A stretch of 45,204 nucleotides of DNA from Streptomyces coryli (GTDB lineage Bacteria > Actinomycetota > Actinomycetes > Streptomycetales > Streptomycetaceae): positions 1-45,204 of the forward strand of contig NZ_JAAKZV010000039.1 in NCBI RefSeq assembly GCF_011044975.1. The letters run 5' to 3'. Shown piece by piece: positions 1 to 45,204 of the stretch. The notes under the pieces were generated by a model, which worked only from the letters and a program-made list of their open reading frames with translations, was not told the origin of the DNA and made no database searches. The translations under genes were made by a program, and so were the position numbers. Numbering within the stretch: position 1 is the stretch's first letter; each line of letters starts with the position of its first letter.

Positions 1-3
1 CGC

Positions 4-22
4 CAATGTGTAAAAGAGACAG
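4..22. other. Library-adapter-like sequence at contig edge
   Basis: Sixteen of 19 bases match the Tn5/Nextera mosaic end (AGATGTGTATAAGAGACAG), including the run AAGAGACAG at 14-22. It sits a few bases from the left end, where residual adapter would be expected. I infer a technical artefact rather than biology. Bases 23-132 hold no gene that I can support. Confidence 0.7.
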
Positions 23-132
23 GTTGGGGCGTAGCGTACGTAGCGGAGTGCCGGTGGCATGTGTGTCGCGATCATCCCGTAATGTGGCTTTCGTCGCCTA
101 GCTGCAACCACGGGGAAGGGACGCGATACGCG

Positions 133-291
133 ATGGAATCCACCGTCGTCCGCTGTGCCGAAGGGCATGTTTTTCGCACCAGCTCGCTGCCGATGCAGAG
201 CGCCGCGAGGCTCGGGCCGTCGCGGCTGGTGAGATGTCCCAAGTGCGGGCGGTTGCGGCAGGCGGTTCCCGTGGCGCGGCCGGAGCGCTAG
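133..291 (+). CDS. Small zinc-ribbon-like protein (52 aa)
   Basis: A 52-residue ORF starts at ATG 133, with a purine-rich GGGGAAGGGA about 11 bases upstream. Two metal-ligand-like pairs are visible, CAEGH near the N-terminus and CPKCG near residue 37, so a small zinc ribbon is plausible. It ends 19 bases before dcd in the same orientation and may be co-transcribed with it. The frame is open further upstream to 61, but that extension has no ribosome-binding site and an unlikely composition. Function is unknown; small Cys-pair proteins of this kind are usually annotated as hypothetical. Confidence 0.6.
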
Positions 292-310
292 CTGCCGTAT
301 CCTCTTCGGC

Positions 311-886
311 GTGCTGCTCTCTGACAAGGACATCCGTGCCGAGATCCACGCCGGGCGGGTGCGGATCGATCCGTATGACGACGCGATGGTTCAGCCGTCG
401 AGCATCGACGTGCGGCTCGACCGGTATTTCCGGGTCTTCGAGAATCATCGGTATCCGCACATCGATCCCGCTGTCGAGCAGCCTGATCTGACGCGGCTGG
501 TCGAGCCGGAGGGGGATGAGTGCTTCATCCTCCATCCCGGGGAGTTCGTGCTTGCGTCGACGTACGAGGTCGTGACGCTTGCCGATGATGTCGCGTCGCG
601 GCTCGAAGGGAAGTCCAGCCTTGGGCGGCTTGGGCTGCTCACGCACTCCACCGCCGGGTTCATCGATCCCGGGTTCAGTGGGCATGTGACGCTTGAGCTG
701 TCCAATGTCGCCACCCTGCCGATCAAGTTGTGGCCGGGGATGAAGATCGGGCAGTTGTGCATGTTCCGGCTCAGCTCGCCGGCCGAGCATCCGTACGGGT
801 CGGCGAAGTACGGGTCGCGGTATCAGGGGCAGCGGGGGCCGACGCCGTCGCGGTCGTATATGAACTTTCACCGCACCAGCATCTGA
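311..886 (+). CDS. dcd: dCTP deaminase, probably bifunctional dCTP deaminase/dUTPase
   Basis: This cytosolic trimeric enzyme of pyrimidine nucleotide metabolism deaminates dCTP towards dUTP or dUMP for thymidylate synthesis. The 191-aa protein starts with MLLSDKDI at a GTG codon; I see no clear ribosome-binding site, so coupling to the upstream small ORF is possible. Family motifs are intact: KSSLGRLG (residues 101-108), [11 protein letters not shown] (112-122) and the catalytic-glutamate segment HVTLEL with Glu129. Ala115 and the overall length match the Mycobacterium tuberculosis enzyme, which also hydrolyses dUTP, so the bifunctional form is likely (inference). The gene ends just before a bidirectional terminator. 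Confidence 0.96.
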
Positions 887-902
887 GGCGCGGAGACTGA
901 CC

Positions 903-950
903 AACGCCGAGGGGCGGCCACCCACGTGGGTGGCCGCCCCTCGGGCGTTT
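903..950. terminator. Bidirectional intrinsic terminator
   Basis: A perfect 36-base palindrome lies at the core (arms CGAGGGGCGGCCACCCA and its complement around a central CG). It extends with AACGCC/GGGCGTT on the flanks and ends in TTT. It lies between the convergent dcd and Yip1-family genes and can serve both. Confidence 0.9.
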
Positions 951-978
951 GCGGCTGTGGGGAGTTGCGGCTGCGCGG

Positions 979-1932
979 CTACACCGTCCCCAGCTTCATG
1001 ATCGCCAGCATCGCGATCAGCTGGATCGAGGACGCGGCCAGCGCGCGCGGCCACGGCAGGTCGTGGGACTTGCTGACCATCGAGGTCAGCAGCGCGCCCG
1101 CGGCGATCCAGGTGGCCCAGCCGAGGGCCTGAGAGATCGTCGCCTGGCCGCCCGCGAACATCGCCACGATCAGCCGCGGCGCGTCCGTGATCGACATGAT
1201 CAGCATGGACAGGCCTACGGTCGGCTCCCACGCCCCGTCGCCGCCGAGCTGGCGGGCCAGCGTGTGGGTGACGGCGCCCAGGACCAGGCCCGCGATCACG
1301 ACGGCGATGCCGGTCGAGATCACCCACGGGACGGAGTTGGCGAGGGTGGAGTTGAGTACGTCCTCGCGGGCGGCGTCCAGGCCGAAGACGGCGAGCAGGC
1401 CGTAGAGGAAGGTGACGATGAGCGCGGGGCCCCACATCTTGTGGTCGCGCATCTGCCAGAAGGTGCGGTTCGGATGGAAGACGATGCCGCGCAGCAGCTC
1501 CTTCCAGTGCAGCTTCGGGCCTACGGGGGCGGGGGCGCTGCCGGCGCGGTACGTGTTCTCGCCGTACTGGCCGCCGTGTCCGCCGTGCCCGCCATCGTCG
1601 TAGCCGTAGCCGCCCTGGCCGTACGCGTCCGGGGCCTCGCCCACGCCATACGGGTGGGTGTGTCCGGCATTGTCCGGATAGTACGGATCCCGGCCCCGGC
1701 CGCCTCCGCCACCACCGCCGCCGAAGTACTCCGGCTCGCCGTGCGCCGGCGGCGGAAATCCGCCCTGACCGCCGTAGCCACCCGGAGCCGGACCCGGCCC
1801 CGGCCCATACCCGGGCGGAGGCGGGCCGCCGCGCTGGCCCTGCGCTCCGTACGGCTGCTGGCCGTACTGCTGCCCCTGCTGCTGTGCGCCGCGGGAGCGG
1901 TGTCCCCGGCCGATCCTGAATCCAGCCACCAT
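979..1932 (-). CDS. Yip1-family integral membrane protein
   Basis: This 317-aa protein has two halves. Residues 1 to about 135 are low-complexity, rich in Gly, Pro, Tyr and Gln (PPPPGYGPGPGP, an eight-glycine run, HGGHGGQYG) and probably disordered in the cytoplasm. Residues from about 140 on carry WKELLRGIVFHPNRTFWQMRDH, which leads into about five hydrophobic helices, the layout of the Yip1 domain. The start begins MVAGFRIGRG; only a weak AGG precedes it. The role in actinobacteria is unknown. It converges on dcd and shares its terminator. Upstream lies the 3' end of the propeller block, so it is a separate transcription unit. Confidence 0.85.
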   Translation of the reverse strand: MVAGFRIGRGHRSRGAQQQGQQYGQQPYGAQGQRGGPPPPGYGPGPGPAPGGYGGQGGFPPPAHGEPEYFGGGGGGGGRGRDPYYPDNAGHTHPYGVGEAPDAYGQGGYGYDDGGHGGHGGQYGENTYRAGSAPAPVGPKLHWKELLRGIVFHPNRTFWQMRDHKMWGPALIVTFLYGLLAVFGLDAAREDVLNSTLANSVPWVISTGIAVVIAGLVLGAVTHTLARQLGGDGAWEPTVGLSMLIMSITDAPRLIVAMFAGGQATISQALGWATWIAAGALLTSMVSKSHDLPWPRALAASSIQLIAMLAIMKLGTV

Positions 1933-2009
1933 TCGAACGTACCTGGTGTGCGGGACCCGCGTGACCGGCCGGGGACAACGGGACGGCCTTTGTGGCCGAT
2001 CCGGTACAA

Positions 2010-2070
2010 CCCGTAAGGGACGTTTCCTGCCCGTCCCCTACGGGATGCCTACGGGACGCAGCGCCCGTAG
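2010..2070 (-). terminator. Double hairpin downstream of propeller gene A
   Basis: Two inverted repeats follow the stop codon of the gene at 2071. The first has arms CTACGGG/CCCGTAG with an 8-base loop (2049-2070). The second has imperfect arms CCCGTAAGGGA/TCCCCTACGGG (2010-2020 and 2034-2044). CCTACGGG-type units recur several times. A Rho-independent stop is likely, although the T-tract is poor. Confidence 0.6.
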
Positions 2071-3477
2071 CTACGGGATGTACAGCCCCGTGCCCGCCTC
2101 ATTCGCGAAGCTCTGCCCGAAGCGGGCGTCCTTCGCCGGGGTGCCGAGGTCCACCGGGTTGAAGGCGGTCGCCGGCAGCGACCACACCGCGCCGGTGGCG
2201 TTCTCCTGCGGGGCCGAGGCGGCGAGCTCCGCCTTGCCGTTGCCGTTGCCGTCGACGAGCTTCACCGCGCCGCCGAACCAGTCGTTCGTCTCCGCGACGC
2301 CCGGGACGCCCGCGGTGTCCTGGTGGGTGGCCGTGGCGCCGGTGCCCGTAAGGCCGCCGGAGCCGCCGCGCAGCTGCACGACCGCGCCCGCGCGGGCCTT
2401 GGTGCCGATGCCCTCGAAGGGGACGCCGACCGCGAGGTCGTCGTAGCCGTCGCCGTTCACATCGCCGGCGGAGAGCCGGGCGCCGAACTGGTCGCCCTTC
2501 TCGCTGGTGCCCGGGACGCCCGCGGTGTTCTGCGTGATCGTCTTCGTGCGGGTCGCGCCGGGGCCGTCCGCGCTGCCGTAGAGGATCTTGATCGTGCCGG
2601 GGTCGTACGGCAGGTCCTCGTTGATGCTGCCCGGGACGGTGCGGATCGCGAGGTCCCGCTTGCCGTCCTTGTCGAAGTCGCCGGTGGTGGCGGTGGCGGC
2701 AGAGGGGAGGGCGGTCGCGGCGGCCGTGGCGGAGAGGCCCTTGTCGGTGCCGCGCCAGAGGCGGCCGCCCTCGCTGTGGTTCTGGTACGCGTAGAAGGTC
2801 ATGAGGTCGTCGATACCGTCGCCGGTGACGTCGCCCGCGGTGACCTGGTCGATATCGTTGTCAGTGGTGAACATGTCCACCTGCTGCTCGCTCGCCGGCT
2901 GACCGGAGCGGGTGAACGGGCCGTACAGGATCGCCCGCTCCTCCACGTTGTCGCTGTGCGTGGCGAACAGGTCGGTCTTGCCGTCGCCGTTGAAGTCGCC
3001 GGCGGTGAGCTTGTCGCCGTTCACGTCGCCCGACGTGCCGGCGGGACCGGAGAGGGTGGCGGCCTGCTCGCCGGTGAGGCCGCCCTTGCGGCCCCACAGG
3101 ACGGTGACGCCGTCGCCGCTGTCGACCGCCGCGAGGTCGGTGATGCCGTCGGCGTCGAGGTCGCGGGCGGTGAGGCGGGTGCCGAACTGGTCGGAGTCCG
3201 CGGCGTCGCCGGGGACGCCCGCGGTGTTCTTGCTGATCACCGTCTTGGTGGCCGGGTTGAGGCCCTTGGCGGAGCCGTAGACGATGACGACGTATCCGGC
3301 CTTGGTCTTGCCGCCGAAGTTGGCGTGCGGGGCCGAGGTGGCGAGGTCGGCGTAGCCGTCCCCGTTGAAGTCCTCGCGCAGTTCGGTCGTGGGGGCGGCC
3401 TGCGACGTGGTGGCCAGCCCCGCGGCGAGCGCGCCGGCGATACAGGCGGCCGCGATTGCCGCGGTTTTCTTGCGCAC
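2071..3477 (-). CDS. Secreted FG-GAP/VCBS seven-blade beta-propeller protein A
   Basis: A 468-aa exported protein. The GTG start at 3477 is chosen because GGAGG lies 6 bases upstream. A Sec signal peptide follows (RKKTAAIAAACIAGALAAG, cleavage near SQA-AP). Seven copies of the calcium-binding DxNxDGxxDL motif are visible, from EDFNGDGYADL near the mature N-terminus to DGNGNGKAEL near the C-terminus. They typically alternate with FG and GxPGxxE/D loops, as in integrin-alpha propellers. No catalytic domain is seen. The likely role is extracellular adhesion or ligand binding (family inference). It is the last gene of the reverse propeller block, with its own ECF-like promoter and a downstream hairpin. 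Confidence 0.9.
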   Translation of the reverse strand: MRKKTAAIAAACIAGALAAGLATTSQAAPTTELREDFNGDGYADLATSAPHANFGGKTKAGYVVIVYGSAKGLNPATKTVISKNTAGVPGDAADSDQFGTRLTARDLDADGITDLAAVDSGDGVTVLWGRKGGLTGEQAATLSGPAGTSGDVNGDKLTAGDFNGDGKTDLFATHSDNVEERAILYGPFTRSGQPASEQQVDMFTTDNDIDQVTAGDVTGDGIDDLMTFYAYQNHSEGGRLWRGTDKGLSATAAATALPSAATATTGDFDKDGKRDLAIRTVPGSINEDLPYDPGTIKILYGSADGPGATRTKTITQNTAGVPGTSEKGDQFGARLSAGDVNGDGYDDLAVGVPFEGIGTKARAGAVVQLRGGSGGLTGTGATATHQDTAGVPGVAETNDWFGGAVKLVDGNGNGKAELAASAPQENATGAVWSLPATAFNPVDLGTPAKDARFGQSFANEAGTGLYIP

Positions 3478-3512
3478 GGGTGTCCTCCCTGGAAATTGCG
3501 TACTCAAGGTGA

Positions 3513-3538
3513 GACACGTGGTGCGGCCGGATGGTTGT
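3513..3538 (-). promoter_or_regulatory. ECF-sigma-like promoter of propeller gene A
   Basis: On the reverse strand, CCCACAACC is followed by 17 bases and then GTCTCA, 36 bases before the GTG start. The AAC and GTC elements are typical of ECF sigma promoters. The same arrangement and spacing precede four other propeller genes. Confidence 0.65.
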
Positions 3539-3596
3539 GGGATGAAGGAAAAAGATCCCCGGGTGGCCTACGGGTGAAGCCGGTGAAGCCGGAGAC

Positions 3597-3633
3597 GCGC
3601 GAGCCCACCGCCAGTGCAGCGGTGGGCTCGCGC
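3597..3633 (-). terminator. Intrinsic terminator after subtilase gene
   Basis: A perfect 15-bp stem (GCGCGAGCCCACCGC and its complement) encloses a 7-base loop, starting about 30 bases after the subtilase stop codon. It separates that gene from the promoter of propeller gene A. Confidence 0.8.
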
Positions 3634-3663
3634 CGGTCATCGGACCAGAGGATGCCTGCCTGC

Positions 3664-6459
3664 CTATCTGGATGCCCAGCCGAAGGCAGCGCCCGCGGCC
3701 GGAAGGCCTCCGGAGCCGGGCTTGTACAGGAAGTTGGCCGCTGCCGGAGGCTGGCATGTCACGCAGCCCGGAAACTCCTCATTTCCGGCGTTTCCGTAGA
3801 AGATCGCGGCCAGTGACCCGTAGCTACCGGGCCCGTCCGGCAGTCCGACATAGAGACGCATCGACGTCATCATCAGGTGATTGCCGATGTGCTGGTTCGC
3901 TCCCGCCGTGGCCGGCAGGCCCGACGTGCCGGCCTCGACCACCTTGTCGGCCGCGCCGGGGCGGCTCAGCAGTGGCAGGTAGCGGATGGAACCTGCATCC
4001 GTGACGGTCCCCACGTCTTCGCCCGGCATGCCGATGGCGAGCTTCAGGTTTCCGGTGTTGCTCACGGCGCCGGGATCGGTGTTCACCGCGGCGACCTTCT
4101 TACCGAACGCGTCGCCCCGCTCGTTGTCCCCGGCGACGTCCTCGGTGCTCTGGTCGATGTCGTAGAGCTGTGTGGCCTGACCCGCCGGATTGACCGTGAA
4201 GGTGGTCACGCGGCCCGCGTCCACGACCGTGCCGACGTCCTCACCCGGGGAGCCGGCGACGAGGACGGAATCCGTTCCGGTTGAAGCGGTGTCCGGACGG
4301 TACTGCACCATCGCGAGCGAGGCGCCGAAGTGGTCCCCTGGCTCCGCGCCGCCGGAGACGATGTCGCTGTCCTGATCGAATCCCCCGGCAGGGAGCGGCG
4401 CGCCGGTGCTGTTGTGCCGGAAGAGGGCGATGGTTCCCGCGCTGCTGTCGGTGGAGATGTCCTCGTAGGGCGTGCCGATCGCGAAGTGCTCAGGTGATGC
4501 GGCGACAGAGGTGCCGAAGTAGTCGTTCGCCTCGGGGTCGCCGGGAACGCCGGTGGTTCCCTGCGTAATGGCGACGCTGACAGAGCCGCGCAGGTAGAAC
4601 ACGCTGCCCGTATTGGCGAGGGAGCCCGCGTCTTCGCCCGGTACGCCGATGAGCAGGTAAGGGGAGCCGCTGATCGTGGTGCCGGCCGCGAGCGCATCCC
4701 CCATGCGGTCGCCGGACTTGTTCGAGGCCGCCAGGAGGGCGCCGGTGCCCTTGCCCTGTTCGAGGTTGAGGGCCGCCGCTCCGTCGGACAGCCCGCCGGA
4801 CGATCCGTGGACGACGGTGACCATGCCCGCGTCGGTGGCGGTGCCCAGGTCCTCGCCGGGCACGCCGACGATGAGATCGCCGCACCCGTCGCGGTTGTAG
4901 TCGGTGTCGGCCAGCACCTCGCCGAAGCCGTCGCTGGTCTCGGGGTCGCCGGGGACGGTGGCGAGTGCCTGACTGAGCTCGAAGGTGCCCTTGCCGCCGC
5001 CGTAGACGATGCGGACCACCCCGGCGTTCGCGTGGCCGCCCACCGCCGCCTCGGGATCCGAGATGGCGATGTCCCGTACACCGTCGCAGTTGAAGTCGGC
5101 GATGTTCTTCTCCGCCTGGACGGTGCCGTTGAGCGCCTGGCCGAGGTCGATGCGAGGAGTGCTGCCACCTGTGTACGTGATGGATTTGCCGGAGTCCTTC
5201 AGCAGCGACTCGAGGTTGGCGATGCCCTGGTCCGGAAATGCCTGCTGGAGTACCGCGAGAGCTCCGGCCACATGGGGTGCGGCCATGGACGTGCCGTTCT
5301 TGGAGGCGTAGCCGCCGCCGGGAACGGAGGAGGTGATGCTGGTGCCAGGGGCGAAGAGGTCAAGCAGCGGTCCCCGGTTGGTGAAGGCGGACAGCTCGTC
5401 GTCGTCCGTGGTGGCGCCGACCGCTATGGCGGAGGAGACGCAGGCGGGTGAAGTCACCGCGTTGCCGTAGCCGTTGTTGCCGGCGGCGACCACGGTGGCG
5501 ACACCGGTGGCGAGCAGGTTGTCGATCGCGGGCTTGTGCGGGGAATCGGCATCGCAGGAGGTGAAGTACTGCCCCGCCCCCAGGCTGAGGTTCGCGGCGA
5601 TGACCGGTGTGCCGGACTGCCGCAGCTGCCATACCTTTTCCAGTCCCGCCAGTTGGGCGCTGGTGAAGCTGAGCACGCAGGGTGTGGCGCCGGCACCGCA
5701 GAAGTCTTCGGAGTCGAATTTGCTGAAGACCTGGATGGCGATGATGTCGGCGCCGGGGGCCACGCCGGCTGCCGGGGCTCCGCCGGCGTTCGCGCCGTCA
5801 CCCGCGGCGACACCGGCGACATGGGTGCCGTGGTCGCACTCGGAGATGGCCGCGCAAGGACCCGTGTCCGTGTCGGCGCTCCCGGGGCCTTCCTGTGTCT
5901 CCGTGCCGTTGGGGCACAGGCTGGACGCCGAGTAATCGGGGTCGGCCGGAGAGAAACAGGCCTCGGCGACGACCCGGTCCTTGAGGAACGGGTGCTGGGT
6001 GGCGACGCCGGTGTCCAGGATGGCCACCGCGCTGCCCTTTCCTGTCTTGCCCGCTGCCCTGGCCTTGTCGCCGCCGACGAGGGGGACGCTCTGGTCGAGT
6101 GCGGGCCGTACGGGTATGTCCTCGGTGACGCTCACGACGCCGGGCTTGGCGGCCAGTTCGTCCAGGCCGCCGTCGTCGACCTTGAGCGTGACCACCGGCA
6201 GGGTGTCGAAGGACTGCAGCGTTTCACCGGCACTTGCCGCGCCGGCCAGGTCCGAGCGGTTCTCGGTGACCACGTTGACCCGGACCGTGCCGGCTTCGGC
6301 CGTCGCGTCGTACAGCTTCGGGCTGACCGGGCTGACCGGGCCGGCTGCCGCGGCGGTTGCCGCGGGGGTGCTGAGCGGCGCGGCGGCTTGAGCCGGCAGC
6401 GCGCTGAGGGCCAGCGTCGTCACCGCGGTGACGACGGCTGCCCATATGGGTCTGTTCAA
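3664..6459 (-). CDS. Secreted subtilisin-like (S8) protease with C-terminal FG-GAP propeller
   Basis: A 931-aa exported serine protease. The TTG start at 6459 has CTGGAG 5 bases upstream and opens directly into a signal peptide (NRPIWAAVVTAVTTLALSA, cleavage near PAQA-AA). An inhibitor-like prodomain (about residues 45-120) precedes the S8 domain. The triad is Asp149 (AILDTGV), His210 (DHGTHVAG) and Ser391 (GTSMAAPHVAG); the oxyanion Asn is about residue 328 (AAGNNG). From about 450 to the end are seven propeller-like repeats with GxPGED loops. Only the first two keep DxNxDG calcium loops (DFNCDGVRDI, DYNRDGCGDL). The C-terminal region is unusual for a subtilase and may tether or target the enzyme. 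It follows the RHS-PLA2 gene by 113 bases and may be partly read through from it; no separate promoter was recognised. Confidence 0.9.
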   Translation of the reverse strand: MNRPIWAAVVTAVTTLALSALPAQAAAPLSTPAATAAAAGPVSPVSPKLYDATAEAGTVRVNVVTENRSDLAGAASAGETLQSFDTLPVVTLKVDDGGLDELAAKPGVVSVTEDIPVRPALDQSVPLVGGDKARAAGKTGKGSAVAILDTGVATQHPFLKDRVVAEACFSPADPDYSASSLCPNGTETQEGPGSADTDTGPCAAISECDHGTHVAGVAAGDGANAGGAPAAGVAPGADIIAIQVFSKFDSEDFCGAGATPCVLSFTSAQLAGLEKVWQLRQSGTPVIAANLSLGAGQYFTSCDADSPHKPAIDNLLATGVATVVAAGNNGYGNAVTSPACVSSAIAVGATTDDDELSAFTNRGPLLDLFAPGTSITSSVPGGGYASKNGTSMAAPHVAGALAVLQQAFPDQGIANLESLLKDSGKSITYTGGSTPRIDLGQALNGTVQAEKNIADFNCDGVRDIAISDPEAAVGGHANAGVVRIVYGGGKGTFELSQALATVPGDPETSDGFGEVLADTDYNRDGCGDLIVGVPGEDLGTATDAGMVTVVHGSSGGLSDGAAALNLEQGKGTGALLAASNKSGDRMGDALAAGTTISGSPYLLIGVPGEDAGSLANTGSVFYLRGSVSVAITQGTTGVPGDPEANDYFGTSVAASPEHFAIGTPYEDISTDSSAGTIALFRHNSTGAPLPAGGFDQDSDIVSGGAEPGDHFGASLAMVQYRPDTASTGTDSVLVAGSPGEDVGTVVDAGRVTTFTVNPAGQATQLYDIDQSTEDVAGDNERGDAFGKKVAAVNTDPGAVSNTGNLKLAIGMPGEDVGTVTDAGSIRYLPLLSRPGAADKVVEAGTSGLPATAGANQHIGNHLMMTSMRLYVGLPDGPGSYGSLAAIFYGNAGNEEFPGCVTCQPPAAANFLYKPGSGGLPAAGAAFGWASR

Positions 6460-6494
6460 GGGGGCTCCAGAAGATTGCGGACTGGGGATTGCGA

Positions 6495-6530
6495 GGGGCC
6501 GGACGGCGAAGCGCTCCGCCATCCGGCCCC
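6495..6530 (-). terminator. Hairpin between RHS-PLA2 and subtilase genes
   Basis: Arms GGGGCCGGACGGCG and CGCCATCCGGCCCC pair with one mismatch. The hairpin lies between the RHS-PLA2 stop and the subtilase start. It may end or attenuate transcription from the upstream gene. There is no T-tract. Confidence 0.55.
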
Positions 6531-6572
6531 GGCACACCTGGGACGTCAGCCTCGAAGAGGCCGCGTTCGCGG

Positions 6573-8210
6573 TCAGGTGGCGTTGGCGCCGTTCTTCGGG
6601 TTGCCCCGGGAGACACCCTTCCGGTAGATCCACGCGATGCCGCGGCAATAGCTCTTGAACCGGTAGGCCGAGCACGTACCGTCGCGGAGCACGGTGTAGA
6701 AGACGTCGTCGACGTTCGTCTTCTTGTAGCGGGAGAGGTAATACCGGTAGTTCTTGTAGGTGTTGCCGATCAGGCCGTATCCGTAGTCATGCATGTCGCA
6801 TGCGGAACGGAAGTCGTAGCCCGAGGGCTTGTCGGGAGAGCTGGTGCAGTGGTCGTGGTTGATGCCGACCACCCACCACTTGCCGGGTGTCCTCTTCCAG
6901 TACGGCTTGTGCCAGCCGTAGTGCGCCGCCCACGCGGCGCAGCCTGACCGCCAGTAGTACAGCCAGTGCCTGGCCTTGTAGCAGTAACTCGGGTACGACT
7001 CCTGGCCGGAGACGTCATCACCGGTGAAGTCCGAGGCCGGCGGGCCGGCGACGTTCGGGTCGGTGATCCCGGACGCGCCCTGGAACTCCGACTCCGCGGC
7101 CGGGGGTGCGGGCCCGATGGGCTCGACGTTCGGGGCGGCCGAGCCCGCGGGGAAGGCCAGGTCCCATTCGCCGCTGCTCGGTGAAGTGACCTCGGATACG
7201 CGGTTGGTGGCGTCGTAGGCGTAGGCCGCGTCGGGCTCCGAGCTTTCCGAGGGGTTGGTCACCGTACGCAGCAGGCCCGCGGAGTCGTAGCCGTAGCGGG
7301 CCAGGGTCTGCGTCGTGCCGTCGGTGGTTACGGTGATCGACTTGGCCCGGCCGGCGACGTCGCCGAACGACGTTCCGGTGGCGGTCGTGGCGCTTGCGTA
7401 GCTGACCGTCAGCACCTGCTCCGGAGTCTCCCCGGCAGCGGGCTCCTTGACGGTCGCGACCCGGCCCTGGGCGTCGTAGCCGGCGGTGGTGGTGCCGTGG
7501 GCCTTGTTGCCCACCCCGGTGACCCGCCACTGGTCGCTGCCCGGGGCGGCCTGCTTCCAGGTCAAGGTGGGCTGGAGGTCCGTGGCGGGAAGCGGGTTGC
7601 CCGCGCCGTCGGTGAAGGCGTCGTCGCCCGGCTCCGTTGCCGCCAGGTCCGCGGCCAGCGTCTCGACGACGGTGGTGACCATGGCTCCGGCCGACGCGTC
7701 CCACTTGGTGGTCTCGGTGATCTTGGAGCCTTCGGCGCTCTGGTACTTGTTGACGCCGCCGCCGCCCGGGTAGGCGATGCTGCTGGTGAGGTTGTAGCGG
7801 AACGATTCGCTGGTGCCGAGGTCGGTGACCACGATCGCGCCCGACTGCTGCTGGAGCTTGCGGCTGAGCTGGCCGCCCAGGAACTCCGCCTCCCAGCCGG
7901 GGCCGAAGACGCCGAGGTCGGCCCGGGATGCGGGGGCGGACTCCGGTCTCGCGACGCCGTCGGACTGGACGACGATGCTGTGTCTTCGCCCCATGTCGGC
8001 GACGGGCACATCGCTCTCGGCGACCTCGAAGGTCTTGGTCGCGGTGAAGTACTGGCCCGGCCCTATCTGCTGGATCTCGCCCTCGGCCAGCGGTTGCTGG
8101 ATTTCGTTCTCGGCCGCCTGTGGATCGGTGGGTGCTGCCGTCGCCGACTGCTGTGGAATCAGCAGTGCCGTGGAAACTGCGACAATGACGGATAATATAG
8201 CTTTGCGCAC
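6573..8210 (-). CDS. Secreted RHS/YD-repeat protein with C-terminal phospholipase A2 domain
   Basis: A 545-aa exported protein with toxin-like architecture. The GTG start at 8210 is supported by AGGGGGG just upstream and by the signal peptide that follows (RKAILSVIVAVSTALLIPQQ, cleavage near ATA-AP). About residues 225-390 hold at least three YD repeats (AGYDAQGRVATV, YGYDSAGLLRTV, YAYDATNRVSEV). This is far too few to form a full Rhs shell. The last 110 residues match secreted prokaryotic phospholipase A2: the CDMHDYGYG motif carries the His474-Asp475 pair, Asp501 fits the second active-site Asp (NVDDVFY), and paired cysteines follow. The predicted reaction is sn-2 acyl hydrolysis of phospholipids. 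Codon 6 is TTA, so translation may need bldA tRNA. No immunity gene was recognised beside it. Confidence 0.85.
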   Translation of the reverse strand: MRKAILSVIVAVSTALLIPQQSATAAPTDPQAAENEIQQPLAEGEIQQIGPGQYFTATKTFEVAESDVPVADMGRRHSIVVQSDGVARPESAPASRADLGVFGPGWEAEFLGGQLSRKLQQQSGAIVVTDLGTSESFRYNLTSSIAYPGGGGVNKYQSAEGSKITETTKWDASAGAMVTTVVETLAADLAATEPGDDAFTDGAGNPLPATDLQPTLTWKQAAPGSDQWRVTGVGNKAHGTTTAGYDAQGRVATVKEPAAGETPEQVLTVSYASATTATGTSFGDVAGRAKSITVTTDGTTQTLARYGYDSAGLLRTVTNPSESSEPDAAYAYDATNRVSEVTSPSSGEWDLAFPAGSAAPNVEPIGPAPPAAESEFQGASGITDPNVAGPPASDFTGDDVSGQESYPSYCYKARHWLYYWRSGCAAWAAHYGWHKPYWKRTPGKWWVVGINHDHCTSSPDKPSGYDFRSACDMHDYGYGLIGNTYKNYRYYLSRYKKTNVDDVFYTVLRDGTCSAYRFKSYCRGIAWIYRKGVSRGNPKNGANAT

Positions 8211-8247
8211 GAATTCCCCCCTCATAGATGTCGATTGATCGCAGCGG

Positions 8248-8277
8248 ACCCTAAGGTGCCATTGATAACCCTGACAA
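8248..8277 (-). promoter_or_regulatory. HrdB-like promoter of the RHS-PLA2 gene
   Basis: On the reverse strand TTGTCA and TAGGGT are separated by 18 bases, close to the vegetative Streptomyces consensus. The predicted transcript would start about 30 bases before the GTG codon. Confidence 0.55.
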
Positions 8278-8449
8278 GAGTTCGGATCAGGGGTAACAGG
8301 GGCCGCTTCCTTGCGGCAGCGAACGACGGGCAATGAAACGCCGATTGGGGCCATGGTCGGCCCATGCGTCATCGAGAGGTGGTTGGAAATGAAACGCTTC
8401 GGGGTGGCTCGTTCTCACCGGCAAAGCGGAGGGTTGGCCGCCGCGCTTG

Positions 8450-8465
8450 TGTGACGCAGGTCACA
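8450..8465. promoter_or_regulatory. CRP-family binding site (perfect palindrome)
   Basis: TGTGA-N6-TCACA with extended perfect arms TGTGAC/GTCACA exactly fits the CRP consensus. It lies in the 349-base gene-free stretch between the RHS-PLA2 start (8210) and the end of propeller gene B (8560), about 170 bases upstream of the -35 box of the RHS-PLA2 promoter. The distance makes direct activation uncertain. Apart from this site, the promoter and a terminator, I see nothing else in the stretch. Confidence 0.5.
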
Positions 8466-8509
8466 TGGTTTCAAGATGTACAGCGGTTCAACTTCCGAGT
8501 GGTACGGAA

Positions 8510-8545
8510 CCGGGGCCCGGCCCTGGGGGGAGGGCCGGACCCCGG
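8510..8545 (-). terminator. Intrinsic terminator after propeller gene B
   Basis: Arms CCGGGGCCCGGCCCT and AGGGCCGGACCCCGG pair with one mismatch around a G6 loop, 14 bases after the stop codon. Confidence 0.7.
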
Positions 8546-8559
8546 GATCTGGGGTCGGC

Positions 8560-10050
8560 TCAGCCGGCGAAGTTGCCGCCGAACTGCGGGTAGCCGGTGG
8601 CGGAGACGCCCACCGACGAGGTGTAGACGGAGACCGCGCCGGTGTCGGAGATCTTGGTGCCGTCCGAGCGCAGGGCGTAGACCGCGCCGTTGCCGTTGTT
8701 CTCGCCGTAGGCGCCCACCGTCAGGTCGTCCTTGCCGTCGCCGTTGAGGTCGGCGATGTGCACGTCGGAGCCGAAGTAGTCGTACGCCTCGTTGCCGTTC
8801 GGCACGCCCGGGGTGTCCTGGCTGAAGAACTGGGCGCCCGTGCCCGTAATGCCGGAACCGTCCGCCGCGCCGTAGAGGACCGTCACCGCGCCGGTGTCGG
8901 TGACGCCGGCGAGGTTCTCCTCGGAGGCCGCGACGACGAGGTCGAGGTGGCCGTCGCCGTTGATGTCGCCGAGGTGCAGCTCGGAGCCGAAGGCGTCGCC
9001 CTTCTCGGAGGAGCCGGGGACGCCGGTGGTGTCCTGCGAATACGTGTCGGAGCCGCCGTTCGGGCCGGCCGCCGAGCCGTATGTGACGTTGACGTGGCCG
9101 CCGTCGGTGGAGCTGGGCGGTGCTGTCGCGACGTGGTCCCATTCCTGACCGGTGACGATGTCGCCGTAGCCGTCGCTGTTGAGGTCGCCGATGTCGGTGA
9201 TGACGCCCGGCTTGAGCTTCACCTGGCCGGTGGTGGTGAGGCCGGAACCGGAGCCGGGGAGGTAGTAGTTGGCGTTGTAGCCCGCCTGGCTGTCGGTCTC
9301 GAAGCCGTCCACCACCAGGTCGGCCCTGCCGTCGCCGTTCACATCGCCGGAGTGCAGGTTGAAGGCGCCGCGCTGCTCGGTGCCGCCGCTGTAGATCGGC
9401 GGCCTGACCGTGTAGTGGCCGCCCGTGGTCCCGGACGTGGCGATGCCGCCCTTGAACACGTCCAGCGTGGCGCCGGACGCGCCCACGACGAGGTCGTCCT
9501 TGCCGTCGCCGTCGTAGTCCGCGGCGTCCATGCTCCGGCCGAACCAGTCGTGCCCTGAGGGGCGCGGGTCCGTCACGGTGGTGCCGCCGGCGAGGCCGTT
9601 CGCCGAGCCCCAGAGGATCTGGACGGTGCCGCCTTCCTTGTCGGTGCCGACGTCCTCGCCGGGGGCGCCGGCGGCCAGGTCGGTGAACCCGTCGCCGTTG
9701 AAGTCGGCGGCGGTGGTGTCGCTGCCCCAGAAGTCGCCCGCCTCGGCGGTGCCGGGCACGCCGGTCGAGTTCTGGCTCAGCACGGTGCGGCGGGCGGCGG
9801 AGACGCCGGCCTGCGAGCCGTCGTTCTTCGCCCCGTACAGGACGACGATCTGCCCGGCGTCCGCCTTGCCGCCCACGTAGGCGCCCGAGGCGGAGGTGGC
9901 GAGGTCGCGGACCCCGTCGCCGTTGAAGTCGGCCATCGGCCGGAGCTCTTCGGCGGCCGAGGCGGCCGGGCTCCCGGTGAGGGCGAGCAGCCCGCCGGTG
10001 ACGGCGGCGGCCGCGGCGGTGGCCAGCGTTATACGGAAACGCTTGTGCAT
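8560..10050 (-). CDS. Secreted FG-GAP/VCBS seven-blade beta-propeller protein B
   Basis: A 496-aa exported protein. The ATG at 10050 is chosen over upstream in-frame codons because AGGAGA lies 8 bases before it and a signal peptide follows at once (HKRFRITLATAAAAAVTGG, cleavage near ASA-AE). Seven DxNxDGxxDL calcium loops are visible, from ADFNGDGVRDL to ADLNGDGKDDL, most with the GxPGxxE...FG linkers of integrin-type propellers. No enzyme domain is seen. It has its own ECF-like promoter 116 bases upstream and a terminator downstream, so it is probably monocistronic. Extracellular binding is the family-level guess. Confidence 0.9.
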   Translation of the reverse strand: MHKRFRITLATAAAAAVTGGLLALTGSPAASAAEELRPMADFNGDGVRDLATSASGAYVGGKADAGQIVVLYGAKNDGSQAGVSAARRTVLSQNSTGVPGTAEAGDFWGSDTTAADFNGDGFTDLAAGAPGEDVGTDKEGGTVQILWGSANGLAGGTTVTDPRPSGHDWFGRSMDAADYDGDGKDDLVVGASGATLDVFKGGIATSGTTGGHYTVRPPIYSGGTEQRGAFNLHSGDVNGDGRADLVVDGFETDSQAGYNANYYLPGSGSGLTTTGQVKLKPGVITDIGDLNSDGYGDIVTGQEWDHVATAPPSSTDGGHVNVTYGSAAGPNGGSDTYSQDTTGVPGSSEKGDAFGSELHLGDINGDGHLDLVVAASEENLAGVTDTGAVTVLYGAADGSGITGTGAQFFSQDTPGVPNGNEAYDYFGSDVHIADLNGDGKDDLTVGAYGENNGNGAVYALRSDGTKISDTGAVSVYTSSVGVSATGYPQFGGNFAG

Positions 10051-10165
10051 GCGGGATTCTCCTGGGCATGCGGGATGCGCGTCGGCGCGCATCACGTCCG
10101 ATGGAAGCCGAACCCCGCCTTCACCCGGATGTCGCCCGGGCTTCGCGTGAGGTTGGCGAACAGGA

Positions 10166-10191
10166 GACCTCTGGTGGGGCGCATGGGTTGT
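10166..10191 (-). promoter_or_regulatory. ECF-sigma-like promoter of propeller gene B
   Basis: The reverse strand reads CCGTACAACC, 17 bases, GTCTCC. It lies between genes B and C and leaves a leader of roughly 105 bases. Confidence 0.65.
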
Positions 10192-10236
10192 ACGGATACG
10201 GGGAAATATCTGCGTGAGTTGCCGGACAAGACGTGA

Positions 10237-10272
10237 CCCCGGTCCGCTCCCTGGGGAGAGAGCGGGCCGGGG
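10237..10272 (-). terminator. Intrinsic terminator after propeller gene C
   Basis: Arms CCCCGGTCCGCTC and GAGCGGGCCGGGG form a 13-bp stem with one G-T pair, 18 bases past the gene C stop codon. Confidence 0.75.
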
Positions 10273-10290
10273 CCTTGATGCGTCCGGGGG

Positions 10291-11718
10291 TCAGCGGCCG
10301 AAGGAGGAGCCGAAGCGCAGGCCGGCCGGTGAAGTGAAGCCGACGTCCGACGGGTTGAAGGACGTGATGCCCGAGGTCGTCAGGCCGGTGGAGGCGCCGC
10401 GGATCACCCAGACCGCGCCGGCGTCCGCCGTGGTCTTGATGTCCTCGCCGGGGGCGCCGACGAAAAGGTCGGACTTGCCGCCGCCGTTGATGTCCTTCAG
10501 CTGCACCGCCCCGCCGAAGCGGTCGCCCGCCTCGCCGACGCCCGGCACGCCGGCCGAGTCCTGGTCCAGGGCCTTGGCGCCGGTGGTGGTGATGCCGGTC
10601 GCCGAGCCCTTGAGGAGCACGACCGCGCCCGCGTCCGCCACCGTGCCGACGTCCTCGCCGGGGACGCCCGCCACCACGTCCAGGTTGCCGTCGCCGGTGA
10701 CGTCCGAGACCGACACCGCGCCGCCGAAAGCGTCGCCGGACTCGCCCGCGCCCGGGACGCCGGCCGTGTTCTGGTCGTAGGTCGTCTGCTTCCAGGCGTA
10801 CTGGCCCGCGCCGGTCGACTGGTTCTCCCACACCGTCACCGAGCCGTGCCCGTTCGTGCCCGGCTGGCCGGTGACCACGTCGGCGTCGCCGTCCTTGTCG
10901 AGGTCCCCGGCCGCGACCGAGCGCGGCGGGCCCTGGTCGGACATGACGTCGTGCCAGTAGCCGATGTCGCCGGCGCCGCCGGGGACGTAGGCGAGGAAGT
11001 CGCCCTCGCGGTGCTGGCCGGAGAGGAAGAAGGCGCCGTAGGAGCCGCGTCCGTTCTGGATGCCCACGAGGTCGTCCAGCTGGGCGTCGTCGGGGATGAA
11101 GTCGGCCTCCTCGCCGCTGACCCAGTCGGTGCCGTCGCCCTTCAGCGCCCCGTCGGAGTACCACCAGAAGTGCCGCCCGCTGACCACCTCGAGCTGCCGC
11201 GACCCCTCGTCGCCGTCGAGGTCGACGAAGGCGACGCCCTGGCCGAAGTTGCGGTCGTCCTGCGTCGGCGAGTTGAGGACGATGCCACCGTGCTTGGTCA
11301 GGCCGTTCGGGCCGCCGTAGACGATGGTGACGGAGCCGTCGGGCTTGCCGTCCACCTTTTCGTACGGGGAGCCCACGATCAGGTCCGCGTAGCCGTCCTT
11401 GTTGGCGTCCCCGGTGGTGACGCTCTCGCCGAACTGATCGCCCGCCTCGGCCGCCCCCGGCACGCCGGGCGAGGCCTGGGTGACCTTGATGGAACGGGCC
11501 GGGGAGACGCCGCTCGCGGACCCGTATGTGACGACCACGGCGCCGGTGTCCCCGTTCGCATTGGGCACGCCGATAGCCATGTCCCGGTAGCCGTCGCCGT
11601 TCAGGTCGTCGCGCAGCTTGGACTGCGCGCCGATCGCGTTGCCGGGCACGGTGAGGCTCAGCCCGGCGGCGGCCAGCGTCGCCGCCGTGATGGCGGCGGC
11701 GAGAGTGCGGGTGCGCAT
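10291..11718 (-). CDS. Secreted FG-GAP/VCBS seven-blade beta-propeller protein C
   Basis: A 475-aa exported protein. Two ATG codons, 11724 and 11718, follow CTGGAG; 11718 has the better spacing (9 bases) and is used here. The signal peptide is RTRTLAAAITAATLAAAGLS. Blade motifs run from DDLNGDGYRDM to KDINGGGKSDL. The third and fourth blades are degenerate (DLDGDEGSRQL, and a stretch with only DDLVGIQNGRG). GVPGED loops are repeated in the C-terminal half. The protein ends in RFGSSFGR, a tail type shared with other proteins of the block. An ECF-like promoter lies 43 bases upstream, just past the stop of the broken lipoprotein gene. Confidence 0.88.
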   Translation of the reverse strand: MRTRTLAAAITAATLAAAGLSLTVPGNAIGAQSKLRDDLNGDGYRDMAIGVPNANGDTGAVVVTYGSASGVSPARSIKVTQASPGVPGAAEAGDQFGESVTTGDANKDGYADLIVGSPYEKVDGKPDGSVTIVYGGPNGLTKHGGIVLNSPTQDDRNFGQGVAFVDLDGDEGSRQLEVVSGRHFWWYSDGALKGDGTDWVSGEEADFIPDDAQLDDLVGIQNGRGSYGAFFLSGQHREGDFLAYVPGGAGDIGYWHDVMSDQGPPRSVAAGDLDKDGDADVVTGQPGTNGHGSVTVWENQSTGAGQYAWKQTTYDQNTAGVPGAGESGDAFGGAVSVSDVTGDGNLDVVAGVPGEDVGTVADAGAVVLLKGSATGITTTGAKALDQDSAGVPGVGEAGDRFGGAVQLKDINGGGKSDLFVGAPGEDIKTTADAGAVWVIRGASTGLTTSGITSFNPSDVGFTSPAGLRFGSSFGR

Positions 11719-11760
11719 GTGCATCGACTCCAGAGAACGGGGACAGGTGCGTACGGGTGT

Positions 11761-11786
11761 GACAGCTGTGGCGGCCAAAGGGTTGT
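11761..11786 (-). promoter_or_regulatory. ECF-sigma-like promoter of propeller gene C
   Basis: The reverse strand reads CCGCACAACC, 17 bases, GTCACA, in the 75-base gap between the lipoprotein gene and gene C. Confidence 0.65.
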
Positions 11787-11793
11787 GCGGAGG

Positions 11794-12818
11794 CTACGGG
11801 CGGGTGAACGGCTCGTCCGTAAAGGCGGTTTCGTCCCGGCCGCGGTCGGTGACCCACACGTGCGTGGGGTTCCCGTCGAACTCCACCCACCAGCGCAGCA
11901 CGACCTCGGCCCGCCCGTCCCCGTCGTAGTCCCGGACCGCCGCGCCCCGGACCGGCTCGCGGCGTATGTGCGGCTTCAGCTTCTTGCCGTGCAGCCGGGC
12001 GGGCCCGGTCCTGACGACGGTCCGGGCCGCGTCCTCGCCGAGCCGGACCTGCTGGGTACGGGCCGAGCCGCCGAAGTACACCGTGGCGGTGCGGTGGACG
12101 CCGGCTTCCTCACTCTCGTAGCCCGGCTCGTTGTTGCGCGAGCCGTTGTCGCCGATGACGACGTCGCCGCTGCCGTCGCCGGTGGCGCGGGCCACCAGGT
12201 CGGTGGCCCGGTCGAGCGCGGGGTGCCGGAGCGGGTGAAGGGGCCGTATTCGATCCGGTACGGGGGCGTCTCGCCGATCTTGTCGTGGGGGAGGACGGCG
12301 AGCTCCGTACGGCCGTCGCCGTTGTAGTCGCCGGGGGTGGTGTAGGCCTGTGGCCACCGGGTGGGTTCGGCGCGGCGGCCGGGGCCCGCGGGGCCGCCCC
12401 AGACGACCTTGCCGTCGATCATGATGTCGGCGTAGCGGTCGCCGTCGAGGTCGGCGGTGGTGGCGGGCGACGCGGAGGTCTCGAGGGCTGCGGGGGTACC
12501 CGGCAGCGCCACCCAACGCGTCGCCGGGTCAATGCCGTTCGCGGACCCGTAGACGATCGCGAGATAGCCCTGGGCGCCCTGTCCCGACGGCACCGAGCCC
12601 ACGTACACGAGGTCCGGGTGCCCGTCGCCGTTGACGTCGTCGGGGAGCGCGCTGCCCTTGCCGCGCGGCACGGGGGCGGTGGCGGTCGGGGTGGGCACGG
12701 CGCTCTGCCGGCCCGTGGCGCGGTCCCCGCCCTCACCGCCCTCACCGCCCGCGTCGCCGCAGGCGGTGAGGAGCAGGAGGGCGGCCGTGCCGCAGCCGAT
12801 GGCCGCACGGTGGCGCAT
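11794..12818 (-). pseudogene. FG-GAP/VCBS propeller lipoprotein, frameshifted
   Basis: Two overlapping reading frames join into one protein of 341 aa if a single base is added. The first frame (from ATG 12818) has a lipoprotein signal with lipobox LTAC (Cys20), a Gly/Glu linker and three blade motifs (DVNGDGHPDL, DLDGDRYADI, DYNGDGRTEL). It then loses homology after YGPFTRSGTP. The second frame picks up with ALDRATDLVARATGDGSGDVVIG and carries two more blades, the last DYDGDGRAEV. The switch falls in a run of four C (12220-12223 on the forward strand), where five would restore the frame. Sequencing error and real mutation are both possible. Its start lies 4 bases after the stop of gene D, so translation is probably coupled. 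Confidence 0.85.
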
Positions 12819-12822
12819 GTGA

Positions 12823-14277
12823 TCAGCGGCCGAGGAAGACGCCCAGGCGGTAGTCCGCGGACTGCGCGGGCAGGCCGAGGGCGGTCGGGGTGAGGTTCTT
12901 CGACCCCGTGGCGGTGGTGCCCGACGCGCTGCCCGGCAGGGTGACGATGCGGCCGTCGCCGGAGTCCTCGCCGGTGACGCCGGCCGCGATGTCCGCCTTG
13001 CCGTCCTTGTTCAGGTCGCGCACCACCAGCCCGCCGGCGAAGTGGTCGCCCGCCTCGTCGGCGCCGGAGACGCCCGCGGTGCCCTGCGAGAAGGCCGCGG
13101 CGCCGCGCTGGGCGCCGTACAGCACCGTGGCCGAGCCGGCGTCCTCGAGCGTGCCGATGTCCTCGAACGGGGTGCCGGCGACGAGGTCGTCGTGGCCGTC
13201 ACCGTTGAGGTCGCCGGCGGCCAGCGCGGAGCCGAAGGAGTCGCCGGCCTCGGACTCGCCGGCGCCGCTACCGGGGACCCCGGCCGACTCCTGGCTGATG
13301 TCCTGCGGCGCCCGGGTCCCGGCCGGGCCCTCGGCGCCGCCGAAGGCGATGCGCACGATGCCGCCGTTGCCGGGGGTGATCGGGTACGGCGGGTTCTCGG
13401 CCTCGCTGCTGTTCATGGCGTCGCCGAACGCCAGGTCGTCGACGCCGTCGTGGTCGAAGTCGCCGGCGGCGATGGACTCGCCCGTAAAGCCGCGGGACCA
13501 CGCGTCGACCGGCTTCAGGCCGTCGGCGGTGCCGCGCAGGAACACCGTGCCGTAACCGTCGGAGCCGCCGTATGTCAGCGCCGCGTCGGGGCGGCCGTCG
13601 TCGTCGAAGTCGCCGGTGGCGAAGCTGGTGATGCGCGCGAAGTGCAGCAGGCCGTCGTCCGGGACGGGCTTGAGTTCGGACGGCGTGCTGCCGGGCGCGA
13701 ACGGCCCGGTGGAGTACGAGAGGCTGCCGCCTTCCTCGCCCGGATTCCCGGCGAGGATGTCGGCCTTGCCGTCGCCGGTGACGTCGGTGATGGCGAGGGC
13801 GGAGCCGCCGTAGCCGACGATGCCACCGCCCGGGCCCTTGACGGACGTACCGCCGGAGAGGCCCTTCGCCGAGCCCCAGAGGATGGTGAGGCGGCCGGTC
13901 CCCGCGTCCTCGTTGGAGGCGGAGACGACGAGGTCTGCGTAGCCGTCGGCGTTGAGGTCGGCGCTGGTCGACCGGGTGCCGAAGCGGTCGTTGGCCTCGG
14001 AGGAGCCGGGGACGCCGGCGCTGGACTGGCTGATCCGGTAGGCGGCGCCCGCGTTGGCGCCGCTCGCCGAGCCGGGGGTGACGGAGACGTAGCCCGCGGC
14101 GGCGTAGCCGTTCGCGGTGCCGCTGGGCACGCCGGCGACGAGGTCGCGGTAGCCGTCGCCGTTGAAGTCGAACGGCTTGGCGGGCTCGGCGCCCTGGGCG
14201 GAGCCCGGCAGGACGGTGAGGCCGGCGGCCACGAGGGCGGCGCCGGTGACGGCCGCCGCCATGGTGCGTTTACGCAT
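12823..14277 (-). CDS. Secreted FG-GAP/VCBS seven-blade beta-propeller protein D
   Basis: A 484-aa exported protein. ATG 14277 follows GGGAGA at a 4-base spacing. The signal peptide is RKRTMAAAVTGAALVAAGL, cleaved near AQG-AE. Seven calcium-loop motifs run from DFNGDGYRDL to DLNKDGKADI. Gene E, next upstream, is a close paralogue: both have PGSAQGAEPAK at the mature N-terminus, SADLNADGYADLVVSA, and an RAPQDI...ESAGVPGSG or equivalent insert in the fifth to sixth blade. Tandem duplication is likely. It appears to share an operon with the lipoprotein gene and possibly gene E. A weaker copy of the ECF-like motif lies 25 bases upstream. Confidence 0.9.
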   Translation of the reverse strand: MRKRTMAAAVTGAALVAAGLTVLPGSAQGAEPAKPFDFNGDGYRDLVAGVPSGTANGYAAAGYVSVTPGSASGANAGAAYRISQSSAGVPGSSEANDRFGTRSTSADLNADGYADLVVSASNEDAGTGRLTILWGSAKGLSGGTSVKGPGGGIVGYGGSALAITDVTGDGKADILAGNPGEEGGSLSYSTGPFAPGSTPSELKPVPDDGLLHFARITSFATGDFDDDGRPDAALTYGGSDGYGTVFLRGTADGLKPVDAWSRGFTGESIAAGDFDHDGVDDLAFGDAMNSSEAENPPYPITPGNGGIVRIAFGGAEGPAGTRAPQDISQESAGVPGSGAGESEAGDSFGSALAAGDLNGDGHDDLVAGTPFEDIGTLEDAGSATVLYGAQRGAAAFSQGTAGVSGADEAGDHFAGGLVVRDLNKDGKADIAAGVTGEDSGDGRIVTLPGSASGTTATGSKNLTPTALGLPAQSADYRLGVFLGR

Positions 14278-14301
14278 GAAATCTCCCGTATGAGCGGCAA
14301 T

Positions 14302-14326
14302 GACGCAGTGTGTGATGGGCAGTTGG
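14302..14326 (-). promoter_or_regulatory. Degenerate ECF-like promoter upstream of gene D
   Basis: The reverse strand reads CCAACT, 16 bases, GTCATT. It keeps the core CAAC and GTC but differs by one base in spacing and in the flanks, so it may be decayed or unused. Confidence 0.3.
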
Positions 14327-14335
14327 GGTCGGTCG

Positions 14336-15781
14336 TCAGCCGAGCAGGCGGCCGAAGTAGTAGGGGATGGTGTCCGCCGGCAGGCCGAGGCCCGCGGGCG
14401 TGAAGTTCTTGGAGCCGGTGGCGGTCAGTCCGTCGGCGGTGGCCGGAAGCAGCGCCGCCCGGCCGGTGTTGCCGTTCTCGCCGGGGACGCCGGCGGCGAG
14501 GTCCGCGCGGCCGTCGCCGATGTGGTCGCGCACCGCGAGGCCGTCACCGAAGCGGTCCTTGGCCTCGTTGTTGCCCGCGATCCCGGGGCTGCCCTGGTTG
14601 AAGGACTGCGCGCCGCCGTCGCCGTAGAGCAGGGTGACCGCGCCCGCGTCGGTGGCGGCGCCGATGTCCTCGCCCGGGGTGCCGATGGCGAGGTCGGCGC
14701 GGCCGTCGCCGTCGATGTCGCCCACGGCGAGCCGGTCGCCGAAGCCGTCCTGCCGCTCGGTGTCACCCGTGCCGGAGCCGGGCACGCCCGGGGTCTCCTG
14801 CGTGATGTCCTGCGGCGCCCGGGTCCCGGCCGGGCCCGCCTGGCTGCCGTAAACGACGCGCACGGTGCCGCCGTTGCCGGGCGTGACCGGGTACTCGTCC
14901 GGCTGCTCGGCCTCGGGAGTGCCGGCGGCCGCGTGGCCGTAGACGAGGTCGGCGTAGCCGTCCTTGTCGACGTCACCGGCGGCCAGCGAGCTGCCCCACG
15001 ACCCGTCGTACCAGCCGCGGTCGACCACGAGTCCGGTCGCGGTGCCGCGCAGCAGCCGGCTGCCGGTGTCCTCGATGCCGGCGTAGGTGACGGCGAGGTC
15101 GGTGCGGCCGTCGCCGTTGAAGTCGCCGGCGGCGAAGTCGCGGAGGTGGGTGAAGTGCGGCATGTCGTCGTCGATGCGGGTCAGCCCGGCCGGGGTGGTG
15201 CCGCGGGTGAAGGGCCCCTTGGCATACGACAGCGAGCCCACCTCTTCGCCGTCGTTGCCGCTGACGATGTCGGCGGTGCCGTCGCCGGTGACGTCGGCGA
15301 TCACCACGCCCACGCCGCCGTAGCCGTTGAAGCCGCCGCCGCTCGGGATCGTCGCGCCGCCGCTGAGGCCGGACTTGGCGCCCCAGAGGATGGTGAGCCG
15401 GCCCGCGTCGTCGTCCTCGCCGGCCGCGGAGACGACGAGATCGGCGTAACCGTCGGCGTTGAGGTCGGCGCTCTCGAAGGCGGCGCCGAAGCGGTCGTAC
15501 TGCTCCGAGGAGCCGGGCACGCCCGTGCTGGACTGGCTGACCCGGTAGGCCTTCCCGGCGACCGGGCCGCTCGCGCTGCCCGGCACCACGCTGACGTAGC
15601 CGGCGTATGTCGCGCCGCCGACCGTGCCCCCGGATACCCCGGCGACGAGGTCGCGGTGGCCGTCCCCGTTGAAGTCGTACGCCTTGGCCGGCTCGGCCCC
15701 CTGGGCGGAGCCCGGCAGCGTCGAGAGGCCGGCGGCCGCGAGCGCGGCGCCGGCGAGAGCGGCGATCGTGCGTCTTCGCAT
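14336..15781 (-). CDS. Secreted FG-GAP/VCBS seven-blade beta-propeller protein E
   Basis: A 481-aa exported protein, paralogue of gene D. ATG 15781 is chosen because AGGAG lies about 5 bases upstream and the signal peptide starts there (RRRTIAALAGAALAAAGLS, cleavage near AQG-AE). In-frame codons further upstream lack support. Seven blade motifs run from DFNGDGHRDL to DHIGDGRADL; the last has lost its usual Asp-Asn pattern. The 58-base gap to gene D holds no convincing terminator, so E, D and the lipoprotein may form one transcript. An ECF-like promoter lies 100 bases upstream. Confidence 0.9.
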   Translation of the reverse strand: MRRRTIAALAGAALAAAGLSTLPGSAQGAEPAKAYDFNGDGHRDLVAGVSGGTVGGATYAGYVSVVPGSASGPVAGKAYRVSQSSTGVPGSSEQYDRFGAAFESADLNADGYADLVVSAAGEDDDAGRLTILWGAKSGLSGGATIPSGGGFNGYGGVGVVIADVTGDGTADIVSGNDGEEVGSLSYAKGPFTRGTTPAGLTRIDDDMPHFTHLRDFAAGDFNGDGRTDLAVTYAGIEDTGSRLLRGTATGLVVDRGWYDGSWGSSLAAGDVDKDGYADLVYGHAAAGTPEAEQPDEYPVTPGNGGTVRVVYGSQAGPAGTRAPQDITQETPGVPGSGTGDTERQDGFGDRLAVGDIDGDGRADLAIGTPGEDIGAATDAGAVTLLYGDGGAQSFNQGSPGIAGNNEAKDRFGDGLAVRDHIGDGRADLAAGVPGENGNTGRAALLPATADGLTATGSKNFTPAGLGLPADTIPYYFGRLLG

Positions 15782-15880
15782 GAGAGCTCCTGCGGGGGAT
15801 CCGTATGAGGCCGTACGTGCCGGGAGCGGCGAGGAAAGTCTTGTGTGACGCGGGAGGCAAAACTCAGGCGTCGTGGACAT

Positions 15881-15906
15881 GACTCACGAGTGACGTCTTT
15901 GGTTGT
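15881..15906 (-). promoter_or_regulatory. ECF-sigma-like promoter of propeller gene E
   Basis: The reverse strand reads CCGTACAACC, 17 bases, GTCATG, with a leader of about 90-100 bases before gene E. Confidence 0.65.
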
Positions 15907-15907
15907 A

Positions 15908-15924
15908 CGGGCCCCGCGGGCCCG
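15908..15924 (-). terminator. Short GC-rich hairpin after propeller gene F
   Basis: Arms CGGGCCC/GGGCCCG close a 3-base loop about 50 bases past the gene F stop, right before the gene E promoter. It is a weak terminator candidate without a T-tract. Confidence 0.4.
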
Positions 15925-15927
15925 CGC

Positions 15928-15978
15928 TCAGTGCTCCAGGACCGAGCCGAAACGGATCGCGCCGTGCGGCGGGGTCAG
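15928..15978 (-). other. Relic propeller C-terminal tail out of frame with gene F
   Basis: Overlapping the gene F stop in another frame is a 16-codon stretch reading LTPPHGAIRFGSVLEH and then a stop. It resembles the family tail RFGSSFGR at the end of protein C. It may be the remnant of an older 3' end left by a frameshift or recombination. The stretch is short, so chance similarity cannot be excluded. Confidence 0.35.
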
Positions 15979-17408
15979 CCCGCCAGGTGGTAACCGAAGG
16001 ACACAACGTCCCAGTTGTGACCGACATCGTCGCCGCTGATGGCGATCGAGCCGGAGCCGGACAGGCCCGAGCCGGTGCCCTGGAGCCGCCAGACGGCGCC
16101 GCCCCCTTCCGGATGCGACTCGCCCGGCGGGATCTCGCCGATCGCGCTCGCGGCCAGGTCGGCGTCGCCGTCCCGGTCGACATCCGAGAGCAGCACCCTG
16201 GAACCGAACTTGTCGCCCTTCTCGGCTGCTCCCGGCAGGCCCGAGCTGTCCTGGGTGAAATTCCGCGCGCTCGATGTGGTGACGCCGTTCGCGGAGCCGT
16301 GGAGCACGGTGAGGGCGCCGGCGTCGACGGTGGCGCCCAGGTTCTCCTTCGGGGTGCCGATGGTGAGATCGCCGTATCCGTCGCGGTTCACGTCCCCGAT
16401 CGCCACCGCCGTACCGAAGGCGTCGCCCGCTTCCGCGGTGCCCGGGACGCCCGTGGTGGCCTGGCTGAACACCTGGCCGGTGCCGCTGAGTCCGGACGCG
16501 GCGCCGTAGCGGATGGTGACCCGTCCGCCGTTGGCGGCGGTGTTGTGCCGGTCGCCGAGGGCGATGTCCCCGTAGCCGTCCTTGTTCAGGTCACCGATGG
16601 CGGCACTGGAGCTGTCGGGGAGGGCCACCGGCGCGGCGAGTCCGTCCGTGCCGCCGGAGTAGAGCCAGGCGTGCGAGGAGCCCGCGGGGCCGTCCGTCTG
16701 GGCGATGAGGTCGGCCACCCCGTCGCCGCCTGCCTTGCCGGCGGTCAGATTGCGGAGGAAGTAGCCCTCGTCGGCCGGGAGCCGGCCGTTCCGGAACCCT
16801 CCGTTGCCGCCGTCGGCGGTGAAGGGTCCGCGGGCGATGACGATGGTGCCGGGGGCCTTGTTGATGGCCAGGTCGGTGCTGCCGTCGCCGTCGAAGTCGC
16901 CGGTGGCGAGGTAGGCACCGAGTACGGTCTCGTCGTGCTCGGCCGGGACGGGGACGGTCGTACCGGTGCGCAGTCCGGCTGAGCTGCCCCACACGATGGT
17001 GACGAGGCCCTGGCTGTTGTTGGGGCCGACGCCCTCGTAGGGAGCGCCGACGACGAGGTCCTCGTAACCGTCCTTGTTGAGGTCGGCGTTGACGAGCTCC
17101 TTGCCGAACTGGTCGCTGCCCTCCGGGAATCCGGGCATGGCGTCGCCGGCCTGGCTCACGGTCTGGTGCTTCGCCGGGTTCAGTCCGGAGGACGTGCCGT
17201 ACACGACGGATACGAATCCGGCCTCGCTCGACCCCACCGTGCCCTCGGGCACGCCGATCGCGAGATCCCGGTAGCCGTCGCCGTTGAAGTCCCCGCGCAC
17301 ACCCGATCCGGCCGCGGCTGCGGTGTCGTTGAGCGTGGCGGGCAGGGTGAGGGCGGCGGCCACGAGGGCGGCCGCGCCGGCGGCTGCCGTGAGCGTGCGT
17401 CTGAGCAT
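15975..17408 (-). CDS. Secreted FG-GAP/VCBS seven-blade beta-propeller protein F
   Basis: A 477-aa exported protein, the first gene of the reverse propeller block. ATG 17408 has AAGGAG 6 bases upstream. The signal peptide is LRRTLTAAAGAAALVAAALTL, cleaved in the following Ala-rich stretch. Seven blade positions are visible from DFNGDGYRDL to DVDRDGDADL; the fourth is degenerate (GKAGGDGVADL). The C-terminus (VSFGYHLAG) may have been altered, since a family-like tail lies just beyond in another frame. An ECF-like promoter sits 50 bases upstream. Extracellular binding or adhesion is inferred from the fold. Confidence 0.9.
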   Translation of the reverse strand: MLRRTLTAAAGAAALVAAALTLPATLNDTAAAAGSGVRGDFNGDGYRDLAIGVPEGTVGSSEAGFVSVVYGTSSGLNPAKHQTVSQAGDAMPGFPEGSDQFGKELVNADLNKDGYEDLVVGAPYEGVGPNNSQGLVTIVWGSSAGLRTGTTVPVPAEHDETVLGAYLATGDFDGDGSTDLAINKAPGTIVIARGPFTADGGNGGFRNGRLPADEGYFLRNLTAGKAGGDGVADLIAQTDGPAGSSHAWLYSGGTDGLAAPVALPDSSSAAIGDLNKDGYGDIALGDRHNTAANGGRVTIRYGAASGLSGTGQVFSQATTGVPGTAEAGDAFGTAVAIGDVNRDGYGDLTIGTPKENLGATVDAGALTVLHGSANGVTTSSARNFTQDSSGLPGAAEKGDKFGSRVLLSDVDRDGDADLAASAIGEIPPGESHPEGGGAVWRLQGTGSGLSGSGSIAISGDDVGHNWDVVSFGYHLAG

Positions 17409-17457
17409 GGGGGTCTCCTTGTCCTGACGGTGGACGTGCGGAGAGCGGCAAAGACAA

Positions 17458-17483
17458 GACCGCCGACGGGGCGTAAGGGTTGT
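17458..17483 (-). promoter_or_regulatory. ECF-sigma-like promoter of propeller gene F
   Basis: The reverse strand reads CCGCACAACC, 17 bases, GTCTTG, about 50 bases before the ATG. It is the clearest member of the shared motif set. Confidence 0.65.
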
Positions 17484-17515
17484 GCGGGGCCGTTGAGATG
17501 GCGGAAAACGCCGGC

Positions 17516-17545
17516 GGCCGCCTCCGCTGTGCTGCGGGGGCGGCC
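17516..17545 (-). terminator. Intrinsic terminator after etfD-like gene
   Basis: Arms GGCCGCCTCCGC and GCGGGGGCGGCC pair with one mismatch around a 6-base loop, 22 bases past the stop codon. Confidence 0.6.
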
Positions 17546-17567
17546 GTTCGGCGGGCGGGGCCGGGAG

Positions 17568-19856
17568 TTACTTCGCCGGCTCGGGCTCCGGCTCGTTCTC
17601 GTTTGCCGGGGTGCCGCCCTCGCCGGGGTCACCGCCGTCGCTCTCCACCGGGGTCTTCACCGAGTCGAGGAGCAGCTGCGCCACATCCACGACCTGCAGT
17701 TCTTCCTTCGCCTTGCCGTCGTTCTTCTTGCCGTTGACCGAGTCGGTCAGCATGACGAGGCAGAACGGGCACGCCGTGGACACGATGTCGGGGTTCAGCG
17801 ACAGCGCCTCGTCCACCCGCTCGTGGTTGATGCGCTTGCCGATGCGCTCTTCCATCCACATCCGGGCGCCGCCCGCGCCGCAGCAGAAGCCGCGCTCCTT
17901 GTGGCGGTGCATCTCCTCGTTGCGGAGGCCGGGCACCTTCGCGATGATCTCGCGCGGCGGGGTGTAGATCTTGTTGTGCCGGCCCAGGTAGCAGGGGTCG
18001 TGGTACGTGATGAGCCCCTCCACCGGCGTTACGGGGATGAGCTTGCCCTCGTCCACCAGGTGCTGCAGCAGCTGGGTGTGGTGGATGACCTCGTAGTCGC
18101 CGCCGAGCTGCGGGTATTCATTGCCGAGGGTGTTGAGGCAGTGCGGGCAGGTCGCGACGATCTTCTTCGCGGACTTCGGCTTCTTCGTCGCCTCGTCCTC
18201 GTCGTCCTCCCCGAACGCGGCGTTCAGCGTCGCCACGTTCTCCATGCCGAGCTCCTGGAACAGCGGCTCATTGCCCAGCCGCCGCGCCGAGTCACCGGTG
18301 CACTTCTCGTCGCCGCCCATGATCGCGAACTTGACGCCCGCCATGTGCAGCAGCTCCGCGAAGGCCTTGGTGGTCTTCTTCGCCCGGTCCTCCAGCGCGC
18401 CCGCGCAGCCGACCCAGTACAGGTACTCGACCTCGGTCAGGTCCTCGATGTCCTTGCCGACGACCGGGACCTCGAAGTCGACCTCCTTGGTCCACTCAAG
18501 ACGCTGCTTCTTGGCCAGACCCCAGGGGTTGCCCTTCTTCTCCAGGTTCTTGAGCATCGTGCCCGCCTCGCTCGGGAAGCTGGACTCGATCATCACCTGG
18601 TAGCGGCGCATGTCGACGATGTGGTCGACGTGCTCGATGTCCACCGGGCACTGCTCGACGCAGGCGCCGCAGGTGGTGCAGGACCACAGCACGTCCGGGT
18701 CGATGACGCCGTTCTCCTCGAGCGTCCCGATCAGCGGCCGCTCGGCCTCGGCCAGCGCGGCAGCCGGGACCTGGGCGAGCTGCTCCTCGGACGCCTTCTC
18801 CTCGCCCTCCATCGTCTTGCCGCCGCCGGCCAGCAGATACGGGGCCTTCGCCGCGGCGTGCTCGCGCAGCGACATGATCAGCAGCTTCGGCGACAGCGGC
18901 TTGCCGGTGTTCCAGGCCGGGCACTGCGACTGGCAGCGGCCGCACTCCGTACAGGTGGAGAAGTCCAGCAGACCCTTCCAGGAGAACTGCTCGACCTGGC
19001 TGACGCCGAAGGTGTCGTCCTCGCCCGGGTCCTCGAAGTCGATGGTCTTGCCGCCGGACGTCATCGGCTGCAGCGCGCCCAGCGCCACCGCGCCGTCGGC
19101 GTTCCGCTTGAACCAGATGTTCGGGAAGGCCAGGAAGCGGTGCCAGGCGACGCCCATCGTGGTGTTGAGGCCGATCACGGTCGCCCAGATGAAGGAGACC
19201 GAGATCTTGATCATCGCGACCAGGTAGACCACGTTCTGCAGGGTGCCGACACTCAGCCCCTTGAAGGCGGCCACCAGCGGATACGAGATGAAGTACGCCG
19301 GGTCGTAGCCCTCGACGTGGTGCATCGCGCCCTCGAGGCCGCGCAGCACCATGATGCAGAGGCCGATGGTGAGGATGACCGCCTCGACGAAGTACGCCTG
19401 CCAGGTCACCGACCCGGCGAAGCGCGACTTGCGCCCGGCCTTCGACGGCTTGCTCAGCTGCCGGATGGCGATCAGCACGGCGATGCCGACGACCGTCATC
19501 AGGCCGATGAACTCCACGTACATCTCGTACGGGAGGAAGGTGCCGAGGATCGGCAGCACCCAGTCGGCCTGGAAGAGCTGGCCCATGGCGTTGACGATGG
19601 TCAGCACCAGGGTGAGGAAGCCGACGGCGACGAACCAGTGCGCGACACCGACGATGCCCCAGCGGTTCATCCGCGTATGGCCGAGGAACTCCTTGGCCAG
19701 GGTCACGGTGCGCGCGACCGGATCGTCGGTTCTGGTGCCGGCGGGGACCGGCTGGCCGAGGCGGACGAAGCGGTAGATCTGCGCCGCGGCGCGACCGATG
19801 AGCGCTACGCCGACGGCAGTGATCACCAGCGATACGACGATGGCGGCGAGCTGCAT
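17568..19856 (-). CDS. EtfD-like membrane iron-sulfur oxidoreductase (CCG domain)
   Basis: A 762-aa membrane oxidoreductase. The start MQLAAIVVSL has GAGGAG 6 bases upstream. Residues 1-230 contain about five or six hydrophobic helices, probably a heme or quinone-binding membrane domain. Two 4Fe-4S motifs follow: Cys302, 305, 308, 312 (CTECGRCQSQC) and Cys393, 396, 399, 403 (CTTCGACVEQC). The C-terminal half is a tandem cysteine-rich (CCG) region: a divergent first copy (GCAG...KCTGD...CPHC) and a canonical second copy (DPCYLG...GFCCGAGG...CPFC). This matches mycobacterial EtfD, which passes electrons from electron-transfer flavoprotein to menaquinone during fatty-acid beta-oxidation. The acidic, Pro-rich tail is species-specific. 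The gene stands alone and diverges from the ABC exporter. Confidence 0.9.
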   Translation of the reverse strand: MQLAAIVVSLVITAVGVALIGRAAAQIYRFVRLGQPVPAGTRTDDPVARTVTLAKEFLGHTRMNRWGIVGVAHWFVAVGFLTLVLTIVNAMGQLFQADWVLPILGTFLPYEMYVEFIGLMTVVGIAVLIAIRQLSKPSKAGRKSRFAGSVTWQAYFVEAVILTIGLCIMVLRGLEGAMHHVEGYDPAYFISYPLVAAFKGLSVGTLQNVVYLVAMIKISVSFIWATVIGLNTTMGVAWHRFLAFPNIWFKRNADGAVALGALQPMTSGGKTIDFEDPGEDDTFGVSQVEQFSWKGLLDFSTCTECGRCQSQCPAWNTGKPLSPKLLIMSLREHAAAKAPYLLAGGGKTMEGEEKASEEQLAQVPAAALAEAERPLIGTLEENGVIDPDVLWSCTTCGACVEQCPVDIEHVDHIVDMRRYQVMIESSFPSEAGTMLKNLEKKGNPWGLAKKQRLEWTKEVDFEVPVVGKDIEDLTEVEYLYWVGCAGALEDRAKKTTKAFAELLHMAGVKFAIMGGDEKCTGDSARRLGNEPLFQELGMENVATLNAAFGEDDEDEATKKPKSAKKIVATCPHCLNTLGNEYPQLGGDYEVIHHTQLLQHLVDEGKLIPVTPVEGLITYHDPCYLGRHNKIYTPPREIIAKVPGLRNEEMHRHKERGFCCGAGGARMWMEERIGKRINHERVDEALSLNPDIVSTACPFCLVMLTDSVNGKKNDGKAKEELQVVDVAQLLLDSVKTPVESDGGDPGEGGTPANENEPEPEPAK

Positions 19857-19900
19857 GAGGGGCTCCTCGGGTCTGGCTTTGGAGCGGCTTCCGTACGTAC

Positions 19901-19918
19901 TACTAAGCGGTAACTTAA
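19901..19918. promoter_or_regulatory. AT-rich operator candidate upstream of etfD-like gene
   Basis: TACTAAGCGGTAACTTAA is strikingly AT-rich for this genome and partly symmetric (CTAAG...CTTAA). It lies 45-62 bases upstream of the start, where a promoter would be. A TetR-type fatty-acid regulator site is conceivable; I do not recognise a specific consensus. Confidence 0.3.
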
Positions 19919-20014
19919 TGCTTCTCGGCAAGAGGTTACCCGGGTTTCCGCGCGACTCGGTAGCGACCCGACCGGTGATCTGCGTCGCCCGCCGGGCCCC
20001 ACCCCGGCGCCCGT

Positions 20015-20052
20015 GTCCACCGGTCGGTGGACCCCCGGGTTCCACCGGTCGA
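20015..20052. promoter_or_regulatory. Operator candidate upstream of the ABC exporter
   Basis: A perfect inverted repeat GTCCACCG-GT-CGGTGGAC (20015-20032) is followed 26 bases on by a second TCCACCGGTCG copy (20042-20052). It lies 60 bases or less before the ATPase start. The arrangement suggests a dimeric repressor site, but no regulator gene is adjacent. Confidence 0.45.
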
Positions 20053-20092
20053 GCCTGTCGGCGCCCCCGCCCCGACGGCCAGGCTTTTCTCC

Positions 20093-20866
20093 ATGACCAC
20101 TACAAGCAGCGGAATCCAGGACGTCGTGCGCTTCGACGCCGTGCGCAAGGTCTACGGCAGCGCCGCCCGTACCGCCGTCACCGCCTTGGACGACGTGACC
20201 GTGGGCCTGCGCCAGGGCAGCTTCACCGCCGTGATGGGCCCCTCAGGGTCCGGCAAGAGCACCTTCCTGCAGTGCGCGGCGGGCCTCGACACCCCGACCT
20301 CCGGCTCCGTGCGGCTCGACGGGGTGGAGCTGTCGACCCTGCGCGAGCGCGCGCTGACCCGGCTGCGCCGGGAGCGGATCGGCTTCATCTTCCAGGCGTT
20401 CAATCTGATGCCGTCGCTGAGCGTCGTCGACAACATCAAGCTCCCGCTGCGCCTCGCGGGCCGCCGCCCCGACCGGGCCGTGGTGGACGAGATGATCGAA
20501 CGGGTCGGCCTGGCCGACCGCCGCCGCAACCGCCCCGGCGAGCTGTCCGGCGGCCAGCAGCAGCGCGTCGCCATCGCCCGCGCCCTGGTCACCCGCCCGG
20601 TGGTGCTCTTTGCCGACGAGCCGACCGGCGCCCTCGACTCCCGTACCGCCCGCGAGGTGCTGACGCTGCTGCGGGAAGCGGTGCGGCTGCAGGGCCAGAC
20701 GATCGTGATGGTCACCCACGACCCGGTGGCCGCGGCGCACGCGGACCGGGTGCTGTTCCTCTCCGACGGCCGTATCGCCGGCGCGCTGGACCGCCCGAGC
20801 GCCGAGCGGATCGCCGAGTCCTTCACCCGTCTCGACACGATCGCCGCCGGGGGTGGCGTCCGATGA
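20093..20866 (+). CDS. ABC transporter ATP-binding protein (MacB/LolD type)
   Basis: A 257-aa cytoplasmic ATPase that powers the FtsX-type permease encoded next. Walker A is GPSGSGKST (residues 49-57), the Q-loop Gln is 101, the signature is LSGGQQQ (151-157) and Walker B is VLFADEP (171-177). The start MTTTSSGIQD is preferred over in-frame codons upstream because it gives the usual family N-terminus; the ribosome-binding site is weak. The stop overlaps the permease ATG by 4 bases, so the two are translationally coupled. The substrate is unknown; such pairs commonly export lipophilic compounds or antimicrobial peptides. Confidence 0.93.
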   Translation: MTTTSSGIQDVVRFDAVRKVYGSAARTAVTALDDVTVGLRQGSFTAVMGPSGSGKSTFLQCAAGLDTPTSGSVRLDGVELSTLRERALTRLRRERIGFIFQAFNLMPSLSVVDNIKLPLRLAGRRPDRAVVDEMIERVGLADRRRNRPGELSGGQQQRVAIARALVTRPVVLFADEPTGALDSRTAREVLTLLREAVRLQGQTIVMVTHDPVAAAHADRVLFLSDGRIAGALDRPSAERIAESFTRLDTIAAGGGVR

Positions 20867-23100
20867 TCCGCCTCGCACTGAGCACGCTGCGCTTCCACAA
20901 GGGCGGCTTCCTCGCCTCGTTCCTCGCCGTGTTCCTGGGCGCCGCGATCGTCATGGGCGCCGGCGGCCTGCTGGAGACCGGCATCCACGCCGCGGTGCAG
21001 CCGGAGCGGCACACGGCCCCGATCGTGGTCACCGGTGACCAGCGCTATCACGGCACGGCTAGCGACGAGGTCTTCCCGGAGCGGGTCCGCCTGGACGGCG
21101 GGCTCGCCGATGAGCTGGCGGCGCAGCCCGGGGTGGCTCGGGCGGTGCCGGACGGGACCGCTGGCCGGGTCGACGCGATCGGCGTGCACCCCGAGCCGGG
21201 CGCCGACCCGGGCACGGTCGAGAAGGCCGTGGAGCGGCTGGTCGACGGCCGCCAGGTCGCCGTCCTGACCGGCGACGAGCGCGGCCGCGCGGAGCACCCC
21301 GACGTGGTCGGCGACGCCGACGACCTGGTGGCGCTGGCCGCCGCGTTCGGCGGGCTCTCGGCCATGGTGACCGTCTTCGTCGTCGCCGCCACCCTGGGCC
21401 TTTCGGTACGGCACCGGCACCGCGAGCTCGCCCTGTTGCGGGCCACCGGCGCCACCCCCGGCCAGCTGCGCCGGCTGGTGCTGGGCGAGACGACGCTGCT
21501 GGCGGCGGCCGCCATCGCGCTGGCCTGGCCGGTGGGCGGGCGGGCAGGCCGGTGGCTGCTCGACGCCTTCGCCGGCTTCGGCGTGGTCCCGGACGCGCTG
21601 GCCTACCGGGCCGGCACCGTCCCGCTGATCACCGGCGCGGCCGCCGCCCTGCTGACCGCCGTGGCGGCCGCCTTCATCGCCGCCGCCACGGCCGTACGGA
21701 CCAAGCCCGTCGAGGCACTGGCGGAGGCGGCCACCGAGCGCCGCCGCTTCAGCCGGTTCCGTATCGGCCTGGGCATCGCCTTCCTCGCCGGGGGCGTCGC
21801 GCTCGCCATCGGTACCGCGGGCGCGGACGGCCCGGACGCCGCCGGGGTGGCGACCCCGGCCGCCATGGTGTGGACGGCCGGATTCGCGCTGCTCGGGCCG
21901 CTGCTCGCCAAGGGCATCACGCGCCTGCTCGGCCCGGTGCTGCGGGCGGTGGGCGGCAACGCGGGACGGCTCGCCGAGGCGGAGGCCCGGGCGCGTACGG
22001 CCCGGCTGGCCGGTGCGGTGCTGCCGGTCATGCTGGCCACCGGGCTGGCGCTGTCGCTGACGTACATGCAGACCACGCAGGCGGACGCCGCCGACGCGGC
22101 GTACGACAAGTCGCTGCGGGCGGACCTGGTGGTCAGCGCCGACGGCAAGGGCGGCCTGCCGCAGGGGCTGGTGGACGACGCCGCGGCTCTGCCCGGCGTC
22201 GCGGCGGCCTCGGCCCGGGTGGACAGCCAGGGCTTCATCGAGCCCGCGGAGCTGGCCGGCCGCGTGGTGAAGGAGGACGCGGGCGAGAGCGCCCCGGACG
22301 CTCCCGCCATGGCGCTGCTCGGGGTCACGGCGGCGGGAGTGGAGCGGACGACCGCCTTCCGGGCCGCCACCGGCGACCTCGGGAAGCTGCGCGGCGATAC
22401 GGTCGCCCTCCCCACCCGCTACGCCGCGGGCTACGACCTCGGCGACACCGTCCCCATGCGGCTGGGCGACGGCACCCGGGCCGGCCTGCGGCTGGTGGCC
22501 ACGGTGGACGCGGAGCGCGGTTACGAGACCGCGCTGCTGCCCGCCGCGCTGCTCGCTGCCCACACGGACGCGGGCGTCGTACCGCAGCTGCTGGTGACGG
22601 CCGAGCCGGGGGCGGACCGGGCGGAGCTCGCCGCGTCGCTGGCCGACCGGCACCCGGGCCTCAAGGTCACCGACCGGGAGGCGCTGCTCCTCGCCCGCGC
22701 GGACCAGGACGACACCCAGGCCGGCATGGCCTACCTCGTCCTGGCGGTGGTCGTCGGTTACGCCGCCATCGCCCTGGTGAACTCGCAGATTCTGGCGGCG
22801 CTGGCACGGCGGCGTGAGTTCTCGGTGCTGCGGCTGATCGGCGCCGGACGGCGCCAGGTGCTCGGGATGACCGTGGCGGAGGGCGCCCTCGTGGCCACGG
22901 CGGGGCTGCTGCTGGGCACGCTGGTGGCGGCTGCCACGTTGGTTCCCTTGAGCGTGAGTGTGCAGGGGGCGCTGCTGCCCAGCGGTCCGTGGTGGATCGC
23001 CGCTGCGGTGATCGCGACGGCCCAGGCCCTCGTCATCGGGACGGCCTCCCTCTCGACGCTCTCCATCCTGCGCCGACCTGCGAAAACGCAGCAAACCTGA
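20863..23100 (+). CDS. ABC transporter permease, FtsX/MacB-like, duplicated core
   Basis: A 745-aa membrane permease partnering the ATPase that overlaps its start (ATGA). Helix 1 is at about residues 15-37. A first extracellular segment of about 120 residues leads to an FtsX core (GGLSAMVTVFVVAATLGLSV, then VRHRHRELALLRATGAT). A second half follows, with a larger extracellular domain (about 410-620) and a second core (MAYLVLAVVVGYAAIALVNS, then RREFSVLRLIGAGRRQ). The first extracellular segment is clearly shorter than the second, so part of it may have been lost. The frame stays open far upstream, but the coupled ATG is the sensible start. Confidence 0.92.
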   Translation: MIRLALSTLRFHKGGFLASFLAVFLGAAIVMGAGGLLETGIHAAVQPERHTAPIVVTGDQRYHGTASDEVFPERVRLDGGLADELAAQPGVARAVPDGTAGRVDAIGVHPEPGADPGTVEKAVERLVDGRQVAVLTGDERGRAEHPDVVGDADDLVALAAAFGGLSAMVTVFVVAATLGLSVRHRHRELALLRATGATPGQLRRLVLGETTLLAAAAIALAWPVGGRAGRWLLDAFAGFGVVPDALAYRAGTVPLITGAAAALLTAVAAAFIAAATAVRTKPVEALAEAATERRRFSRFRIGLGIAFLAGGVALAIGTAGADGPDAAGVATPAAMVWTAGFALLGPLLAKGITRLLGPVLRAVGGNAGRLAEAEARARTARLAGAVLPVMLATGLALSLTYMQTTQADAADAAYDKSLRADLVVSADGKGGLPQGLVDDAAALPGVAAASARVDSQGFIEPAELAGRVVKEDAGESAPDAPAMALLGVTAAGVERTTAFRAATGDLGKLRGDTVALPTRYAAGYDLGDTVPMRLGDGTRAGLRLVATVDAERGYETALLPAALLAAHTDAGVVPQLLVTAEPGADRAELAASLADRHPGLKVTDREALLLARADQDDTQAGMAYLVLAVVVGYAAIALVNSQILAALARRREFSVLRLIGAGRRQVLGMTVAEGALVATAGLLLGTLVAAATLVPLSVSVQGALLPSGPWWIAAAVIATAQALVIGTASLSTLSILRRPAKTQQT

Positions 23101-23147
23101 GCCAGATCCACTCACATCGTTTGCCTCTGCCGGGAGGGCATGGCACT

Positions 23148-23168
23148 CTTGAGCCAACCAAGCTCAAG
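23148..23168. promoter_or_regulatory. HAIR operator (HspR site) of the dnaK operon
   Basis: CTTGAGC-N7-GCTCAAG is a perfect 7-7-7 inverted repeat, one base per arm away from the canonical HAIR CTTGAGT-N7-ACTCAAG. It lies 26 bases before the dnaK ATG. HspR, encoded fourth in the same operon, is known to repress through such sites with DnaK as co-repressor. Confidence 0.9.
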
Positions 23169-23193
23169 TTAGACGCATCCGGAGGATAGCGAC

Positions 23194-25058
<1,865 letters not shown>

Positions 25059-25062
<4 letters not shown>

Positions 25063-25838
25063 CGGAGGAGACTCCGGGCCGCGAGGAGCAGCCCGACGTC
25101 CCCGCCGACAACGGCACGCCGGACCAGGCCGGCTCTCCGGAGCAGGCAACCGCCGGGTCCGCCCCTGAGGGGGCGGCCCCGGCCGGCCCGGACGGGGACG
25201 CAGCACAGGAGCAGGACGAGCAGGGGGAGCAAGGAGAAAGCACCCCCGTGGACGTCGCGCTCACCGCGCAGCTCGACCAGGTCCGTACGGCCCTCGACGA
25301 GCGCACCAAGGACCTGCAGCGCCTGCAGGCGGAGTACCAGAACTACCGCCGCCGGGTGGACCGGGACCGGATCGCGGTCAAGGAGGTCGCGATCGCGAAC
25401 CTGCTGACCGAGCTGCTGCCGGTGCTCGACGACGTCGGCCGCGCGCGCGATCACGGCGAGCTGGTCGGCGGCTTCAAGTCGGTGGCCGAGTCGCTGGAGA
25501 CGGTCGTCGCCAAGATGGGTCTGATGCAGTTCGGCAAGGAGGGCGAGCCCTTCGACCCGCTGATCCACGAGGCGCTGATGCACTCGTATTCGCCGGATGT
25601 CACCGAGACCACGTGCGTGCAGATTCTGCAGCCCGGGTACCGGATCGGCGAGCGTACGATCCGCCCCGCGCGGGTCGCGGTCGCCGAACCGCAGCCCGGA
25701 GCGGCCGGCGCCGCGAACGACGAGGCGGCGGGGGCATCGGGTTCGGGAGCATCGGGGGCGTCGGAGGCCAAGCAGGCCGACGGCGGCACCGGCGGCGACG
25801 AAGCGGACAAGGAGAACGGTGGCCCGGACGAGGGCTGA
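25059..25838 (+). CDS. grpE: Nucleotide exchange factor GrpE
   Basis: A 259-aa co-chaperone that exchanges ADP for ATP on DnaK. It starts with GTG at 25059, overlapping the dnaK stop by 4 bases. Residues 1 to about 65 are acidic low-complexity sequence ([10 protein letters not shown]). A coiled-coil dimerisation helix follows ([32 protein letters not shown]), then the conserved head ([34 protein letters not shown]). Both low-complexity termini make it longer than the roughly 200 aa of E. coli GrpE, as is common in streptomycetes. Confidence 0.98.
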
Positions 25839-25865
25839 CGCGGCTCGGGAGGAGGGACGCCGGGG

Positions 25866-27047
25866 ATGAGCACCAAGGACTTCATCGAGAAGGACTATTA
25901 CAAGGTCCTCGGCGTCCCGAAGGACGCCACCGAGGCCGAGATCAAGAAGGCGTACCGCAAGCTCGCCCGCGAGTTCCACCCGGACGCCAACAAGGGCGAC
26001 GCCAAGGCCGAGGAGCGCTTCAAAGAGGTCTCCGAGGCCAATGACGTGCTCGGCGACCCCAAGCGCCGCAAGGAGTACGACGAGGCTCGCACGCTGTTCG
26101 GCAACGGCGGCCTGCGCACCGGCCCCGGCGGCCCCGGCGGCAACTTCAACTTCGACCTCGGCGACCTCTTCGGCGGCACCCCGCCGGGCGGCGGCACCGG
26201 CTCCGGCGGCGGCTTCGGCGGCGGGCTCGGCGACGTCTTCGGCGGCCTGTTCAACCGCACCGGCACGGGCACCCGCACCCAGCCGCGGCGCGGCCAGGAC
26301 ATCGAGTCCGAGGTGACGCTGAGCTTCACGGAGGCGGTGGACGGCGCGACGGTCCCGTTGCGCATGTCATCTTCCGCCCCCTGCAAGGCCTGTTCGGGTA
26401 CGGGCGACAAGAACGGCACGCCGCGGGTGTGCCCGACGTGCGTCGGTACCGGCCAGGTGTCGCGGGGCGGAGGCGGCGGCTTCTCGCTGACCGACCCCTG
26501 CGTGGACTGCAAGGGCCGCGGCCTGATCGCGGAGAACCCGTGCGAGATCTGCAAGGGCAGCGGCCGCGCGAAGTCGTCCCGCACCATGCAGGTCCGGATC
26601 CCGGCGGGCGTCTCCGACGGCCAGCGGATCCGGCTGCGCGGCAAGGGCAGCCCCGGTGAACGGGGCGGCCCGGCAGGCGACTTGTACGTGGTCGTGCACG
26701 TCGACGCCCATCCGGTCTTCGGCCGCAAGGGCGACAACCTCACGGTGACGGTCCCGGTGACCTTCCCGGAAGCGGCCCTCGGCGGCGAGGTCTCGGTACC
26801 GACCCTGGGTGGCCCTCCCGTAAAGCTGAAGCTGCCCCCGGGCACCCCCAACGGCCGCACCATGCGCGCCCGCGGCAAGGGCGCGGTTCGCAAGGACGGC
26901 ACGCGGGGAGACCTTCTCGTGACGGTGGAAGTCGCCGTCCCGAAGGATCTGGACGAGACGGCGACCGAGTCGCTCGAGGCGTATCGCGACGCCACGGAGG
27001 GTGAGGACCCCCGGGCGGAGCTGTTCAAGGCCGCGAAGGGAGCATGA
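25866..27047 (+). CDS. dnaJ: Chaperone DnaJ (Hsp40), type I
   Basis: A 393-aa co-chaperone that delivers clients to DnaK and stimulates its ATPase. The J domain (about residues 9-75) has HPD at 38-40. A Gly/Phe-rich linker follows (about 80-135), then four zinc-finger repeats CKACSGTG, CPTCVGTG, CVDCKGRG and CEICKGSG, and the C-terminal substrate domains (RIPAGVSDGQRIRLRGKG, KLPPGTPNGRTMRARGKG). GGAGG lies 14-19 bases upstream within GAGGAGGGACGCCGGGG. The gene lies 27 bases after grpE, and its stop overlaps the hspR start. Confidence 0.98.
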   Translation: MSTKDFIEKDYYKVLGVPKDATEAEIKKAYRKLAREFHPDANKGDAKAEERFKEVSEANDVLGDPKRRKEYDEARTLFGNGGLRTGPGGPGGNFNFDLGDLFGGTPPGGGTGSGGGFGGGLGDVFGGLFNRTGTGTRTQPRRGQDIESEVTLSFTEAVDGATVPLRMSSSAPCKACSGTGDKNGTPRVCPTCVGTGQVSRGGGGGFSLTDPCVDCKGRGLIAENPCEICKGSGRAKSSRTMQVRIPAGVSDGQRIRLRGKGSPGERGGPAGDLYVVVHVDAHPVFGRKGDNLTVTVPVTFPEAALGGEVSVPTLGGPPVKLKLPPGTPNGRTMRARGKGAVRKDGTRGDLLVTVEVAVPKDLDETATESLEAYRDATEGEDPRAELFKAAKGA

Positions 27048-27514
27048 GGATGAACGGCGGTCGAGGCGGTCGCGGAGGCCGCAACCCCTACGAGCTGACC
27101 GAAGAGACCCCGGTCTACGTCATCTCGGTAGCAGCCCAGCTCTCCGGCCTGCACCCGCAGACCCTCCGCCAGTACGACCGCCTCGGCCTGGTCTCCCCCG
27201 ACCGCACGGCGGGGCGGGGCCGCCGCTACTCCGCCCGCGACATCGACCTGCTCCGCACGGTCCAGCAGCTCTCGCAGGACGAGGGCATCAACCTGGCGGG
27301 CATCAAGCGCATCATCGAGCTGGAGAACCAGGTCGCGGCGCTGCAGGCGCGGTGCGCCGAGCTGCAGGACGCCGTGGACGGCGCGGCAGCGGCGATGCAG
27401 CAGCGAGAGGCAGCGGTGCACGCGTCGTACCGGCGGGACTTGGTGCCTTATCAGCAGGTGCAGCAGACGAGCGCGCTGGTGGTGTGGAAGCCGAAGCGGG
27501 GGCGGGGGCAGTAG
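27044..27514 (+). CDS. hspR: Heat-shock repressor HspR (MerR family)
   Basis: A 156-aa DNA-binding repressor of the dnaK operon, clpB and other HAIR-carrying genes. The MerR-type winged HTH spans about residues 23-95 (YVISVAAQLSGLHPQTLRQY, RLGLVSPDRTAGRGRRYS), followed by a coiled coil (NQVAALQARCAELQDAV) and the basic end VVWKPKRGRGQ. The first ATG overlaps the dnaJ stop by 4 bases (ATGA); a second ATG lies two codons on, and either could be used. The operon autoregulates through the HAIR at 23148-23168. No terminator follows: its stop codon abuts the stop of the opposing NACHT gene, so transcripts from both sides should collide or overlap. Confidence 0.97.
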   Translation: MRMNGGRGGRGGRNPYELTEETPVYVISVAAQLSGLHPQTLRQYDRLGLVSPDRTAGRGRRYSARDIDLLRTVQQLSQDEGINLAGIKRIIELENQVAALQARCAELQDAVDGAAAAMQQREAAVHASYRRDLVPYQQVQQTSALVVWKPKRGRGQ

Positions 27515-30500
27515 TCAGCGGACGACTACCTCGATTCCGCTGGGAAGCGAGTCCCTGCGGAAGTCGCTGCTGTACGAAGGCGCGTCGAGCGTGAGGCGGG
27601 TCATGCCCGGGAAGAGCCCGGCCAGCCGGGACAGACCCTGGGTGCCGAGCTGATCGCGGTCGACGATGGTGAGATCGTTCACGTTCGGCAGCGCCACCCC
27701 TTCGGGCGCATCGATCAGGGCGTTCGGCGTCAGCCGGAGCTTCCGCAGCTCCGGCAGCTCGCCGAGCACCGCCCAGTCCGCGCGGTCGCCCGGGCTGCTT
27801 CGCCAGCCCAGGAAGAGCGACGACAGGCCCAGGAATCTGCGCAACGCCCGCAGATCCGCCACGGTGGCCGTCATCAGGTTGAGACTCACCAGCTCTGGCA
27901 TGGGCGGCAGTTGCCCCAGCTCCAGTGGGACGTCCCGCGAGGGGGACAGTGAGAGAAGCCGCAGTTGCCCCAGGGTGGCCAGTAGCCCGGGCAGATCTGC
28001 CAGCCGCGGGACCTCGTCCAGCACCAGCCCGGTTAGCGGCAGTTCGGCGATACCGGTGAGGTCGCGGAGGCGGGGGCAGTTGGAAAACCGGACGTACGTC
28101 AGCGTGGACTCATCAGCTAGGAACGCCGGATCCTCGAGATGCTGGTGATCCTGCATGACGAGATTCGTGAGCCGGGCTGTCGCCACGTAGCTCTGCAGCT
28201 CCGTCAGGTCGATGGTTCCCCGGGTTTCGAGCATGGAGCGGGTGCCCAGCGCCTTCAGCACACGCAGTTCGGCATCGGAGGTGACGGTGAAGTACAGCTG
28301 GAGGGGGTCGAGTCGGGAGATGACCTCCGCCGCGTAGTCCTCGCTGTCGAAGCGGTGCCACGCCCACACGAGCTGACGCCGTACGTTCAGCGAGGGGTGT
28401 TTGGCGTACTGGGAGAGGAAACCGATGGCTCGGTCCGACTCGACGTGCGACGCCGCGACGATGACCGGATGAGCCGTGCCGGCCTCGGCCTCCTCGGGGG
28501 CCGGGAGCAGATCGAGAACGATGGGGCCGGCCGCGGCGAGTGACCGTGCCTCCTCCAGAGTGGAGGGCGGGATGAGCCGTTCCACCTGCTGCTCCACGGC
28601 CTCCCGGACCATGGGATCCAGTTCCGCGGAGTGCTCCAGGCAGGCCATGGCCAGCAGACGGACCCGCATGGCGAGCACGGCCGCCGTTTCCCCGGGCCTT
28701 TCAGCGTGCCAGTCGGCCTCTCTCAGCAGTTCCCGGAGAATCTGATCCCGTTCTCGGGGCCGGGCCTGGGCCACCGCCATGCGGATGACGTCTTCCCACT
28801 GGTCGTCCGAGGCGTGGGTGGCCAGCAGGCCGATGTCGCCCTCCTGCACGGCCGCGCGGGCGCCGAGGTAGTCCTGGAACGTGCGATGCACGAAGTCCAC
28901 GGCGTCAGGGCCCGGCTCGCGCAGCAGGCCGCTGCGGTCCCGGAAGTGCTCGAGGACGGCGGAATCCTCGCCCAGCGCGGCCAGTTCGGGGACGGACGGC
29001 AGGGCGCCATGAATGATGAGCAGCGCCCGGTCGCGGGTCATCTCGGTGCGGCCGTTGCGGATCAGCCAGTACGCCAGCCGTTGCAGCACCTGCAGCTGCG
29101 GCTCCTCCCGCGGGTCGGGGCCCGTCATGTCGCGCTCACGGTCGCGGCGGGCGAGCAGCATCGACAGGGCTGCCTCATACAGCTCCTTGCGGCCGCGAGG
29201 GAGGTAGCCGCGGCGGTCGCGGTTCAGCGCGCACATCAGGCCGCACATCAGCGGGTTGGTGGCCAGCCGGCCGAGATCGGGCTTGGCGCGTACGGCGGCG
29301 CGAAGCTGGTTCTCGTACACCGGCAGCCGGGCATCCTCGTCGCCGCCAGTGCGTACGGCGGTGTGCCAGCGGTGAATGAAGTCGGCGACCGCCGTGGCGC
29401 CCATGGGCGCGAGGGTGAGTTCTGTGAAGCCTTCCGCGGCCAGCCAGTCCTCGTCGACCGCGGACGGCCGGGAGGTGACCAGCCAGCGATTGCCGGGATA
29501 GGCGTCGATGAGGTCCGTCAACCAGCGCTGGACGCGGGGCCGCTCACCCTTGGGTACTTCGTCGATGCCGTCCACCAACAGGAGTCCGCGGCCGGCGGTC
29601 AGCACCCGGTACTCCCAGCTGCGTGGCTGCGAGCCCGCCAGCGGGCAGTCGGTCTTCGCGAGGAAGTCCGTGGGCGCGGGCAGCCGTTCGTCCTTCCGGG
29701 TCAGGGTCCGCAGTGGCAGCACGAAGGGCACGAGGCCGCGCAGGTACGCCATGTGCTCGCCCGGGGCACGGGCCGTGGAGACGGCGAGCCACTGCACGAG
29801 GGTGGTCTTTCCGGAGCCGGCGGCGCCACGCAGCAGCACCCGATCGTGCTGGGCCAGCACTTGGTCGGCGGGAACGATGACCGGGCCGCTCGGCTCGAAC
29901 TGCTCCGGGAAGGATTCATCCTGGGCGGACCGCTGTGCGGCCGGCGCGGGCGCCGTCGCCTCCAGCCGCATATACGCCGCGTCGAGCGGCCACTTCGCCG
30001 GTGAGTGGGCCAGGTCGACGCCGTAAATCGTGAGCTTGCCGTGCCGCCGTGTCACATATCCGAGATAGTCCCGTTCGAAGGCGGCATCCTGCGCGTCCGG
30101 CCGTGGCGTACGGGCTATGAGCTCATCCGTCTTCGCGATCAGCTCCGCCTGTCGGCGGGTCTGGGCGACGAGCGTGGTCGCGACGAAGGTGGAGCGCTGG
30201 GTGAAGAAGTGCAGGATGTGCAGGCAGGCGAGATCGAGCAGGCGGTCGTGGAGGTGGGCGGCGTCTGCGGACAGGTGCCGCTCGGGGTGTCCGCCGGTGG
30301 CGCGCAGCTGGTGCGCGAGCTTCTCGGGGCCGAGCTCGACCGCCTCGACGTCGGTGAGGGTGAGGTCGCCGAGGCCACGCAATGACGCGGCGAGCGCGTC
30401 GGCGACGGCGGTCTCCTCGTCCGGCGGTACGGGCCGCTCCCCGCTCCGTAACGCCTGCTCGACCAGCTTCTGCGCAAGCTTGCGCAGCTCACGGTCGCCG

Positions 30501-30661
30501 AGCGCACGCTTCTCGCCTTTGAAGGACACCAGCCCGGACAGCCGCACCGGCTGGCCGGGGACAGCGACCTCGGCACCTGGTCCGTCCTTCACGAACAGCC
30601 GCGCCACCAACGGTCCAATAACGCCGGACGCGACCTTTAGTCCGACCGTGCTCGGCTCCAT
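27515..30661 (-). CDS. NACHT-domain STAND NTPase with C-terminal leucine-rich repeats
   Basis: A 1048-aa NLR-like protein. The N-terminal helical region (1 to about 260) resembles the helical module found before NACHT in actinobacteria; no known effector domain is recognised. The NACHT core has Walker A GAAGSGKTT (279-287), Walker B LLLVDGIDEVP (360-370) and the sensor-like NRWLVTSRPSA (391-401). Winged-helix and helical segments follow. Residues from about 800 on contain irregular leucine-rich repeats (LTGLVLDEVPRLADLPGLL, ELPELRKLRLTPNAL). Bacterial NACHT proteins are known phage sensors that act by abortive infection; this role is inferred here. AAGGGGGG precedes the ATG. The gene follows the YhcG-type nuclease by 29 bases, so they form an operon. 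Codon 71 is TTA (30449-30451), so translation may depend on bldA. Confidence 0.9.
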   Translation of the reverse strand: MEPSTVGLKVASGVIGPLVARLFVKDGPGAEVAVPGQPVRLSGLVSFKGEKRALGDRELRKLAQKLVEQALRSGERPVPPDEETAVADALAASLRGLGDLTLTDVEAVELGPEKLAHQLRATGGHPERHLSADAAHLHDRLLDLACLHILHFFTQRSTFVATTLVAQTRRQAELIAKTDELIARTPRPDAQDAAFERDYLGYVTRRHGKLTIYGVDLAHSPAKWPLDAAYMRLEATAPAPAAQRSAQDESFPEQFEPSGPVIVPADQVLAQHDRVLLRGAAGSGKTTLVQWLAVSTARAPGEHMAYLRGLVPFVLPLRTLTRKDERLPAPTDFLAKTDCPLAGSQPRSWEYRVLTAGRGLLLVDGIDEVPKGERPRVQRWLTDLIDAYPGNRWLVTSRPSAVDEDWLAAEGFTELTLAPMGATAVADFIHRWHTAVRTGGDEDARLPVYENQLRAAVRAKPDLGRLATNPLMCGLMCALNRDRRGYLPRGRKELYEAALSMLLARRDRERDMTGPDPREEPQLQVLQRLAYWLIRNGRTEMTRDRALLIIHGALPSVPELAALGEDSAVLEHFRDRSGLLREPGPDAVDFVHRTFQDYLGARAAVQEGDIGLLATHASDDQWEDVIRMAVAQARPRERDQILRELLREADWHAERPGETAAVLAMRVRLLAMACLEHSAELDPMVREAVEQQVERLIPPSTLEEARSLAAAGPIVLDLLPAPEEAEAGTAHPVIVAASHVESDRAIGFLSQYAKHPSLNVRRQLVWAWHRFDSEDYAAEVISRLDPLQLYFTVTSDAELRVLKALGTRSMLETRGTIDLTELQSYVATARLTNLVMQDHQHLEDPAFLADESTLTYVRFSNCPRLRDLTGIAELPLTGLVLDEVPRLADLPGLLATLGQLRLLSLSPSRDVPLELGQLPPMPELVSLNLMTATVADLRALRRFLGLSSLFLGWRSSPGDRADWAVLGELPELRKLRLTPNALIDAPEGVALPNVNDLTIVDRDQLGTQGLSRLAGLFPGMTRLTLDAPSYSSDFRRDSLPSGIEVVVR

Positions 30662-30690
30662 CCGCCCCCCTTGTCATGCTGCCGTCCAGC

Positions 30691-31770
30691 CTAGGCCGGA
30701 GACTCGTCTCCTGCCTCTGCGTCGAGCACGTCCTGCACCACGCGTGACAAGTCTTCCTCGGAAGGGAGCAGCGCCTTGGCGCTCGGCGGCAGCGTCGTGT
30801 ACGTGGAGACGGCCAGGGGCCGGTTGTTGGCATCGAGGGCCATCTGCACGGCCGCCCGGTTGCGTTTCGATCCGACGAGGATGCCGATGGTGCTGTCGTC
30901 CCGGTCCGGGTCGCGGACGAGGCGGTCGACCACCTCGACGTAGAAGCCGAGCTTGCCGACGTGCTCGGGCCTGGCCTCCTTGGTCTTGAGCTCGATGACG
31001 ACGTAGCGGTGCAGCTTGAGGTGATAGAAGAGCAGGTCGATGCGGAACTCATCGCCGCCGATCAGAACGGGGTACTGCCTGCCGACGAAGGCGAAGCCGA
31101 CGCCCAGCTCGGTGAGGAAGCGGACGATGTTCGCGACGATGGCGTCCTCGAGCTCGCGCTCCCCGAAGTTCTTGTCCAGGGAGAGGAAGTCCAGTCGGTA
31201 CGGGTCCTTGATCAGGTCCTTGCTGAGGCCGGAGTCGTCGGGGAGGGCGGCCGGGAAGTTGTTGTCCGCGGCGCCCTGGGTGCGGTGCAGCTCCTGGGCG
31301 ATGCAGTGCTCCAGCCAACCGCGGGACCAGCCGTGCCGGGCGGCCTCGGTGGCGTAGAAGTGCATGGCGGCAGGGGTCTTCACGCGGCTGACGAGGACGG
31401 TGATGTGGCCCCAGGGCAATTGTGCAACGGGCTGTTGCACAATTGGCTCCGGCCAGGTGCGGGCCATCTGCTGCATGTACATCAGGTTGCGGCGAGAGAA
31501 GCCGCGCTGGTTCGGGAAGGCCGTCTTCAGGTCCGTTGAGAGCCTGTCGACTACCTTCGCCCCCCAGCCCTCCTCGGCCTGCCGCTTGAGGATCAGGTGT
31601 CCGATCTCCCAGTACATCTGCACCAGTTCGGTGTTGACCGCCCGCTGGGCGCGCAGGCGGGCGCGGGAGACGGTGTTCTTCACGTCGCCGAGGAGGTCGC
31701 CGTACCAGGCCGGCAGGGTGGTGCCCTGCTGCGCGGGTACGGTGGGCTTGTTGCTGACGTTCTCGTTCAT
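30691..31770 (-). CDS. YhcG-family PD-(D/E)XK nuclease domain protein (DUF1016)
   Basis: A 359-aa protein. The N-terminal DUF1016 helical domain is clear (LVQMYWEIGHLILKRQ, FPNQRGFSRRNLMYMQQMA, LPWGHITVLV). The C-terminal nuclease-like domain has the PD-(D/E)XK signature: Asp in FRIDLLFYH and the ELK motif in YVVIELKT, followed by GKLGFYVEVVD. The biochemical activity of the family is poorly defined; its genes are often near restriction-modification and other defence genes. It is directly upstream of, and co-oriented with, the NACHT gene, so a joint defence role is plausible. The start MNENVSNKPT has no strong ribosome-binding site. Confidence 0.88.
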   Translation of the reverse strand: MNENVSNKPTVPAQQGTTLPAWYGDLLGDVKNTVSRARLRAQRAVNTELVQMYWEIGHLILKRQAEEGWGAKVVDRLSTDLKTAFPNQRGFSRRNLMYMQQMARTWPEPIVQQPVAQLPWGHITVLVSRVKTPAAMHFYATEAARHGWSRGWLEHCIAQELHRTQGAADNNFPAALPDDSGLSKDLIKDPYRLDFLSLDKNFGERELEDAIVANIVRFLTELGVGFAFVGRQYPVLIGGDEFRIDLLFYHLKLHRYVVIELKTKEARPEHVGKLGFYVEVVDRLVRDPDRDDSTIGILVGSKRNRAAVQMALDANNRPLAVSTYTTLPPSAKALLPSEEDLSRVVQDVLDAEAGDESPA

Positions 31771-31804
31771 GACGGCGAGAATCGCTCAACTCACCGCAGT
31801 ACAT

Positions 31805-31838
31805 AGGTGCATTGGTGGCTATAGCACCTGATCAGGCG
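31805..31838. promoter_or_regulatory. Inverted repeats upstream of the nuclease-NACHT pair
   Basis: AGGTGC/GCACCT arms enclose 13 bases (31805-31829) and are directly followed by the palindrome CCTGATCAGG (31829-31838). They lie 35-70 bases upstream of the nuclease start, an operator-like position. No known consensus is recognised. Confidence 0.35.
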
Positions 31839-31872
31839 ACTTTCGAACGCACTGTTGACGGGTGGCGGCCGT

Positions 31873-32274
31873 TCAGACCCGCCCCATCGCCCGCCTCAGC
31901 TCGATCTCGATGCAGACCCGGTCCGGGTTCGGGGATGGGGTGCGGCCGTAGCGTTCCGTGTAGCGGCGTATGGCTTCCTCGATGGACGCCGTGTCGGTGC
32001 GTACGTGGGCGATGCCCTCCAGGGTGGCCCAGCGGCGGCCCGCTACCTGGCAGAGGGCGACCGGGGCGCCGGCCGGGGCGGCGAGGACGTTGGCGACCTT
32101 GCGGCTTGCCTTGTTCGCGATCACTCGGGCCAGGCGCCCCTCCGGGTCGTACGTCGCGCCGACCGGGACTACGTGCGGTGTGCCGTCGGGGCGTGGCGTG
32201 GTGAGGGTCGGAAGGTGGTACTCCTGCCAGAAGGCCAGGAAGTCCGGGGCGGGGGCGTGCAGGGCGATCGTCAC
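31873..32274 (-). CDS. PPOX-class FMN/F420-binding split-barrel oxidoreductase
   Basis: A 133-aa protein of the pyridoxamine-phosphate-oxidase-like split-barrel fold. A GTG start at 32274 is chosen, giving VTIALHAPAPDFLAFWQEYH; the Pro/Arg-rich extension further upstream is implausible. Barrel-strand motifs are visible: LPTLTTPRPDGTPHVVPVGA, VIANKASRKVANVLA, VALCQVAGRRWATLEGIAHV. The K-x-S-R-K-V-A-N segment is typical of F420- or FMN-binding members. The substrate is unknown. It lies between the defence pair and clpB, 102 bases upstream of the nuclease gene and co-oriented with it. Confidence 0.85.
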   Translation of the reverse strand: MTIALHAPAPDFLAFWQEYHLPTLTTPRPDGTPHVVPVGATYDPEGRLARVIANKASRKVANVLAAPAGAPVALCQVAGRRWATLEGIAHVRTDTASIEEAIRRYTERYGRTPSPNPDRVCIEIELRRAMGRV

Positions 32275-32397
32275 GGGCGGAAAGCGTACGCCGCGCGCGG
32301 GGTGCGGCCGCGGGCGCGGGGGCGGAACCTGGAGGGGTGTGAGGCGTGCCACAGCGTCGCCGGTGGCGGGACCGGGCTCGTGACTGGCTCGCGCAAG

Positions 32398-32418
32398 GTT
32401 GAGTGGAATAGACTCAAC
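32398..32418. promoter_or_regulatory. HAIR operator (HspR site) of clpB
   Basis: GTTGAGT-N7-ACTCAAC is a perfect inverted repeat with the HAIR geometry; it differs from CTTGAGT-N7-ACTCAAG only in the outermost base of each arm. A -10-like TAGACT (32409-32414) lies inside it, so bound HspR would block RNA polymerase. It sits 54 bases before the clpB start. Confidence 0.88.
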
Positions 32419-32471
32419 TTAATTCAGGTTGGCCTGGGCAGGCAGCAGAACAGCAGGAGGAGCACACAGCA

Positions 32472-35078
<2,607 letters not shown>

Positions 35079-35168
35079 CCTCCGCCCCCACGCCCTGACC
35101 TCCGGGGTTGCCACACGGGGTCCGGGATGGGAGAGGATGGCGGTTACGCGTATGAAGGGAAATCCACG

Positions 35169-35708
35169 GTGAGCATCGACCCGTCCTCGATTCCGAATTT
35201 CGGCGGGGGCCAGCCAGAACCGGAGTCCGGTCCGCCCGCCGGGCCGATCATCCCCGACCAGGATCTGGTCAAGCAGCTCCTGGACCAGATGGAGCTGAAG
35301 CACGTCGTCGACGACGAGGGTGACCTCGCCGCGCCGTGGGAGCAGTTCCGCACGTACTTCATGTTCCGCGGTGAGGACGAGCAGCAGATCTTCTCGGTCC
35401 GCACCTTCTACGACCGCGAGCACTCCATCGACGACAAGCCGCGCCTGCTCGAGGTCATCGACGAGTGGAACGCCCGCACGCTGTGGCCGAAGGTCTACTC
35501 CCACACCCACGACGACGGCGGCGTCCGCCTGATCGGCGAGGCGCAGATGCTGATCGGCACCGGCGTCTCGCTGGAGCACTTCGTGTCGTCCACGGTGAGC
35601 TGGGTGCAGGCGTCGGTCCAGTTCGACAAGTGGCTGATCGAGCAGCTGGGCCTCGCGGCCGAGGTCGACGGCGACGGCGACGAGAAGCCGGGCGACGACG
35701 AGGCCTGA
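35169..35708 (+). CDS. YbjN-domain protein
   Basis: A 179-aa cytosolic protein. The GTG start at 35169 is chosen because GAAGGGA lies 8 bases upstream; an ATG 42 bases earlier has no such support. A Pro/Gly-rich N-terminal segment precedes a YbjN-like sensory-transduction fold (about 35-155, DLVKQLLDQMELKHVVDDEG, LLEVIDEWNARTLWPKVYSH). The C-terminus is acidic (VDGDGDEKPGDDEA). The biochemical role is unknown; the family resembles type III secretion chaperone folds. It follows clpB by 90 bases, with a possible TTGCCA -35 box in the gap, and ends at a strong terminator. Confidence 0.85.
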   Translation: MSIDPSSIPNFGGGQPEPESGPPAGPIIPDQDLVKQLLDQMELKHVVDDEGDLAAPWEQFRTYFMFRGEDEQQIFSVRTFYDREHSIDDKPRLLEVIDEWNARTLWPKVYSHTHDDGGVRLIGEAQMLIGTGVSLEHFVSSTVSWVQASVQFDKWLIEQLGLAAEVDGDGDEKPGDDEA

Positions 35709-35727
35709 GCGGCGTCGCAGCAGCGTA

Positions 35728-35763
35728 AACGGGGTCCGGGGCGGCAATGCCCCGGACCCCGTT
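35728..35763. terminator. Bidirectional intrinsic terminator
   Basis: A perfect 15-bp stem (AACGGGGTCCGGGGC and its complement) with the 6-base loop GGCAAT lies between the convergent YbjN and GH92 genes. Confidence 0.92.
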
Positions 35764-35775
35764 CCCGTTCTCGCT

Positions 35776-38106
35776 CTAGCGCTGCGTCGACGGCGGCGCG
35801 TCGTCCGCCCCCGTCCCCCACTCCGACGGCTCGGCGCCGACCTCGAAGGACAGCTCGCCGGCCCGCCGCAGCTCATCCGTCGACAGCCACGTGTGCGACT
35901 GCGCCGCGCCGTCCACCGCCACCGACTGGATGTAGCGGTCGGTGTCCGACGCGCCCTCCGCGCTGATCCGCAGGTGCCCGCGCGGGTAGTAGTCGCGGTC
36001 CAGCGTCAGATCCACGCGGTCGAAGACCGGCGTCGACAGGCCCCAGGTGTCCGTCCCCGGGAAGACCGGGAAGACGCCCATCGACGACAGCACCATCCAC
36101 GACGACATCGTGCCGAGGTCGTCGTTCCCGGTGACCCCGTTCGGCGCGTCGGTGAAGAGCGTCAGCGCGGCGTGCACCACGTCCGTCGTCTTGTACGGGC
36201 TGCCGGTCGAGAGATACGTGTACGGCGCGATCAGGTCCGGTTCGTTCTGCGGGTTGTACTTGTCGGCGTTGTAGTAGTCGTACGCGCCGTTCACCCACAC
36301 CTCGCGGGCCGTCTTCTCCGGGTCCTTCAGCAGCTCTTCGTACGCGAAGAAGGAGTCGAGCCGCTGCTCGGTGGCGGCGCGGCCGCCGATGACATCCATC
36401 AGGCCCGGGATGTCCTGCGGCACCAGCCAGGTGTACTGCCAGGACGTCCCCTCGTGGAAGCCCTCGCCCTTCGCCGGGTCCGGATCGCTGGTGAAGGCGC
36501 CGGAAGCGTCCCGCGCCCGGAAGAACTTCGTCTCCGGGTCCACCAGTTCGCGATAGTTCTGCGACCGCTCGGCATAGCGCTTCGCGTCCGCCTCATGGCC
36601 GAGCTTACGGGCCATCTCCGACAGCGCGGCGTCCGCCAGCGCGTATTCGAGCGTGGCCGACGCGCCGTGCTGGAAGTCGTTGTCGCCCGGCTTGTGCGGG
36701 TGCTCGGGATCCAGCGGGACGAAGCCGTCGCGGAGGTATTCGGCGTTCCCCGCCCGGCCCGCGTACTGCGAGTCGGCGGGCGGCACCCCGTCCGCGTTCT
36801 TCTTCAGCGCTGCGTACGCCCTCTCCTCGTGGCCCTTCAGCAGCCCCTGCCGGTAGGCGTTGGTGAGGAAGGGGGTGACCGGGTCGCCGGTCATGATGTT
36901 CGTCTCGACCGTGCCGTAACCCCACTTGGGCAGCCAGCCGCCCTGCTCGTCGACCTTCAGCAGCGACAGCGCCATGTCCCGGGACTCGTCCGGCGCGAGC
37001 AGCGAGAGCAGCTGCGCCTGGGTGCGGTACGTGTCCCAGAGCGACCAGTTCTGGTAGTACGTGAAGCCGCGCTCGGCCCGGTGGATCTTCTGGTCCCAGC
37101 CGGTGTAGCGGCCGTCCACGTCGGTGCCCGTGTTGGGGTGCAGGAGCGCGCGGTAGAGCGCGGAGTAGAAGGTGCGCCGGCGCTCGTCGCTGCCGCCCTC
37201 GACCTTGACCTGCTGCAGGCGGCTTTCCCAGGTGGCCTGGGCCTTGTCCTTCGTACGGTCGAAGGAACTGCCGCCCTCGGCCGTGAGGTTACGGGCCGCG
37301 CCGCGCGCGTCCACGTACGAGATCGCGGTGACCGCGCCGACGCTGCGGTCGCCCTTGGACGTATCGAAGCGGGCATACGCGCCACGCTTGCCGCCGCCCT
37401 CCGAGGCCTTGCTCCCCGCGGTGACCTCGTCGCCCGCCCAGGTCCCGTACGAGGCGAAGGGCCGGTCGAACTTGGTGATCGCGTAAAGCTTGTAGCCCTT
37501 GGTGTCCTGGCAGAAGCCGCTGCCGTCGATCTCGGTGGCGATGGTGCGGTCGTCGAGGACCTCGACCGTGCTGGACGAGATCTTGTGCAGCGACTGGCCG
37601 GAGTTGAGCAGGACGTTGGCCTTGTCCGTCTCCGGGAAGGTGTAGCGCTGGTAGCCGGTGTGCTCGGTGGCCGACAGCTCGGCGGTGATGCCGGTGTCGA
37701 GGGCGACCTTGTACGAGCCGGGGGACGCGGTCTCGTTGGCGTGGCTGAACGGGGCGGCGTAGTCGGCGTTGTCCGTCTTGGTGATGTCGCCGGTGGTCGG
37801 CATCACGGGCAGATCGCCGCCGAGGCCGCAGCCGACGCCCGCGAGGTGCACGGAGGAGAAGCCGCGGATGGACTTCTCGTCGTAGTCGTAACCGGTGTTG
37901 TGGCCGGTGTCGGGGGAGAGCTGCACCATGCCGAACGGGACGGCGGCACCGGGGAAGTTGTTGCCCTCGTTCTGGGTGCCGATGAAGGGATTCACGTAGT
38001 CCGTCAGCCGCGCGTCGTCGTCCGCTCCGGCGGCGACGGCGGGGGCCGCGCCCACCGTTCCCGCGAGCAGGGCCGCGACGGCGGCCAGGGGTATCAGGCG
38101 TTTCAA
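35776..38106 (-). CDS. Secreted GH92 alpha-mannosidase
   Basis: A 776-aa exported calcium-dependent exo-alpha-mannosidase. The TTG at 38106 is chosen because GGAGA lies 4 bases upstream and the signal peptide starts there (KRLIPLAAVAALLAGTVGAA). A further TTG at 38133 falls inside an operator palindrome and lacks a ribosome-binding site. The N-terminal beta domain (DYVNPFIGTQNEGNNFPGAA, PFGMVQLSPDTG) is followed by an (alpha/alpha)6 catalytic barrel. The catalytic acid motif FHEGTSWQYTW and the calcium/base motif GNDDLGTMSSW are intact. The likely role is trimming alpha-mannosides of fungal or plant glycans, or of the cell's own mannosylated proteins. It appears monocistronic and LacI-controlled. 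Confidence 0.95.
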   Translation of the reverse strand: MKRLIPLAAVAALLAGTVGAAPAVAAGADDDARLTDYVNPFIGTQNEGNNFPGAAVPFGMVQLSPDTGHNTGYDYDEKSIRGFSSVHLAGVGCGLGGDLPVMPTTGDITKTDNADYAAPFSHANETASPGSYKVALDTGITAELSATEHTGYQRYTFPETDKANVLLNSGQSLHKISSSTVEVLDDRTIATEIDGSGFCQDTKGYKLYAITKFDRPFASYGTWAGDEVTAGSKASEGGGKRGAYARFDTSKGDRSVGAVTAISYVDARGAARNLTAEGGSSFDRTKDKAQATWESRLQQVKVEGGSDERRRTFYSALYRALLHPNTGTDVDGRYTGWDQKIHRAERGFTYYQNWSLWDTYRTQAQLLSLLAPDESRDMALSLLKVDEQGGWLPKWGYGTVETNIMTGDPVTPFLTNAYRQGLLKGHEERAYAALKKNADGVPPADSQYAGRAGNAEYLRDGFVPLDPEHPHKPGDNDFQHGASATLEYALADAALSEMARKLGHEADAKRYAERSQNYRELVDPETKFFRARDASGAFTSDPDPAKGEGFHEGTSWQYTWLVPQDIPGLMDVIGGRAATEQRLDSFFAYEELLKDPEKTAREVWVNGAYDYYNADKYNPQNEPDLIAPYTYLSTGSPYKTTDVVHAALTLFTDAPNGVTGNDDLGTMSSWMVLSSMGVFPVFPGTDTWGLSTPVFDRVDLTLDRDYYPRGHLRISAEGASDTDRYIQSVAVDGAAQSHTWLSTDELRRAGELSFEVGAEPSEWGTGADDAPPSTQR

Positions 38107-38128
38107 GGCGTCTCCGTACGTCCGCTTA

Positions 38129-38140
38129 GACAACGTTGTC
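38129..38140. promoter_or_regulatory. LacI-family operator upstream of GH92 gene
   Basis: GACAACGTTGTC is a perfect 12-base palindrome with the central CG typical of LacI/GalR operators. It lies 23 bases before the chosen TTG start, consistent with sugar-responsive repression. The regulator gene is not in the window. Confidence 0.65.
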
Positions 38141-38152
38141 GGGACATGCGCC

Positions 38153-38184
38153 TGACAGGTTCTCCCGGTGTCTGTGACCTGTCA
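38153..38184. promoter_or_regulatory. Inverted repeat in the divergent GH92/oxidoreductase gap
   Basis: TGACAGGT and ACCTGTCA arms enclose 16 bases. The site lies between two divergent genes (226-base gap) and may be an operator for either. No known consensus is recognised. Confidence 0.35.
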
Positions 38185-38332
38185 ATGCCGCCTGCACGTA
38201 AAGCGGTTCGAGCCGAAGCGCGCGCGAGGCGAGACGATCGGACATGTTCTGAAGACAGAAAGCCATTCATCGGCTCGCCCGGCGTCCCTAACGTGGAGGG
38301 CACAGCAGGAAACCAACCCACAGGAGTACCCG

Positions 38333-39256
38333 ATGCGTTCCGTGATCCAGAAGTCCTTCGGCGGCCCCGACGTCCTCGAGGTCACCGAGACCGAGCGCCC
38401 GCACCTGTACGCCGGAAACGTCCTCGTCCGCGTGCACGCCGCCGGGGTCAACCCCGTTGACGCCGCGGTCCGTTCGGGCACGCTGCCGCTGCTCGGCGAG
38501 CCGCCGTACGGCGTCGGCTGGGATATCTCCGGCGTCGTGGAGGAGGCCGCGCCCGGCGCCCGGTTCGCGGTCGGCGACGAGGTCTTCGGTCTGGTCAGCT
38601 TCCCGCGTGCCGCGACGGGATACGCCGAATACGTCGCCGCCTCCTCCCGGGAGCTGGCGCGCAAGCCGGCCGCGCTCGACCACGTCCACGCCGCCGCCCT
38701 GCCGCTCTCCGGGCTCACCGCCTGGCACGGGCTGGTGGACGCCGCGGACGTGAAGGCCGGACAGCGCGTCCTGATCACCCGCGCCGCGGGCGGCGTCGGC
38801 CATCTCGCCGTACAGCTCGCGAAGGCGCGCGGCGCGCATGTGACCGCGCTGGCGAGCGCGCCCCGGCACGACTTCGTCCGCGCGCTCGGCGCGGACGAGG
38901 TGATCGACTACCGGACCACCGACTTCACCGAGATGGTGCGGGACGCGGACGTGGTCCTCGACTCCCTGGCGCAGGCGGACCGTTCGGCGTCGGTGCTGCG
39001 GCCCGGGGGCGTGCTGATCAGCATCCTGCAGCATTACGACCGCGAGGTCGCGGCCGAGGTCGCGGCGGCCGGCCGGGTCTTCGCGGGCGTGGAGGTGCGG
39101 CCGGACGCCGCGGGCCTCGAGAGCCTCGCCGCCCTGGTCGCCGAGGGACGGCTGCGGCCGCACGTATCGGAGACCTTCCCGCTGGCCGAGGCCGCGAAGG
39201 CGCACGAGCTGATCGAGTCCGGGCAGGTGCAGGGGAAGATCGCGCTGACCGTATGA
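38333..39256 (+). CDS. NADP-dependent quinone oxidoreductase-like MDR enzyme
   Basis: A 307-aa soluble member of the zinc-free medium-chain dehydrogenase/reductase family. AGGAG lies 6 bases before the ATG, which opens with RSVIQKSFGGPDVLEV. The N-terminal GroES-like domain (VRVHAAGVNPVDAAVRSG, VGWDISGVVE, VGDEVFGLV) lacks the structural-zinc cysteines. The Rossmann domain has the nucleotide motif AAGGVG (151-156) and ends in the typical HELIESGQVQGKIALTV. It probably reduces quinones or enones with NADPH. The AraC regulator follows 86 bases downstream in the same direction and may control it. Confidence 0.9.
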   Translation: MRSVIQKSFGGPDVLEVTETERPHLYAGNVLVRVHAAGVNPVDAAVRSGTLPLLGEPPYGVGWDISGVVEEAAPGARFAVGDEVFGLVSFPRAATGYAEYVAASSRELARKPAALDHVHAAALPLSGLTAWHGLVDAADVKAGQRVLITRAAGGVGHLAVQLAKARGAHVTALASAPRHDFVRALGADEVIDYRTTDFTEMVRDADVVLDSLAQADRSASVLRPGGVLISILQHYDREVAAEVAAAGRVFAGVEVRPDAAGLESLAALVAEGRLRPHVSETFPLAEAAKAHELIESGQVQGKIALTV

Positions 39257-39342
39257 GCGGGCGACGGCACGGGCCGTCCCGGTGCGCCGGGCGGCCCGTA
39301 TCGTGCGTACGGGGAAGGCATGGGCACAAGGGGGACCGAGCG

Positions 39343-40314
39343 ATGGACATCCTCACCGAGGCGCTGGCCTCGATGCGCACCGCCGGCCCGTCGTCCGTAC
39401 GCACCGAAGGCCGCGCGCCCTGGGCGCTGCGGCTGCCGCCGGTCATGGGCGCGGGCTTCCACGTGGTGCTGTACGGCTCCTGCTGGCTGGTCCCGCTCGA
39501 GGACGTGCCGCCGATCCCGCTGACCGCGGGCGACGTGATCTTCGTACGGGACGGGCGCGGGCACATCCTCGCCGACCAGCCGGGGACGCCGCCGGAGGAG
39601 CCGCGTGCCGCGCGGTTCAGCGCGGACTCGCCGATCGGCGCCGTCTCGATGGGCGGCGAAGGCCCGCGCACCAGCCTGCTGTGCGGCAACTACCACCTGG
39701 ACCAGGACCGCCCGCACCCGCTGGTCAGCAAGCTGCCCGAGTTCGTCCACCTGCCCACGCGGCACGGCCGGCACCCCGAACTCAGCGCCGCCGTCCAGCT
39801 TCTCGGCACCGAACTGGACAATCCGCGGATCGGCTCCGACGGCATCGTCCCCGCGCTGATCGACTCGCTGCTGCTCTACATCCTGCGCGCCTGGCTCGAC
39901 GACCAGCCGGCCGGCGCCGCCCGCGGCTGGGCGGCCGCGCTGCAGGACGCCGCCGTGGCGCCGGCGCTGACGGCGATCCACGCGGCGCCGGAGACCACGT
40001 GGACGGTCGAGTCGCTGGCCGCCCGCTCTGGCCTGTCCAGGGCGGCGTTCGCGCGCCGCTTCAACGCCCTGGTCGGCGAGCCGCCGATGGCGTACCTCAC
40101 CCGCTGGCGGATGACGACGGCCGCGAAGCTGCTGCGCGAGTCCGACGCCCCGCTGACGGCGGTGGCGGCGCGGGCCGGATACGGCTCCGAGTTCGCCTTC
40201 GCCAAGGCCTTCAAGCGCGAATTCGGGGTGGCACCCGGCGGCTACCGGCGGGGACGTGAGAGGCACATCGCAACCGGGGAGCCGCCTCTGGCCACCGGCA
40301 CCCCCCGGGCATAG
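39343..40314 (+). CDS. AraC-family regulator with N-terminal cupin domain
   Basis: A 323-aa transcription factor. The start MDILTEALASM is chosen because it gives the standard cupin_6-type N-terminus; the open frame extends upstream to 39253 without support. The cupin-like sensor spans about residues 5-185. The C-terminal double HTH is clear: first helix pair at 222-241 (VESLAARSGLSRAAFARRF), second at 271-293 (LTAVAARAGYGSEFAFAKAF) and the ending GVAPGGYRRG. Regulators of this type often control an adjacent oxidoreductase, here the MDR enzyme upstream. The inducer is unknown. Confidence 0.9.
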   Translation: MDILTEALASMRTAGPSSVRTEGRAPWALRLPPVMGAGFHVVLYGSCWLVPLEDVPPIPLTAGDVIFVRDGRGHILADQPGTPPEEPRAARFSADSPIGAVSMGGEGPRTSLLCGNYHLDQDRPHPLVSKLPEFVHLPTRHGRHPELSAAVQLLGTELDNPRIGSDGIVPALIDSLLLYILRAWLDDQPAGAARGWAAALQDAAVAPALTAIHAAPETTWTVESLAARSGLSRAAFARRFNALVGEPPMAYLTRWRMTTAAKLLRESDAPLTAVAARAGYGSEFAFAKAFKREFGVAPGGYRRGRERHIATGEPPLATGTPRA

Positions 40315-40323
40315 GATCCTGCC

Positions 40324-40368
40324 GCCGCCGCGAACGGACCCCAGAGCTCCACTCAGGGTCGCGGCGGC
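40324..40368 (+). terminator. Hairpin between AraC and lectin genes
   Basis: Arms GCCGCCGCGA and TCGCGGCGGC enclose a long 25-base loop, 10 bases after the AraC stop. It is a plausible but weak terminator or 5'-leader structure. Confidence 0.35.
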
Positions 40369-40399
40369 AGACCAGCTGGTACGGAAACGAGGGATCCCC

Positions 40400-41188
40400 A
40401 TGTCACAGGGCCACGCCCGCCCCCGGCGCTCCCGCCGCGGGCCCGTCGCCGCCGTCGTGGCGGTGGCCGTGCTGGCCGGCGCGGCCGGCTGGGCGTTCAC
40501 CAGCGGGCCGCTGGCCGGTGACGACGGGGCTGCGAAGAAGCCGGCCGCCGCGGAGAAGGTCCGTACAAAGGACGGCAAATCCGGCGCGAAGAAGACCACG
40601 AAGAAGGCGAAGGCCAAGGACAAGGGCGCCCCCAAGCCGCCCCTCATGACCACCGCCCCGCGCACCGGCACCCACAAGGCCGCCCGCGCCGCCGCCGACG
40701 ACTGGCCCGGCAGCTACGGGCCCGCCACCCAGCTCAAGTCGGGCTACAGCTGGCTCTGCCTCGACGGCGGCTACGACCGCAACGACGAGACGTGGGCGCA
40801 GGGCAATCCGGGCGACGTGGTCTACCAGTTCCCGTGCGCGAAGCGGCAGGGCGCCCCCGACCAGAACTGGCGCCTGAAGACCGTCAAGCCCGGCCTCTAC
40901 CAGCTCCGCAACAGCTACTCCGGCAACTGCATCGCCGCCACCTCGGTCACCCCCGACGGCTGGGGCGCCGCGGAACTGGCCACCTGCGCCCGCAAGAAGA
41001 ACCAGCTCTGGCGCTTCACCACGGTCGAGCAAACAGGCGAGGGCCCCCGCGGCTACTTCTCCAGCTACGCCCACCCGGACTCGGCCCTCAACCTCGAGGG
41101 CAAAGCCAAGGTCCCCGGCGGCAAGATCAGCCTCTGGCAACACGACGGCCCACCCCAGGAGTGGATCGTGAACACCGCGGCGCTGTAG
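40400..41188 (+). CDS. Membrane-anchored ricin-type beta-trefoil lectin
   Basis: A 262-aa protein with an Arg-rich N-terminus (ARPRRSRRG), one hydrophobic segment at about 15-34, a Lys/Ala-rich linker (44-80) and a ricin-B-like domain from about 105 on. Three QxW motifs mark the three lobes of the trefoil: QNW (155-157), QLW (202-204) and QEW (253-255). It probably binds carbohydrate at the cell surface, either membrane-anchored or secreted. GAGGGATCCCC precedes the ATG. It converges on the aminotransferase gene with a gap of only 7 bases and no terminator between them. Confidence 0.88.
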   Translation: MSQGHARPRRSRRGPVAAVVAVAVLAGAAGWAFTSGPLAGDDGAAKKPAAAEKVRTKDGKSGAKKTTKKAKAKDKGAPKPPLMTTAPRTGTHKAARAAADDWPGSYGPATQLKSGYSWLCLDGGYDRNDETWAQGNPGDVVYQFPCAKRQGAPDQNWRLKTVKPGLYQLRNSYSGNCIAATSVTPDGWGAAELATCARKKNQLWRFTTVEQTGEGPRGYFSSYAHPDSALNLEGKAKVPGGKISLWQHDGPPQEWIVNTAAL

Positions 41189-41195
41189 GCGAGTT

Positions 41196-42377
41196 TCAGC
41201 CTGCCCGCAGCCCCTTCAGCCGGGAGGCGGCCTCGCGCAGCACGTCGTCCTGTTTGCAGAAGGCGAAGCGGACGATGGAGCGGCCCGCGTCCTTGTCGTC
41301 GTAGAAGACGGCGGTCGGGACCGCGACCACGCCGCAGCGTTCCGGCAGGCCGAGGCAGAAGGCGATGCCGTCGTCCTCGCCGAGGGGGCGGATGTCGGTG
41401 GTGATGAAGTACGTGCCCGCGGGGCGGTAGACCCGGAAGCCCGCCTCCTCCAGGCCCGCCGCCAGCAGGTCGCGCTTGCCGCGCAGGTCGGCGCGCAGCG
41501 ACCGGAAGTACGAGTCGTCGAGCGACAGCGCCTCGGCCACCGCGTACTGGAAGGGCCCGGCCGATACGTAGGTCAGGAACTGCTTCGCCGTCCGCACCGC
41601 CGTGATCAGCTCCGGCGCCGCCGTCACCCAGCCGACCTTCCAGCCCGTGAAGGAGAAGGTCTTCCCGGCCGAGGAGATCGAGACCGTGCGGCCGCGCATG
41701 CCGGGGAAGCCGGCCAGCGGGTGGTGTTCGCCGTCGAAGACCAGGTGCTCGTAGACCTCGTCCGTGACCACCAACAGGTCGCGTTCGACGGCGAGTTCGG
41801 CGATGGCCGCCAGCTCGGCGCGGGTGAGGACCGTGCCGGTCGGGTTGTGCGGGGTGTTGAGGAGGATCAGGCGGGTGCGGCCGGTGACCGCGGCGCGCAG
41901 CTCATCGAGGTCGAGGACGTAGCCGTCGCCGTTCGGGCGCAGGGTGACCGGGACCCGGGTGCCGCCGGCCATGGCGATGCAGGCGGCGTACGAGTCGTAG
42001 TACGGCTCCAGCGCGATCACCTCGTCGCCGGGCTCGACGAGCGCGAGCAGCGATGCCGCGATCGCCTCGGTGGCGCCCGCGGTGACCAGCACCTCGCGGT
42101 CCGGGTCGTACTCGAGCTCGTAGAACCGCCGCTGGTGCGCGGCGACCGCGCGGCGCAGCTCGGGGATGCCGGGGCCGGGCGGGTACTGATTGCCGTGGCC
42201 CTCGCGCAGCGCGCGCACCGCGGCCTCGCGGACCTCGGCGGGGCCGTCGGTGTCGGGGAAGCCCTGGCCGAGGTTGATCGCGCCGGTGCGGACCGCCAGG
42301 GCGGACATTTCGGCGAAAATCGTGGTACCGAAGCCTTCGAGGCGGCGGTTGAGCAGCGGTCGTCCCATGCGGGACAT
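41196..42377 (-). CDS. PLP-dependent class I/II aminotransferase
   Basis: A 393-aa cytosolic aminotransferase. Two close ATG codons (42377 and 42368) are possible; neither has a strong ribosome-binding site. Fold-type I motifs are complete: INLGQGFPDTDGP at the N-terminus, LLNTPHNPTGTVL, VTDEVYEHLVFDG, the PLP-lysine segment SSAGKTFSFTGWKVGW, and the substrate-binding Arg in SIVRFAFCK. The sequence resembles actinobacterial enzymes annotated as N-succinyldiaminopimelate aminotransferase (DapC) and kynurenine or methionine aminotransferases; I cannot decide among these from sequence alone. No pathway neighbours are adjacent. Confidence 0.92.
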   Translation of the reverse strand: MSRMGRPLLNRRLEGFGTTIFAEMSALAVRTGAINLGQGFPDTDGPAEVREAAVRALREGHGNQYPPGPGIPELRRAVAAHQRRFYELEYDPDREVLVTAGATEAIAASLLALVEPGDEVIALEPYYDSYAACIAMAGGTRVPVTLRPNGDGYVLDLDELRAAVTGRTRLILLNTPHNPTGTVLTRAELAAIAELAVERDLLVVTDEVYEHLVFDGEHHPLAGFPGMRGRTVSISSAGKTFSFTGWKVGWVTAAPELITAVRTAKQFLTYVSAGPFQYAVAEALSLDDSYFRSLRADLRGKRDLLAAGLEEAGFRVYRPAGTYFITTDIRPLGEDDGIAFCLGLPERCGVVAVPTAVFYDDKDAGRSIVRFAFCKQDDVLREAASRLKGLRAG

Positions 42378-42543
42378 GCTCGCATGCCCCCGCGAGATCC
42401 GGCCCGGCGGAGGATTCCGGCCACAGTCGGGCATACGGGTGGGTGAAGCTCTGGTGTTCCTCAAATCAGTTTTGCGGTTCGGCGGGGTCGGGCACGACCC
42501 GTTCTACCGGGTCGAACGGGCCCGGCAGAAAGGGGGATTGGCC

Positions 42544-42765
42544 ATGGGGTTCGGGATTGTTCTGATGGTCCTCGGGGTGGTGGCCGTCGTGACGCTGGTA
42601 GTCAAGGCCGTGAGCTCGGGCGGCTCCGGGGGGAGCTCCTCCGGTCACCACGGGGGCGGCGGCTGGTTCGGGGGCGGAGGTGACGGCGGCTCGTCGTGCG
42701 GCGGCGGCTCGTCCTGTGGCGGCGGTGGAGGCGGCGGCTGCGGCGGAGGCGGCGGCGGCTCCTGA
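42544..42765 (+). CDS. Small Gly/Cys-rich single-pass membrane protein (73 aa)
   Basis: A 73-aa protein with one transmembrane helix (about residues 3-22, GIVLMVLGVVAVVTLVV) and a tail made almost only of Gly, Ser, His and Cys (HHGGGGWFGGGG, SSCGGGSSCGGG). Three cysteines stand in glycine runs. AAAGGGGGA lies 6-7 bases before the ATG; a TTG two codons earlier is an alternative. A small hairpin (CGACCCG/CGGGTCG, 42495-42514) precedes the ribosome-binding site. A strong terminator follows. Function is unknown; cell-envelope location is inferred. Confidence 0.75.
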   Translation: MGFGIVLMVLGVVAVVTLVVKAVSSGGSGGSSSGHHGGGGWFGGGGDGGSSCGGGSSCGGGGGGGCGGGGGGS

Positions 42766-42795
42766 TAACTGACCGGATCACACCCAATTGCTTTC

Positions 42796-42825
42796 GGCCC
42801 GGCGACCGTAGTTGGTCGCCGGGCC
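42796..42825 (+). terminator. Intrinsic terminator with T-rich tail
   Basis: A perfect 12-bp stem (GGCCCGGCGACC and its complement) with a 6-base loop, followed by CGACTTTTGTTG. It lies 30 bases after the small membrane protein gene. Confidence 0.9.
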
Positions 42826-42964
42826 CGACTTTTGTTGAACATGTGAACAGTGCAGTCCCCTGGGGGATGTAAACCCGGTGAAGATGGGTAAAAACGCTGT
42901 GGGGATCGGTCGGTTCATGATTCCGTGTGAGTCGGAACCGGCTGGCCTGAAATGTTCCGAAGGT

Positions 42965-43020
42965 CCTCCCGCAAGGGGGTACCCCCTTGCTCGCAGCATC
43001 GCCGGAGAGCTTGGGGGAGG
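42965..43020. repeat. Nested palindromic intergenic repeat element
   Basis: A perfect palindrome (arms GCAAGGGGG/CCCCCTTGC around TA, 42971-42990) lies within a larger imperfect inverted repeat (CCTCCCGCAAG at 42965 and CTTGGGGGAGG ending at 43020). It resembles the short GC-rich palindromic elements scattered between Streptomyces genes. It occupies the gap before the DUF2617 gene and could affect its transcript. Confidence 0.55.
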
Positions 43021-43059
43021 GCCGGCCCATCCATCACTGCGTGTTTGCGGAGCCGACCC

Positions 43060-43578
43060 ATGCTCACCACCCTCAAGACGTCCTACACCGATACCCGAGC
43101 GGCTGACCTGGCCTGGCGCCTGGGCATGGAGCCGCTGCCCGCGCTGGCCGTACTCGACCTTGAACTGGACGCCAAAGCCATGCAGTTGCGCCTGCTCGGC
43201 GCCTCGCATCAGGTGATCCTGCTGGACGAGACGGGCAGCTGCTCAGAGACCGTCGCCTGCCTGCCGGGCAGCTCCACACCGCTGCCACTGGGCGTGGCCA
43301 AGCAGGTCGGCGAGTGGGAGTACGAGTTCAGCGCCCGGGTCGAGACCCTGTCGCCAGGGGCCTTCGAGGCCAGAGCGCAGGAGCTGCTGGAGCTGGTCGC
43401 CGAGCACCCGCACGGCCTGGCCGGCACCTTCCCCGGCAGCCCGCACGCCTTCACCGCGCTGCTGGTGCACCGGCAGGGCGGCCAGGTCGGATGGCGCACC
43501 TGGCACTCGTATCCGCAGGAGGGCCGGCTCGTCACCACCCGAACGAGGGTGGGCGTGAAGGTTGCGGAGCCGGTCTGA
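43060..43578 (+). CDS. DUF2617-family protein
   Basis: A 172-aa cytosolic protein. ATG 43060 follows GGAG at a 7-base spacing; the open frame extends upstream but crosses the palindromic repeat. Visible conserved features are TSYTDTRAADLAWRL near the N-terminus, FTALLVHR and WRTWHSYPQEGRLVTTRTRV near the C-terminus. The function of the family is unknown. It lies directly before the spermidine-synthase-like gene in the same orientation, which suggests a functional link. Confidence 0.85.
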   Translation: MLTTLKTSYTDTRAADLAWRLGMEPLPALAVLDLELDAKAMQLRLLGASHQVILLDETGSCSETVACLPGSSTPLPLGVAKQVGEWEYEFSARVETLSPGAFEARAQELLELVAEHPHGLAGTFPGSPHAFTALLVHRQGGQVGWRTWHSYPQEGRLVTTRTRVGVKVAEPV

Positions 43579-43674
43579 GCCCGCGCCGCACACCACAACT
43601 GGCTTATGCGCACGGCATATCGAACCCGTGTGGGTGACAAGGGGCGCCACCGCCGCAAACGTATCGTTCAAACC

Positions 43675-45204
43675 GTGATCGATCCGCACGAGCCCGCCGT
43701 ACAAGCAGCCGGTGGCGGTGCGCCCCCCAGCCCCGTGATGCGGCTGCCCGTGCAGCCGGCCACGGGCCGCTTCCTCGTGCTCGTCACCGTCTTCATCTGC
43801 GCCGCCTGCGGCCTGATTTACGAGCTGGAGCTGGTCGCCCTCGCCTCGTATCTGGTCGGCGACTCCGTCACCCAGGCCTCCCTGGTGCTGTCGATCATGG
43901 TCTTCGCCATGGGCCTCGGCGCGCTCGCCGCCAAGCGGCTGCGGATCCGCGCCGCGGTCGGCTTCGGCGCGGTGGAGGCGGTGCTCGGCATGGTCGGCGG
44001 GCTCTCGGCCATGGCGTTGTACGCGTGCTTCGCCTGGCTCGGGCAGCCGCGGGTGGCGCTGGTCGGCTTCTCGCTCGCCATCGGGGTGCTGATCGGCGCC
44101 GAGGTGCCGCTGCTGATGACGCTCATCCAGCGGATCCGGCGGCAGGACCCGGGCGGCGCGGTCGCGGACCTCTTCGCCGCGGATTACGTGGGGGCGCTGA
44201 TCGGCGGCCTCGCCTTCCCGTTCGTGCTGCTGCCCTGGCTGGGCGAGCTGACCTCGGCGCTGCTGACCGGCGCGGTGAACGCGGCCGTCGGCGGCGCCCT
44301 GGTGCTCTGGCTGTTCCGCTACGACCTCAGCCCGCGCGCCCGCTGGGGCCTGTTCGCGGGCAATGCGGCGGTGCTCGCGCTGCTCGCCGCCGCCACCATC
44401 CTGACCGCGCCCTTCGAGCGCGCGGCGCGCACCGCGGTATACGGGGACGACGTGCGGGTCGCGGTCAGGGCCGGCGGCTCGGAGACGGTGATCACCGGCG
44501 GGATCGGCGAGGCGAAGACCGAGCGCGACGGCCCGCTGTCCTTATATGCCGACGGCAGGTTGAGGGCGAGCTCCAGCCCCGCGGACGCGTACCAGCCGGG
44601 CCTGGTCGGCCCGGCGCTCGCCGGCACCGCGCACCCCGCCGCGCGCGTGCTGGTGCTCGGCGGCGGCGACGGGCTCGTGGCGCGCGAGCTGCTGCGCGCG
44701 CCGGGGGTGCGCTCGGTGACGCTGGTCGAGCCCAGCGCCGAGGTGCTGCGCCTGGCCCGTACGAACGCCGGGCTGAAGGAACTCAACGACCGCGTGCACG
44801 GCGACCCCCGGGTGCGCGCGGTGCGCGCCGAGCCCTTCGACTGGCTGCGGCACGAGGCCAGGCCCGGCCGCTACGACGTCGTCCTGTCCGACCTCCCCGA
44901 CCCCGGCGGCGAGGAGACCGCGAAGGACTATTCGCAGGAGTTCTACGGCCTCGCCGCCCGCGCGCTGGCGCCCGGCGGCCGCCTCGGGGTCCGGGTCGGG
45001 GCGCTGGCCGAGCGGGGCCGGGCGGAGCGGCACGACTACTGGACGGTGGTGGCGTCGGTGCGCTCCACCGGGCTCGACGTGGTGCCTTACCAGTACCGGG
45101 CGGACAAGCAGTGGTGGGGCCTGGTCCTGGCGGGCCGCGGCGGCGCCATCGACTTCCCGCGCACGGACACCCCGCGGGACCGGCTCCGCCCCCTGGCCCA
45201 GCAC
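43675..45204 (+). CDS. Membrane-fused spermidine-synthase-like protein (partial)
   Basis: At least 510 codons, running off the right edge. The GTG at 43675 is used; an in-frame ATG at 43606 is also possible and neither has a clear ribosome-binding site. The N-terminal half holds about seven hydrophobic helices ([20 protein letters not shown] onward). The C-terminal half is a SAM-type Rossmann domain like polyamine aminopropyltransferases: [48 protein letters not shown]. The substrate-binding region before it ([21 protein letters not shown]) is degenerate compared with the usual Asp-Glu and Tyr-His residues, so true spermidine synthase activity is doubtful. Codon 290 is TTA (44542-44544), which suggests bldA-dependent expression. 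Confidence 0.88.

Follow-up and report, generated by a model that had tools for sequence, protein, structure and literature searches.

Six genes for secreted FG-GAP proteins lie on the reverse strand of the 45,204-nt stretch of DNA analysed here (positions 1–45,204, G+C content 71%, referred to as the window), and five of them have a site of the form ACAACC-N17-GTC of their own. Which factor reads these sites, and what else does it read? The earlier note held that they are promoters of the ECF type through which an unlinked sigma factor would control a regulon of propeller proteins. Comparative evidence supports this proposal and allowed us to identify a sigma candidate: in all likelihood, a single regulon of the ECF type uses all five sites as promoters, and they are very probably served by the Streptomyces ortholog of the TIGR02983 sigma protein encoded beside ask-asd.

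Table 1. Propeller genes, promoter sites and adjoining features of the window. Scores are in bits against Pfam PF01839 for the FG-GAP proteins and matrix scores for the promoter sites; distances are counted from the last base of GTC up to the likely start codon.
Feature	Position	Strand	Score	Remarks
Secreted FG-GAP protein A	2071..3477	-	139.5	GTG start
Promoter site A, ACAACC-N17-GTC	3513..3538	-	29.1	35 nt to GTG 3477
Secreted FG-GAP protein B	8560..10050	-	166.8	start 10050, or 10092/10095
Promoter site B, GTACAACC-N17-GTC	10166..10191	-	37.2	strict genus-wide form; best score in the window; 73 or 115 nt to ATG 10092 or 10050
Secreted FG-GAP protein C	10291..11724	-	125.7	
Promoter site C, GCACAACC-N17-GTC	11761..11786	-	29.7	36 or 42 nt to ATG 11724 or 11718
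Secreted FG-GAP protein F	12823..14277	-	156.9	without own site
Proposed sixth copy, CCAACT-N16-GTC	14302..14326	-		not supported as a member
Secreted FG-GAP protein D	14336..15781	-	150.2	ATG start
Promoter site D, GTACAACC-N17-GTC	15881..15906	-	24.3	strict genus-wide form; 99 nt to ATG 15781
Secreted FG-GAP protein E	15975..17408	-	133.7	adjoins conserved Fe-S protein gene
Promoter site E, GCACAACC-N17-GTC	17458..17483	-	35.9	49 nt to ATG 17408
Fe-S/cysteine-rich oxidoreductase-like gene	17568..20045	-		Pfam CCG and Fer4; start uncertain

The five main sites were found at the positions first given for them, on the reverse strand and with a spacer of exactly 17 nt, and the 35–115 nt that we measured between GTC and the likely starts agree with the 36–116 bases reported initially. 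The reverse strand of the window contains five copies of ACAACC-N17-GTC, each of them upstream of a secreted FG-GAP gene, and the forward strand contains none. Replacing the 17-nt spacer by spacers of 10–16 or 18–25 nt leaves 0–2 matches per strand. When the window was shuffled 200 times with its dinucleotide composition preserved, the pattern appeared 0.335 times on average and 3 times at most (both strands together), against the five copies of the native sequence. A matrix derived from 47 sites of other genomes, to which the window sites did not contribute, places exactly these five at ranks 1–5 in the 45-kb window, with scores of 24.3–37.2, the sixth-ranking position scoring 11.4. As also claimed at the outset, the sequences of the spacers differ among the five sites, which argues against a simple duplication of flanks. 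A sixth, weaker copy had been proposed between genes F and D. The quoted sequence is present, but its membership in the set did not hold: we did not count it because its -35 element deviates (CCAACT), its spacer is 16 nt long, the best matrix score there is -10.3, i.e. background rather than a matrix site, and it falls in the 58 nt separating two same-strand FG-GAP genes. Gene F begins after this gap of 58 nt and may be transcribed from site D by read-through.

The six window proteins are paralogs (39–41% identity to protein E), and all of them score above the PF01839 gathering score of 22.1 (125.7–166.8 bits). When a profile of the six was compared with the PDB, it matched integrin alpha chains (best integrin E-value 7.8e-14), the top match being the secreted esterase 9oee (2.6e-17). 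The likeness to the FG-GAP β-propellers of integrin alpha thus consists of sequence-profile matches to integrin chains, the fold being suggested here by sequence; unlike integrin alpha, the window proteins are small, secreted and bacterial, and have no other integrin domains. The Fe-S protein gene adjoining gene E is kept at 82–91% identity in 14 of 79 related loci, and at least one ACAACC-type site lies downstream of it in 12 of these 14. This gene is a conserved neighbour of the propeller cluster, outside the regulon.

The loci closest to the window in a species-level genome collection are mostly from Streptomyces. From 62 Streptomyces-type loci, a repeat-count rule selected 135 FG-GAP genes, for each of which we scanned the 430 nt ahead of the first repeat (loci L042, L060, L061, L064, L066–L070, L073–L075, L078 and L079 were left out as non-Streptomyces; window gene C escaped the rule and is absent from its list of window genes). 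The exact ACAACC-N17-GTC motif precedes 47 of the 135 genes, compared to 0–1 matches for spacers of 12–16 and 18–22 nt and one match on the opposite strand of the same regions, and it precedes none of the 20 FG-GAP genes found in 13 loci of other taxa; the motif is therefore conserved in related Streptomyces genomes. No exact site was found ahead of the remaining 88 genes, and 30 of the 62 loci have none at all. Position behind another FG-GAP gene accounts for only part of the missing sites, which concern 48 of the 64 genes lying close behind another FG-GAP gene and 40 of the other 71. Note that the FG-GAP genes without an exact site at L024, L025, L026 and L038 share GGGCAACC(A/C)-N-GTCGTAC(T/A)GGG, a sigma-E-like variant with unchanged spacing.

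The strict form, GTACAACC-N17-GTC, was then the basis of a survey of six Streptomyces genomes, in which it occurs 90 times, the reversed pattern occurring 6 times. The latter control understates chance, since TAC-AAC-C occurs in coding frames, and was replaced by the spacer, strand, taxon and by-gene controls. Twenty-nine of the 90 sites stand before an FG-GAP gene (including L225, which has two repeats only), 22 lie inside long frames and six, one per genome, precede the same sigma factor gene (five detected by script, and L192 confirmed). Subtracting L192 and L123, which looks like a cut FG-GAP gene behind a strict site, from the 34 others leaves 32 sites that are neither in frame nor before an FG-GAP or sigma gene. 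Several of these 32 precede secreted or membrane proteins, among which a secreted protein family (L197, L223, L194 and L125) and a membrane protein (L115–L117) recur. The idea of a set of exported propellers under one sigma factor thus stands but is too narrow: the regulon also includes secreted and membrane proteins that are not propellers, and the sigma gene itself. The frequency of strict sites is 1.24 per Mb in 13 genomes with a strong ortholog and 0.63 per Mb in 32 large genomes without one, and this two-fold excess makes genus-wide copy number a weak support for the regulon. One strict site (L124, genome G003) precedes a secreted protein in which the FG-GAP repeats follow an amidase-like part that resembles, in a domain assignment made by eye, a peptidoglycan-recognition amidase.

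Among 200 Streptomyces genomes, 198 contain the sigma gene met in this way. Of the two misses, G018 and G282, the former is probably due to an assembly gap, as the asd match stops 119 nt short of the contig end and the next gene would have been lost there. The protein (ortholog at L112) displays Sigma70_r2 and Sigma70_r4_2 domains (Pfam, 44.3 and 50.8 bits) and matches the NCBIfam family TIGR02983 (SigE-fam_strep) with 189.8 and 188.5 bits, for a cut-off of 141.55. The match covers residues 63–222, so that the model leaves out some 60 residues at the N-terminus, an extension in which a GGMPVIAP(M/V)P(A/S)AR segment recurs (L112:2255–2929 and orthologs); the family entry names no regulon. At L112 the sigma gene follows an aspartokinase-like gene and then an aspartate-semialdehyde-dehydrogenase-like gene, both named from their sequences. 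From this neighbourhood, we take the gene to be probably SCO3613 of S. coelicolor; SCO3614 and SCO3615 do not appear among the literature matches listed. In the accessible parts of two papers, SCO3613 figures merely in lists of sigma factors with altered expression or abundance, and we met no regulon for the candidate in the literature found.

The location of the candidate fits its absence from the 45-kb window, as the sigma gene lies about 64–107 kb from the propeller cluster in three complete chromosomes (G001, G002 and G003). The earlier statement that the window holds no sigma factor gene is borne out for this candidate, for which tblastn returned no match (best E-value 0.74); beyond it, the 20 open frames scanned against Pfam, out of 146 listed, are devoid of a sigma domain. 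Given its presence in 198 of 200 Streptomyces genomes, the candidate gene is expected in the window's own genome as well.

By its sequence, the sigma gene itself carries a promoter of the same type. In all six genomes the strict form sits 8 nt before its GTG start. We extended the comparison to 94 loci that encode this sigma factor or one of its relatives; dropping repeated promoter strings left 82 rows. Among the 65 Streptomyces-type rows, 63 have CGTACAACC, one has CGCACAACC and one (L157) has GCACAACC-N17-GTC; (T/C)ACAACC-N17-GTC was found by script 8 nt from the sigma start in 64 of the 65, the sites of L157 and of two further loci, L180 and L182, being read directly from the sequence. The constant 8 nt between GTC and the start codon suggests that the transcript of the sigma operon may be leaderless.

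In more distant relatives of the sigma factor (less than 65% identity) the promoter is kept and its -35 element is altered. Relatives with GSVKAY in region 4 mostly have GGACAAC(C/T), with one GCACAACC and one GCAACC (L184), and GTAAACC stands before the sigma gene in all six relatives with GAVKSH, including L180 and L182. We then turned to 30 further relatives, which had not been used in forming the idea of covariation and of which 27 are of the VKSH type. GTAAACC-N17-GTC precedes the sigma gene in 26 of these 27 (17 found by script and 9 more), the exception being L317, which has GGACAACC-N17-GTC. For the other region 4 types of this sample, VKGY goes with GCACAACC and VKTH with GTCAACC, and no promoter site was found before the sigma gene of L327 (VKSA). 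These counts correspond to few independent events, since several of these genomes are closely related to one another.

Does the -35 element of the targets change along with that of the sigma gene? GTAAACC-N17-GTC occurs five times in the VKSH genome G029 (Spirillospora), once before the sigma gene and twice before FG-GAP genes, and nine times in the VKSH genome G034 (Actinoallomurus), once before the sigma gene and once before an FG-GAP gene, compared to 0 and 1 occurrences in two Streptomyces genomes. Together, G029 and G034 hold 13 GTACAACC sites and about 10 FG-GAP genes, only three of which carry the GTAAACC variant, so that most FG-GAP genes there are without it. Within the scope of these two genomes only, the sequences point to a -35 switch that the sigma gene shares with part of the FG-GAP genes and that accompanies the change in region 4. 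The passage from GTACAACC/VKAY to GTAAACC/VKSH would also represent a natural specificity experiment for ECF factors. In G034, a second, larger sigma-like protein of at least 497 residues (L285) has GTAAACC-N17-GTC one nucleotide before a GTG start codon.

An overlap of 4 nt joins the sigma gene to the next one in 92 of 94 loci and in 30 of 30 further ones. The product of this next gene, the partner, begins with a short N-terminal part in which a pattern recurs (in one lineage, for instance, ELxRLLxxAVEPIRPSPD); it continues with a hydrophobic stretch, present in the seven partners checked, and a variable C-terminal part. Pairs of an ECF sigma factor and a membrane anti-sigma factor encoded in autoregulated operons are a known arrangement, and the present pair resembles them by its own promoter and by the 4-nt overlap with a gene whose product has one strong hydrophobic stretch. 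It differs from them in that the partner has no recognised anti-sigma domain (none was found in Pfam or NCBIfam) and in that its C-terminus varies by lineage (FG-GAP-like, DUF4232-like or Germane). From its place, its coupling to the sigma gene and its hydrophobic stretch, we infer that the partner is a putative anti-sigma factor. Scanning 40 partners at an E-value of 0.01 or better yielded FG-GAP_3 in seven, FG-GAP in six, DUF4232 in three and Germane in one, while the Streptomyces partner has no Pfam match. Four of the seven FG-GAP_3 matches exceed the Pfam cut-off of 26.9 (27.5–32.3), and all seven come from a lineage whose sigma factor is 53–58% identical. In nine genomes of that lineage, whose sigma relatives are 54–58% identical, no FG-GAP repeat was detected at an E-value of 1e-7, suggesting that the sigma factor is older or more widespread than the propeller regulon and that, in this lineage, the fold appears on the sensor rather than on the output side.

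AAC at -35 and GTC at -10 had been taken as hallmarks of ECF sigma factors. They do mark a promoter of the ECF type, but cannot by themselves tell one such factor from another: the AACC-N17-GTC frame is also that of S. coelicolor sigma-E, and it is the letters ahead of AACC that discriminate. This raises the possibility that sigma-E (SCO3356 type), the envelope-stress ECF factor, is the reader of the sites and that no separate factor is involved. As far as its accessible part goes, PMC6767563 provides arguments for such a reading: the sigma-E promoters of its Table 1 have an identical frame (e.g. hrdD), three of the 91 (sco1755, sco4468 and sco5039) fit ACAACC-N17-GTC by our own reading of that table, the sigma-E regulon likewise comprises envelope and secreted products, and its authors infer overlapping ECF specificities. 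However, the -35 element of sigma-E is mostly G(G/C)AAC or GGAAC in that paper, as opposed to G(T/C)ACAACC in the propeller regulon, and none of the 91 promoters of Table 1 has TACAACC at -35. Within the same accessible part, no FG-GAP product is described among the 91 targets, the term FG-GAP is absent and sco3613 does not figure in the sigma-E table; the accessible parts of PMC10771440 and PMC9205884 contain no such motif or target either. Moreover, the strict form precedes the candidate sigma gene itself in six of six genomes, and changes of the -35 element go together with changes in the candidate's region 4. As both the published -35 consensus and the published target list differ from what we observe, we hold sigma-E to be an unlikely reader of these sites. 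A less improbable alternative, though still a doubtful one, is that the propeller promoters are served by a different ECF member of the subfamily, or by several whose specificities overlap, the candidate being only one of them. Streptomyces genomes hold 45–158 first-look ECF-like candidates each, the accessible text of PMC6767563 describes such overlap for the ECF factors of S. coelicolor and Bacillus, and the second sigma-like gene of G034 also has GTAAACC-N17-GTC; against this, the candidate is the only sigma gene met behind strict sites in the six Streptomyces genomes.

Two further readings do without a sigma factor. The motif might be the operator of a DNA-binding regulator, as the roles of the sites are deduced here from sequence only. 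Yet it consists of two blocks at a fixed spacing of 17 nt, as predicted for a sigma promoter, it keeps a constant distance of 8 nt to the start codon of the sigma gene and one of its blocks covaries with sigma region 4, which makes an operator very improbable. That the shared sites are functionless remnants of a recent gene duplication is scarcely credible: the propellers are indeed paralogs grouped in one cluster, with the identities to protein E given above, but the spacers differ, both blocks persist across species and at scattered places in six genomes, and the same motif precedes an unrelated gene, that of the sigma factor.

Under the preferred reading, that of one regulon served by the ask-asd-linked sigma factor, the membrane partner would hold the sigma factor until a cue is sensed outside the membrane. 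Once released, the sigma factor would transcribe its own, probably leaderless, operon, creating a positive feedback, as well as the genes for the propellers and for further secreted proteins. Systems in which an ECF sigma factor regulates itself and is coupled to a membrane protein are known; the link to an FG-GAP regulon is, as far as we searched, new. In the open-access literature (subscription journals and supplementary tables lying outside the search), we found no regulon linking FG-GAP propellers to a sigma factor, and no regulator of the secreted FG-GAP propeller families of Streptomyces was met in the literature found. The analysis thus puts forward a candidate sigma factor, retained in almost all of the 200 Streptomyces genomes, together with its promoter, its membrane partner and a list of targets.

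The FG-GAP-like ectodomain of the partner in one lineage and the secreted propellers as output also invite the speculation, to which we attach a rather small probability, that sensor and output share one fold and one ligand. If so, the propellers would bind the ligand of the sensor, and hence buffer it, compete for it or present it; this would amount to a signalling loop spread over the whole genus Streptomyces, the gain of which is set by secreted copies of a sensor-like domain.

Other features of the window are worth recording. No tRNA, tmRNA or Rfam match was found at gathering scores in positions 1–45,204. A subtilase with FG-GAP repeats (3664–6675) lies between genes A and B, with no ACAACC-N17-GTC in the 300 nt upstream, and the RHS-repeat protein encoded at 6573–8372 ends with a prokaryotic phospholipase A2 domain. 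Finally, a YhcG/DUF1016 nuclease-like gene (30691–31770), which matches the PADLOC candidate family PDC-S02 with an E-value of 6e-126, adjoins a gene (27515–30661) whose product is a NACHT protein carrying an NNH1 domain according to Pfam and has no PADLOC match; the two possibly form a defence pair.
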